A stretch of DNA of 64,000 bases from Membranipora membranacea (lineage: Eukaryota > Bryozoa > Gymnolaemata > Cheilostomatida > Membraniporidae): NCBI GenBank assembly GCA_914767715.1, contig OU612068.1, forward strand, positions 26,288,001 to 26,352,000, given 5' to 3'. Positions 1-64,000 of the stretch are shown piece after piece. A program made the translations under genes and the position numbers. The notes beneath the pieces are model-generated. The model did not search any database. It had not been told where the DNA came from and saw only the letters and a program-made list of their open reading frames with translations. Within the stretch, counting starts at the first letter, position 1. Each line of letters opens with the position of its first letter.

Positions 1-230
1 TCTGCATGGATCACCCTCAACTGCAATATCGATCCATTAAGTTTAATAATAGCTTAGTGCAGATAATAAATGGGAGGAAGAAAAGGATAAGTACCATACA
101 CTGCATTTCCATGGTAGTTCTGGGGTCGACCTGAGGCTAATTAGCCTTAGCTTCGAGCTATGGAACTGCCTCCGAGGTCGCCCTGAGCTCCAAGGTTCAG
201 CTGGAACGTTTCGGCTCGCAGTACAGCGAG

Positions 231-304
231 CACGCGTGGCCGAGCGGTTAGCATCAAAGACTCTGACGCGAGCGGCCGGGGTCCAATTCCTGGCGGCGGC
301 AGAA
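231..304 (+). repeat. tRNA-derived SINE head (degenerate)
   Basis: The stretch has an A-box-like TGGCCGAGCGG and a B-box-like GGGGTCCAATTCC that forms a five-pair T arm (CCGGG/CCTGG), in tRNA order. The acceptor stem pairs at only about four of seven positions and no clean anticodon arm folds. I therefore read it as a class II (Ser/Leu-like) tRNA-derived SINE head and not a working tRNA. Bases 1-230 show no gene or repeat I can name. Confidence 0.4.
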
Positions 305-987
305 TTTTTTGATGTTTTTTTTCCTCAGCTCTAACATGGGAATGACTGCATATTTCGAGATCGAGCCAAGAGGTGACAACTCAGCTCGATCTAGGCCGAC
401 CTCGAAACTCACATGGAAACATGGTGATTGCCAGTCCGATTTTTTGCATAACATAGCTCTCTTTCTTTGTGAAAATATCATGAAAATCATGAGAAGGAAA
501 TCATAAAGTTTAAAATTTATTATAAGTTAGCAAGCTTGGTTTTATTTTCAAAGTCCAATTGAACGAAACTTAGTGAAATATGATCCAAATGTATCACAAT
601 AAGTTGATCGTCACATAGATCAAAGCAAAGCAAAATTGGGCCGCTGATTCTAGAGTTTATAACAGATTTTGACTGTGAAAAATTGAAAGCTCTGAGCTCT
701 GAAAGCTTAAGATGAGTGGTATGAAGATGACTGTACTGAACAGGGCCTATTACACTGCCACGTCAATGATCACAGTCATGGCTCAAGATGTCCATGTATT
801 TACAAAAGCAGATCACCCTATCTGTTAATGTTTGAGGAGAAGTTCAGCTTCAGCAGTGAGATACATACTGAGGTGCAGTAGTCTTTTGGACGTGTACTGT
901 ACAGTTAACTCAATACCACTCATTTTGACCATACTTGAGCAGAAGGGACCATTGTTAATTTATTCCATTTAGTTTACATAGAAGAAC
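305..987. other. Intergenic, nothing recognised
   Basis: No splice-bounded open frame, RNA gene or inverted repeat was found here. The two short open frames at 254-506 overlap the SINE-like sequence and each other on opposite strands, which is typical of chance frames. Confidence 0.5.
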
Positions 988-2908
988 TTGGTTGGTTGGT
1001 TGGTTGGTTTATTTTGTCACAAACATTAGGTATGCTGCGAGATTGAGTGTTTATACTGTTACATGAGTAGGGAATACCAAAAAGAAACATAAACAAAATG
1101 AGTAAAGTAAAGCCTGACTTCTAGTGGATTAAAAAATATCTTGCAATATCAAAATCAAGTGTCTGAGGAATGAGTCTTTACCCCAGGCAGTTCTGTATTT
1201 AAGGCTGCGATATCTGCCTGAGGGGAGTTTCTCAAGAAAATTGTTTAAAAAATGTTCGTCATCATGTATTATCTGCAGGGCCAGGTTCTTTGTACGTTTT
1301 GATATGACTGAATCTAGGTCCCCAATATCAAGACCTAGTCTGTCGCCTTGCTTAAAAAACTTTCTCAGAGCTTTCTTGTCTCGTGAATAAATACTAGTGA
1401 ACAAAATAGGTAGGCAGTAGGTTAGAATGGATACAATAAAACTTTTAAATAACATGCAGGCTAAAGGCTTTGTACTCTGATAAATAAAGGTTCTGATGAC
1501 AAACATTCTCTGATTTGCTTTGGATACAACATTATTGACATGATCTTCGAAACGTAATTTGTTATCAAAGAGAACTCCCAAATATTTAACATTGTCACAA
1601 AAATCTATATTTACACCATTTAATTCGAGAGTAGGACTGTCAGGTTTATCTCTCTTAGTGGAGAAAAGCATCTCTTGGGTTTTAGAAGGATTAAGTAATA
1701 AGTCGAGTTCTTTGCATAGACCTGAGATTCTATTGATCTCATTAAAATAATTAGACAAGTCATTATTATCAGAGATGCAACCAACAATACAAGTGTCATC
1801 AGCATATTTTAAAATAGTTATATTGCTCTGTTCTGACCTAATCCTATTTGTATACACTGAGAATAATAGAGGACTGAGGACAGAACCCTGAGGTGTTCCT
1901 GTGTTGGTGGTGATTGATGTTGAGAGAATATTGTTTACTATTGTTCTTTGTGTTCTGCCTGTCAGGAAACTCGACACCCAGTTTGTAACTCTGGAGTCTA
2001 GATGTTGCAGTTCTGTGAGGAGATTACTGACACTGATGGTGTTAAATGCAGACGAGAAGTCGCGAAATAGGCATCTTGCATAGTTGGCAGCTTGAAGGTC
2101 TATGTAACTAGTTATTGTGGTAATAAGGCATAATACTGCATCCTGGGTTGATCTTTTAGCTCGGTAGGCAAATTGGTGATTGTCGAGAGGAGTGTTTTTA
2201 ACTATATAGCTTTTCAGCAGACGTTCCATTGTTTTACATAAGCAGCTTGTCAGGGCTATTGGTCGGAAGTGTTTAAGTTGATTTGGCTTGTCAGTTTTTG
2301 GCAGTGGTTTGATGATGGCCGATTTCCATATATTAGGAGTTGTTTGAGAGTCTAGAGAGAAGTTGAATATATCCGTAATTACAGGCGCTAGTTGGTCAGC
2401 ACAGAGTTTTAATGCTCTTGGTATCAGACCATCAGGTCCAGCACCCTTTCTAGAGTTGAGGCGTTTGAGTTGTATCAGAACTGATTTTTCATCTATTATG
2501 CAGGGAGGAGCAGTTAGGTTTTCGTAAGCAGGTTGTGGTGGCTGAGTGTCTTGTTTCTCAAATCTGGCAAAGAAGTTGTTGAGTTCTTCGGGTTGGAAGT
2601 TAATATCTGGTTGTGACTTGGAGTTGCTGGTTGGAAGTCCGCTAATTTTTTTAATGTCGTTCCAAGCGTTTGCAGGATCACTGGCTAAATGTTGTTGGAT
2701 TTTTAGGGAATATTCTTCTCTGGCTTTTTTATTTTCTTTTGAGACTTGCTTTTTGAGTTTATGGTAGAGTTTTTTATTTCCATTTTTGTGGGCGTCATGT
2801 TTCTCATCTATCATATCCAGAATGCGCTTTGTAATCCACGGCTTTTTGTTGGCATATTTTTTAACTTCCTTTGGTGGTATGCATAGGTCTGTGCAGAAAT
2901 TAATCTAC
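988..2908 (-). mobile_element. 5'-truncated non-LTR retrotransposon (CR1/Jockey-like LINE)
   Basis: The element runs on the minus strand. It lacks the endonuclease domain, so the 5' part was lost, as is usual for LINE insertion. It keeps an uninterrupted reverse transcriptase frame and ends in a 3' microsatellite tail, seen on the plus strand as repeated TTGG at 988-1009. An undamaged frame of about 592 codons suggests a young insertion. Its C-terminal sequence resembles the LINE fragments at 6.7 kb and 17.1 kb, so several related subfamilies have been active in this genome. Confidence 0.85.
1129..2904 (-). CDS. LINE reverse transcriptase (ORF2 C-terminal portion)
   Basis: Reverse transcriptase that copies the LINE RNA at the target site. 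The frame is open from a stop just upstream of 2904 to the TAA at 1129-1131; the first ATG is at 2814, but the protein is homologous before it, so the natural start is lost. Visible motifs in order are an RKGAGPDG-type finger motif, HFRPIALTS, motif A (FRDFSSAFNTI), motif B (GTPQGSVLSP), the catalytic YADD, and the thumb motif VKYLGVLFD. The C-terminal SGRYRSLKYRTAWG block is shared with the copy at 6696-6983. No endonuclease and no RNase H domain are present. It is a mobile-element protein and not a host gene. Confidence 0.92.
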   Translation of the reverse strand: MNFCTDLCIPPKEVKKYANKKPWITKRILDMIDEKHDAHKNGNKKLYHKLKKQVSKENKKAREEYSLKIQQHLASDPANAWNDIKKISGLPTSNSKSQPDINFQPEELNNFFARFEKQDTQPPQPAYENLTAPPCIIDEKSVLIQLKRLNSRKGAGPDGLIPRALKLCADQLAPVITDIFNFSLDSQTTPNIWKSAIIKPLPKTDKPNQLKHFRPIALTSCLCKTMERLLKSYIVKNTPLDNHQFAYRAKRSTQDAVLCLITTITSYIDLQAANYARCLFRDFSSAFNTISVSNLLTELQHLDSRVTNWVSSFLTGRTQRTIVNNILSTSITTNTGTPQGSVLSPLLFSVYTNRIRSEQSNITILKYADDTCIVGCISDNNDLSNYFNEINRISGLCKELDLLLNPSKTQEMLFSTKRDKPDSPTLELNGVNIDFCDNVKYLGVLFDNKLRFEDHVNNVVSKANQRMFVIRTFIYQSTKPLACMLFKSFIVSILTYCLPILFTSIYSRDKKALRKFFKQGDRLGLDIGDLDSVISKRTKNLALQIIHDDEHFLNNFLEKLPSGRYRSLKYRTAWGKDSFLRHLILILQDIF

Positions 2909-3810
2909 TATACTAGACTATAAAATGCTTTGAACTATGGGATTCAAGAAATCAAAAACATCAAAAGATCAAAAACTACATCCTAATAACACCAAAGGTG
3001 CTTGCAAGTCATTGTCTATCGATTGCAGAGCTGGGAATGGTAACTTAGAGTCAAGTCATGCAGCTTGCCGAGTTGAGTCATTGCCAATTCAGGTCACAGC
3101 CTGTGTATTTGAATACTAGACAAATATCGTTCTACTTGAATTTCTCCTTGATTCGATTGTCATCAGGCAGGAAAAATGACACAAACTCGGTTGGGACTCG
3201 TTTGCAGCATTTTGTAACTGCCAAAAAATTTTGATTTATGACTCTCATCAACTCTGTCTTGTCAAGTCGAATCAAGTCAAGTCGGTTAATTCACAATTTT
3301 AACTAACTCAAATCGAGTACATCAATTCACGTCATGGCTCGACTCTGAATGACTTGATTCAAGGGTGAATTCTTTCAGCTCTCTAACTCTCGATGTTTGT
3401 CGATAGTAGAGGTTTATGAGCTAATGCCTTCATGACAGTCATATGTGATGCAGCACCTCAAAACCAGGCTTATGGATCAGAACAAAAAGGTTTTGGTTAA
3501 ACACATCTACAGGTGGAGAAATGAATCCGGATTCAGGAAATATTTTTATTTCCCCTCTTAGACAAAAAATGGCCGAGCTAAGTGTTCCAGACTTCTTCAT
3601 GATACCTTACCAGATGATAGTCTTACATTTGAGAAAACGATTGTTAAACTTTCACTTTCCTTGAAAAATATTGTTTTTTTGTTTACGTGAAAGTGCATAA
3701 ATGCATAGCAACAGTACATATCATGCACACAAAAAAACAACTTCCTGTAAACCATTCTGCACCATACACTCTAAGCTACGTTCTGGGTAAATTTCGGCAA
3801 CCCAAACGAC
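2909..3810. other. Intergenic, no gene recognised
   Basis: This stretch lies between the LINE and the truncated lectin gene. The second lectin exon expected here (a WIGL...EPN...FLCEK block) was searched for on the minus strand and not found. Confidence 0.5.
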
Positions 3811-4065
3811 CTTGGATGTTGCTAGGTTCTCTCCCATCGACTCACAATGGGCCTGAGCCTCTGATTGTAACACACCAGTTGTTATCAGTTGGATGCAACT
3901 ATCCGAATGAGGGTTGTACATATACCCATCAGGTATTAATGTAACTGCTAAAACATTTTAAAACTGCTATTATGGTGTAAATATACATAACTCTAGTTAA
4001 CGATTGATGGGTTTAATTTGACATTTATGATACATTCAATAGTTGGTCATTGGCTGATTAAAAGA

Positions 4066-4755
4066 CTAACTTTGAGGCTGCTATTTTGTATCACATCTTA
4101 TTCTCCATATTTAATTCTATCATGTGAGTGATTTCTAGCTGTAGAATCCAAATATTGAGGAAGTCATGGTCTCTCACACTTTCTAGATGACAGCAGTCAA
4201 ACGGCATTAAGAACCAGCGGACTCACCACCTTGTGGGACATCACAACGTGTCATACTTATTATGGGTTATTATGCTAATAATTCCACAGGTAGTTGATGA
4301 TCAAAATTCAGACCTGGATGGGACTCGAACACGGGTGTTTCATACCAGCAGGCGACGCCGCTACCATCGCACCCATAAACGTATAAATATTTATAAGTAT
4401 TTGTATGTTTATGATCGCACCACTAGGTCCAGCCCTACGAGACTGAAGACAATATAGGTCAGTGTTAGCGGCGTTGCCTGCTCGGCCAATTGGACCTGGG
4501 TTCGAGACCCTCTATATCCCTGAACATTTTTATCATCATCCTATCTATTAGTATATCATAATAAGTATGAGGCTTTTTTTTCGTCCCACAAGGGGTGCCC
4601 GCTGATTCCCAATGCCATTTGAAGGTGATCACCTTGAAAGTTTGAGATACCATAACTTACTCAATATTTGGATTCTAAAGCTGGAAATCGCTCACATGAT
4701 AGAATAAGATATGAAGAATAAGATGAGATATAAAATAGCAAGTCTCTAATGGTAT
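4066..4755. repeat. Long foldback element with tRNA-like arms
   Basis: Two arms of roughly 200 bases are inverted copies of one another. For example GAATCCAAATATTGAG at about 4145 recurs inverted at about 4660, and CTTGTGGGAC at 4233 recurs inverted at about 4590. Each inner arm carries a tRNA-like block with a B-box-type GTTCGAG (minus strand near 4330, plus strand near 4500). The element lies in intron 2 of the truncated lectin gene. It is either an inverted pair of SINEs or a foldback transposon. Confidence 0.7.
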
Positions 4756-4827
4756 CGCACAGCTGGAAATTATAGGACTGAATATGGGGTCCCTAAGTTG
4801 GGAATGTAGTTGAAAACGGACATGTGT

Positions 4828-4865
4828 GTTAGACCAAGGAGTGTCTTTAACTCCTTGGTTAGACC
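4828..4865. repeat. Mini-hairpin insertion with 8-bp direct repeats
   Basis: A 22-bp insert (4836-4857) with stem AAGGAGT/ACTCCTT is flanked on both sides by GTTAGACC (4828-4835 and 4858-4865). It belongs to the GGAGTT-core family described in the findings. Confidence 0.75.
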
Positions 4866-5355
4866 TAACCATTGTAAATGTGTTGACTATGAGGCCTTCC
4901 AAAAATGTAGAAAGTCACATTTTTACCTTTCTGATGTGGGGCAAAATTCAACTCCCTCCCACCAGACAGCCAATCAAGACCAACTAACTAAAAAAGGAAC
5001 GTGCCAGATGAATTCTTATTTATTTTATTTGGTAAACACACTTCACACACTCTCGTTTTTTTAAGCACAGCAATTGCTTACCATCTTGAGTGCTGTAGAG
5101 AGTGGTGCTTGATTGAAGCGAAGCCGTGATATATATGGCACGCTCAGAGTATAATTCACATACTTCACCACTCTTTTCAAATATGAACGAACGGCACTTT
5201 TGGTCTGTCATCAAGAAACAAAGGAAAGCACACTGGGACAGCGAGGTTATCCCTAAATGCACCGAATCAATGAGCGTGTCTTGTTGGGGTAACGATCCCT
5301 CAACAGTTTTGTAGGTTTGCGACTCGGTAGCAGCAAATATAGTTGGAGCAATAAC

Positions 5356-6162
5356 CTGCGAAGAAAAACAAATATATAAATAGATACAAATATTTAGACG
5401 CATAATTAAAGCTTTATATGTCTAGTTTGATTGGATTTTAAATTTTGAAATTTCAGTAGAATTAGCAGCCTAGTGTGATCAGGGATTCCATTCACCCTGG
5501 TGTGATATTGCTCAGTGTAGTTTTAATTTACAGGTACTTTTTTTTTAAACATTGAATTGATGACCAGATGGAGCAATTTTCAAACTCAAACCCAATAAAA
5601 ACCAACAACAAAAATTGTGGACTGCAAATTTTATGATAACATCAGCTACTACTACACAATCCAATGTTATAAAGTCACCCACTATTAGGTATATATGGTG
5701 TCCTGTGTATGGTTTCACACGATAAAAATTTTCCTATCAAAATATAATAGCTTGATTAAGATATTTTGATATTATTATAGCGTTTACCTTTAATACCATT
5801 TAATTTGCATAAATCATTTGAACGTATTTTCTTCTAAATACCTTATTCTTTTTCTCAATGGCTGATTTGGAAAAAAAAAACATTTCATAAAATGAAAGTA
5901 ATGCCAATCAAATTTTAACAAAAAAAAAGAAAAGATTACAAGGTTCCCAGAAAAACCTTTTCTACTTATTCAAGGAAACATTGAAATCTTGTTATTTTAC
6001 TTTTAGCAAAAATGCTGCTTGTTATTGCTCGTATTTTGTTTTTCTGCTTAGTTTCTATGTGAAATAAGTAGATGAAGTAGCTTTAATCGGGTAAACTTTT
6101 GGCCGAAGCTATGTTACAAATTTTCGCTTTTAAAAAATAAGTAAATGCTGTAGATAACCTAC
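5356..6162. other. Intron 1 of truncated PAN-lectin gene
   Basis: AT-rich intron sequence with homopolymer A runs. No nested gene or repeat was recognised. Confidence 0.5.
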
Positions 6163-6388
6163 CAACAGTATCACTGTTATCCCATCATAAACCATCATGA
6201 GCAGAGCTAATTTGCACAACGTTCCACCAAAGCTCCTCATCACAATTTATTATTATACTTTGTTAATCAGCATGGGACATCTGTCATTTTGAACCCTTAT
6301 GCATTACAAGGGCAATTCTGAAGGAACCAATAAAACTTAGTATGTGTGCGCTCATTGGTGAGTAAAAATTGGGTGTTGTTAAAAGATA

Positions 6389-6660
6389 TTGTGCCATTTT
6401 TTACGAATAGCTGATGATCCGACTCATCCACTTTATAATCGAATACCAATAAATTTTAGTAGGGTTTCCTCTCGCAATAATACCATTTTTAGACCTAAGA
6501 AATGTAGAACACAAAAGCGTGCCAAATCGTTTTTTCCTTTTTTTATGACATATTTCAACAATCACCGCTCTTAGTATTTTTCTTTTTTACGCATTGTACA
6601 CATTCCACACTATCATCATTGATAACGAATGTATAAATAAAATCTAATCTAATCTAAGCA
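6389..6660 (+). mobile_element. LINE 3' end fragment with AATCT tail
   Basis: The plus strand encodes the last about 60 residues of a LINE protein (HPLYNRIPINFSRVSSRN, then RAKSFFPFFMTYFNN and a stop at 6572-6574). This 'HPL...R...SF.P..I...N' ending is typical of CR1/RTE-type LINE ORF2 C-termini. The copy ends at a short tail of repeated AATCT (about 6640-6655). It is severely 5' truncated and belongs to another LINE family than the adjacent fragment. Confidence 0.65.
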
Positions 6661-6669
6661 CCCGATGAC

Positions 6670-7155
6670 CAACCATCCTGAATGTCCATCCTCCTTTGCC
6701 CATTCTTTACACCTCCCTGTATGCTAAAGATAAAAAGCAACTCCGACACTTTTTTAAAGAGGCACTCAAACTAGGCATCAAAGATCCTGGGGATATCGAC
6801 AATCTAATAGATGTCAGAACTAAAACCTTGCTACTACAATGTATACATGATGACAATCATTTTCTAAATGACTTTCTTGAAAAGTGCCTATCAGGACGAT
6901 ACCGTACTATTCAATACAGAAGCACATGGGGCAGAGATTCTTTTTTAAGCCAGGCAGCACTCAAGCTAAATAAACTTGTATAATAATTTTTGTTAATTGA
7001 CTTCCAGCCTCAGAGACTTTTTACTCCTACTTTTAAGCCATGTATGTTACACTGTGATCATTTTTAATATCATGGGCATCGGTATTTAACACCTTTTTTT
7101 CACAACATATATCATGTTAGTGATAGAAATAAAATCAATCAAACAATCAATCATA
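6670..7155 (+). mobile_element. LINE 3' end fragment with ATCA tail
   Basis: The reverse transcriptase C-terminus at about 6690-6983 (PILYTSLYAKDKK, DDNHFLNDFLEK, SGRYRTIQYRSTWGRDSF) is clearly homologous to the last 90 residues of the LINE at 1129-2904, but from a diverged subfamily. The 3' tail is AATCAATC-type repeats at about 7128-7152. It directly follows the previous LINE tail, so one element inserted beside the other. Confidence 0.85.
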
Positions 7156-7980
7156 TACAGCAATAAAGAAACATTATTTAATATTTATTGATCGATATTT
7201 TAATCAAGATTGAGGGGTAGACAGTGAGTACGTTGATATATATAATTCAATTAATTGTAGCACTATTGATCATTTAACGTCCATGAACATACCTAGCGTT
7301 GTCACGCGGCAATACTTTTTTTGTCGCCTTGTGACACTAGAATTGACCTTACAGATTTGCTAGAGTTGTGTTGTGATGCGCAAACCGCCAAAGCTTTCAT
7401 CTGGGTTATTGAAAGTATGGAAACTCAGAAATTCAACTTTTCTCAAATAAGTCAAAAAATCTGATTTTTGCCTTGAAAACATCGTTGTAAACCGCTAATT
7501 GTGTTGTCAATATGCATTTTGACTAGGTTCCGAGACCAAAGCAATAAAGTTCTCAATATGATTATCCATCTTCATCACAGTGTTTTAAAGGCAAGTTATG
7601 TTGGTTAGTAGGGAGTGGGGCCCTCATATTACACTCAGCAACTGGAAAGTGACCCTCAGTTCTATTTACTGTCAAGACAATCGTGTGAAATAATTCAAGT
7701 GCAATCAGTCCTTCAATTTATAATCCTAGTCTAGTCTATTTTTTTCCGATGTCCGTTGCATAGGATTAGATACAGTACATGCTGGACGTCAAGATTGAGC
7801 GTACTTGTTGTCAATTGGATTCAAAAATTTCAAATGAGGATTTGCATACCGTGGGGACATCCTGTAGAGACTTTTTTCAAAAGAATTCCTATTGGCCATC
7901 GATTCGCATGCAATATAGTTGCCATTCATTCATTATTCATGAAATATATAACATCTCACATTGAGTATTTTTTGTTTCAG
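7156..7980. other. Intergenic; one hairpin, no clear gene
   Basis: No exon could be supported upstream of the terminal exon at 7981. A short open frame beginning MLDVKIERTCCQLDSK at 7779 might be coding but lacks a good donor site. A hairpin is listed separately at 7293-7340. Confidence 0.4.
7293..7340. repeat. Palindrome related to the 25.9-kb hairpin
   Basis: CTAG-bounded imperfect palindrome containing TTGTCACGCGGC and, inverted, GTCGCCTTGTGAC. The same core occurs at 25919-25983 and, more diverged, at 47487-47525, so this is a dispersed family. Confidence 0.55.
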
Positions 7981-8167
7981 CGAGCTTATAAAGTCCCACC
8001 TGACGACTGATATTATCGAGGGCATGTTAGACTGTTTACTTACTCAATGTCATGAGGCTGAGGCAGCTAAATGTAAGCCACAGACGACGCAGAAGCTTAT
8101 ATTAGAGGAGTTTGGGCGTTGTGTCACTAGAGTTATCCACTCAGCCTCTACGGATGATCCAACCTGA
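7981..8167 (+). CDS. Unrecognised protein, terminal exon
   Basis: A strong polypyrimidine tract and TTTCAG acceptor precede an open frame that encodes about 62 residues and ends at TGA 8165-8167. The segment reads ELIKSHLTTDIIEGMLDCLL, then TTQKLILEEFGRCVTRVIHS; it looks helical and protein-like. It starts in phase 2, so two bases of its first codon come from an upstream exon that I could not find among the LINE fragments. I do not recognise the family. Confidence 0.4.
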
Positions 8168-9409
8168 GCCAACTAACTGTCTAAAGGTAATGAGTATACC
8201 TTGAAGAAATATATATCCATTGTCTTAACTTGAGATCCGTACATATGTATGTATGTTCAATCATAATCGAGCTACCACCCCTTCCCTTCCCTCTCCCCAC
8301 TATTGTCTATGGATGATTAGAGATGAAGATGGCTTTTCCATGTAAGATCAAGGCAATAGCTGCAAGTTGCTCAAGATCTTACAAACACTTTACCTTGTTG
8401 AAAAATTCGGTCAAGACTATTTAGGTAGCTCATGTGATGATATCCCATGGTGCAACATCCATTACGATCACATATAATTGTCAGATTTAGACGTTATACT
8501 TCACATTGGCTTAGAACAAGTGTATATGACTCATATACCTGTATTTATAACTCCGTCCTTTTGCGGTATTTTCAGACTTTTGTGGATTGGTGCTACTAGA
8601 GGAGCGCGGTTAACGATGCCCTGCAGACACGGCCACCATACGTGTAGGCAGGACACAGTTGAAACGTCTGTTTTCCTGCCATGTTTGGTGGTAGGAGTTT
8701 TTTATCAGCATTGATTTACATGAATTACAGTGAAAAATGATAATATAATGTTATTCTTTGCATTCTGTTATACGGTGTGTGTCTGTGATGAATTACAAAT
8801 GTTTTTGTGTACCCGTATTGTATGACCTTAGAACAGGGTCACCTGACCAACTGTTTTCAAATCACGATTGATGTTTGAGCAAAATCTAGTGCTTTTTCTG
8901 GTTAGCAACATTGGGACATTTATGACAACACCAGTGTAGCAATTGCAGTCTTTATTTATATTCATACCTCATGATCACCTCACTTCTTTTGCAATCTTGG
9001 TCAGGTAGGAAGTAATATCACTTTTTTTTATTGTAACTTTATATAATCATATAAATATAATTATATAAATGCAAGCATATTTTATGTGTATAAATATAAT
9101 ACTACTGATTTTATTTATTTACCATATTATTACGCCAGTGTATGTTAGAGATAACAAGCTGCCTGGGGTGAGTGGGGAATTACCCAGACAGCCAGCACAG
9201 GCCACATGCAACTGTTATTACCTTGGACTTAATAATATTATTAAGTCTAAAGTTATTACTCATTGGATTACTATATTTTTGTTATATGTTATTTTTGCAA
9301 ATATTTATTTACTGTTCTTTAGTGATATATATATTTTATGTCTGTGCTGAAAATACTGTGTCTCCTTATAATAATAATTAAAACTGATATATTTCCATTT
9401 TCATTCAAG
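8168..9409. other. Intergenic, nothing firm
   Basis: No supported gene. A possible 29-base exon (acceptor ...CGCCAG before 9136, donor GGGGTGAGT) would read YVRDNKLPG in phase with the open frame at 9410, but so short an exon is weak evidence. Confidence 0.35.
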
Positions 9410-9628
9410 TTTGTGGTTATCCGAACCTACTTTAATCAGAGAAAAAAAGATAAAGAACTGTTTGACCAAAAAGGTCCCCAGGACCAGTTTCACATTGACA
9501 GAAGACATAATATGTCATCAGTAAGATTAATTTATGATGAGAAATTGTCAGGAGAGGCAACCTTGGATCTTATGGAAATTTTAAATGGTGAAATGACAGA
9601 AATAAGCATGATTCAACAGAGAGGATGA
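9410..9628 (+). CDS. Possible terminal exon, unknown protein
   Basis: After an acceptor-like TTCATTCAAG, 72 codons are open to TGA at 9626-9628. The product is charged and protein-like (FVVIRTYFNQRKKDKELFDQ, later SSVRLIYDEKLSGEATLDLM) and could be a cytoplasmic tail. No family is recognised and no upstream exon is certain. Confidence 0.3.
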   Translation, partial: FVVIRTYFNQRKKDKELFDQKGPQDQFHIDRRHNMSSVRLIYDEKLSGEATLDLMEILNGEMTEISMIQQRG

Positions 9629-9927
9629 CTTCAGATATCAATTTCCTTGTATACTTTTGTGTCGAACCTGTTGCAGTTTTATAGAACAAGTTTTGTTTCA
9701 GATATATACGTCTCAACAGATTTTTTTCTGCTGACTTAAACAATCAGACGAGGATGGTGTTCTGGATTGCCAATAAGTCTGTCACCCAAGAGTTGAAAAC
9801 TGCTGCATAAACTGTTTCGATACCAAGGTAACTAATACCTTGCAGTTGTTCTTATATCAAACATACATGCACATCGACTCGCACCCAACAATAAGCTGAA
9901 GTTGTGTGATGGCACAACAGCGGACAC

Positions 9928-10230
9928 ATGTCATTGCCTAGTTGTGAGCTAGTAAATATCGAGTTGTTCACACCGTTTGGTGGCGTCTTCCTTTGGGCAA
10001 CATCAGTCTTTACAGAAATAATTCTTGAGGTTATGAATCTTCCTAAGTTACTGAACTTGGCTGTATGTACCTGTTACAAAAGATTGTGTAACACTTTAGA
10101 TATGTATGCAGTGAAATCTTGTGCAGAGATAATGATATCAAAGAAAAGTTCAAATATCTTTTCTGCAAAGTACCTATTGTTGCTTGGTATTGCTATGGGA
10201 ACGAAAATGCTAGAGAGAGGCAATGACTAG
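9928..10230 (+). CDS. Uncharacterised 100-aa open frame
   Basis: ATG-started frame with hydrophobic stretches (FGGVFLWATSVFTEIILEV and a cysteine-containing central part). There are no recognisable domains or nearby splice partners. It may be a chance frame. Confidence 0.15.
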   Translation: MSLPSCELVNIELFTPFGGVFLWATSVFTEIILEVMNLPKLLNLAVCTCYKRLCNTLDMYAVKSCAEIMISKKSSNIFSAKYLLLLGIAMGTKMLERGND

Positions 10231-10739
10231 CTCAATCCCTGGTTACCACAGCATGAGTGACAGAGCCACAACTGAGAGTGAGAGATGTGAGAAAACTCTT
10301 ACTGTTTCTGGCCTGGTCCAACGGGTTAATACAGAACGCAAATAATAGCACGGCTATTGTCTAATTTTAATTTCCGAATTTCCAGCTGATTAATAATCTC
10401 AATAAACATAGATGGTTGCCCTTCAATGGCGATGGTTGATATTAGAATGAGTGCTCTAACAGCTGCCTGGACTGAAGTTTGAAAGTTTTTTCACTCTTCA
10501 TATATTCCCTTTCTATCCCTTCATTGTAAATCTTTCCGACCGTTACAATAGAACAGTATTGACCCATAGATTGCATATCACTACATATATGTGATATGTA
10601 AACTGTAGCAAGGTATTTTTTGGGACACATCAGGTATCGCGCAATTAAGTTATATTAAATAAAACCAAAATCAAAAGCAAAACCATAAAGCTAGCTAGTC
10701 ATGAATATGTTATTATATCTTTGACATCATGGCATTACG

Positions 10740-12259
10740 CTAATTAACACTGTTCTGTGAGGTGAATGCTGCCGTGATCAGAGCAACAGCTACAATCACA
10801 ATGCTGGCTCTCAGAGCAGATGATGTGTTTATTCTGTCATTACATGAAGTACCACCACACGTGCATGAAACTGCAACACCTACAGATAAAAAGAAGCATG
10901 TTAAACAATGCGGATGTACAAATTAAAGTTAATCAACTTAGCTAAATTATCCTGGAGGCACAAAGTAAAATATTTTTTATATTACCCTTCTACTGGCCTT
11001 GGTCATAACCTCACTCATATATATTTTCAATAAACAAACTGAATGGCCAACGATTAACTAGAAATCTTTTTCATGGATCTTGTCATCGACAGAGTTGTGC
11101 CCTTTTGTCACATGGCAGCACAACTCTCAAATCACCTACTTGTAATTGATAATTTGCGACTACCCTATAGATTGATTGCCAGCACCAAATAATCAATAGC
11201 TAAGGTGGGAGTTCATTAAAAAGAACGTTGGTGAGTAAGGATTAGCTAATCATAATCCTCACTCTTTCAAGCCTGTGCGAAATGGCAAGTTTTTCTTTCT
11301 TCAAGTACTTAACTCCTTCACGGTATCAGTGACAACTTATGCCATATTCAGATCATAATATAAACATAGCTTACCCAGAGTGTTAGTCTCAGACCATTCA
11401 CAGGATGTAGCAGTCTCACCTACATTACCACAAAAGTGTGATACTTTGATAGCCGCTACAAAAAATTGATGCAGGTTGGTTGTGGAGCGGGAAAAGGCTG
11501 AACGCATACAGGTGTTATGCAATGAATTAGACAGACTAGGGTTTGTCTTGGGTTGGTATGATGGTAAGGGTCAGAAACAAATTGAAGACTGTTGCAGAGT
11601 GGTCTAGAGCTGTTTTCTCCAAAATTCAAATACTCAGACACTTAGTTTATTTTGATATTTCCTTCGCATTGGGACTGCCATTATGGATATAATATATCAG
11701 CTACTGTATTTAACAGCCATATTTTTGGTCAACTTATATAGAAAAGATAAACAAGTTGCTCACAATCTAGATAGGTTTTGTCCTCAGGTCTAACTCTGAA
11801 TTTCTCTTCACTGATAGACAGTGCACAGGTCCGGATACCAGGAGCACAAGTCTACAAAGCAAACAACAAATAGATCAAAATTTAAACATTCAAGAAATTC
11901 ACTACAGGATTATAAAGCATTATTCAAATCAACAGCTCCTTATGGTTTAGCATTTTTCAACAGTTTTTTATATGATTATTATTAAAGATACGATTCATGA
12001 GAGTTTTAACGATTGCGTTATGGACATTATATTGATAGCCTTGCTAGTACACGTCGAACAAACTGACCTTCAGTCTCCTTTCTGTGATACAATGGTGAGA
12101 CTGGAGCATCTCATTGAGAACTGCCCCTCTGTCTGTACGGCCTTTTCCGATAAGCACTGATTTTAGTGCGGCATACTCGCAAAAGTAGCAGGAGATTCCC
12201 TCACTATCTGTAAATGATAGTAAACTGATTAAAAATAAGATGGTATGCAACACCAACAT
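10740..12259 (-). CDS. Ly6/uPAR-like GPI-anchored protein
   Basis: Small cell-surface protein of the three-finger Ly6/uPAR class, assembled from four exons: 12068-12259, 11764-11851, 11375-11455 and 10740-10879. All junctions are GT-AG and phases agree (0, 1, 1), giving 166 residues. Residues 1-20 are a signal peptide (MLVLHTILFLISLLSFTDSEG). Ten cysteines follow the family layout: C24-x2-C27 at the start (ISCYFC) and C126-x-C128-x4-C133-N134 at the end. Residues 145-159 form a hydrophobic tail after NTSSALRA, a typical GPI-attachment signal. The first ATG in frame is further upstream, but the chosen ATG gives a clean signal peptide. Ligand and role are unknown; Ly6 proteins diverge too fast to name an orthologue. 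Confidence 0.82.
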
Positions 12260-13091
12260 CTCCCAAAACAAATTCCCTTGTCCCCCAGGCCCTGTCCTCC
12301 CTCTGTGCATCAGAACTACTGTACCTTGTCACATGTCACTGTTCACGCTGCAGAACTTGGCAGAATTGATAGGGTACAGTCCACACATTTCATCTGTATA
12401 TCATTACATGACTCATATACTAAAACATCTTGTTTAATGTCCCTAACTTAGATAAAAAGATTTCAGTATGGATATGTTCCTGCTTTTAAATGCAAATGTT
12501 GCCCTGGGACAATGATGAAAAAATACCAGTTATTTGGAAAGGTCCATATCCATGCCACATTTTTTGACAAGCATTTTGTTGGGGTCTGGTATGTGAGACA
12601 CCTTACGTGTGCGCAACCAATCAATAGCTTATAATGGCAAAATTTAAATCGGTAGTTTGGCCTACTGCGCAGAGAGACTTTTATATGAGGTTAATCTACA
12701 AGCAGTGTCGGATTCAATCATCAAGAATAACACTAGGATGTATGACTCGCAGTGTTGTTGGCTGACTATACCAGATTGACGAGCAATGTATAAATGATGA
12801 TTTCCCAAACAGTTCTAAATAACTACCCGATATGATTCTTGGAGTTTGGCCCCTAAAGATCCATCCAAATACAACTTCAGCCTAATAGATATTATCTACC
12901 ATAATTTAGTAACCTTACCTTGGGGTTAATTTACATATATTTATTTGCTTTTCACTCCCATTATTATGTAGATCTATGAAGATTTGTAGTCCCCCTACCT
13001 AAGAAGCCCTTTCCCGTCCCCCCAGGCACCAGTACAACACATTATGCAATCTCATATGTTTTCAGGCAGCTGCACTTGGTTGTAGGGTTAT

Positions 13092-13132
13092 GATTAAAGC
13101 AAGGAAGGAGCAACAGTTCCTCCTTGATTAAA
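13092..13132. repeat. Mini-hairpin insertion with 7-bp direct repeats
   Basis: A 27-bp imperfect palindrome (13099-13125, arms AAGGAAGGA and TCCTCCTT) is flanked by GATTAAA at 13092-13098 and 13126-13132. Confidence 0.65.
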
Positions 13133-13261
13133 AAAATTTAAGCTAATTTTTGTGGTCAACTCCAAAAGTGGGACTAGGTTCTCTGGCATGTGTCAGGCTG
13201 GCCGGCCAGAGACCCAGCTCTAAGTCCATGATCACATTCACAACAGCAAGGCCCACATCAT

Positions 13262-13313
13262 GTTCCAACACAACCAGGAGGAAATATTGAATATTTCCTG
13301 GTTGGGTTGGAAC
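13262..13313. repeat. Imperfect 52-bp palindrome
   Basis: The arms GTTCCAAC..CAACCAGGA..AAATATT and AATATTTCCTGGTTG..GTTGGAAC are inverted copies with a two- to three-base mismatch near the centre. There is no flanking direct repeat. Confidence 0.6.
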
Positions 13314-13580
13314 TTGATCTCTTGAAATGTCTGTCTATCCCTAGAGATATGCCCTATGAGTGTGACTGTCCCCATTGCATCATCTCATCTGCAACTGGAT
13401 TTTGCTTGTTGTTGTTACTGCAAAAAAAAACAGAGGATAGGGCTAATCAAACGTTGCCACTGGTCCTGGTCATTGCAATAAACCTATCTATGGTATGACT
13501 ATAGTATATATATGATTGAATTGATTGATCAAAAAAATAATTTCATACAGCAGTTACATATATGAACATTCTTAACTTAC

Positions 13581-13704
13581 TTATATCGCTGAGGGACTCA
13601 ATTTCTTCAGACAGCAGATTGAAATTGTTAACTTGACCACCAGTATTTGTAATGATATGCAATACAACAATGGCTAAAAGCCAAACTTGAGAAAATCTTC
13701 TCAT
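13581..13704 (-). CDS. Orphan signal-peptide exon
   Basis: An ATG at 13704 opens 41 codons and ends at a strong donor (ATAA before GTAAGT) in phase 1. The product starts MRRFSQVWLLAIVVLHIITN, a classic signal peptide, followed by a Gln/Asn-containing mature start. The downstream exon was not identified before the Ly6 gene at 12259. It may be the first exon of another small secreted protein or a leftover of a broken one. Confidence 0.45.
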
Positions 13705-14671
13705 TGTTCTACTTGAAATTTCAAATGGCTTTTTGTCTGCTCATCAGTGTGGCGCAAAAGTGTCAACCAGACAGAAGTGACTGAGAAACTATATGCACAC
13801 AAAATATGTGGATATAAATATAATTTCATATGTGGTGATACTAAGACTAGGTCAATTTTCCAGTATTGTAGCTGGACAAATGTTGGTTGTCTTCTTTTGG
13901 CGTGTATGACTTGAGATGACAATTCCAAAACATCACAGCCTACCAGAACAGGTGCTGCCTGGGACACATTTCTGCCAAACTCCCTGCAGCTACCAACACT
14001 GTCCAACAGTCTCGAACTCGCTGCTACCAATATGCTTAATATGTATTAGATTAATCTAGCAACACAATTATAGTTGTTAATTATTGAATCAATTCAATGC
14101 AGATAAATATTTATTTATAGATATAAAAATAAACTAAGATTGTATATATATATATTCAGTCTTGGTCTTACTCTGTATGCTGAAAGTGAAAGTGATACTA
14201 TCAACATAACAAGTTCAAGATTTAACTACTATATGTGCAAAGCAGTTGAATTTTAAAAAAAACTTTAAAAAATTTAACAGTGTCATTGAGTGTTTTAGAT
14301 TCAACTCATCGGACACGGGCTCGAAAAAACAATATTTATAAATTTTCAACTCATTGATCCTCAAAATAAAAGGTTTTCCATGCTCACGACGTCAGCACCT
14401 GACGTAATTGACATCTCAACCCTACTATGAATTAGAAAAAAAGGCAAAACAAATTTAATTGAAGATAGATTCCACAGAAGAGACCTAAACCAGATATAAA
14501 ATTAAATATATGCAAATCAACAATCCGCCCTTTATTTTTATTTTGCTTGATTTTATAATTATACAAATTATTAACAATATCATTGTGCATATATTTTCAC
14601 AGCACTAGTGTTGCACATCCAATGGATCCATTGTTTATTTAGATGCTGTCCAAACGGTAGCTTTTACTTAC

Positions 14672-15420
14672 CATCGGAATCGGATGTTGCATAGACAACT
14701 ACGCTTTGATCGATCTGAGTTCCTGGAATAGTGGGATGTGTGTATAGTTCACATGTTTGGCTGTTGAAGTTGTAGGCAAAAGAAAGGCATCGGCGATCAC
14801 TGTCATGTACAAACATAGCAAAGCGCAGTAGTATCGAGACGGTATCTCAGTGGCACTTTTGTCGACTTTTATCAATTCCCCTCCCGGCCTCAGCATATAA
14901 TTATCAACTCCCATTGCCATGATAGGAGCAATCGCTGCTGAAATCTGAGAAATCAAGAGAGAGCCACTCAGAGATGAGATAAATCAGTCCTACCAAACCA
15001 AATCCCTGATTGTTTATTAATGATGTCCATCACAGTTCCCTTCCTCTGGCAGTGAGAGGCATCTTATGTAAAAACCAGAGGCTCGTTACCTGACCTGGAA
15101 ACGTCCTCGATCACTAAGCCAGAGCAAAAAGACATTTTCTTACTAAAATTGATGCAACAGTATTGCAACTCAGTTGAGAAAAAACTTTCACGAATGAACT
15201 ATTTCGTGTAATTAATGTTGATGGTTTCTATTCAACCATTTTGGCTCCTGCTGTAGTTGGTGAGAGAAAAATCAGATGACTTTGATGTTATGTGAGGAAG
15301 GTTAAAATCAAAGTCCCAAATGTTTGATAATTGTGATCACTGTACCAGGATATCTCAAAAACATACCATAATTATAATCTGTAAGAAAAAGACATTCTCT
15401 TGGGATCTGTCTCGACCCAT
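14672..15420 (-). pseudogene. PAN/apple protein pseudogene, frameshifted
   Basis: Paralogue of the intact gene at 17869-22363. Exon 1 (15367-15420) encodes 18 residues with ATG and GTATGT donor at the same positions as the paralogue. Exon 2 (14672-14944) encodes the PAN module. Compared with the intact copy, exon 2 has a net 2-base insertion near 14806 (ACAGTGATC against ACAGATC), which shifts the frame after CALLCLY. Beyond the shift the old frame still reads like the paralogue (cysteines and THPTIP preserved). No lectin exons follow before the next gene. It is a duplicated gene fragment that has died, unless the insertion is a sequencing error. Confidence 0.72.
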
Positions 15421-15504
15421 TATCCTTGATGAAGTGACATAAGATGAGGAGTGACCTCGATGCTGACTTGTGAAATATCACTTAGTATATGGAGAGATGA
15501 GCCA

Positions 15505-15556
15505 ATGTCTGCTCCCCAGGATCTATCACAATGTCTGCTCCCCAGGATCTATCACA
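15505..15556. repeat. 26-bp perfect tandem duplication
   Basis: Two identical adjacent 26-base units beginning ATGTCTGCTCCCCAGGATC. The segmental-duplication partner near 22440 has one diverged unit, so the doubling arose after the segmental duplication. Confidence 0.9.
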
Positions 15557-16288
15557 AATTTAATATTTTATGATACGTTAGAAAATCAATGTCATAAATG
15601 ATCTATCGGAAAGACTATTTTCGCACCTATGTGGCCGTTGTCCTAGTTGGGTGACCTACTGCCGGCTTCCCAACTCATTCACTCATTCAATGAAATATTG
15701 ATATTAATATTAATTAAATATCAAGGTCCTAAAGAACCACAAGTTCTTTGAGGCATTGTAAATTCAATTTAATAATTTAACTAATTTCTGTGCTATGAAA
15801 ATCCCAAGCATTGTCATAAGAGTTCCTAATCATTTTCAGCAATAAACAAAGGCTGAATTCGGTCAGGATACACAGCTGTGGTGTTTTAGCTGACACAAAT
15901 TGTTAATAAATCATTAATACAGGATTATTGGGTGCATTTTTCCCTTTTCTCTCTGCTTTCTTTGGGCGCACACCACTGCACAGAACTCAGGTCTTCAGCA
16001 TTAAACCATGAGTTGTGCTCAAATTTGAAACTTTGCCTTGTATAATATTCTCATGGACGCAGGGACCAAGAAGCATAACCATTGTAGATTTTTATATAAT
16101 TTATATAATCACATTATTATCAGAACCTCCAGCCCAGTTAGTTGTTAAATCTGAGCATAGTTTACTTGATTCCAGTGAAGCATTTATCAATTATATTTTG
16201 TTTCCATGAGTTCTCTTTGACACCATCTGAGAGTAGTTATTCGTCTGGTGTCTATCGATGAATCCATATCATACAGAAATATGACAGT

Positions 16289-16462
16289 TCATTTTTCTAG
16301 ATCACTGCTAATTCTCTTCCTTTTTAACAAACCATCGGCCAGATTCTCATTCACACCAACATTAGTATCAAGACAGGCTAGGTTAGGACCTTTCAATGAA
16401 AATGTTCTATGTACATGGGATATTTCAATTTTAGAGCCGATGGTGACATCCTCTAAACCCTC
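16289..16462 (-). CDS. Possible coding remnant, unknown
   Basis: 57 codons are open between an in-frame TAG at 16463-16465 (inside an acceptor-like CTAG) and TGA at 16289-16291. The product (GLEDVTIGSKIEISHVHRTF, then ACLDTNVGVNENLADGLLKR) is protein-like. Family unknown; it could be a transposon remnant or a terminal exon. Confidence 0.25.
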   Translation of the reverse strand, partial: EGLEDVTIGSKIEISHVHRTFSLKGPNLACLDTNVGVNENLADGLLKRKRISSDLEK

Positions 16463-17059
16463 CTAGACTGTCCGGGTTGGATTGTACAGGATTAAGTACT
16501 CTTCGTCACATGTTATTCAAACAGTCTCAGAATCCCTTCAGGATCTGATCTATGTGTTACAGGGTGACAGCTGCACAGGCTACTACTAGACCCTTATCAG
16601 ACTTGATAGATTTTAAAACTCTGTATTTGTCTAGGCAACGTGTAGATTCAAATAATAGTCTATGACAAAAATCTGTTTGAGACTCAAGAAATTAAGTTTT
16701 TCTCTCAGTACGCAGCACCTGAAAGTCTGACAAATGGTACTGTTAAGCGAAATGTCTTGGTGTGGTGGTTAACTAGAAATTCGGGTTTCATAATCACCTT
16801 CAATCAGTCCTCTTTATTGCCGCAGCCAGCTCTCATAGTTGGTCAGGAAGGCGATCGCGGCCTTAGGTGGTTGTTATGGGGGTGGGGGACGCTAGGAAAC
16901 TTTACCTTTTGTGAACTTTATCCATCACCCCCTTATCAACCGCCTGTAGCCACAGTAAATTTACCAAACATCAATAAGAGCCGACTCTGATTATTGCCTT
17001 CGAACGCATGAAAATTATTAAAAAAGGTTATTTACTCCAAGCTCCAAGCCTAATTTTAT

Positions 17060-17260
17060 TTCATAAAAAACTATTAGTTCCGCCCATACTTCCAAAGATG
17101 TTAACATTCTAGTGTCAAAAGCAAAAACAGGAAGAAATGCTCAGATGCGATCAAATTTGGTATTGATCAATCAGACATTGATACTCTGATAACTAAACAA
17201 GCTAATTCCCGGCTTCTCATATATGACACTGCACCGATCACATTTCTAAATAAACTCTAA
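17060..17260 (+). mobile_element. Relic of LINE reverse transcriptase C-terminus
   Basis: The plus strand reads AIKFGIDQSDIDTLITKQA, a diverged match to ALKLGIKDPGDIDNLIDVRT of the LINE fragment at 6.7 kb and to the LINE at 1.1-2.9 kb. Upstream homologous sequence is frameshifted, and the sequence ends at TAA 17258-17260. It is an old, decayed copy of the same clade. Confidence 0.6.
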
Positions 17261-17868
17261 ACAAATGTAAAAAAACATTAGCTTACATGAATTTAAAGCT
17301 GTGTCTGTATAAAATATGAGATACGGCAGAGCAGCAGATCGCCTCAAAGGCGGGTTATTTGTCGTTGGGAGCTGAAGACTTGATTTAATTTTACGGACAT
17401 GACTTATGATTTTAGAAATGACAATATTTCCTGTCATATAGGCCACTCTTAACAGATAGAATGAGATGACGAAATGTAGTTGAAAGAGAGGTGTCACCTT
17501 CATTATGATAAGTCTTTTTTTCGGAATTTATACAAAATAATGTTGCAAATCAATCCGTATAAATACTAGTAAGTAGGTTAGATAACTCCAAATTATCAAA
17601 ATGTATAATGTCAGAAATCATTCAATCAGCAATCCTAATTGAACATCTAGATTTAGGTATGTGTTTTCTAACTAATACTGGATGGTCACCAATCTGATAG
17701 GTAGGCATTTAAAGTCGACAGCGATTTCTTACATATATATAGTGAGAACGTTTATATACATTCAGTCATAGTCTACATGGTAGTACGTTGACGTAATCAA
17801 AGTAACTACAGGTACGGTAACAGTTCATTTTCACCCAGGTCTGATTGCATTTAAAACATTTTCGCAGC
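17261..17868. other. 3' flank of PAN-lectin gene
   Basis: Contains the presumed 3' untranslated region of the gene at 17869-22363. The 85-residue minus-strand frame at 17246-17503 shows no family resemblance. Confidence 0.4.
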
Positions 17869-20800
17869 TTATACAATACAAGGGGTCTTCTCACACAAGA
17901 ATTCGATGCTGTGACCGCAACTTAAATCATTTATTGAAAGTGTACTGTTACAAGGAAAAGTATCAGTACAGACTCCATCACCATTAGGTTCTCCTGGGCA
18001 CCACACAATGTCATCTGTTAGAGGATCAGATACATTTCCATTCCAGGTCCATGTTTCGCCAATCTTTTCCAATCCGATCCATTTATAATATAACCCTACA
18101 AATTAATCATTTTGGTTGTCAGGATGGTAAATACTTTTCAAATATGATTTCTCTCAACCCTCAATTCCTATCAGATATATCTAGGTGTATAATATAATAT
18201 ATATATATATAATACTTGGTGTATTGGTATTGGTTGTATGCCTCTGCAATGCGATGCCATATACTTGATCCATTTGAATGTTGGACAGCCATGAGCGCAC
18301 TTATACTCGTCATTCATTTGTTGTTCATCCGGCCTACTGTCAAAGAGTGGTGCGGGCATTGTTATTAGCATTTACATGTGAAAGGGTCATTTACACGCTT
18401 CCAGCTTTTTTTGAGTGCTTCAAAGATTTTCCCTCTGCACATAACATTCATTATTGATTAAACGGACAATTTCTAATCTATCTACGGAAATGAAAATATC
18501 GATGGCCTTCACTTAATTATAAAATTGTTTCTGCCTGGCAACTTGAGTTTTTGCCTTGTGCTTGTGAAAAAAACCTTGTAGTGCCACAGCTAATACATCA
18601 TCATGATGCATTTCGACGATGCCTTATGCCCGATGCAGATGCAATAATTTATAAGATATTATCTTATAAATTGTTGCAGTGAGATCTTCACATACCTCCA
18701 AATGCATCTTGTTGATCCCGAAGCCATCGCATTGACTCAGCCGTCCGAAATGTAGCTAGTTGCTCTCCGGCGCTCTCACAGTGTGATTTGGCCAATGATT
18801 GAGTCATACTTTCATCAACCAGTCTAATACAGCTCCATGAATGAGGGTTGTACATGTAACCATGCGGTATCCAAGCTGAAAAGACATTGATTTGCATTGA
18901 GGTCTAATTGGCTAGAATTATTGCAGCAGAAAAAACAACATAAATGTTACAACAATTTTGCTCCAGATTTCCTGCGTTTGAAGTTGCTTTCTCTTTATCC
19001 TCGGGTGGCCATACCAGTAGGACATGAGCAATGCAGTTGAGGTGCTCAGACGGCTGCAATGTGAGTGAGTGGCATAACATTATCAAAAAAAGCGACGAGT
19101 GAAAATGAGTGTTTGGTAATGTAATGCCACATGTAACTCACATTGCAGCCGCTTGAGCACCTAGACCTAGACACACATGGAATCATTAAATCGTAGACTT
19201 GTTATTAAAGACATGCATTGTGACGTTGAATTGAGCTAAAATAAATTAGAAATTATGTTTAAATAATTAAAAGACATGCACTCTTGAGTTGATTTGAACC
19301 TCTACGTCTGTATCCCGACCATCCAAATATATACTCAAATAGTCAAGTATGCTTTATAAAGTATGATCAATTTTCTTCTAAATTGTTTTTAATGTGTCAC
19401 ATGTTTTAAATTGCCATTTAAAATTTATTGTAGATCACTCTGATTAAAATCATAGCTGCAATGCTTATCTGTATACATATAGTAAGTATATGATCTTGTC
19501 TCATGCTGTTTTTGAGCGAGGTCACCTCTGTTCAAGACAAGAGTTTTTGGATTTTTACATTGAATGAGCTAAAAAACGCTTACAATATAAAATATTTGGA
19601 CTTTTATGGCTCTTCAACGCATTAATTAAAGTAATTAAGTATGTAGGATTATTTTTTTAAATTAGCAGTGTTATTTAGTAGCGTTTTAGATCTCTGCCAA
19701 TGTAAATTGGATTCAAAAAAATAATTCATTGATCCTCAGAATCAAAAAAAGTTCACCCTGGAGTGCTGATATCAAGTTTCAACACTTGTTTCCTGCATTA
19801 TTCGTGACATGTCTTTATTGATGTACAATTAGTTTGATGATACGGACCCTGGATGTATCGGTTTCTGATCTGATCGCCATCAGGATTACTGTGAAGGTCG
19901 TCAATGAGAAGAGAACAAATCATACTGTATACTCTCTGTTTATGAGAAATCATGAAATAAAATTTGGCGAATAAGACCTAGACTAGACCTCTGGCTGGTA
20001 TCAGATTGGAGCAAGATTCAACTTGAGAGACCTGATATCAGCTCAACTTCATATTAAAAAGAGAGAGAAAAAGATTTCATATTCCTGCCTTTGAAGTTGT
20101 CAGAATATAACAATGAATCTCATCATCCATGTTAAAATGTGACACACCATTAACAAATAATTAGTTATGGAAACCAAACACAAATTTAGGATTCTAGGAT
20201 TTAACCATACACATGAGAATATTGCAGAGGAATTTTTTCTATTTTTATTGTGTTGAAACAAGTGTCAATAGACACTTGTTTTAATGACGACTCATTTTCC
20301 CATTCCATGCGTTACGAATAATGCTCCGAAGTTGCTTAAAAAAGACAAAATGCTATGTTCAGAGTGGAAATTATTTTGTCTCTCCTAAATATAGATGCTA
20401 TATATTCAACGGATATTTACAGGCAATATATTTACCAGGTATACATATGTGAGGTTTTAATTGTCCCATTTTATGGAATATGACACAAGGGACAAACCAA
20501 AATTATATTATTAAATGTGGGTTAGAATGTGGGTTATAATCGCAAGTCTCTCTCTGTCCGAAGACTGAGAAATAAAAGTGCCTTAAGAGCGCCGCTGCCA
20601 TATTTTACGCCAAGTTGCTCTCAGTTTACAGGCAGGTCAGAGCACACCTGGGGTGTCATTTGAGCCAAGTAGTCGGTAGACTGTAGCGGGATTTGAACCT
20701 GTGGTATCTCTAATGCGCAAGCATTGGAGATGGCATGGCGCTCTAACCAACTGAGCTACCTCTTACTCCTAATATCACATTTGATTTGAATAATTCCCAC

Positions 20801-22363
20801 ATAAAGTGTGTCATTGCGCAGTATACCACCATGCCATGAAAACAAAAAATTAAAACTAGTTTCTTTTCTCCATTAAGAATTATATGCGGCATTAAATAGC
20901 CGGGGCCGTTGGGGGCGTCGGGGGAGAGGGGGTGGCGTCGGAATGCAAAAATCTGAAGGGCTCAGACTAGATAAGGTGGTTGCTTGATACTTAAATTTGG
21001 AGCTGGAAAGCTGCTGATACTTTTTTGTTAATTCTGCTCATAACTCCATTGAAAATAGTTTTACCTATGCTCACAATTCCAAATTTTGTGGCAAATATTC
21101 TGTTGTTTCCAGTGCATTACAGCTTTGGTTATCTCAATGATTCCTTTCTGTTCGTACATTGTAAACAATACAGTATTCTGTGTCCTGTGCGCGGAGTCCT
21201 GTGTGTCACAGGTGGGATGAGGTTTTTCTTGTGCCAAACAATAATATTCTACATTTTCATATCAGTTGGAATCAAAAGTATCTATTTCATAGCAGCTCTA
21301 TTTCAGAACAAACAATAATTTGACTATAAGTTTTACCATATTTTGTTATTATATTATTATAGTTTTTTCGTCCCATTTATGATTTTGTACTTATATAAAT
21401 TATTGACAACATACACCTTATTGCATATAGTTTCACAGCACTAGTGTTGCACATACAACGGATCCGTTGTATTTTTAGATACTGTCTCAATAGTTACATT
21501 CATTTACTTACCATCGGATGTTCCATAGACAACTACGTTTGGGTCGATCTGAGTTGCTGGAATGGTAGGATGTGTGGATAGTTCACAAGTTTGGTTGTCA
21601 AAGTTGTAGGCAAAAGAAAGGCAACGGCGATCTGTTTTATACAAACATAGCAAAGCACAGTTGTCTTGTGATGGTACCTTGGTGAAAATGTTTTCGACTT
21701 TCATTAGTTCATCGTCTGTCCTCATGATGAAGTGATCCGCTCCTAATGTCATAATTGATGTAATCACTATTGAAATCTGGGAAATCAAAATACATGTATC
21801 TAAGAATCAGCAACTGAGGCTGCGATACATCAGTCCTACCAAACCAAACTTCTGACGAACACAAGTTTCTTTTATATTTGGAAGAGGGATAATGCGCGAC
21901 TTAGAGGCGCCACATATGGAGCATTTCATTATCAGTAAACCTGAGCAAAAAAACTTTTTCTTATCAGCATGGCGGATATAGTTAGCGTGAAAATTCTGTA
22001 ATTGAATTGCTTGGATTCATTTAGGGTTTGCATTTTATGTACAAATATTTTAAAGGTAGTTGATTATGCATATTCGAGCTGAAATGATTTCAATCCATTT
22101 TTGAAATAAGTTGCAAATGTAATTTTTGCATGTAATTGATGTGTAACTTCACTATTCTACAATGGCTCATGCTATGATAACAAGGTATGCTTGGTATATC
22201 TAAAAAAAAAAAAATTCAGAAGTCTTTGAAAATATGTTAGAAATTTCAAAGATAATGTCAAAAAAATTAAAACCAGTGTTTAATGCCTAAGGATATCTTA
22301 AACACATACCAAAATCATTATCCGTAAGAGTGCAACATTCTCTGAGGATGCGTCCCAAACCAT
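17869..22363 (-). CDS. Secreted PAN/apple + C-type lectin protein
   Basis: Complete four-exon gene, exons 22310-22363, 21512-21776, 18696-18875 and 17869-18095; all junctions GT-AG with phases 0, 1, 1. The product is 241 residues. Residues about 10-30 are hydrophobic (ALLRIMILISIVITSIM), a signal peptide or signal anchor. A PAN/apple module covers about 31-105 with C58-x3-C62-x7-C70-x11-C82. A C-type lectin domain covers 107-241: GYMYNPH at its start, HCES...LAT, WIGL (172-175), WTWNG, the calcium/mannose-type motif EPN (202-204), IND (221-223) and FLCEK (232-236). The presence of EPN and ND suggests calcium-dependent binding of mannose-type sugars; that is inferred from the family. Likely a secreted recognition or adhesion protein. 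Confidence 0.88.
18640..18678. repeat. 39-bp near-perfect palindrome
   Basis: Arms TGCAATAATTTATAAGATA and its inverted copy (one mismatch) meet around one central base. It lies 17 bases downstream of the donor of lectin exon 3 and has no flanking direct repeat. Confidence 0.8.
19039..19162. repeat. Small inverted-repeat element (MITE-like)
   Basis: Terminal inverted repeats of about 44 bases begin GAGGTGCTCAGACGGCTGCA and return inverted at 19119-19162; total about 124 bp in intron 2 of the PAN-lectin gene. No transposase is present. Confidence 0.7.
20256..20281. repeat. Perfect short hairpin
   Basis: AAACAAGTGTC and its exact inverted copy GACACTTGTTT enclose a 4-base loop. No direct repeats flank it. 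Confidence 0.7.
20560..20768 (-). repeat. tRNA-derived SINE
   Basis: On the minus strand, GGTAGCTCAGTTGGTTAGAGC (A box) and AGGTTCAAATCCC (B box) are spaced as in a tRNA. The acceptor and T stems do not pair well and the anticodon region forms an over-long hairpin, so it is not a tRNA gene. It continues into an unrelated SINE body with AACTGAGAGCAACTTGGC. Confidence 0.65.
20902..20932 (+). other. Potential G-quadruplex
   Basis: Four runs of four or five G (902-905, 911-915, 920-924, 928-932) separated by short loops, inside intron 2 of the PAN-lectin gene (G-run on the strand opposite its transcript). Confidence 0.5.
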
Positions 22364-22530
22364 TTCCTTGATGAAGTGACAGAAGACTGGGGTGGGCCTA
22401 AATGTTGACTTGTGTAATATTAGATTGGACTAGAAAATGTACGCTCCCCAGGGTCATCAAAATTTAATATTTTCATGATAAGCTGTGAGAGCAAAGCCTA
22501 TAAATGACTTATATTGTTGAGACTTTAGGG
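21360..22530. repeat. Segmental duplication, copy 2
   Basis: Partner of 14560-15620; contains exons 1 and 2 and the promoter side of the intact PAN-lectin gene. Confidence 0.75.
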
Positions 22531-22719
22531 TGCATTGTGGCTAATGAGGTATTGATCGTAGTTCATTTGATATCTAGGCTCTAGAGAAAGACCTATTTAT
22601 TTGAGGTAATTGAAATTCGAACTGCTGTTGTCATAAATTAAAAGCGGTGAAAATCTTTGGCATTATGATTGAAGTTGTTTGAGGTATTTCCGAATAATTT
22701 CATATTCAATCATTCACAG

Positions 22720-22913
22720 CCGTGAATTCTACAGAATACAGAATAAAGAACTCAACTGTTGTTTTAGCAGAAACAAATCAGGATTGTTTGGTCAGAGGTA
22801 ATTATCTTGAAAGGGGTAGGCTTGTATATAACAATATAGCAAGCGATCCCAACTCAGTATTGACAAACACAGCATTTAAAAAAATCGTAGGCTTTCTTTA
22901 CCATAAGTACTAA
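22720..22913 (+). CDS. Possible terminal exon, unknown protein
   Basis: An acceptor CATTCACAG precedes 64 open codons ending at TAA 22911-22913 (NSTEYRIKNSTVVLAETNQD, then KKIVGFLYHKY). It is protein-like but unrecognised, and no upstream exon was found. Confidence 0.25.
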
Positions 22914-23955
22914 GTAGGCCTATGTAGGTTTTGCCATTGGAATTCTTTCTTCAATCTCAAGACCTGAATATCATTATGTGACGAAAAGTTAAATTCAATA
23001 TACTGATGGTATGTCAGACTACCACAGCTCCTGGTTTTTGTTAGCTCTCATCATTATTATTAAACTATTGTGGGATAAATATTGGTTGTCCAGGGAGTTT
23101 TGTCAAGATGAGACCCCTAACTGATCATCCATCACCCTTGGGAACAGTATATGAGTGCATTAACAATTTGTGTACACTGACCTTGGAACCTAATATTCAC
23201 TACATGAGATCAATAATTTTAATTATGAGCTTTTTTATGAAGGTGTACTCTAATCCGTAAAATAAAGTGCTATGTCTTGGAACTTGAATAGACGCAAGGT
23301 GTCTGATAAATATTGATTGTTTTTAAATATTTAATTTTTATTGTTTTAAAGGGCTTTTCATACCATCCGACATCTGAGGTTTTGTGGCAGCTTTGCTTAT
23401 GAGTATTAATGTATATATTTACCAGAAGGCCTCAAGACCATACATGACAAGTTACCCTATTTGGTAGGGTAACACCAGATATTTGGGCTATTTAACCTAT
23501 GAGACCAGATGACCCTATAACCACCCCACTTTTGCACCTAAGAGCTTAGTGAAGTTTTATTTGCTTATTCTGCTGTCATGGGGTCTAGTTTTCAACCTAT
23601 CATTACAAATTGCATTAGTTTAAACATTTATACATAGTAAATTTCTGTGTAACACTTGCTAGAATTAAAATTATACTTATCTAACAATAAAAAAACAGTA
23701 AATTACATATTTTAAGAGCTTGGGCGGCTGGGGTGTTGCCCCGTGCCGACCGCGGGAGTATTTTAGGGTCCCCCAGACCATCCCAGCTTATGCACCACCA
23801 GATATAGAGCCCAGCAAACTTGTCATGTATGCTCAAGACAGGTTGAAAGAATTTGGTGGTATACTTGGGTGATGGCTCCTGTTGGTCAGCAGGGTGATAA
23901 TGAGAGCAATTTATTTGCTGGGTGAAGGTTAGCGTTGTTCCATTGGGGAGGGTGC

Positions 23956-23997
23956 AGTGCATCAATGAACTGAACTGAGGGAGTTCATTGAGTGCAT
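23956..23997. repeat. Mini-hairpin insertion with 7-bp direct repeats
   Basis: A 28-bp insert (23963-23990) with a perfect 9-bp stem CAATGAACT/AGTTCATTG is flanked by AGTGCAT at 23956-23962 and 23991-23997. Confidence 0.8.
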
Positions 23998-24949
23998 TAG
24001 ACTTATAACACTGAATTAGATTCTTCTCTTAGAATGGAAATAGTATCATAGCGTTATACGGTTAGGACACTAAACACAGGGACCCATCTGACTGTTATCT
24101 GATTGGCTGTCCCTAGTAGTAGTAGCATGAATAATTAGCCTGAGAAATTGTCTTGTTTACAAAATTGCAAACAGTAATTATACCCCTACAGTGCATTCTG
24201 CGCATGCTCAGCTCTGGGCATGAGCTGATCTCTGCAAAATTGAGTCTCGGAATTCCGAAGCCATCTGATTGGCTACCTGCTCTGGTGACATATTCCCCAA
24301 AGCGTGCGGATTTGTTAATAATAGTTATCCTCTCTTGTCATTATTAGCTGATTTTGATTGACAGTTTATGCAGGGGATATCACGATATCCCCTTTTTAAA
24401 GTTACATTCAGAACCCAAACTAAACTCATTGCTCTTGCACATGCGCAAATTCAAGTCACGCATGATGCATACTTAGCCTTACGACACCTGTTTTGTGGTA
24501 ATGATAACCTAGTTTATCAGTGATCTACATGCCCAGTCAGATCACGAGAGTCAGTATGCCTACAGTGTCGATTATTAGGGCATTTCTAGATTGCTACTAG
24601 GGACTGGCTATTTTTTCAAGCCCTTTGTTTTGCAAAAGAAAGCTAATGATGCTATTCCAGATATGGAATTCAATGACTTATAATCATATCAAGCTGTCCT
24701 CCCTTACCAGCATGAGAAGATGAGTCACAAACATGAGAATTAACCACGCCCCTAAACTAGTTTCCTACTTTTGCTCCATTTCCCGATTATATCAATTATG
24801 TTAGCCGACTGGTTGTGACAATGGAGTATAGAAAAATATTTCAATGTCATAGTTGGAGGGAAGAAACAACTGTTTTCCTAGTATATTTTAATATAACCGA
24901 GAATAACATTGATTTATTTCTTTACCAGCAAACCAACCATACAGTAAAT

Positions 24950-27900
24950 ATGGATGTTGTGTATGCTGTCAAGAAATACATCACTGATATGATTGACCAG
25001 GCTGGGCCAGGAATGAAAGTACTCTTGATGGACAATGAGACGGTAAGTCAGTGGGCCTGTGATGATGATGATTCAATTCATCATCAAGGAGCTGAAACTA
25101 ACTCCTTGAATTGAATTAATCAATTGATGATTTGTATGCTTTGACCCACTTCCTTTGAAACAAACAGTGTTCATTATATCAAATTTTCCAATAGCACTAT
25201 CTTTCTGATCTTATCAGAATTCCAAAGTGTATATATATATACATATATATACATTTATGAAATTATAAGGGAAGGAAAGGGGCTATTAGTATTACCTACA
25301 ACCCATTTATTTGCTTATTATATACTTTGTATATATGCACAAGCCTTCTGCAGTTTGGGCCAGGCCAGTGGGCGAGGCCTCTACCACTGGACTTCACAAA
25401 CTACAGCAGGCCTGCAATTATGTAACTTGGACTGAGTGAAAACATATTTTACATGAATTAGTAACAGGGCCAATACACCCGCCTAGGAAGTAATTTTTTC
25501 CCCCAATTGCTATCCTATATGAAATTTTCCAGATCAGTATCGTGAGTATGGTGTACGCCCAGTCAGAGATACTACAGAAAGAGGTGTACTTGTTTGAGAA
25601 AATCAATGCCCCTAGCAGAGAAACAATGAAACACTTGAAATGTGTTGCCTTTGTACGACCTTCTGTGGACAACATAGCACTCCTCAGAGAAGAATTGCGC
25701 AGACCCAAATATGGACAATATTATATTTGTAAGTAGGCTACTATTTGTCAGTGTTGTCAATTGGGCAGGCTCTTTGCCACTTGTCCTATTGCATGAATGA
25801 AATGGAACCAGACCAATATCTTAAATTTGATGGAGGTTTATTCAAGGGTATCATTGACAACGTAGTGTCAAGTATCACTAACCCCATTATGAGCCTGACA
25901 CATTGTAACACAGGCCTAGCCTTGTCACGCGGCCACTTCCTTTTTGGTTTGGGTACCCAAAAGCCGTGACCGCGTGTCAAGGTTAACACAGGCCTACATT
26001 GAATGATTGCATTATCGTTGATTACGTTTGTAGACTTCAGTAATGTAGTCAGTAAACAAGATATTAAATACCTAGCGGAGGCCGATGAGCATGAAGCTGT
26101 GCGTGAGGTCCAGGAGTTCTTTGGAGATTATATCGCGATCAGCCCACATCTGTTTTCTCTAAACATAGTGGGCTGTAACTCCGTAAGCTGTCGTATATAC
26201 TCATGAAAAAGAATGAATTCCGAAGCTAAATCATCATTTATATTAGATCAGGTTTGATCCAGTATGTCTGCATTCCAGTTGCTCCCCATCCACTGGTCAC
26301 GCTACTTGGGGAACAACTCCGGATGCAGGGAAATGGACCAAACTTGGTCTACATTTATATGCAGAGAATAATCATATATGCAAGGCCTAGGCCTATATTG
26401 GTTCGATGGCTATCCCACATATGACTCTGCTGATAACTAATACCCTGGTGTTAATGTAACAGATAGAAAAGGAACTGTATGAATATAGATTTTCCTTTCT
26501 TAGGAAACAATATACTCGAAAGGACCATGACCAGTTCCAAGCTGTTTGAAAGTTTGAGCATGTCTATATATCATGATTCTGTTATTTCTATAATTTCTAA
26601 TTAAGGGTAATGAGTGGAACAGAAAAGCGTTACAGAGAACTGTAGAAGGCCTCACATCTGTATTATTATCTCTAAAGAAATGTCCAATGGTGCGATATCA
26701 ATCTAACTCAGAAGTCACCTACAAACTAGCTGAAGCAGTGCGGGTAAGGAAAACTATCTTCATGTGTTACGGTATTCATAATTCTTAAGTTCAGCACAAC
26801 TCATGTAGTTTCATGCTATATTCAGCATGAAGGTGACTTTATAATCGATCGTGTTATCCCTTCATGGGTCTCACTTGGACATGCTTAACTATACTTTACA
26901 GCTGTGTCCGCTCCCTCATCTGTTTCTTTTGACTAATAAAATGGAATCCTTTCTTTGCCTCTGCCTGTAGCTGGTCCCTACCTCATCCGGTATGTAAATA
27001 TCAACTGAAATAAAGCACCTGCCTAATCATGATGTTGACAACAATTAATTGTGAAAATGAAACCATTCCCTCCCTCATGGCAAATTGAGTTATCAACTTT
27101 CCTGGCCTTGTGTATACCATGCAGTGTTATGATAGTTATATGTAAGCTATATTGAAGGTATCTAATGAAAAATCAAGTTGCCATTGTGTACATAGTACGA
27201 AATGTCTATAAAATGGACAGGATTAGAATTCATTAGGACAATAGACAGTTTAGAGCTCTTATTTATGCCTCAATTCGGAGTTGTCCTCTCTCCAGTTTGG
27301 TACTTTTAACCCACACAGCATAGGGAAAACCTGCTAAAAGAGGGTTATCTTGAAAACCGCTTATGTTAGGATAAAAATGATTTTTGATTCAGAGTCTGCA
27401 CCATTGAAAACCCTGTGAAACAGGGTTTCCAAATCATTGGAGGCTTGAATGTTGATAAATCTTAATTTGAGTGAATCATGAAAAATTCTGCCAAATTGTC
27501 CGCAAAACAGGCAGAAAACGCTATAATTGACTATCCAAATACTAAAATAAATTCCCAAACTATGTCCACATAAGTTTTCAATGTTGCAGATTCTGAATCA
27601 AAAATCATTTTTATTCTAACACAAGCGGTTTTCAAGATAACCCTCTTTTCAGCACGTTTTTCCTATGCGGCGTGGGTTAAAAGTACCAAACTGGAGAGAG
27701 GACAACTCCGAGTTGAGGCCTAAATCAGCGCTAAGAAAACTGTCTATTATCTCAAATATCAAAGTTTGACATTTACCTTTTATAACTGGTGAATGTTCAT
27801 GTGACTCTTATTTAAAATAATGTCATATCATAATGAAGGCCTATAGAGCATTGTGACAGTTCAGCTCGATGTTTGCTGTTGAATTAATGTTCTTTCTGTT

Positions 27901-30900
27901 TTATGATATGGTTACAGAACACCATATCTCGGGAAGCCTCACTATTTGACTTTAGGAGAACAGACGTTCCTCCACAACTTATTATATTAGATAGAAAAGA
28001 AGATCCAATCACTCCCCTACTCAATCAGGTATTCAAATATCTACACATGTAATGTATATATTTTTTATCAGCACAGAATTAATATATTTCACGGCGAGTA
28101 AGACACCTTTCACAAACAATTGAAAATATAATACTACAAGCCTTGGGCCTGCCTGCTCATCAGAATGGCAAAAAAAGGCAGGAGAGAGTAGAGAAGCCAC
28201 TCCAAAAATTAAATTAAAAAAAAGTCGAAAATATTATTTTTCATAGAATAATCCATGCTTTATGAATACCCATAAAAGAATTTTTAGGGCTTCACAATGA
28301 TAGATGGTTAAGCTGCATTTTTCATACAGACTTTGAAGCTTTCATCCTGTAATCTTCCTCTGGGAGCCAATGGTTGATCGTGTCAGATTCTTTTATGCTA
28401 GCATTGATCTTGTCTCATCTAAGATATCTGGGAATTGACTTATGATGTGTTCTATTAGGCCAGAAGCAGCTATAATAGGAGCAGCAGCTAGACCGCCACC
28501 TGCTTTTTTCCTGCCATCAAAATTCTTCCACGCCATCAATCTTTTAGCACTAATGGCTATGCTGCTTCTTGGCAAAAAATGAAACCTTTCAATTCAGCTT
28601 GTAGCACATTGGTAGTATTTTTAATCAGTATTGATCGTGCTTTGTTTCTAATTTTCTTCTTACAGTGGACATATCAGGCCATGGTTCACGAGCTTCTTAA
28701 CATACAGAATAACAGAATAGACTTATCTAAAGTGCCAAACGTTCCCAAAGAGCTTCACGATATTGTACTGTCAGCCGAACATGATGAGTTTTATGCCAAG
28801 GTAGGATAGCAATGCATACCATCTATCATTTATGGGAGGGACTTATGACATCGGTTATTCTCCACCGCCCTGCAAATTCGACTGAGCAGTCATCAGCCAC
28901 AAACAAAAGAGATATGATTTATCATGTGGCATATGTGACCTATACGCTCAAAAAAGGGGTTACTACCAAAATATGACTTGAGATGCCAGTCTCTGCATCG
29001 ACTGCTTTTGATTTTTTCGGTTATCTAGTTATCAAAGAGCTAAACGCTTGATAAATGATAGAATGGCAATCTTAGCTAATAATAGTAAGTTTCGGACATG
29101 CCATTCTATTTTTTCACATTGATGTACATTCTGAGCACTTAAAAGCAAAATCCTGTTCAACCAATAGACTTTGGAAAGAACCTTTTATGATAGCGCACTT
29201 GAAGTTTTGACAATGATTAAAAATTCAAATATTCTGCGCCAGGTTACGTAATTTAAATTTTCATCAGACTCAAACATATTAAACAGTGTATCCATTGACT
29301 GTATTTATATTATTTCTATAGAATTTTGCTGCAAATTTTGGTGAGATTGGTACAAATATAAAAGAGCTGATGGAAGAGTTCCAGAGAAAATCCCATCAGC
29401 AGGGAAAAGTGGAGTCCATAGCAGACATGAAAAAGTTCATTGGTATGCCATAAATATGACTCTACTTATCCGGTATAGGAGATCCACCTCTTTTATTATC
29501 AGTACAAATCATTTGCAGTTTGTGGAAGTGATAAGCAGATCTAAGACTTGTTATATTGGTTGTTTTGGATGCAAAACCATGTTCCTTTACACTGGTTTTA
29601 TTTATTTGAACACATTTCAAATGCTTGTTGAAATATCCCAGCCATATTCGAGTTTAAAAGATTTTTAACCTGCATGAAAAGTTTTCTCTCTGAAGTAACA
29701 GCTTATCCTAGCCAGCTTGCCGATTTTTGCATAGAGGAGGTCATCTCCCCACTCCCAAACAAATTTATTGGGTCAGGCTATACCAACCACATATTTGCCA
29801 ACACTGAAAATCTGGTGCTGATATTTTTGTGGCACCCACTGTATATATATTATATATACATTTCATTACTAGAAACATATCCGCAGTTTAAGAAGATGTC
29901 TGGTACGGTATCTAAGCATGTTACTCTGATGTCAGAGCTGTCGAGACTGGTACAGAGTAAACGTCTGATGGCCATATCAGAATTAGAGCAGGAGATATCA
30001 TGTCAGGGTGAACACAGTAAATCTCTACAGGTACTCTACTATATCATTATGTGCAATCATAGGCACCATTAGTGGGTCATTTGTGTCTCCTATCCACAAG
30101 ACAAGCGCAGGATAATGTATCCGCACGATGAAAGTAATATCATACTATTGTCAGGTTGATGAGTGTAACGATGTCGTAGGTAGAACCTTGAGACAATGGT
30201 ACAAGATATAGGCTGTTTATGTAATTTAATTCTAAGAACCAGCCTTGAAGCCATTTGATATGAGTTCAAACTTTGCATGCAGCACCATACTGTATTAAGA
30301 TTTTTAGGTACAGTTTGGAGTTCTCCTCTTATCTGTTCATACGTCAAGGAGAAGACAAATCCTATTAAAGGGCAACCAAGGTTTCGCAGCAATGCGTTAA
30401 TGGGTAGCAAATAATGTGCTGGGCAGCATCAGCTTTGTGCATTACGCGATGCAAAACTCAAAGTAGTTGCTGACTCTAAGCTGGGTAACACTTCAGTTTA
30501 GGGGAGGTTCCAAGACTTTGCTGTAATAATTATAGAGCACAGGCTAAATAATAACAGGAACAGGAAACTGCTATGTGGTATTCTCTTTTAGCTGAGTTTG
30601 AGTACCTGATGGAAGAAATGTTTCACAAGAATTCTGGCTGAATAATCATCCGAATTATATTTTGTCTTTTTCCCCATGCAGAAGGTGCAATCTGCAATTA
30701 ATCAATGGCCATCAATGAGAAGTTGTTTGAAACCTTGGTTGCCCTTTAAGATAATGAATTGAATTTGATTTTTTTGTATTTCCAGGAGATCCGAGCTCTT
30801 ATAGCGGATGATAATGTACGTATGATGGATAAGTTGAGGCTGGTGATGCTCTATGCACTGAGATATGAGAGCCATACTAACAATGATGTCCATGGCCTGG

Positions 30901-33900
30901 TGGATACACTCACCAAGAAAGGTCTTCCAGAGAAAGATAGAAGGGTATATTGTGCTTTATATTATGAACTACAATATTACAAATTTACGGATATGCTAAG
31001 CTAGCAAATCAAACTTTTAGTGATCAAATCGAAATTTAGTAACTGATCTGAGGGTTTGGGGAAAGTAAACATTGTTATAACTGCCAATAAAGGGGAAGGG
31101 AAACAAAGTTTGGTTATCGATGGAATTTGCAATGACCATCCACATCACACTTCTTACAATTTTTAAAAATTGAAGAAAACTTTGCTGCCCAAGTCAACAC
31201 TCCTTTTTCCATGTGTGCTTTGACTAAACTATTGAACATGTCCTGATGTTGTAGATGGTAGGTTATATAATTGATTATGGCGGACAGAGAAGAAGGAGTG
31301 CTGACTTATTTGGTACACAGTCTCCTATGTCTATGACTAAGAGGTTCTTCAAAGGACTGAAGGGAGTAGAGAATATATACACACAGCACGCTCCTCATCT
31401 AGCAGACGTCCTCGATCAGATGGTCAAAACTAAACTCAAGGAGTCACAGTATCCATTCCTTACAGCCAGCGAAGTTAGGGAAAGGTAACTACCAGTCCAT
31501 CATCTGAAGTTGTTGAAGGGCTCAAACGTTGCCTGCTTTGATGGTCGTAGCATATCACTATCAACCATATTCCCATGTTGTTTGAGATGTGGCTGATAAT
31601 GAAGTTCCAATACCAGCAACCCGGACAAGGATTATAAATACTTGATCCGGACAATGTTTGAGACTGATCAGTCAACTTGGTCTTTGTGTTTTGTCTCCCT
31701 CCCTCCTTACCTGGTCCTTCCTTCACAAGAGTGAAACTCTTATGGACAAAAAGGAACCTCAAAATCTACCAGGTGATTTCCTGGACACATTAGTGATGAC
31801 CTCCTGCCTAATTAGCTTAACCTGTCAGATCCTGGCCTGAAGTTTTCTCTCAATCTAGGGTCCTATAAAGCTAGATGTGAAAATATGTTTCTGTGAAAGG
31901 CATTCACTTGGCAATACCCATTATCAGTCAATTAATCTATAATTGCAAAACACTATACCCAGATGTTACCACCCTTCAACAAAATAGGCACAAAAACGAC
32001 CAAAATGAACCAATAACCCAAAAAAACTATTTTGAAAGAAATGGCTTGTTGTTACAGTTAAAGGCGGAATATGGGAGATACAGATGTTTCAAATACCATA
32101 AGACAAATATATGATGAGTTTTCTATGTTTCGCTTATTTTCAGACCTCAGTGTATCATAGTGTTCATAGTGGGTGGAGCGACATACGAGGAAGCAAACTG
32201 TGTTCACAACTTCAATAAAGTAACTCCAGGAGTCAAGGTCGTGCTAGGTGGCTCAACTGTTCATAACACTAAAAGGTAAATATAACAACAACCTTATCGT
32301 ACAAAAAGATTGATTGATTGTATTGCTATCACTTACAACAAAAGTTATGAGAAAAATGTTGCTGGTACACGTACTCTGCTTGTAAAAATAGTGAAGTTGC
32401 CGTGCATGCAAAAATAGGGTTGGGAAATAGATTGTTGATATAAAAGGATGAATATCAGTCCACAAGAGAAGAGCATGCCGAGATATTTATATATTCAATT
32501 TCATCTTCAATTTGAATTTATGTCAATTTATGTTGTTATTCAAATACTACTATCTAAATCAATATTCAATCTATTTTTGTCTCGGTTGGGATTATTATGC
32601 AAATATCATCATAGCAATATCCTTATCAGAGTCCTGTGATTAGTATTAGGGGTGGAGGAGTAATAAAGGTAGCGACATTACATAACCCCTTCAAATTAAT
32701 TAGTATTATTTCATTGATCTGAGATTGAGCTCGACATATAAAGAGAACAACCCTAGATGTTCAAGTCACTCTTTTATGCAAGTGTTCTTTTTCCTAAGTT
32801 TATAAATTGTGCCCAAAACTTGGCAGACTGATGAACACTTGAAAAGGCCAAGTTGATCCCTTCCACTGGTCACGCCGGCTGCGCGACTTGTGGATCACGA
32901 GCAAATGGACCAAATTTGGTCTAGGTTTACACTAAGAAAAGATATCTATGTTAGTGTAAAGCTAAACAAATTGGTCATAATGGTCACAATGGTCATAAAT
33001 ATATACTGAAATTACAAGTATGTCAATTTAGCTACTACACCTACTCGTATCTAATTAATTATATAATCTCAAGTAGTTGTGAGACAGTGATGGTTCAGCT
33101 AGGATATTATTCCTATATATTTTGCATTATTTAATTAGTAGTAGTATTGATGAATTAGTGAGTGTTTGTCACTTCCTATTTCCAGATGAATTATTGATGT
33201 ATTTAAAAGAATACTAACTTAGTTATATTATAAGGTATGCCAGTTTATATCGTGAATGACCGTCTGTATATGGTAATATGTAGTTAGGCTGACAAATTGA
33301 TTTTTTCTGCTGAAAACAGGAACTATAAATCCACTGGGGATTGATTACTGGTAGTTTATCATGTGTAGTATTCCACCTGCTGTTCAGTTATGTAAAATTG
33401 ATAATAAATCTAGATGTGTAGTCTAAATAGGCTATATTCAATCTAGGTACTAAACATCCTAAATTCGATTTTACAAATGTTATGGTTTGTTAGATAATGG
33501 CCCTGTTAGGTCAGCATTATGGCAGCGGGAGACACACAATATATTGGTCATTACTATATAATAATCAAATGAACATTATTCCTATTCTGCACCCCTGTTG
33601 GGCCAATGAGAATATGGTTGCGTAATATACACAAGTATCATTATCTGTGCAAGGACGAAGTCAAAATTTCGACCGGAACATGCAGACCATTACCTCACGA
33701 ACTTATAGGAATTTGAAAATGACCAATCAAAATATTACAGTATCAAACTGATCAAGAACTACAATATCAGTCTGATCAAAAATTCTGAGAATTGATATGC
33801 GGAGAATAGTCAGCTCCTACAAAAGGAGGTGTATTTTATCTGATTGTAGTTTTTTGGAGGAGGTGCAGGAAGCATGTTCCAGTCCAGTGATCAGAGAAAA

Positions 33901-33928
33901 GGACGGCCGCAGGTATCGCATGACATGA
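24950..33928 (+). CDS. VPS45: Vacuolar protein sorting-associated protein 45
   Basis: Sec1/Munc18-family protein that binds syntaxin-type SNAREs and drives fusion of endosomal and trans-Golgi vesicles; cytosolic and membrane-associated. Twelve exons: 24950-25042, 25533-25728, 26034-26182, 26606-26743, 27918-28028, 28666-28800, 29322-29442, 29873-30030, 30786-30944, 31255-31484, 32144-32275, 33850-33928. All introns are GT-AG with agreeing phases; the product is 566 residues against 570 in human. Conserved blocks include [95 protein letters not shown] and [12 protein letters not shown]. The last exon is recognised by FLEEV after TVHNTK. The ATG was chosen by alignment with the family start MNVVFA; an in-frame upstream ATG exists. 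Its introns carry several inverted-repeat elements. Confidence 0.97.
25906..25996. repeat. 65-bp hairpin insertion with 13-bp direct repeats
   Basis: The insert (25919-25983) has arms CCTTGTCACGCGG.CAC and the inverted copy GTG.CCGCGTGTCAAGG. It is flanked by perfect copies of TAACACAGGCCTA at 25906-25918 and 25984-25996. It lies in VPS45 intron 2. Confidence 0.85.
26265..26390. repeat. Dispersed hairpin repeat, copy 1
   Basis: A hairpin with arms CTGCATTCCAGTTG and CAACTCCGGATGCAG around CCACTGGTCACGC is followed by AAATGGACCAAACTTGGTCTA, itself palindromic. The same order is seen at 32845-32970. VPS45 intron 3. Confidence 0.65.
27240..27748. repeat. Long inverted-repeat element, about 510 bp
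   Basis: Arms of about 180 bases begin ATAGACAGTTT and share GGAGTTGTCCTCTCTCCAGT, TTGGTACTTTTAACCCAC and TTGAAAACCGCTTATGTTAG, inverted on the far side. It lies in VPS45 intron 4. A shorter relative is at 61992-62127. Confidence 0.88.
28393..28575 (-). CDS. Unknown 60-aa frame in VPS45 intron 5
   Basis: ATG-started frame on the opposite strand to VPS45 with protein-like content ([18 protein letters not shown], then [20 protein letters not shown]). It could be a transposon-protein remnant or a nested exon. No family recognised. Confidence 0.25.
30365..30749. repeat. TTAA-flanked inverted-repeat element (MITE-like)
   Basis: TTAA followed by AGGGCAACCAAGGTTTC at one end, and the exact inverted copy followed by TTAA at the other; total about 385 bp in VPS45 intron 8. 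The TTAA target is typical of piggyBac-type insertion. No transposase frame is seen. Confidence 0.75.
31525..31640 (-). repeat. SINE body fragment
   Basis: Shares GCTCAAACGTTGC, GATGGT.GTAG and the ATCAACCA / TGATAAT.AAGTTCC order with 45725-45850, in the same orientation, in VPS45 intron 10. Confidence 0.5.
32845..32970. repeat. Dispersed hairpin repeat, copy 2
   Basis: Relative of 26265-26390: CCACTGGTCACGC inside a GATCC/GGATC-armed hairpin, then AAATGGACCAAATTTGGTCTA. VPS45 intron 11. Confidence 0.6.
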
Positions 33929-36900
33929 TCGGCTATTAAAACAACTCCTTGATCTGAAGAGTTTAAAAAAATAGATCAAAAGCTAGTCCTTGTGGAAGAT
34001 AGGCTTTTAATCGGATTGAATCGGATATTGCCAACTATATTGTATTAAAATAATTAGTTTATTTTTCCTGTGGAAGACTTGTTATGCACGCCACCGAAGT
34101 TTGAGAGTTATAGCAGGGTGGGGCTAGCAATATTATGTAAAGTCTGATACCTCAAAGCATACAGCAGCACGTCCTCGCCCATGGATGAGTCAAGGGCTAT
34201 ATCGTAATACTCTAGTCATATCCTATAGTCAACAGAGTCCACTTAGCATAGCGTTTACATCATGTAGTACACTTAACCCTTGGTGGGTGGGTGTACCTGT
34301 ACTAAACACTGGAGGCAATTTGTATTGTCACCTAACCTTACATAATGAGGATACTGAGGCAAAGCTGATAATGATTATTTATTCTGAAAGTATTTTTCTA
34401 CTCATTGTCGTAATTTTTGTTATAGCCAAATGATTATTGAATATTTATTAACAAAGATTATCCTCACATTCAACAATGAGCTCAGTAATGATGCATTGTA
34501 GATAATACTATTGCGAATGAGATTATTTTTAATCTACACTTAGTATAACTATTTACGATTGCGCCATCTGAATCTTTGTTATGTAAAAACCAGTGAGAGG
34601 CCTTTTTAGCCTCGGTGATGGTTTTCTCAATGACTCTATGATAGCAATCAAGTTTTCTCTGCAAATATCTCCTAGAGGTGTGATAAGACTCTAATGCTCA
34701 TTCAGGGGAGGAGGAGGAGGGGGGGCGTATTGTTGGGATTGGTGGCCCTGATTTTTACAACTGTCGACTTAGTAATATTTGGCTTCTCCTGGTCAGAGGT
34801 ATGCTTATTTCAGTTCCACAAACATGTAACATAAATTCCTGTGGGAACCCTTAAGTTGTGCCTTATCATTGTTGACTAAAAAGCCTGATTCTATGAATTT
34901 CACATCATGACCCTGAGACTTATCTGAGTCTGAGTTTACTTACTGTCTCACCTGTGAGTTATCCAATCGGATTCTGAGATATCAATATTATGTCGCAAGT
35001 AGGGGTCAAGGGGGAGTAATATGAAATTAAGATTTTATTAATTATACTTATCAAGTTTATTAAATTGTTTAACCTATATTTGAGGATACAATGATTAATC
35101 CAAACACTCCATAGGATGTCAATGATATAATGATGTTAGTATCCAAGAGTTATAATTATCTAGTAGAAGTCCATCTTGTTTATGACATTTCTGTGACTGA
35201 TATTCTCTCTGTGTGCCGATGAGACAATTCTCATGTCCTGGTATTGAACCTCTGATGGTTTGTTGCCTTTGCCCAGTGATGTGAATATTCGTATAATTGG
35301 ATAGATTGTTGTCATTCTTGTTGCATCAATTAGGATTTCACTACAGGTGTCAATTTAAACTACTTCAACTAACAGGCGTAATTAACCCAGGTTGGTGTAA
35401 TCAAAATTTACAGACCTTTGAACATTTGCTCCCAGAATAAACTTGAAAATTACTATTACTTTTAGCAGACAATCTTGCATGGAATTCCACTATATTGTTA
35501 ATTTTGTAATTAAATAGATTGATCATGTGTTACACTTGTGACCTGTGCGTGAAGTCTTATTATTAATTGTTATACAGATAGATATATGTGAAGCCTCTGA
35601 CGTGGTGCAGACCTCATTTTTCACTGTCTGGATACAAGCCAAATATTTCGATAACACCAGACCACACCACAGAACACCAGCGAGGAAGTGAGTTGTATGC
35701 AAACATGACATCTTTTAACTTCTGTATTATAATTTTCTGCTTTGTAATCACAGCTTTTCCCCTGCAGCTCTCTTGCTTTATGATGTGTAAACAGAGATAT
35801 GAGGGGTGACTTGTTTGTGGTCTTTACTCAATCCAAGCTAATAATAGGCTATTATTGTATTATCGTCAGTAACATAAGCTTTTTATTGTAATTGATCAGC
35901 GAGCCTTGTGATACGGGATAGTTGGTCTATAATGGACTATATTCCATGATAGGATCCTTTCTTGTCATTTGAGATCGGTGCTAGCTTGTGATGATGACTA
36001 GTTTGCTATGAAAGGAAGGACAGGATATCCACTATCAGGCGATAAAAGGCTTCAGTCATCTCGCTAATTGTGTCACCTTTTTCTTCTGGAGATTGGCATC
36101 AGCGTATTATCAGGTGGGTGTTGCTTGCTGTTGACATGAGCTGATCTATCGGTACCATTTTTGGTTATCACAATTTCAGGTTTTTAATTGATTTGGCAAC
36201 GCTGTTCAAATTGTCTATTTGTATCAGGCTATCGTTCAAGAGGTTTAGGCTTTACCACTATAACTACCACTTTCTTATTTGCTCATCCTTTGGCATCTTG
36301 CTCAAGTAATCTGGCTTTGCTTCTTACACTGTTTATGCCTTGCTTTGATGTTGATTTTCTAAATGTTGGCTAGCCTCCTCTCAATGGTCACACTACCGTT
36401 ACTATGAAGTGTGAAGTATATGTAGTGTACCATCGAAATCACCAAACTCTGCCATAGTTTTGTGCCTTTTGGGGTCGGTAGTGTAGATCTTTATAGTGGC
36501 CGGTTGTTTCTTGGCAGCTTTCACCTTTTTCGGACTTTTTGATCCTACCGCCAACAGTTACGGAGTGTTTCAGAACCTTGGATATGCCGGCGCAGCCTTG
36601 TACCATCATTATGATGGCACTGTGATGTTCACCATAAAAAACTTTTATACTTCTTGCTTCACACCATTCCCATAACATTGCAGAATGCCAGTGATCAAAA
36701 TAATATGCTATGAGACCACAATGTAGTGAATAATTCGAAAGCGGATCTTTGAAGTATATTTTAAGTTGATGGCAGGCTATATTAGTTTTGAAAGGAATAG
36801 AATTTCTTACAATCTGCTGGAAGGTCCCCATGGCTTTAGTTGATCTAGGGACTGCACTGATTTAGGAAGCCCCTAGACATGTAACTTATGAGGGATATAC

Positions 36901-37344
36901 ATATTTGCTATTCCTTTGAGGGCATTCTACATCGGTCCTCTTTGAACACAAAGGAGTACTGCCCGTGTTTGCACTATGTAATACCTGTATACAAAACATC
37001 AAGTTAATCCGTTTCATATCTTATCTTAGTCGCAGACCCAATAAATATAAACTAGGAGAATTGGCACTTTCCCCAACTCATTGTTAGGAATTATAGGCTA
37101 TAATTCTATATACAGCATTCCTAACATCCACATCACATTGAACTAATTGTAGATATCATGATAAGTTGTCCATACAATCGCTGCATGCTTTATATATTTG
37201 CAGCTCTGACTGGGTGATAAAAGTGAAAGGTGTATCAGAGATTAGTGATATCTTGATTATAGAGTAGGGACACATAACTAGCTAACCTCCAGACAGTACA
37301 CACAGAGTTAGTGACAGCTGCAGGAGTTCGACAAAGACCTTAAC
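33929..37344. other. Intergenic between VPS45 and septin
   Basis: Holds the VPS45 3' flank, a G-rich run (34705-34725), a nested hairpin at 37082-37127 (TGTTAGGAAT/ATTCCTAACA) and the presumed septin promoter. A stretch at about 35578-35692 is open in two frames and ends in a good donor (GTGAGT), so an unassigned exon is possible. No gene is firm. Confidence 0.4.
36439..36831 (-). CDS. Uncharacterised 130-aa open frame
   Basis: ATG-started frame; product includes QQIVRNSIPFKTNIACHQLK and a basic C-terminal part. No domain is recognised and no splice partner seen. It is long for chance in AT-rich DNA, but another frame of the same strand is also open over a basic stretch (KSPKKVKAAKKQ). Confidence 0.2.
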   Translation of the reverse strand: MGTFQQIVRNSIPFKTNIACHQLKIYFKDPLSNYSLHCGLIAYYFDHWHSAMLWEWCEARSIKVFYGEHHSAIIMMVQGCAGISKVLKHSVTVGGRIKKSEKGESCQETTGHYKDLHYRPQKAQNYGRVW

Positions 37345-40300
37345 ATGGCGACCAGTGGACTCTCCTCCCGTCTCAGCTCTACCCTTAGTAGTGGAGGCAG
37401 CACTAGTAGCAGCAGCAGCTCGACGTCGTCAGCACTGGCCCGACGTCGCGCTGAGAGAGCAGAGAGGGAGAAGGAGAGAGAAAGGGAGAGACAAAACTTC
37501 CTACAGTCCAGACAGGAGAGGACAACTTTATCTAGTAGAAGGCACCAGGAAAATGTTCCAGGTGATGGATTGAATACTGGCACTGGCTACGGTGATGCTC
37601 AAAAATCTGAAGGGATATACAGAGCTGAGTCTGAGAACAGTGAGGTCCGTATAAATATATACAAATAGAAATAAATGTTCTGCTGAAAAGATTTTGTGTG
37701 AGAATCAGATCTAGGATCATCATTTTGGAATGAGCTGTGGGTCAAATTCATAATAAATGATTCCATCGATCAGCATTATCAAGGTATCTTAGTATCTCTG
37801 TATATGCTAGCTTCATGTGCAGAACGATGGTTTTCTTATGACTCAATGATACAACATTTTTTACCTCTACACTACACTTTGGCGTGCCGGAATTGGACTT
37901 TGCTGGTACAACAAAGAGGACACCGAACATTCAATTTAATATTTTGGTCTCATGGGGATCGAAAAGCTTTTTGTGGTTGTTTACAGTGTTTACTCTGTTG
38001 TGATTGATGAAAGCGATGAGAGTTACATCGCCTTGCAATTGTCTAAAAAACAATACTATGAAATGACTTGTTGGTCCCAAAATCCCTTTAATGAATTATC
38101 ATTGTTTGTGACCCAGATGCCAATTAAGATAAAAATAATGATTGTTGATTGCACATGACACAATGCTTGTTGTACAGCAGCAAATATTGGGAGTGTGGCC
38201 CAAGTGATATTTTGTAGCAGCAATGATCCTTGTTGGAATGGTTGAGTAATTCTTAGTTATTGGCTAACTAAACCATTATGTAAGGTTAACAAACTGATTA
38301 CAATAATACAAGGCATCAAAAGAAATCCTTCAGACGTTATTAACAAATCATTGGCATTAACAAAAGAATAAGCTCTTCGAAAATGTTATCATAGTAAGTA
38401 TAGAAAATAAGAAAAGGGGTCAATGATTTTTTCAATAGGCTGACAGCGCTTATACTAGCAGCGAGACTAGTGTCCCTTGTAATTCACTTCTCGCTTCTCT
38501 CCACAGTACTCACACAAAATTTCATCTGATATCAGCTGGACTGAAATGCAAATTTTATGATCTGCATGCAAATCAGAGTAATCTGATCCAATTACTACAC
38601 ACAGGCTGCGCAGCACACTTGGAGTGTTTTACTATATTTATAAGTAACGCAGCATAGCATACCAACAACAGCTCAGGCATACATACACAGCAGTCATTGC
38701 AGTGAAAGTCTCCCTGTCATATGTGTGTGACCACTTGCAGCAGGTGGTTGCTAAGTGCTTTACGTCTCATTAACTCATTTTCTCCTGCGCTGAACCCGAG
38801 CAATGACACTACTATAATCAGATCACACATCGCTTCCTATATCAGCTGAGCTATAGTACGTCCAGTGATTACTCCTACTTTGATCACTGACAGGACACCA
38901 CAGGACCACCACTTCGTTTGATTGGCATCTTTTACAACCTGATAAAATAGCTGCGTAAGATAACAAAGTAGTACTGGAGATAATTGTATACCTAACATCA
39001 CCGAAAATCAGTGAGAAACTGGAGGATATATCAGCATAATTATTTACTGTTGAGCTGTAAAACAGATTATACATCAAAGGATTGATCGAGGAAGTATTCT
39101 GCAACGGAACAATGAAGGATGAAAATCTACCTCCAGGAAAGTGTCGCAGAAAACTAACGCAGCAGATCATCTATGGGGTACAAACCTCTATCTCTCGTGA
39201 AATAAAGGATTTTATTTTCATGCAGGAAAATTGTACGATGCATGCGATGATTATCTTAAGCTCTGTGGCGCGTCACATGCGCAATTTACAGATGATTACA
39301 ATTGTTTGGATGTGCTATGTAGCTCTTGCAAAAACCGTTGGAATGTCACCAAGGCCTGCAAAGTTTAATAGCAAATAAAGTATTGCAAATTATGTACTGT
39401 ATGTTTTATACCTGCCTGATTTTTCTCATCATGCTAATAGTCACAGGATATCTTTTACAGAAAGAAGAGGAATGTATTGGCTTTGCAACACTTCCGGATC
39501 AAATACACAGAAAAGTTATCAAAAAGGGATTCCATTTCACGATCATGGTGGTCGGTAAGTGAAGACAAACATACTAAGACGATAAGTTGGGAGCAGTATG
39601 AGGCTAGAGACTAACACTTAGTGTCTAGCCTCTAACTGCTGTCTCTAATGGGTTCAGTTTTTCTCAGATTACTGTTTGGATTATGTATGTGAAGGTGCGG
39701 TATATCACCTGTGTCTGTACTCTTATTTTCTAGTTAGTTGGTTATTATTGTCCTCTGAAGTTATGTACCCAGGTTTTAGTCTCCAAAACCTGCATATTCT
39801 ATGTAATTAAAATCGTAACTTCTTCCAATGTTGTGACAGGATAATGTTTGTCTTGTTTTGGAATTAGGGCTGGCCGACTATTATCAGAACCAACCTTGGC
39901 ATGGGATAGTTTACTTATTTCTATCACAGCACGTCGACAAAAGTATCACCCATGATCATTGTCTGCTAGCTCATCCATTGCCATGTATATTTATAAATAT
40001 CTCTTGGTTATGTGATGGCTTCCAAGATCATCATGTCCATGTTACATATATAAGGATGAGGTGCTTGTTGCATATTATCACTCTGCACATGTGTTAACAG
40101 TTTAGGCATATATTTGTATCGGCGACATAGACCTGTAACAAGTTCTCCTTGTCGCTAAATTGAGAAAAATGTGGCGGTATTTAGGACACAAAAGTACAGA
40201 GGTTATATATCATAACCTTGAACCATGTGTGTTGCCTTTTTTGACAAAAGGCAGTGATTTTAGTATACTGCTAAGGACTAACAGGCCGAGTCGTTGAATT

Positions 40301-43300
40301 TAGTTGAATCATTTTTACTCCATCGCACCGATGAGGGAGTTCATTAGGATATCGTATCAATCCTGATATAGCGCTATACAGTATAACTGACTTTTCTATA
40401 TTTTTATATAGAGGAGTCAGCTTTTATATGGAGTCAGCTTTCTATAGAGTGTAGGCTATAGTTGACTTTTTATATTTTTTGTTAGCTGGCGGTAAATGTT
40501 AGGGAAATTCGAGTTTTTGCGAAGGTTCCAACTCACTGGTCTGGTTTGGGTTTTTTTGTCGGTCATAACTGAGTGATCATTTTGTTGCATAAGCTGCTTT
40601 CTAAGGCAGGGCAACGACTTCAAGTTACCACTTTGTGAATACAATGCTAGTGAAGTGTTATTCAAACACCTGTGCTATAATCCTGAATATTTACTGGCTA
40701 ATGTTATTGTCCCGCATTTAACAAAGGGGTACTTTGCTATCAGCATTCTATCAGTGTATTTTAGGACTCACACCTAGTTGCAAACTGTGTTGGGCCCTAA
40801 TATTAGAGGTGCTTATTACTTGTAAGGTTTCCCCCCCCCCCCCCCCCCCTAATATTAATCCTCCTTAGGCAGTAGGCCTATTACATTGATATCAACACTG
40901 TGAGAATAAGTCAAAACTGACAAAGAAAGCGTAATAAAAACCCCAATCCGAACATCTTTTGCCTATGGGTACCGACTCCACATGAGAGATATGACACCTA
41001 GTAGGCCTCACTGATAATATTTTGTAAATATAGTTCTTAGCTACGCTTTACCACCTTTTCCCACAAACCCAAATTCTTGAGAGGGCTAGCATGCTTCTGC
41101 ATACCAATTATTTACCGATGCTCAGTTGATAAGAGGACAACTGTTACGGTAGATGATTGGGTATGCAATAATGGAAATTAGTTACTGGGAAGTTTTGGAG
41201 CCAGCGTCGGAGCTTTTTCTTGATACAGTTCTTTGTTGGTGATCTCAAGATTACACAGCTTAACAATCTATGCCGTACAGCTTTTAGTAAACTGCATTGT
41301 TTGCTCATTTTGGAACCTGATATATCCTTATAGGCATGAAATCATGTAATTTTTGATTGTTGTGAGGCCCATATCACAAAGTAATCTACTGCTCTACCTG
41401 CTCTCCATTCTGTGCACATTTTATGATGAAAACCATTTCGTCCCTTTGTAGGTGAATCTGGCCTGGGAAAGTCCACACTGATCAACAGCTTGTTTATGAC
41501 AGATCTGTACAAAGACCGGCGTCCCCTTGGTGTTGAAGGTTAGTTGCATTACAAAATTAGGTATTGGAACCTGTTTCAAAACTCAAGAGAAGACAACCCA
41601 GTGAGGAATGCAGATTAAAAATTATGATAAATTTGTGGTGTTTTGGTTTGAGAGATTGAACCGTCAATTTGTGCAAGATTAAATGATGTATTAAACATGC
41701 TGCACATGGTACCAGAATATGAGTTTACCACAGAACATAGTGATGGAAGCTATATTAATTGCGTTCAGCTGAAATCAGCAAGGTCTCCCTACCAGAGCCC
41801 CATCCCCAGCAAGTTACCTCAGGCTAGATGTCTTCCATCCTCCCTGCAGCAATAATACCATATAGATGATTGATTCATATATTATTGCTAGCACCTGTAA
41901 CTATGACTTAGGGCAAAACAAAACTGACTGTCAGATGCAAACTACAGCACTGACACAAGTTTGACGCTGTGCCGATTTTTCACATGTTTGATCACATCCC
42001 TCTTCAAACTTTGAAAACATTACGGTAATCCGTCAGACAGACTCAGTGCAAAGTTCATCCACCTGTTGTAACTAAGATGTCACAAAACAAATACGTCTGT
42101 GTGATAGAGAAGTTTTGGGGGGGGAGGGGGTGGATGGGAGTGGGGATTGTCTTGTTTTCTGGAGCAGGTCATCCCAGATAGGAGTCTATCGGTTAGTATA
42201 TCCGAAATTTGACCCTAACCAAAAGGACCAGCTTACCTAACATACAATATTAAGATGCCGCTTGCTTTTCCTTGCCTTTGATGTTATCGCATCAACAATG
42301 ATTATAATTGCTATCGTGACAGCCTACTCAAAAACTTCACTGAGACAATTATGTAAAAATTCATCTACCGAAGGGAAGGTGAATAATAGTTTATGCAACA
42401 ATCTGTCTCATTACGACCAGTGATGTGTTTGGGTGTAGTTCTTCTGGGAAATTAACCTTCGGCATGCTACACAATTAGTATTTTCCTGTCTCCATAGAAA
42501 TCTTTTCACACAAATCAGAATGTTGTGCTCGAAATGGAATAACATAGGTGTTAATTTTTCATGGAAGGTTGCCTAGGCCCGCAACGACAAAACAAAGTGT
42601 CAGCTAATTGAATTGCCAATCTTATTCAATTTCCGCTAAATTACTACCTTGAGCTTGTCTGTTAGAATGAAGGGTGGATAAACACAGTCTGCGAGCATGG
42701 ACATACAAACCCGTCATTCTAAAACTCGGTAAAAATACGCAATGTGGTATGGCGGTCAAGCTATCCGGAGGAAAAAACAAGCAATATGCACGAACGACTG
42801 GTAACCGATCTAAGTGATACATATAGATAGACTCGACAGACTTATTATGGTGATACATTAACCTGACTGTCAATAGGATAGACAGGCTGTATTATGCTGA
42901 TTATGTTTTCATTACCTACCCGTACGTCCTGGGTATATCATGTCATCCCACATAAACATCAGTATTCCTAACGATACTCAGTAAACTTAGATCGCAAGCA
43001 GAGTGAGAGAGGATCATTGATGCATGTAAATGGTGTGATCAACTATTGTTATGATTTTTCTCCATAGTGGCATAGGTTTACAACAGTAAATAAAAGGCCC
43101 ATTTAACTTTTCAATCGGATTAAGTCTACCCCTAAATCTGAAACAACTGTTGATCAACCAAACCATGACCACCACATGAAAAAAGGAATTTAATCTCAAT
43201 AAATATCTCCTTTTCTACTAAAATCATCTCATCTGATGAAGATAATAACCGACGAAAGTCAACTATTTCTATGTCGGTTGCATGATCAGAAGAAAAATTT

Positions 43301-46300
43301 GTACCTGATCATTCAACTATCATAAAAATACTTCATTTTCCATTGTTCGCTGGCATGACTTAACAATTTCCCATCTATTGACTGTCCTTGCTGATCCATG
43401 ACTATACAATGATATATCTTGATTTAGATCGATTAGACTCAACAACTAAGATTGAAGCTCAGAATCTAGACATAGAAGAAGCGGGAGTCAAACTTCGCCT
43501 CACAATCATAGACACTCCAGGGTTCTGTGATAATCTGAACGGAGAAGACAGGTAAGGGAGACAACTCATGAACATTTTGTTGACTACGCATTTTTAGCTC
43601 CGAGGTGATTCAATCATCATTCCTGTGCAGAATCAACACAACAAATGAATGGTGACTTTCATAACAATCCCTGGATGAGGATATTTCATAGTCATGAATA
43701 TGTACCATAAACTGTTAGCTGAAGTCGTATCAAGAAGATTCTATGTCGTGAGATGTAATAGATGCCTGAGTCACTGCTGAGTACTGGTCTGGAATGCATT
43801 ATTTCAATTTCCTCAAATAAGTTTATTTTGAGATGACCAGGGATGCTTGCATTTTGTAGTATCATACTTCAAAAATGTTGATTGTCTTACATCATTCAAG
43901 CCGTGGTCATAAAAATCGCTTAGGGGATGACTATTAGATTTAATGGATATCATGCTCCTAAATATTCTAGACCGTTGTAGTTGTTTGCATACCATGAACT
44001 TATCCCTCAGTGCAAAATGACTGCACTCAATGATTCAAAGTCTATGTGATGCAAAAACATCCCTGACTGGTGTTGAGCACATGTGGTGTGCAGACTTTGT
44101 TTGATGCGATAAGTAAACTAGGAAGACAGCAAAATGTACAAAGCGGGTCGGGCAATAGTTCAAGGCTTAATTGCAAAGTCATTCAGTGGATTGCCATAGG
44201 TTTCTGGTAGTGCAGAAAATAATGTGAACGAGTACAAACCAGTAGTGACAGGTTATGTTAATCCTATAATCCTCAATGTAAGGGGGATTGAAATACTGTT
44301 CTGGTATCCAACAACCTCACATATTTGGTGATTAATGCCCCATGAACAAAGTCTCACATTTTATCTGAATGCCACTAAACAAGACAATAAGATTATCTTT
44401 CTTGGTGAGGTGGTCAAGTTCAAATTGGTGCTTCACTATCAAACACTGATCCATCCAAATAAACCATCCATGAGATATGCTACTGTGTAGAGTGTCAGTG
44501 TAAACTTACACTCTCATAACAGACTCAGGACACTTATGACAGCTGATGCCAAGCAATTAAATACTCTGACATGCTTCTCTAGGCATACTTCAAGCTGTAG
44601 CAACAGTTATGTTATACTCGAAATCTGTATCTGTTACGTTGTTATCGCTCATCCTAGTTTATTTATTCTGTAAAAATATCCGATGACAGTGATTTCATGT
44701 TTGTATATTTTGAACATGAATTATAATATGTCATTATAGTGGAATATTTTACAGGACAATTAACTGAGTTGTATGAATCCGGAATGTTTCAGGGTGAATC
44801 CAGGCTATTGGAGGACCACTTTATGTTGCTTTGTCAAGGCAGGCTATATATTTTGTGGAGCCAGTAGTGTAACTGCATACTGTATACTGCATTCTACATA
44901 ATGCATACTGTATATACAGAGTTATAAAATTGCTGTTGTCGTTTCCGGATTAGTTCTCATTCTTTTTGCTTGTCATTTGTAGCATAAAACCTGTTGAAGA
45001 GTACATAGATTCTCAGTTCAAGCTCTATTACCACGCAGAGAGTGGTCTGAACAGAAAAAATATCCAGGACAGTCGAGTGCATTGTATGTTATACTTTGTA
45101 TCGCCATATGGACACGGGTATGTAGTGGAGTTGTGTTTACTTATACTTAGAAATATGTCATTTGAATGGCAACAAGGTCAGTCAAGACAATAGAATGGTG
45201 ACAGCTGTGGAAAATCCAGCTGTAAAAATATCAAGGTTGCCATTTCAACCAACTTTTTTTTGTATTTCATTTATGTCAAATTTTAAGTATAAAACATACA
45301 GCATCATTTCGACTGTCTTTCATGTTACATGGGTAAGCATGTTAAATAAGCTGATTGGGTGTCTATGAATGTCAAGTATGTAATCCAGCAAATGCAATAC
45401 CTTGTGTATGATAGGGTCTTCTCCGTAGCACTTCAGCCAGTTGCACAGTATTCCACACTTGATAGGATTGATATCAGGTTTCACATTCCGTTGTACAGGT
45501 TGAAGCCTATAGATGTCGAGTGTATGAAGAGGTTACATCATAAAGTCAACATAATCCCAGTAATAGGAAAGTCAGACACACTTACAAGGCCTGAGATTAT
45601 ACGGAATAAAATAAAGGTAAGGAAGATCTACAACATCTACAATACCTGAACTTAGATACTCCTCACTCTTTATTATTATTATGTGCAGCTATCAGCGGAG
45701 GGTGTTATGACTCACAACTAGTTCTAGTATGAGTGCTCAAACGTTGCACGGACCGATGGTAGTAGTATTTCATTTTCAACCACCTTACCATCCTGTCCCC
45801 CAACGTGGTTGTGGTTGATAATAAGTTCCGAAGTCTGAACACTTAAAATAGTTATGCTATTTACTTTTACGAGAAAGCTATTCCGCAACCAGCAAACCAG
45901 GCATAGGAATCAAACCGGGAACTATGTCCGAAACTCCCATGAGTAAATACCTCATGAAGTCTAGGGTGTTCCTCACCCTGAGTTATGATCAGATTATGTA
46001 TGTAAAATTATAGGTGCTAGAAGATATCAGACAACACGGTATCAAAATATACGACTTCCCTGAGTGTGACGAGGATGAGACAGATGAGTTCAAACGTCAA
46101 GATGCTGAGCTCAAGGTAAGGAACAAGCCTGTGGGGTCTTTCAATTATAAAAAGCAATGCTTTACTAAAGCATGTTATCACTATCGCTCAATATTATCAC
46201 TCACTTGGTCGCTCAATTAGACAATTCGTTCTCAAATCGCTACCTCAGAATGTATGAAGTTTCATCAATGACAGAGCGATTTGAATGCAGTGAGTGAGCG

Positions 46301-48269
46301 ATCAGATTGCGATTTTGGCTGTTTCTAATTGAAGGACCAACCTGGAGACATAACATAGTAACCTTTTTTCATAAATTTGCCTACATCAGTGAAAGAATAC
46401 AAAACAGGGTTATACCTGAGTGTTAGGATCATCTCCGAGAAGCTGTAGAGTCATGATATGATAATATTTTATGGTAACTCTACACAAGCAGGATTCGAGA
46501 AATAATATACTCATTCTACCAGGGAGTTGCCTCACCACTGCTCACGAGAGAACAACTCCAAGTTCACCTCTGTTCTCGCCTGGAGATCATGTTTATATTG
46601 GAATTTCGCAAACTCCCTGTTTAAATAAAACTTAACCTACTGGCAGTCTGGCACCAACAATCTCACACCAATTCTATACGTTTAAATTCATATTCCAACA
46701 CGTGATTGTGTGTTCTCCAAAGTTTCTAAGAAATTCTGCTTGATTCATTCCCTGATAATATTTATATTTATGTAATGATTATTCTGTAGGCGTCGATACC
46801 GTTTGCTGTGGTTGGAAGTAATGCGATAACTGAGGTGAATGGTAAAAGAATCCGAGCCCGGCTATACCCATGGGGAATAGTTGATGGTAAGTATTTAACC
46901 CCATTTACATTGGCTCTGCAGACCTTGAGGTTGACAATTCAGTCTTCGCCATGAAGTGCAATATAGGAGCGGCAAAGAGGCTGCAAATCAACCCTCCTTA
47001 ATCTTTTATCAAACTGCACTTTAAAACATGGCTTGTACTAGGCTATATCAAAGAGGGTTAATACCCAAGCGATTAATTAATTCTTAATCACATGTTTTAT
47101 TTTATTGTAGTGGACAATGAAAGCCATTCAGACTTCACAAAATTAAAAAGAATGCTTATTGGGTAAGTAAACACTCAGTATTGATTAGAATGTGATATCA
47201 TAATTATGACTGGAGTATGTTACATGTGATTTATGGTAAGACAGAACGGCTCACAGACACATACAAGCCATTTGGTCGTATGTTTATGGCTATGTAATCT
47301 CGCTTGGGTATTATCCTAGCCTCTAACTCAAAGATTGAATTCAAATTGGATAGTTGCCAAAATGTCTAAACTAAAACAAAACTCTTGTTTCGTTTTGACG
47401 TGTCCTGTTTCCTGGCCTTGTTTCTTGCGACAAATTATCGCCTTCTCTGTCGTCAGCCTGTACAGCAGTTTACAAAGTCCTAGACTAGCCTTGCCACACG
47501 GCCAAACAAAAAGTGACAAGGCTGGTTCTACACCTAGAGGAATTGAATCGAGACTTAAGCAAACCAAAAGCGCTTTTCAAAAAGAAGGTCCACAATATGC
47601 AATTAGCCCTGGTAAAATCACAACACCATTCAATAAGTTTGTTGCCTTAGCAGCCCAAAATGTCACAAAAGTTTTATTGGCACACATACTAGGAACACAA
47701 CCCGTCATGCCCGTCTTTTTTATACAGAACACATCTACAGGATCTTAAGGATGTCACAGAGGAAGCCCATTATGAAAATTACAGAGCTCAACACATACAG
47801 CGCCAGAGTATCAACAACAACAATCTCTCACCAACTCAAGCAAAACCAGGACTAGTAATCTCTACTACTAACGGCGGCAACGAGCATAAAGTAGAGCAAC
47901 TTCTTAGTGAAAAAGACGCAGAGGTTAGTAGATTGTCTTTCCCTTCGTAACATCAGTTACATATTGCCTGCCTATGGACCAAGTAAAGAGCGTTAATGAT
48001 CTCTGAAATCTTGCAATGGAGTTTTTCCCTCACTGCCAGATGTGAGTTGAACTGAAGTATGTAACAGCTTTCGGTGTTTATGTTATAACCTGGGAATGAA
48101 CCTCAGTTTTTGAGTTGACCCCTCTTCCCCCAATAAGATGTGCATTAATCAAGGGGTATAATCTTTGGTTCAATGCCCTCTATTATGAATCAATCATTCA
48201 TTTCAGATCAAGAAGATGCAGGCAATGCTAGAGGCAATGCAGAGACAGATGGCAGCCAATGCTATCTGA
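37345..48269 (+). CDS. Septin, SEPT2 group
   Basis: GTP-binding cytoskeletal protein that assembles into septin filaments at membranes and in cytokinesis. Eleven exons: 37345-37644, 39461-39554, 41452-41538, 43428-43551, 44983-45117, 45499-45616, 46014-46115, 46790-46886, 47111-47162, 47728-47923, 48207-48269; phases agree throughout, product 455 residues. Motifs: polybasic-type lead-in [14 protein letters not shown]-loop GESGLGKS (132-139), DTPG (189-192), GKSD (270-273), septin unique element including [23 protein letters not shown], and a short C-terminal coiled coil ([16 protein letters not shown]). The last feature and SGLNRK..I.DSRVHC point to the SEPT1/2/4/5 group. The first exon is serine-rich then Arg/Glu-rich; its link to exon 2 uses a weak donor (GTCCGT), so the N-terminus is less certain. 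Confidence 0.94.
39226..39368 (+). CDS. Possible alternative exon in septin intron 1
   Basis: An acceptor TTTTCATGCAG precedes a cysteine-rich open frame ([31 protein letters not shown]) ending at TAA 39366-39368. Its phase fits the strong donor A|GTGAGG at 37638/37639 inside the first septin exon, which would give a separate 145-residue product without the GTPase domain. Function unknown; it could also belong to an unseen gene. Confidence 0.3.
40795..40857. repeat. Poly-C tract inside an 11-bp direct repeat
   Basis: CCCTAATATTA occurs at 40795-40805 and 40847-40857. Between them lie about 25 unique bases and a run of C that reaches the second copy (40831-40849). Septin intron 2. Confidence 0.7.
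42117..42145 (+). other. Potential G-quadruplex
   Basis: G runs of 8, 5, 3 and 4 bases with short loops on the coding strand of septin intron 3. Confidence 0.5.
45725..45990 (-). repeat. tRNA-derived SINE
   Basis: On the minus strand a B-box GGTTTGATTCC near 45925 is followed by a body shared with 31525-31640. Septin intron 6. Confidence 0.55.
46213..46338. repeat. Weak inverted-repeat element
   Basis: CAATTAGACA...CAAATCGCT is mirrored by AGCGATTTG...TGTTTCTAATTG, about 125 bp in septin intron 7. Confidence 0.4.
47487..47525. repeat. Diverged copy of the TTGTCACGCGGC hairpin
   Basis: AGCCTTGCCACACGGCC and GTGACAAGGCT are partly inverted copies related to 25919-25983. Septin intron 9. Confidence 0.45.
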
Positions 48270-49236
48270 GTCACTCCTTCCACTTCTGTTGTGTATCATA
48301 TGAGATGATAGTCGAGGGGCGCTGTCCACACAGGACAACAAAAAGAGCTTGTGCTGATTGGCAACATGCAGATAATAGCACACAGCTGACTGATTAAAAA
48401 AGTTGCATCAATGCCACAGCTGGAGACAATTGACAGCTCAAACTTTTCATGAGATTTCACAAAATTACCAATTAATTATTTACTGTTTACTTCCTACAAT
48501 CTATGCAAGTAAGCTTGAAACACGAATACGGTGCCTTCAGAAAGTTCTTGTTCTCAGACAGCACCGGCAGCAGATTTTGCTGCTACAAACTTTGATTACA
48601 CATAATCCATATTTAAGTATGTAATGATTAGAGTAATCCCTTTATTTACAGCTTTTATATTACAGATTGAGTATTGAACCCAACACATTTTCTTGAGCTT
48701 GTACTAAGCACTATTCTTTTATTTATCAGCTTTGCAATATCACGATTTCAGTTGGCAGTTGTTATTGTTTTCAGTCGTAATCAAACAGAACAGACGCTTG
48801 AATATTTAGTTTGGTAGAACTTTTATTTACAAATCCTATTTATCCAAATCTATTGTGATGGATTTAAACGCAGACATCTATTTTCTCAATAATCAGTGTA
48901 TAGACATTCTTTGTAATTGATTTGATCATTTCTATGATAAAAAGTAACAAAAATATAGAGAAATAGCAATTCCTGAAAAAACATCACTGCACACATTACA
49001 AACTACATCATGCAAACTGGAATTGGTGCTTGGACATAAAAGTGACTTGATGAACCATCCGAAATGGCAAGTACATAAAGATAGGACACATAGAGAAGAT
49101 TTGGCTTGGTGCAGACGGGAAAAATCTAGCCTAAATGCACTATGTGATAGTCACACATAAAATTGAAAGATGGGGAGTGCTTCAGTAGGAATAAGTTAAT
49201 ATCAGTATATCACTCCTGTGCACTATGTAGAGAGGC
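48270..49236. other. Shared 3' flanks of septin and HSBP1
   Basis: Convergent 3' untranslated and intergenic sequence. Nothing else was recognised. Confidence 0.5.
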
Positions 49237-51590
49237 TCATTTATCGTCTACTCCTGCTTGTGTCATGAGATCAGCTATGTTCTTTTCGAGGTCATCGATT
49301 CTGTTTCCCATGTCATCCAGTAAACATAACAGTCAAGGAAAACAAGCAAGGGCATACAAAACACAGAGGCTTATCAAAGCATACTTCTTCAGCAGAGAAA
49401 ACCAGCATATGCATTACTAACTGCTTTGATACATGCTTAGGCGATTTGTTATTATTTTGTTTTTATAATTTGTATTATCCACATAACTCAAGCAAAAAAT
49501 TATATACCAGTGTGTCAATAATTGGTGAAAGTCAAACGTAGAATGAAGCATGTCAAGCTGCTATATAGTTATTTATGGCTTTCACACCCCTAATGTTTTT
49601 GTGATTGTGATTCATAATCCAGATATAGTTGGGCTATATATCATCATTTCTTCTCAAATAGATCTAATATTAACTGTTCCTATGATCGGTAATAAATGGA
49701 TGTGTAGGAGGTGGATGATTAAATCAGAGAGCATTTGAGTTTACTACCATAGCCTGATTGTTTGACTGCATTGTACATAATATATCATACTGGCCTGTGG
49801 GGTGAAACCAAGGACAAGGGATATACCTACCTAACAAGTTAACAATCCAGTCATAATGAAGCATACAGGGATATCTAGTTTCAAGAGTTGTAATTCGACT
49901 TAATATATAGGCAATATATAATATACATATTAGACATGGTGTGTTCCAAGATAGAAAAGGATATATCGTGTGATGATCTGATCTGACATAGTTTTAAATT
50001 TGTCCTGCATCTGCTGGAGAATGTTCTGTACCTGTAAAGGAGCAAACGATATCTTGTTAGAACGCTAGTGTGACAACTAGTGTGACAACGTACTTTTATT
50101 TTAAGTTACTTATCAAATGTATACTGACCTCAAACATCTTGAAACACTCAATAACCCTGTGACAACCAAGCAGCTGCTTTGTCTGAACACTTGAAACTTA
50201 TCTTAATTTATATTGCTTATCAGCATTAAACATTTGTTGTAATGTATCAAATTTGGCTTGAATTTTTTTTAAATAGCCTAATGATATATTTTTTAATTTC
50301 AAATGCTATATTTTTGCAGCAATGACACATTACAGCGTCTGGCAGCAAACCTCTTGAACAACTGTTAAATGGGGTATCATATTCAATCTTTTTTCAGAAG
50401 ATAAAAGCTGTTGTCTATATACAATACACAAATGCACCTCTTAAAGTTCTAAAACGGGGTGCCGTACTTCTGACAGCCACCTGCTATTGTCAATCATAAC
50501 TGGTCTAGAGTCAATGTCAACTACAAAACCCTTATATTGTATAGGAAGATAGCTAGCCATTACTTTCAACTACTGCACAGCATTACGCCAAACCAATGAA
50601 CTCCCTCATTGGCCAAACTATCTAGTAATACTGCTGATCTGAATGTCCGTCAAAAATCAGATATGTTCTCATAAGTCACATTATTCGGCGGATCGGATAG
50701 TTGAATGTTAGTGACCATAAGTGTCAGGCTATGATAACTGTGCAACGATTCACTTTGCTTGCAGGAAGGTCAAACCGTACTAAGACACAAGAGTGAACTC
50801 GCTGCAAAAGGACAAATGTGCAAAACATCAGCAGTTGATCTAACCAATGAACTCCCTCTTGAGGAAGTTCATTGATCTAACCAGCTGGAAAAACTCCCAC
50901 ATTACAATAACTCAATCATCAGATCACAATATAATAAATGAGCCGACTAATCTACCAACTTATCATTGATATATCATATAGGATTAATCAATTGATCATT
51001 GAGACTGCTATTGAAAACTTACTCGGTGAGATGGTTGTTAGCAACAAATCTTATCATCCATTGGGCTAATTAGGTGTGTGTTCTATCATTTGACAACCAG
51101 CCTCAGACAGTTCTAATTCAGTCTGGTCCTATGACCAGTATGATGTTCCATATTATCATACAATTGGAGTATGATATATTCATTTTTATTAATTATTACC
51201 TATTATGATTTATTTACTCGCTCCACTGTATGGCCCATTTAAATTTTTCTACTAATTGACAATCACAATGACTTGAGAATGATGCTCTAAAGATTCACTT
51301 TATCAACGGATAGTCATAAGTAAGGTAAGGAAGGGCAATCATTATAGTGATGCACACCTGCATCAAACCAAGGAGTTAGAGGGTAACTCCTTGATCAAAC
51401 CAACAAGAAGGTTAGTACAAAATAATAATATCTAGCTAGCTTCAAAAAAATATGAAGCTTTTTTTTACTAATAATGATGAAGTTGTAAATGAAATCATCC
51501 TTATATCCATGTGGTACTTACAAAGACTGTCAAGTCTTGCACATTCTGTGGGTTTGCCTCTGCAGGTGTCATTACATCCATATCAGACAT
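49237..51590 (-). CDS. HSBP1: Heat shock factor-binding protein 1
   Basis: Small coiled-coil protein that binds trimeric heat shock factor 1 and damps the heat shock response, in the nucleus and cytoplasm. Three exons: 51522-51590, 49965-50031 and 49237-49319; product 72 residues against 76 in human. Exon 1 reads [20 protein letters not shown], exon 2 [20 protein letters not shown], exon 3 [20 protein letters not shown] followed by AGVDDK. The run of hydrophobic heptads and the near-identity of MQDKF.TMSDQII and [18 protein letters not shown] to animal HSBP1 make the call firm. Intron 1 is GT-AG; intron 2 is AT-AC and of the U12 type. Tail to tail with septin. Confidence 0.96.
49320..49964 (-). 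other. AT-AC U12-type intron of HSBP1
   Basis: The intron starts ATATCCTTTTC after ACACGAT and ends TTATGTTTAC. TTCCTTGAC, an exact U12 branch-site match, places its branch A at 49333, with 13 bases before the exon. No usable GT-AG pair joins the two conserved exons. Phase 1 at both sides gives TTG (Leu) at the junction. Confidence 0.93.
50587..50618. repeat. 18-bp mini-hairpin with 7-bp direct repeats
   Basis: CAATGAACTCCCTCATTG (50594-50611) is flanked by GCCAAAC at 50587-50593 and 50612-50618. HSBP1 intron 1. Confidence 0.75.
50835..50883. repeat. 25-bp mini-hairpin with 12-bp direct repeats
   Basis: Insert 50847-50871 has arms TGAACTCCCTC and GAGGAAGTTCA (one mismatch, 2-base loop). It is flanked by perfect TTGATCTAACCA at 50835-50846 and 50872-50883. 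HSBP1 intron 1. Confidence 0.88.
51362..51403. repeat. 22-bp mini-hairpin with 10-bp direct repeats
   Basis: Stem AAGGAGTTA/TAACTCCTT; flanks ATCAAACCAA at 51362-51371 and 51394-51403. HSBP1 intron 1. Confidence 0.85.
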
Positions 51591-52873
51591 GTTCAGACAG
51601 GTTGTGTAGGCACGAGAAGTGAAATAAACTCTGCTTCAACAATGATGACTGGAAATCCAGAAAGAAATGAGAAATGGTAGCTGAGGAAGCTTCAGTCTAA
51701 TATATCTCTAATTGTGCATACTTGAGCTGTGCAATAAATAAATTATATAAAAGGGCAACTCCCAATCAATTATAGAGAGTATGAAGAGACTATAAAACAA
51801 TGAGCACCAACAGAAAGGCTCTTTTCTGCAGAATACCGTTTCGTTATTGCGGGAAATACAGTCACATGTCAAAACAAAAACTTTCCAGTGTAACAGAATT
51901 GTGTGCGACTTTATGTCAAGAATCTTAGAAATCTTTCAGAACACAGGAAACAACTCTCCATATTTCTCTTTACTTCTAAATCTAGCAGACACACAATAAT
52001 GGAGGGTTAGACATGTCAACTCAAAGACAGGAACTTCCATTCAAGCTGTACTCATAACAAGGTGAAGTGTAAGTTTAGTAGCAACTATTATCTACGAGTA
52101 TGAATATCTGAAAGAATCTGCATGTTGATTGATGGTGTACTAAAACAGTACAAAGAAGTCATGAGCCCCTGGGACTCAAATGCCTTTACTTGCCAATGCC
52201 CAATATCAACTGGTTTATACTGGACATTGGTTTACAAAGCAAAGGCATGTAGCCCCAGGGGTCCATGTATGAAGTGTAGATATGGGAATTGTAACACTAG
52301 CTAGCGGTCTCAGCTCAGTCCTACAACAACAGAAAATCAAGAAGGGCAGTCGAAGTATGGACTGGATTGGAACTTATATTGGTAATTGTGTCACATTGCA
52401 ATTTGAATATAAACCATATTTCTCAGTTAATTAAGAAGACTAGGGCTTTGGAGTAGACCTATGCCTTCCAGACAAGTAATACTAATAGTATCATCTATCT
52501 AGCCAATCATTGTGTGGTTTGGAGCCAACACATTGGTTGGCTAAATATCAACTATCCTTTTCTATTGAAATACACAAACCCCTTGAATGTATTGGATGGG
52601 AGGCCAGGCTTTAAAGATACAATCCACTCTGGGAAAATGCGTTGAGAGGTTTATTACATTACTGTATCATACGATCCCTGATCGAAACTCCTGAGAAGGA
52701 CGAGCTCCTAGTCTATACTTACTAAATTGACACGACTCGACTTTGACAGCGGATGGGTTGGCAACAGAGGGTTGTGGACACTCGTCATTGGGGTGACAAA
52801 ACCATCTGGATTGGTTTGTTGCAGCAAATAATACTGCTCCAATCCAAATGGGATAGGTATTTGGCGTCAATTC
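51591..52873. other. HSBP1 upstream region
   Basis: Presumed promoter side of HSBP1; contains one MITE-like element (52161-52267). No gene was recognised. Confidence 0.45.
52161..52267. repeat. Inverted-repeat element, about 107 bp
   Basis: ATG.GCCCCTGGG...ATGCCTTT near one end returns inverted as AAAGGCATGTAGCCCCAGGGG...CAT at the other. Confidence 0.65.
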
Positions 52874-54275
52874 TTACCTCAAATATTTTAGAACACTCAT
52901 AAACTCCCTAGGTGGTATAAATGTTGAGTGCCTCGTGTGGTAAGGCCTTTTTGAGACCGTGTTAAGTCTGAATTCTGGCATGTAGCCATTGTTTAGTGAG
53001 TATTGGTGAGACCCGATTCGAAGGTCTCGGATGGTTTTTGTAAAGAAACTGTTGTGAAACGCTGCAGATGACGCTTGTATAGAGGTGGGCTCCCCTCTTT
53101 TAGCTGCCCTTGTTTCCATAGTATTTTGAGATCAGCAGTTTACAATTTCATCATAATCAGAAGATAGGGTCTCATGTTTGTTCTGATCTGAGAGAATTCT
53201 CATCAGGAGTGATACTCTATGGGATTTTCTCCTTTCTTGTAAGGTCTGAAGTACGAGGCTAGAGCGCCCCTCGGTAACGCTGTGCCTGCCCTTAATACAC
53301 TTTACAAATCTAATGGCTTTGTTTTGTATCAGTTCAAGTTCACCTATGTTGGTATTGTCAGATGGATCCCAGAGCACATCTGCATATTCTAGCTTAAGGC
53401 GGATCAAACTGGTATAAGCGAGTAAATTAGCTTTTTGGGGAGCTCCATATCGTGTGTACTTGATACAGCCTAAAGTTTTGCTTGCACTACCCATAATCTC
53501 CGATAAGTGGCTTCTGAATTTGAGGTCAGACTGTCAGTGTGACTCTAAGATACTTTGTGGTGTAAACACATGTGAGAGTATGTCCAGAGATATTGTAATG
53601 CAGCTGTGGTGTGACTCCTTGGTTAAACGCTATGACTTTGCATTTTGTTTCATCGAAGGGCATCTTGTTCTTAATTGACCAATCAACAAGCAAGTAAATA
53701 TTCTTTTGGAAGCCAATCTCATCGGTTTAGTATTTTACTTTGGTGTAGATAAGCGTATCACATGCGTACAGGCTAACATTACGTGTGACTGAGGTAGGTA
53801 AATGGTTTATATATAGCAGAAACAGAGTAGGCCCGAGGACTGATCCCTGTGGCACCCCAGAGGTTATGGGTAAAGTTCCAAACGCAGCGCCTCTCACATC
53901 AACCTTTTGAAATCTTCCCGGGAAGAATATAGGGGTCAATGTTTTCGTTTTGTCTTATTTTGTTTATAAGTAATTTGTAAGGCACTTTATCAAAGGCCTT
54001 TTGAAAGTCTAACACTACGACTTGGACAGTAATAGATCGTTCAGCAGACTTAGCAAGCTCATGATACGTTGCACACAGCTGTGTCTCACCCAATAGTCCT
54101 TTACGGGATCCATGTTGCAAATAGCCATCAGAGTGTGTGAGTGACAGTCACACTTAGAGGTCGATACAAGGTAAACTAGATTGGATGGCCAGTTAGCACT
54201 GCCGGATGGGTATTGATCATAAATGGATAGCCCTTTTATAGAGATGTGTGGCAGATGGCCATTTACCGGTCCCAT
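52874..54275 (-). mobile_element. Dead LINE reverse transcriptase fragment
   Basis: Minus-strand pieces in shifting frames encode motif A (VVLDFQKAFDKVPY, near 54010), motif B (SGVPQGSVLGP, near 53850), a mutated motif C (YACD in place of YADD, near 53765), and a C-terminal part (LKLEYADVLWDPSD, LIQNKAIRFVKCIKGRHS, near 53300-53400). The catalytic Asp change and several frameshifts show it is inactive. It belongs to a CR1/Jockey-type clade other than that of the 1-2.9 kb element. Stop-containing C-terminus at about 52874. Confidence 0.85.
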
Positions 54276-55038
54276 TTTTTAACACAACATCTTCAACCCA
54301 TCCTACAAACCCAATAGGCATACGCCTAAGTTCTTGGCGCAGTAAACGGATATACATCCAGATATGCATGATAAGCCTGCTGATGCCAATTCGTGCGTTT
54401 GAGCTTAATTGTATATTCGCTTAATTGATATAGAAGTTGTTATGATAAACGCTACTCAAGTAAAAGAAACTTTAAAACTATGATATTGGGACGTGCACAT
54501 TATGGTTCAAGAATCATAATAATAATAATGATGATTTTTGAACCGGAATGACACGAACGAATTTGATTTTACGTTCATTTCTAGTTCCTATCCTGATTCA
54601 TCTATATGTTTATAATAATGCTACTTAAAGGCTACCAAAAGACCAAAGCATGTTATAGTCAGGCAGTTACTTATGATAAAGTTGTGTCAGATTTGCATGG
54701 TAAAAAAATTTGACGCTCTACTTGGCATGAATTATTGATGGTGGAAAGAGTGCCTTCCACAAGGTAAGATAACTCTCATTCTCTGTATTATGATGTCACA
54801 GTCTCCTGGAAATGCTTGTATCTTGTATTGCACATCCGGGAGACTCACATCATAATGCAGAGAATAAGTAAATGCCTGGCTATAACATGCTTTGGTCAAA
54901 TACCCATGTTCTAATGTAACCTGTTATCTGGGTGCAACAAGATTGGTTTTCAAGCTAGAACATGACATTGCTATGTTTCTAGTTTGAGATTAACTGATTA
55001 TATTTATAATGTATCGATTCCTTCTGGTAGGTCTGATC
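54276..55038. other. RECQL4 upstream region
   Basis: Presumed promoter and leader of RECQL4; an inverted-repeat element fills much of it (54641-54898). An acceptor-like TTCTGGTAG lies just before the start, so a non-coding first exon is possible. Confidence 0.45.
54641..54898. repeat. Inverted-repeat element with nested hairpin
   Basis: Outer arms GACCAAAGCATGTTATAG..CAGGCA..TTACTTAT recur inverted at the far end. An inner pair (TCTCTGTATTATGATGT and ACATCATAATGCAGAGA) forms a second stem. About 258 bp, ending about 140 bases before the RECQL4 start codon. Confidence 0.8.
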
Positions 55039-58000
55039 ATGGATGGTGAGGTTGGTGATATCAAGAAGAAGCTGAAACAATGGGAATATTTTTTCACCAA
55101 ATGCCACCAAAGGAAACCTGCAAGAGTGAGTGTGTACACACAGTCATGAGTCATTAAAAAAAATATAATGTATGTTTAGTCATGTAAGTCTTTATGTTAA
55201 TGTTATATCATCATCTCATGGTGGGATTTAAACTGCTACCGGTTCATTAAAGTTCTGTACATCATGGAACATTGTGCTACATATCATCGTAAGTCATGTA
55301 CTCTTTGTGTAGGTAAGGACAAATCTTATTATAAATTGAGTTATATCCTGTAATAACACTGTTAAATCTCTCAGTATTTGAATCTGATAATAATGGATAA
55401 CTTAATAATAATCACTAAAATACCACGAATCCAATGGGACATCTTGGTTACAAATAAATCGGATATAACAGTTTAGAAAAAGGTTTTTATGTGATATCAA
55501 ACCTGTATATTCATTATATTTGCACTCAATAGTTATTATGATGTTGATTTTGTTGTAGGCCGATATTGATGCAGCTCCTGAGGACATCAAAGGTAAATAG
55601 AATAGTTCTTATAACTACTATAAGCTCTTCTTCCATATACAGCATGAGTTACATGCCTAGATATAGATTTAATGATATTGGTTTGAATCTACTCAGTTGT
55701 GCCTTCTGTATAATGTGGCACCATATTCGGCACAGACCTTCCGTAGTTGGTGTAAATCCAGTGGTCGAGTGTTCCAGCGGCCTAATATCTCTGAGAAAAG
55801 GCCTTTTTCTGGAGAGAGAAAAGGCCTCAACCACTGGGGCACTCAATCACTGGATTTGCACCAACTATAAAAGGCCTGTGATATTCTGTGAAATTTGTAG
55901 ATGTTTTAATGACTTCCAAATTTGTTATTAGTACCTGACCTAGCGTGGCTAACCTACATAGAACTTACTCGATTAGCTACTTACTGCTATGTAGCCAAGT
56001 TACTGACTAGATAGTATCTGGATTACTAACTTACTAGCGTGGGGATTGTTGAAATAGTTTCACCTCATCAAAAATGTCTGGAATTGTTGTCCCATACAAT
56101 TCAGTTTAGATTGACCCAGCTTTGTGTTTCAGCTAGCTACAAATTATATGGGAAGCTGAAGAATAAGTTGACGTCACCTCCATCAACTGATGAGAGATCA
56201 AATATAAAGGAGAATGTAGATAATGTATGGGGAAGTCATGTATCTCTGTAAGTAATACACTAATATAAAATCTCTATAGTGTCTCACTAAAGTGGCTATG
56301 TGTATCGATTACTGAATCTTTTGACCTTGATGTGCTCGCGACTTTATACCACTCATTGTGTACAGTTTGATGTGGATTATTATTTGTTTTTCTGATTCTG
56401 TTTAGCACTATCATTTTGCAAAGCTCATGCATGTTAGATATGATGACAAAACTATCAATAGATAGCCACTGCTTTTTCCATAATGAATATCCAAGTTTGG
56501 TTCATTTGCCTAACCATTTGGAGTTTCTCCCCTCCACTGGGAGCAACTGGAGTGCAGGCAGTTGGATTAACTTGATCCAAATTTTTACTGAGAGTCTGAG
56601 ACTTGTGTTTTTTGTGTTGACAGGAAGTCTCTAGAGAAGCACCAGGTACGGATAGAGTTTACTGCTGATGGTGAGATGAAGACTGTTAATGTCATAGATG
56701 AAGATGACAACAAGCCTACAGTCAAGTGGTCGGATAAATTCACTAAGAATCTTCTCAACCACAACAAAACACCAAATAAGGCTAGGAACAATATAAGGAA
56801 CCCTGGACTATCAAGGTCTGCTAATATCACAACTAATCAGTTAAATGGGGGAACTAATCACAATGATGAAGCTGTATTTAACATACCAACGGTGGCCACT
56901 CCAAGAATCATCAAACCAAAAACCAGAGCTATTCCCAGAGGATGGAAGTGTATGGTAGATAATGAATCGGAGTCCGGTGAGCTGCCACCATTTGTCAAGA
57001 CCCTGAAATCCTCAAGTGACACAACTAGTTCACCTGCCGACACTGGTCAGTGTAGCAGACATCCTCTAGGTAATCATAAAAGCACACCTAATTCTCCTGG
57101 TGTAGAATCAACTTTGACTAAAACTCCAGCAAAGTTAAGGACTCCTGTGATTACCTTTCAAACACACCAATCACCGTCCTCTGTTAGTGACTCACAGCAT
57201 CTACAAAGTGACAAAACTCCGATAAAAGTAGGTGCATTTCACACAGGAATTGTCACCAAGAGTGAAACTCCAACATTGACTAATCAACAAGTGGACTTAG
57301 GTGCTGCTACTCCGCAACGTCCCAAGCCTACATTCAATGTATCAGTATTCAAGAAACCAGCTAGCGAGCTAGTCCCTCAACGTCCATCTAGTCCAGAGGA
57401 GGTCCAGAAGATTACAAAGACGGTCACAAGGGTTCGAAGACCTAGAGCAACAGTGAGCAGAGCAAAAACTGTCAAGAAAGAAAGTGGTTGTGCTAAGAAG
57501 GCAAAGAAAACTGAAGAACAGCCGGAGTCACAAAATTCATCGGCTAGTACACCGGTAAGCTTGAGAAAAGTTCCCAATAGATGTCAGGTGCTTAGTTCTC
57601 TGCCTATATGGGGCTGTTGGAAACAAAATCTTTTTCTGTTACTTTGTGAAAAGAATGCACTGGTTTCATTTGTAGCCTTTTGGAATTGTGAGACAACTAC
57701 TATCTATGAGAAAGTGTGACAGGTCCCCAGACCCTTGCCCCAATCTGACAGCTCCCAAGCCAGAGAAGAAAGATAGAAACATGATTGTGGTTTTAGATCG
57801 TGAAGATCTCATCATAACATGACTCTGAGTTGCATCATCAGGGGACTACAGGATAACTGCCCTCATCTTTTTTTTGGTTATAAAAAGATTGTGGTCTGAG
57901 AACCAAAGCGCCTATAACTTAGTGGGTGTCATAATTATCTTATCTTTTCTGTGTAGGCTCAGCAATCATCTACCAATGAACGAGTGCCATCAGAGGTTGA

Positions 58001-60299
58001 TCCATATGCTTTTGACGAGGCTGGGTCAACAGAGCCCCCGCAATCACAGAATCGCAAGCGAGTTTCTAGAGTCAAGGCTTCAAAAATTGAAGGTAAAGAT
58101 AGTTTTTTGAACATGTGCAGACTGTTCAAACGAGCGCTCGTCTCTGCATCAATAGGACTTGGATTTAGAGCCTAGACTTGTTTCTTAGATTATAAAAAAT
58201 ATTTTGGCTGTACTGAAGTGTTAGTTATGATAGATTAATCATATTAATTGAGGTTTGTTTTTTTATATTGAAAGCAGCACCATTGCACTGTACTGCAGAG
58301 ATCCCTTATGTCCCAAAACACAAGTACTGAACTTCTAGAATTGTTTTTTTTAACCCTTTTTTTTTAACATTTGGTTTAAACTTCCTCAGACCAGCAATGA
58401 ACTTCCTCCCCATCGATATCAGATAGTCAGAGGATGGACCTATATAGAATGACCAATCCAATCAGTTGATTTCAATGTATTGTGAGAAGATTGGAATGAC
58501 ATGCTTCTGGACAACATTGCTTCCTTGTCTTAGCGTATAGAAGAACACCATAATGTATAACACTACCACTATTTCTGGGCTGTAGCTGTAGCTGAGGCTG
58601 ACGGTGCTAACACAGAAGCTGGCCAGAATGACTCTGGTGCTGCAATCAAAGCTAAGACTGTGAAACCAAGGAAACGCAAGGCTGTAGATACTGACAATGA
58701 TGAAGTGAGTGGATTTTACTACCTTTGATATGATAGCCAGCCAGTGCTTAGTTTAATTCTGTTTATCAAAATTTGAAATGCAAGATCATTTCCCTGGTTA
58801 TTGTGGCTTCTGTTTATAGACAGGGTTTGCCCACATATGAACAAACTCAATATCAGGGAGTTATCGTAATAAAAGTGAAGGATGTTTTTTAAAAGTGTCA
58901 CATCCAACATTTCTACCTAGTGGAGCTCAGAGAGCCCGGAGAAAGGTCATATTACCTCTTTATTTTTTGCAGGATGATGCCCTGGAAAAGTCAACTCAGA
59001 AAATGGCTTCCAAAAAGACAAAACTTTCTTCTGGCACAGTTGTGAACAATATCCGACCTTCTATAACAAGGTAAGACCAAATCTATACCCATTTCTAGAT
59101 AGATGATAGGTGGAAGAGTATTATGGGTGAAATGAACTCAGTATCTTTATTGGCAACAGTTTTCTTTATTTGTGTCATTTTGCAACTAGCTTTCAAACTA
59201 TGGGACTGGGAATAGTTGATTCTACAGTGTAAAATTGTGAAAAACTTGAAATTTGTTACCAGATCCGTATAGCTCGCAAGCTAAACACATAAAATGATAA
59301 TACCCATAATTCAATATCGATCTTAAAATTGTATCACTAGGCTTCTATCGAGTGTATTTTATGAGCTGGAGCAATCCTGCTCAAACACTGTTTATCACAT
59401 TGTTACAAAATCGGAACCTAATGTAAAATCCTGGAGTTGTCTTCTCATATACACAGTGGGGACAAATCCTAGTTCATTGTTATCCGAACCATGTTTTACT
59501 ACCTATGCTGACCCACAGCTCATGTGCAGTGTAGTCAGACCTGTGATTTTTTTCTTCTAGGAATGTGAATGATAATTATGTCAAACTGAATTTGCGTAAG
59601 AAGACCTACGCTCGTGGCAAAGGAGGGCTGAAAGGTGCTGCATACAAACGACACCAGTGGAAAAGTAAAATGTCGGCTAAGCGAGGCACAGCATGCTTCA
59701 AGTGTGGAGAGGAAGGTCACTGGGCAAACAAATGTACTAAGAGTGGTCCTGCTAAATCTGATAAGGAGCCTGGTATGTCTGTCAGTTTACCTAGATCCTC
59801 TTTCTGATTTAGGCCTACAGAAGAAACTCTGTATAATGTGTTTGTTAACTAGATGGTGTTTCAGTATTACTCAAGGCTTCACTCAATTTTAACCACAATA
59901 AAAGCTTTTCTCACGCTGCACTCTCTGCTCAGTATCAACTCTAAGCCACAGCCCATCATGTCAATATACAAAATTGCCACATGTGAGCTTATATTAATTA
60001 GGTCAGTTGAATGTCTCTATACATAAGGTGGTAGTAGTCATCAAAAGTAATATTATTTTGTTGGTTTGGTTTGTTGGTTGGAATTCCAAATTTAGTTTAA
60101 TTTAGTTAATTCAAACCGACTGACCCACCACCCCTGAATATGTGATATGATATAGAGTTATTTGAACCCTGTTACAATCGCCAACCAGCCAATATCTTTC
60201 TCTTTGCAGAAGTTGAGTTCAACGAAGACACAGATGGATTTCTGGTTGACAAACCACCAGAAGAATATCTGGATGATCTCATGCTGGGAGCTTATACTG
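55039..60299 (+). CDS. RECQL4: ATP-dependent DNA helicase Q4, N-terminal part
   Basis: RecQ4 starts DNA replication through its Sld2-like N-terminus and takes part in repair. Nine exons are in the window: 55039-55125, 55559-55592, 56133-56247, 56624-57554, 57957-58092, 58592-58704, 58973-59070, 59561-59772, 60210-60299 (605 codons, ends in phase 1). Residues 1-90 form the Sld2-like part (IKKKLKQWEYFFTK, YKLYGKLKNKL, WGSHVS). A long basic, low-complexity middle follows. NYVKLNLRKKTYARG (510-524) is the conserved RecQ4 block, then a zinc knuckle C550-x2-C553-x4-H558-x4-C563. The last exon is acidic (VEFNEDTDGFLVDKPPEEYL). The RecQ helicase domain is not in the window; the gene continues past 64000 through a TE-filled intron. 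Confidence 0.93.
55744..55867. repeat. TA-flanked inverted-repeat element (MITE-like)
   Basis: TA then GTTGGTGTAAATCCAGTG..CGAGTG at one end and its inverted copy then TA at the other; about 124 bp in RECQL4 intron 2. The TA flanks suggest a Tc1/mariner-type target. Confidence 0.8.
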
Positions 60300-61133
60300 G
60301 TGAGTATTGGATTAAGAGTGTCTGAAAAGTCTCATTCCATAAAGTGTAAGATAGTAAAGTGTTGATTACGGGCCTTGTTGGGAGACATTTTTTGTAAAGG
60401 GCGCAACTTAAATTGTTAAGAAAATAAAAAACAATCGCTGTTCAAATCAAAGTAATCCCATAGCAATAAACAAAAAAACTAAATGAACTCGCACAAGGAC
60501 ATTATTGAATGATATAACCAATTTCAAAGTGCAAAAACCCAGGGTCTAGTAGGGTCTAGAGTATGTTATCTCCCCTGTTACGGAATAGCACTAAAATATT
60601 GTTCACTAGGCTAAATTTGACCAATACTGTTTTGTGATCATTTCTAAAGTAAGTATAAGAGCCTAGTAACTATCCTAGGCAAGCCAGTACTAGGCTTACC
60701 GTTATACTGTTAGTGGATCATCATTTTGGTATTAGTCTGTCGCAGGGGAGATAACATACCCTAGACCATTTTAGACCCTTCTAGACCCCTCTTGACCCTT
60801 CTAGACCCTTCAAGACCCTGGTTTTTGCACTTTGAAACCGGTAACAACATTCAATAATGTCCTTGTGCTAATAAATATTGTCTTTTGTTCAATGGTATGA
60901 AAGTATTTGATATGAACAGTGGTTCTTTTTTTGCTTTTCTTAACACTTAAAGTGTGCAGGATACGCCTCATCATTAAGAGGGCAACAAAGAGTTTAAATT
61001 GACTTGAAATTTCAAAGGCATTAGCAATTACCCAGTCACACCAACACGGCCCACTGTGTCTGAACTTTGTTGAGCTCAGACAACTTGGTATGGAGGTATC
61101 ATCATCTGATGAAAGGAAAACAATTCAGCTTAT
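60300..61133. other. RECQL4 intron 9 (start)
   Basis: Intron sequence mostly occupied by the inverted-repeat element at 60398-60962. No RecQ helicase exon was found here or up to 64000. Confidence 0.5.
60398..60962. repeat. Long terminal-inverted-repeat element, 565 bp
   Basis: Arms of about 180 bases: GTTAAGAAAA, CTGTTCA.ATCAAA, GCACAAGGACATTATTGAAT, TTTCAAAGTGCAAAAACC and AGGGTCTA return inverted. The right arm has extra short GACCCTTCTA-type repeats (60774-60825) that the left lacks. No transposase frame. Confidence 0.88.
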
Positions 61134-63813
61134 CTAGCCAATAGCCACCCTCTGTACACATGTGCTCCTGAGATAATGTAATTTAATTACTTCATTTCTG
61201 AAAGGCCTGTGTATCAACATTCGGCCTGCGGGATAGTCTTGGGTCATAGACTTTCTCTGCAGCACAGCAATGTTGGCACTGCTCCCATCAATAAACCAAC
61301 TCCCATAGTTTAAGGTTGTGAGATACCAAAACCAGTGTTCCATTGAGGCCCAAATATTTCCAAATGATCGGATAGAATAGGCTTTATTTTTTCCTCCATC
61401 AGAAAGTTATCTAAAAACGCTATTCTCTAGAAATTACCATATTTGAAAAAGAAACTTCTCAACTTCCAGTCCTACAGTGAGGCATTCCCACTGCCTATGA
61501 CACTCTAGTTTGGCGGTGGGTATTCTTCACAATGTTTTTGTGAAGAGGATGGTCATCGTTGACAAGTATGGTTTGGTAGTTGTTTTGGTATTGCTGCTCA
61601 ATTTATTTTGAGAGAGGTGGAATTTTATATGCTTACAGGTAGCTTTTCTAGTCTAGATCTGCATTCATTGCTCTCATTTTCTTCTCTGACAATTTGATCG
61701 TGACTATTTCAGTTACCAGCCCTGACCATGCTGGGCATACATATTTCAGCCTTGATTGAATATTCGAGAGATAGAACTGTTTGAGTCCCGTTGATTACAA
61801 ACCCAATCTCTTCCGCTGGCGCATAGCATATAATCAAGGCCAGAGACTTTCAGTAACATCACTTACATGTTTACTGAAAGAGAGCCGTTTATCTACGGTC
61901 ACACCCAGTAGCTTTGCGATGGGCAAATTTCTCATGCAGTACGTTTATGATTGATGTGGTTCTGACAGTGATAGATTTATAAGTTGAGTTTTATAGACCG
62001 TTTTCTGAGCTTCAATTTAAGCCTATGTTCGGAGTTGTTCTTTCTCCAGTTTGGTACTTTTTATTCTACGCAGCATAGAAAAAAAGAGCTGAATTGGGCC
62101 CAGAAAACTGTCTATTGGCATCTATGAGCATCTTGTTGTTGTGTGCCCATTCCTCTATGTTGTTTAAGGCAGTCTGGGAAGCTTGTGGGTTGGACGAAGC
62201 TTTGTTGATGGTTGTGTATAGCGTCATCGGCATATTTCACAATCGGCATGTTTGTCATTGCTAGATCATTAAGGTAGAGTGGTAGACCAACCAAGACCAA
62301 GGTCCGAGTTTCGTTCCTTGTGGGGCGCCTATTTTGATGGTTCTGTAATTTGATCTAGCACCCATTCTCCCGCAAGAAGAAAGCTGTCTATTAAATGTAT
62401 CAGACCAGCATCGAAAGAGAGTGTTTGGAGTTTGCCAATGAGGATATTTGTATCATTTCTATCAGAAGAAGCTTTAGACATGTCAAAAAGGTAGGCAGTG
62501 ACATGGCTGGTCTGCTGTTTTTCAAGGTTGCTGCACCAGTCATGTATCACATGGAGTAAAGCATCTGTTGTGTTCTTCCTCTGCTGGTATGCGTATTGAC
62601 TAATTGCCTCAAGTTTCTGACCTATCTCTGCTATGAGTTTTCTTCGGATGACTTCTTCGGCTACTTTTCCTATAATTATGGAAAATTAGTTGGATTGGCC
62701 GGTATTCACTGGGTGTTGATGGGTTTTTAGTTTTCTTCGGTGGTCTTATTTCACCATTTGGAGACATTGGGTGGGGTTCAGCATGCAGTTAATGATATCA
62801 GTCACTGGTACGCGTATATCCTCAAACGCAGATTTGCTCACCCAATTGGGGAAATCCGCTTGTTGTTGGTAGATTTACTTGTGTCTAGATTACATAATAC
62901 ATGTATTTGCTTCACCTCTCCTACTGTTGATTTACTGAGGTGTCCTGTTCGCCTCCAACGTTCACAAAATACTCAGTTGGGATGTCTACCAACCAGTTTA
63001 TCTGTGGTAACCCATGTATCATCTATTAGATTGAATATTGTTGAACGCTTTTGAGTTTTCCCCTCCATTTCTTGGATTACCTTCCACCAATGAACTCCCT
63101 CTCCCCCGTGCACCTTGCATATACACTGCGCAGTGGTCGTCCTCATTACCTATCAACGGTGGCAGGGCTTCTGGGGCAGTGTAACTATTAACGTCAAACA
63201 ATTTGATCCAAAACAGCATAACCAAGGGTACAGAAAATGATACAACATTTCATGTTAAATTGATTGCATTAAAATTCCTATTGAAGTGTCCTATCATCAT
63301 GATTTTAACATTAGGGATTTTGGAACTCAATTTACACAATACACTCTCTAGGACGGTGGGTGATATACTGCTCAGAATAATCTTAGGCATCTCAGGATGT
63401 CTCACCAGCAACCAGACTGCAGACACTGTCGATCTGTTAAGCCTGTCTATCACCTTAGCATTGATACTGGAGAGTATGTACATGGCAGCACTGCCGCCAA
63501 CACGTCTCACTCGATTAGAACAGAATAAACTGTAGCCAGGTATTTGGGAGTTGTCTTCTCTTTCTCTCGTAAACCATGTTTCAGTAAGACATGTCACGCC
63601 AGGGTCATAAAAAGCTGAAGATGGAAGGAGCATTGAGTTTGGCTTTTTGTTTGTGGTGGTGCAGTTGTTGGTTGGTATTAGATTGTTGTGTCCGGTTTTT
63701 CCAGTGTTAGTTGACATTTGGTTGACCGAGCACTGTACACTCGGCTGGGTACCATAGCCATAGTGGGGGGTGTGACCAAGGACGAGCATTACACCCGCTC
63801 TCTGCATTCCCAT
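61134..63813 (-). mobile_element. Decayed LINE with endonuclease and reverse transcriptase
   Basis: Minus strand, in order: an APE-type endonuclease part at 63250-63640 (VTCLTETWF, GYSLFCSNRVRRVGGSA, MMIGHFN in place of the usual GDFN), finger/palm blocks at about 62450-62700 (KVAEEVIRRKLI, QYAYQQRKNTTDALLHV, LFDMSKASS), YADD at about 62230, and a thumb block KLLGVTVDKRLSFSKHV near 61890. Frameshifts and altered catalytic residues show it is inactive. It is split by the element at 61992-62127. Confidence 0.82.
61992..62127. repeat. Inverted-repeat element nested in LINE
   Basis: Ends ATAGACCGTTTTCTG and CAGAAAACTGTCTAT are inverted copies; the interior GGAGTTGTTCTTTCTCCAGT and TTGGTACTTTT match the arms of 27240-27748. 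It sits between the YADD and thumb blocks of the surrounding LINE. Confidence 0.8.
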
Positions 63814-64000
63814 TCACACTCATGGATCCGGTATGATGTGGTAATGTCACATGTCCTTCATCTGCACTGCTTGATTGGTTATTTGTGGCAGATTTGTATG
63901 AGGTTTATGTAGTCCGTTTGTTGTCTTAGATGAGTAACTGAAAGCCTACTTACTAATAATAATCTTTATCTTCGTTATCTGAAGACTGGTTGAGGATAGA
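63814..64000. other. Window edge, nothing recognised
   Basis: Presumably still RECQL4 intron 9 beyond the LINE's 5' part. Confidence 0.4.

What the first reader, a model, noticed from the sequence alone, without database searches (positions are those of the whole stretch)
50835..50883. Tiny palindromic insertions with perfect target-site duplications: a candidate new micro-element class
Seen directly: seven short palindromes (inserts 18-28 bp, one 65 bp) are each flanked by a perfect direct repeat that differs at every site. They are 4828-4865 (GTTAGACC), 13092-13132 (GATTAAA), 23956-23997 (AGTGCAT), 25906-25996 (TAACACAGGCCTA), 50587-50618 (GCCAAAC), 50835-50883 (TTGATCTAACCA) and 51362-51403 (ATCAAACCAA). 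Four of the small ones share a GGAGTT/AACTCC core in stems of two kinds (CAATGAACTCCC... and AAGGAGTTA...), and 50594-50611 has the same core in its loop. Known: MITEs and SINEs leave direct repeats but are several-fold larger. Inference: either a hairpin-ended DNA or RNA is captured at staggered breaks, or these are end remnants of a larger element. The variable repeat length (7-13 bp) argues against one strict transposase.
Basis: partly seen in the sequence, partly recalled or inferred. Interest (0 to 1): 0.88.

Follow-up and report, generated by a model that had tools for sequence, protein, structure and literature searches.

The report
Excision scars of P-type jumping genes
The tiny palindromes are most likely the scars left where P-element-like jumping genes were cut out and the broken DNA was joined again; in this genome such scars seem to far outnumber the surviving elements, so it keeps a natural record of how its chromosome breaks were repaired.

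Summary
In detail: all seven palindromes with direct repeats are present and exceed chance. A new micro-element class is not supported. With insert ends set at CA...TG, five of the seven have an exact 7-bp target-site duplication (TSD) and a sixth 6/7; the "variable 7-13 bp" is chance extension. The seventh (25906-25996) does not fit. In the 339-Mb genome the tip CAATGAACTCCC occurs 2758 times (reversed control 15), but the inner part of its 33-bp terminal repeat only 79 times. Of 50 sampled tips, 44 stop matching that repeat at 12-19 nt, 6 run the full 33, none stops at 20-32. Fly P-element excision junctions joined at 17-nt tails look the same. The genome has 78 P-transposase matches; one 4.9-kb element with an 8-bp TSD was bounded. 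One scar is absent, with a single repeat, from four sister copies.

The parts
50838..50881 (+). Family-A scar: TSD ATCTAAC, insert 50845-50874 CAATGAACTCCCTCTTGAGGAAGTTCATTG, TSD ATCTAAC
   Evidence: Exact 7-bp TSD; tips match the 33-bp TIR of longer elements for 16 nt on one side and, with one mismatch, 14 on the other
50587..50618 (+). Family-A scar: TSD GCCAAAC, insert 50594-50611 CAATGAACTCCCTCATTG (14 nt of one tip joined to ATTG)
   Evidence: the same joint occurs at L029 6786-6803
23956..23997 (-). Family-A scar: TSD AGTGCAT, insert 23963-23990; 14 nt tip, 5-nt filler AGTTC beside an identical AGTTC, 9 nt tip
51362..51400 (+). Family-B scar: TSD ATCAAAC, insert 51369-51393 CAAGGAGTTAGAGGGTAACTCCTTG
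4828..4864 (-). Family-B scar: TSD GTTAGAC, insert 4835-4857
13093..13133 (+). CAAGGA-tip scar, TSD ATTAAAG/ATTAAAA (6 of 7)
   Evidence: related tip CAAGGAGGAA with exact TSD at L036 8756
5473..5506 (+).
   Evidence: not found with 6-bp tips
4366..4421 (+). Scar-like palindrome with 8-bp repeat ATCGCACC and tips CATAAACGTATAAATA / CATAAACATACAAATA
9214..9259 (+). Scar-like palindrome with 8-bp repeat GTTATTAC; 30-bp insert close to the L036 649-678 scar CATAGACTTAATAATATTATTAAGTCTATG (decayed tips)
   Evidence: the comparison is by eye
40329..40346 (-). Probable decayed family-A scar (TAATGAACTCCCTCATCG), no direct repeat seen
   Evidence: read by eye
25085..25108 (-). CAAGGAG...CTCCTTG palindrome without a matching direct repeat, between the first two VPS45-like exon matches
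63088..63101 (+). Exact 14-nt family-A tip without palindrome or direct repeat
25906..25996 (.). 65-bp palindrome with 13-bp repeat TAACACAGGCCTA; not assigned to the scars
   Evidence: not among the abutting CA...TG / 7-bp cases

Best explanation
Each small palindrome is the healed excision scar of a P-superfamily DNA transposon, mostly non-autonomous MITE-like copies. Steps: (1) the element inserted and duplicated 7 bp (in some families 8 bp); (2) transposase cut it out with a long staggered cut, leaving about 17 nt of each terminal inverted repeat as a 3' tail on each flank; (3) the two tails, having the same sequence, were joined by microhomology, fill-in or short templated insertion. The result is TSD + up to 17-19 nt of one tip + a variable joint + up to 17-19 nt of the other tip + TSD, which looks like a tiny palindromic insertion. 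Shown: strict 7-bp TSD, CA tips, longer elements with the same ends, the retention limit, absence of one scar from sister copies, P transposases in the genome, and one bounded 8-bp-TSD P element. Inferred: that a P transposase made the cuts in the 7-bp families, and the repair pathway.
For: Strict length: in window + L017-L036 (264 kb), exact repeats abutting 6-bp complementary tips number 29 at 7 bp against 0, 0, 0 in three shuffles; 6 bp gives 5 (shuffles 3, 0, 4) and 8 bp gives 2. The 33 at 10 bp are all one tandem array in L020, and part of the 18 at 5 bp are the same scars read in another register. With CA and 5-bp tips in 360 kb (window + L017-L066) there are 33 at 7 bp (shuffles 0, 0), 0 at 6, 5 at 8, 0 at 9; twelve other start dinucleotides give 6 in all at 7 bp. 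Parent elements: 33-bp TIR CAATGAACTCCCTCTTCCTCAGGAATAACAACA with exact 7-bp TSD at L028 and L027 and 6 of 7 at L030; 24 pairs of inner TIRs lie 503-2125 bp apart, 16 of them 820-890 bp. Retention: of 50 exact tips 44 stop at 12-19 nt, 6 run 33, none 20-32. Numbers: 2758 tips (control 15) against 79 inner TIRs (control 0). Joints differ; CAATGAACTCCCTCTTC|ATTG recurs in 3 of 27 rows and is what the last three bases TTC of a 17-nt tail would give by pairing with GAA of the other tail. Target preference: T at position 2 and A at position 6, pairing in 0.74 of 31 sites against 0.26 background; Galileo, a P-superfamily element, has mostly 7-bp TSDs with consensus GTATTAC. P transposase cuts 17 bp inside the element; fly germline junctions in lines lacking Rad51 list TSD + up to 17 nt + filler + up to 17 nt + TSD. 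Transposases: 78 PF12017 matches, 0 of 14 control genomes; L048 has THAP, P-HTH, RNase H and GTP-binding domains and matches P transposase 6p5a. Bounded element C2:141332-146264, 4933 bp, about 500-bp TIRs (91% identical), TSD GTTAGATC on both sides. Empty site: L059 insert of 32 bp (25 + 7) absent from L044, L051, L065, L066.
Against: No transposase gene was linked to the CAATG, CAAGG or CAGGG tips: the nearest of the 78 PF12017 places to any of the 79 family-A inner TIRs is 67 kb away (the PF12017 count is a lower bound by the tool's own note), so the P assignment of the 7-bp families rests on anatomy. The bounded element has an 8-bp TSD and another tip (CATAGACC). The limit is not exactly 17: 8 of 44 tips match to 18 or 19 nt (one, L030, is the end of a deletion derivative), more than chance extension would give. 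Some tips have no palindrome or abutting TSD (window 63088, L020 4233 and 5443, L022 4001 and 5941, L029 3128), and L024 3768 has its direct repeat in another register (by eye). Family-A palindromes such as L036 5018 and L032 4776 lack a 7-bp repeat with at most one mismatch (not among the rows). A scar-to-element ratio this high is unusual for cut-and-paste elements as I know them, and the count is biased: a 20-base pattern decays faster than a 12-base one, other subfamilies may share the tip, and L017-L036 were chosen around tips. The genome-wide count of whole scars could not be made.
Confidence: 0.87

Rival explanations
1. The palindromes are mobile in their own right: 16-40 bp micro-elements copied or moved as units.
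For: High copy number of the tip, true TSDs and an empty site; a few joints recur at different sites (3 of 27 and 2 of 27 rows).
Against: Centres differ from copy to copy while the tips are those of 0.3-1.6 kb elements. Retained length is unequal on the two sides and limited to 17-19 nt. The recurrent joints are explained by microhomology.
Confidence: 0.04
2. Scars of another cut-and-paste superfamily such as hAT.
For: hAT targets also show T near one end and A near the other of the duplication, and CA starts occur in hAT ends (both recalled, no call). The genome holds an insertion with an 8-bp repeat at L056 1870-2637 that I would guess to be hAT-like (label recalled).
Against: hAT excision cuts at the element border and does not leave 14-17 nt of each terminal repeat (recalled). 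The retention limit and 7-bp TSD match P-superfamily members, and P transposases are present in number. No search for hAT transposases was run.
Confidence: 0.07
3. Internally deleted elements produced by interrupted gap repair (copying from a template) rather than by direct joining of the cut tails.
For: L030 is a 313-bp deletion derivative whose left tip breaks at 19 nt, and incomplete repair synthesis is common after P excision in wild-type flies.
Against: Interrupted copying would leave retained ends of all lengths; none of 50 tips stops between 20 and 32 nt.
Confidence: 0.07
4. Chance palindromes or slippage products.
For: Many AT-rich hits of the first scan may be of this kind, and tandem arrays mimic repeats at 5 and 10 bp.
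Against: 0 to 0.2 expected against 5 in the window and 29 in 264 kb at 7 bp; 5 of 10 core-tip palindromes against 0 of 81 others.
Confidence: 0.01

Closest known systems
Drosophila P element excision junctions (P{wa} assay, PMC2895639; passages seen)
   Same: Direct target repeats, up to 17 nt of each terminal repeat, microhomology or templated filler between them
   Different: 8-bp repeats and tip CATGATGAAATAACATA in flies; here mostly 7-bp repeats and tips CAATG, CAAGG, CAGGG; natural and spread over the genome rather than induced at one site
Galileo, P superfamily (PMC4168063; passages seen)
   Same: Mostly 7-bp TSD with T at position 2 and A at position 6 (GTATTAC); long terminal repeats, as in the 4933-bp element found here
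   Different: The passages seen describe element copies, not scars; terminal sequences were not compared
Zebrafish Pdre2 / THAP9 (PMC10983969; passages seen)
   Same: THAP plus P transposase; CA-starting short TIR; 8-bp TSD; the window MITE 23431-23839 has tip CATACATGACAA, matching 10 of 12 of Pdre2 CATACCTGTCAA
   Different: 8-bp, not 7-bp, duplication; different tips from the scars
MITEs
   Same: The family-A elements of 0.3-1.6 kb have TIRs and TSDs; no transposase was seen in the three copies read, but their reading frames were not searched
   Different: The palindromes themselves are far shorter (16-44 bp) than these elements

Membership tests
P superfamily (source of the 7-bp scars) | TSD of 7 or 8 bp | tested here: met
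   Strict 7 bp; a few 8-bp families
P superfamily (source of the 7-bp scars) | Staggered cut about 17 nt inside the element | tested here: inconclusive
   44 of 50 tips stop at 12-19 nt, none at 20-32; 8 of these 44 pass 17 nt; inferred from scars, not from cleavage
P superfamily (source of the 7-bp scars) | Termini beginning CA (seen for the fly P element and Pdre2) | tested here: met
   33 CA against 6 for twelve other dinucleotides together
P superfamily (source of the 7-bp scars) | P-type transposase encoded between the termini | tested here: inconclusive
   P transposases exist in the genome, but none within 67 kb of the 79 family-A inner TIRs; families B and others not tested
P superfamily (element C2:141332-146264) | THAP and P transposase domains between TIRs with TSD | tested here: met
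   8-bp TSD GTTAGATC
P-element excision footprint | Two TSD copies, both tips partly kept, variable joint | tested here: met
P-element excision footprint | Full element at the same site in an ancestor, sister or other individual | not testable with these tools
   No second individual or relative is held (note in the answer)
Self-mobile micro-element | Conserved whole sequence including the centre | tested here: not met
   Centres differ
hAT superfamily | hAT transposase linked to the termini | not tested
   No hAT family search was run

The most novel reading that the evidence does not exclude
This lineage has purged P-type MITEs by mass excision without reinsertion: a transposase, possibly domesticated or expressed at a stage when breaks are healed only by end joining, cut out nearly all copies of several families. 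That would leave on the order of ten thousand or more scars and only tens of intact elements per family, a genome-wide natural record of how one defined kind of break is repaired in the germ line.
Probability: 0.15. Interest if true: 0.85.

Novelty: new variant of a known kind. Interest (0 to 1): 0.6.

Why it matters
P excision junctions are known to me from induced breaks in flies. A genome that appears to keep thousands of them, in several families, one with its tail sequence worked out, would let the repair of one defined break be studied over evolutionary time in an animal without genetics. It also raises a direct question: why tips outnumber inner terminal repeats about 35 to 1 (2758 to 79). 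Short palindromes with direct repeats in other genomes may be overlooked scars rather than elements.

Tried and rejected
Micro-element with variable TSD: rejected after re-placing the ends. Excess at 5 bp with CA tips (14 against 0 and 2): 13 of 14 are one tandem array at L017 9359-9740. Excess at 10 bp (33 against 0): all 33 are one tandem array in L020 from 4.5 kb on. Scar pattern in bacterial genomes: 16 stretches, about what chance gives for 20 fixed bases and 26 gap lengths in 257 Gb (my estimate about 12); none used except as a control (127 palindromes, 0 repeats). Scar pattern in viral contigs: 0. Linking the 7-bp tips to a transposase: not achieved. Naming the species: not achieved; the RT search and transposase search gave mostly unnamed metagenome proteins.

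Paper searches on footprints, palindromes and P elements listed no report that I recognised as a genome-wide scar population of this kind; only listings were seen for most papers, and searches failed. Passages were seen of PMC4168063, PMC10983969, PMC7776569 and PMC2895639; no paper was read whole.

Rows dropped or doubtful: of the 27 rows, L017 7955 and 8086 are one duplicated scar, L019 5224 belongs to another tip family, L022 1088 is diverged, and the insert limits at L021 5513 and L031 4877 look mis-set by the script; seven of the 27 rows have one TSD mismatch. One search left out L017 9300-9800 (tandem array). In its L017-L036 row 52 of 265 palindromes have core tips and 22 of these have the repeat, with 4 at shifted places; in L037-L066, 3 of 125 are core and 1 of 3 has it.

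Full report
What was checked. The seven structures exist as described. Scanning for exact repeats that abut the palindrome places five of the seven at exactly 7 bp with inserts that start CA and end TG, and a sixth at 6 of 7. The control that keeps the palindromes themselves is the clearest: of 91 CA...TG palindromes in the window, 10 have the tips CAATG, CAAGG or CAGGG, and 5 of these 10 carry an exact abutting 7-mer repeat, against none of the other 81; shifts of -3 to +15 give two more in all, both outside the core tips.

Where it lies. The window is C4:26288001-26352000 of a 339.3-Mb assembly in 18 contigs. It contains VPS45-like exons at 24950-32273 (using a recalled human sequence) and LINE-type reverse-transcriptase reading frames, so it is eukaryotic, probably animal.

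Parent elements. The tip CAATGAACTCCC occurs 1382 + 1376 times in the genome, the reversed control 6 + 9 times. Twenty 10-kb stretches around tips (L017-L036) contain many palindromes like those of the window and three longer elements with the same ends: L028 4702-5593 (892 bp, TSD ATTGGCT), L027 4056-5645 (1590 bp, TSD CAGTCGT) and L030 4928-5240 (313 bp, GTCTGTG/GTCTGCG). Their terminal repeat is at least 33 bp (the left end of L030 keeps only 19 of it). A 20-base piece reaching into its inner part occurs 39 + 40 times in the genome, control 0, with 24 pairs 503-2125 bp apart. Of 50 exact tips in the held DNA, the match to the 33-bp repeat ends at 12, 13, 14, 15, 16, 17, 18, 19 nt in 3, 5, 12, 6, 2, 8, 3, 5 cases and runs the full 33 in 6; none ends at 20-32. 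One of the 19s is the left end of the L030 deletion derivative.

Several families. In 264 kb, exact 7-bp repeats with 6-bp complementary tips number 29 against none in three shuffles. Besides family A there are tips CAAGGAGTTA, CAAGGAGGAA, CAAGGGTAAAC, CAAGGGATATTA, CAGGGAGTTTTGG, CAGGGATAATGG and CAATGAACTAAACC. Leaving out family A, 14 scars with exact TSD lie in window + L017-L036 (counted from the list), which would be roughly 18,000 in the genome if those stretches were representative. They were chosen around family-A tips and the window was chosen by a reader, so this is only an order of magnitude. No element of 60-4500 bp with a 7-bp TSD and nine identical terminal bases was found for these other tips in the held DNA; the four rows printed are two family-A elements, one pair of neighbouring scars in a tandem array, and one candidate with tip CACTACCAG at L020 1957-5384. 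A smaller group has 8-bp repeats and CAT tips, such as L036 649-678 and window 4366-4421.

Insertion, not chance. A 25-bp scar with TSD GTTTGAG in L059, a copy of a P transposon, is missing together with one repeat from the four aligned sister copies L044, L051, L065 and L066. A duplicated scar in a tandem array of short units at L017 7948-8125 is absent from other units of the array. Two scars sit one behind the other at L019 4509-4575, sharing repeats, which suggests repeated visits to one target (inference).

Why P elements. P transposase cuts 17 bp inside the element ends (PMC7776569). Fly germline junctions after P excision, as listed for lines lacking Rad51, have the same layout, with 17-nt tails and templated insertions (PMC2895639). 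Galileo has mostly 7-bp repeats with consensus GTATTAC (PMC4168063); the scars here prefer T at position 2 and A at position 6 (84% each after symmetrising; unsymmetrised pairing 0.74 against 0.26). The genome has 78 matches to the P-transposase HTH family, none in 14 control genomes. One locus, L048, has THAP, P-HTH, RNase-H-like and GTP-binding domains and matches Drosophila P transposase 6p5a. Its element runs from C2:141332 to 146264 with about 500-bp inverted repeats and TSD GTTAGATC; whether it is functional was not tested. It has an 8-bp TSD and is not the parent of the window's 7-bp scars. The transposase of the 7-bp families was not found: the nearest P-transposase place to a family-A inner TIR is 67 kb away.

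How joining may work. In 3 of 27 rows the joint is CAATGAACTCCCTCTTC|ATTG, expected if the last three bases (TTC) of a 17-nt tail pair with GAA in the other tail. In 2 of 27 it is CAATGAACTCCCTC|ATTG. Other joints have filler, for example AGTTC repeated beside itself at window 23963-23990. This resembles microhomology and templated joining; the enzyme is inference.

What remains open. The count of whole scars, the fillers genome-wide and the B-family totals could not be obtained because the genome search did not complete. The 65-bp palindrome at 25906-25996 is not explained. No second individual or relative was available, so full element, scar and empty site at one orthologous place has not been seen.

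Noticed in passing
window 23431-23839: A 393-bp MITE-like element with perfect 8-bp repeat CTCAAGAC and tip CATACATGACAAGT, close to the zebrafish Pdre2 tip.
   Followed up: partly
window 25906-25996: 65-bp palindrome with a 13-bp perfect direct repeat, between two VPS45-like exon matches; ends and length do not fit the scars.
   Followed up: partly
L034 6327-6400: 60-bp palindrome starting CTAG with exact 7-bp repeat AGTTATG, extendable to 9 bp; possibly another kind of scar.
   Followed up: no
window 1129-2904 (-), 53132-53533 (-), 62329-62685 (-): Reverse-transcriptase-like reading frames; the first is 84% identical to an unnamed database protein; the other two are judged by eye only, with no Pfam match.
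   Followed up: partly
L017 9359-9740 and L020 from 4521 on: Tandem arrays that mimic 5-bp and 10-bp target repeats in scans.
   Followed up: yes
window 27254-27732 and 60473-60886: Nested long inverted repeats, possibly fold-back elements.
   Followed up: no
L019 4509-4575: Two family-A scars in tandem sharing TSDs, suggesting the same target was used twice.
   Followed up: partly
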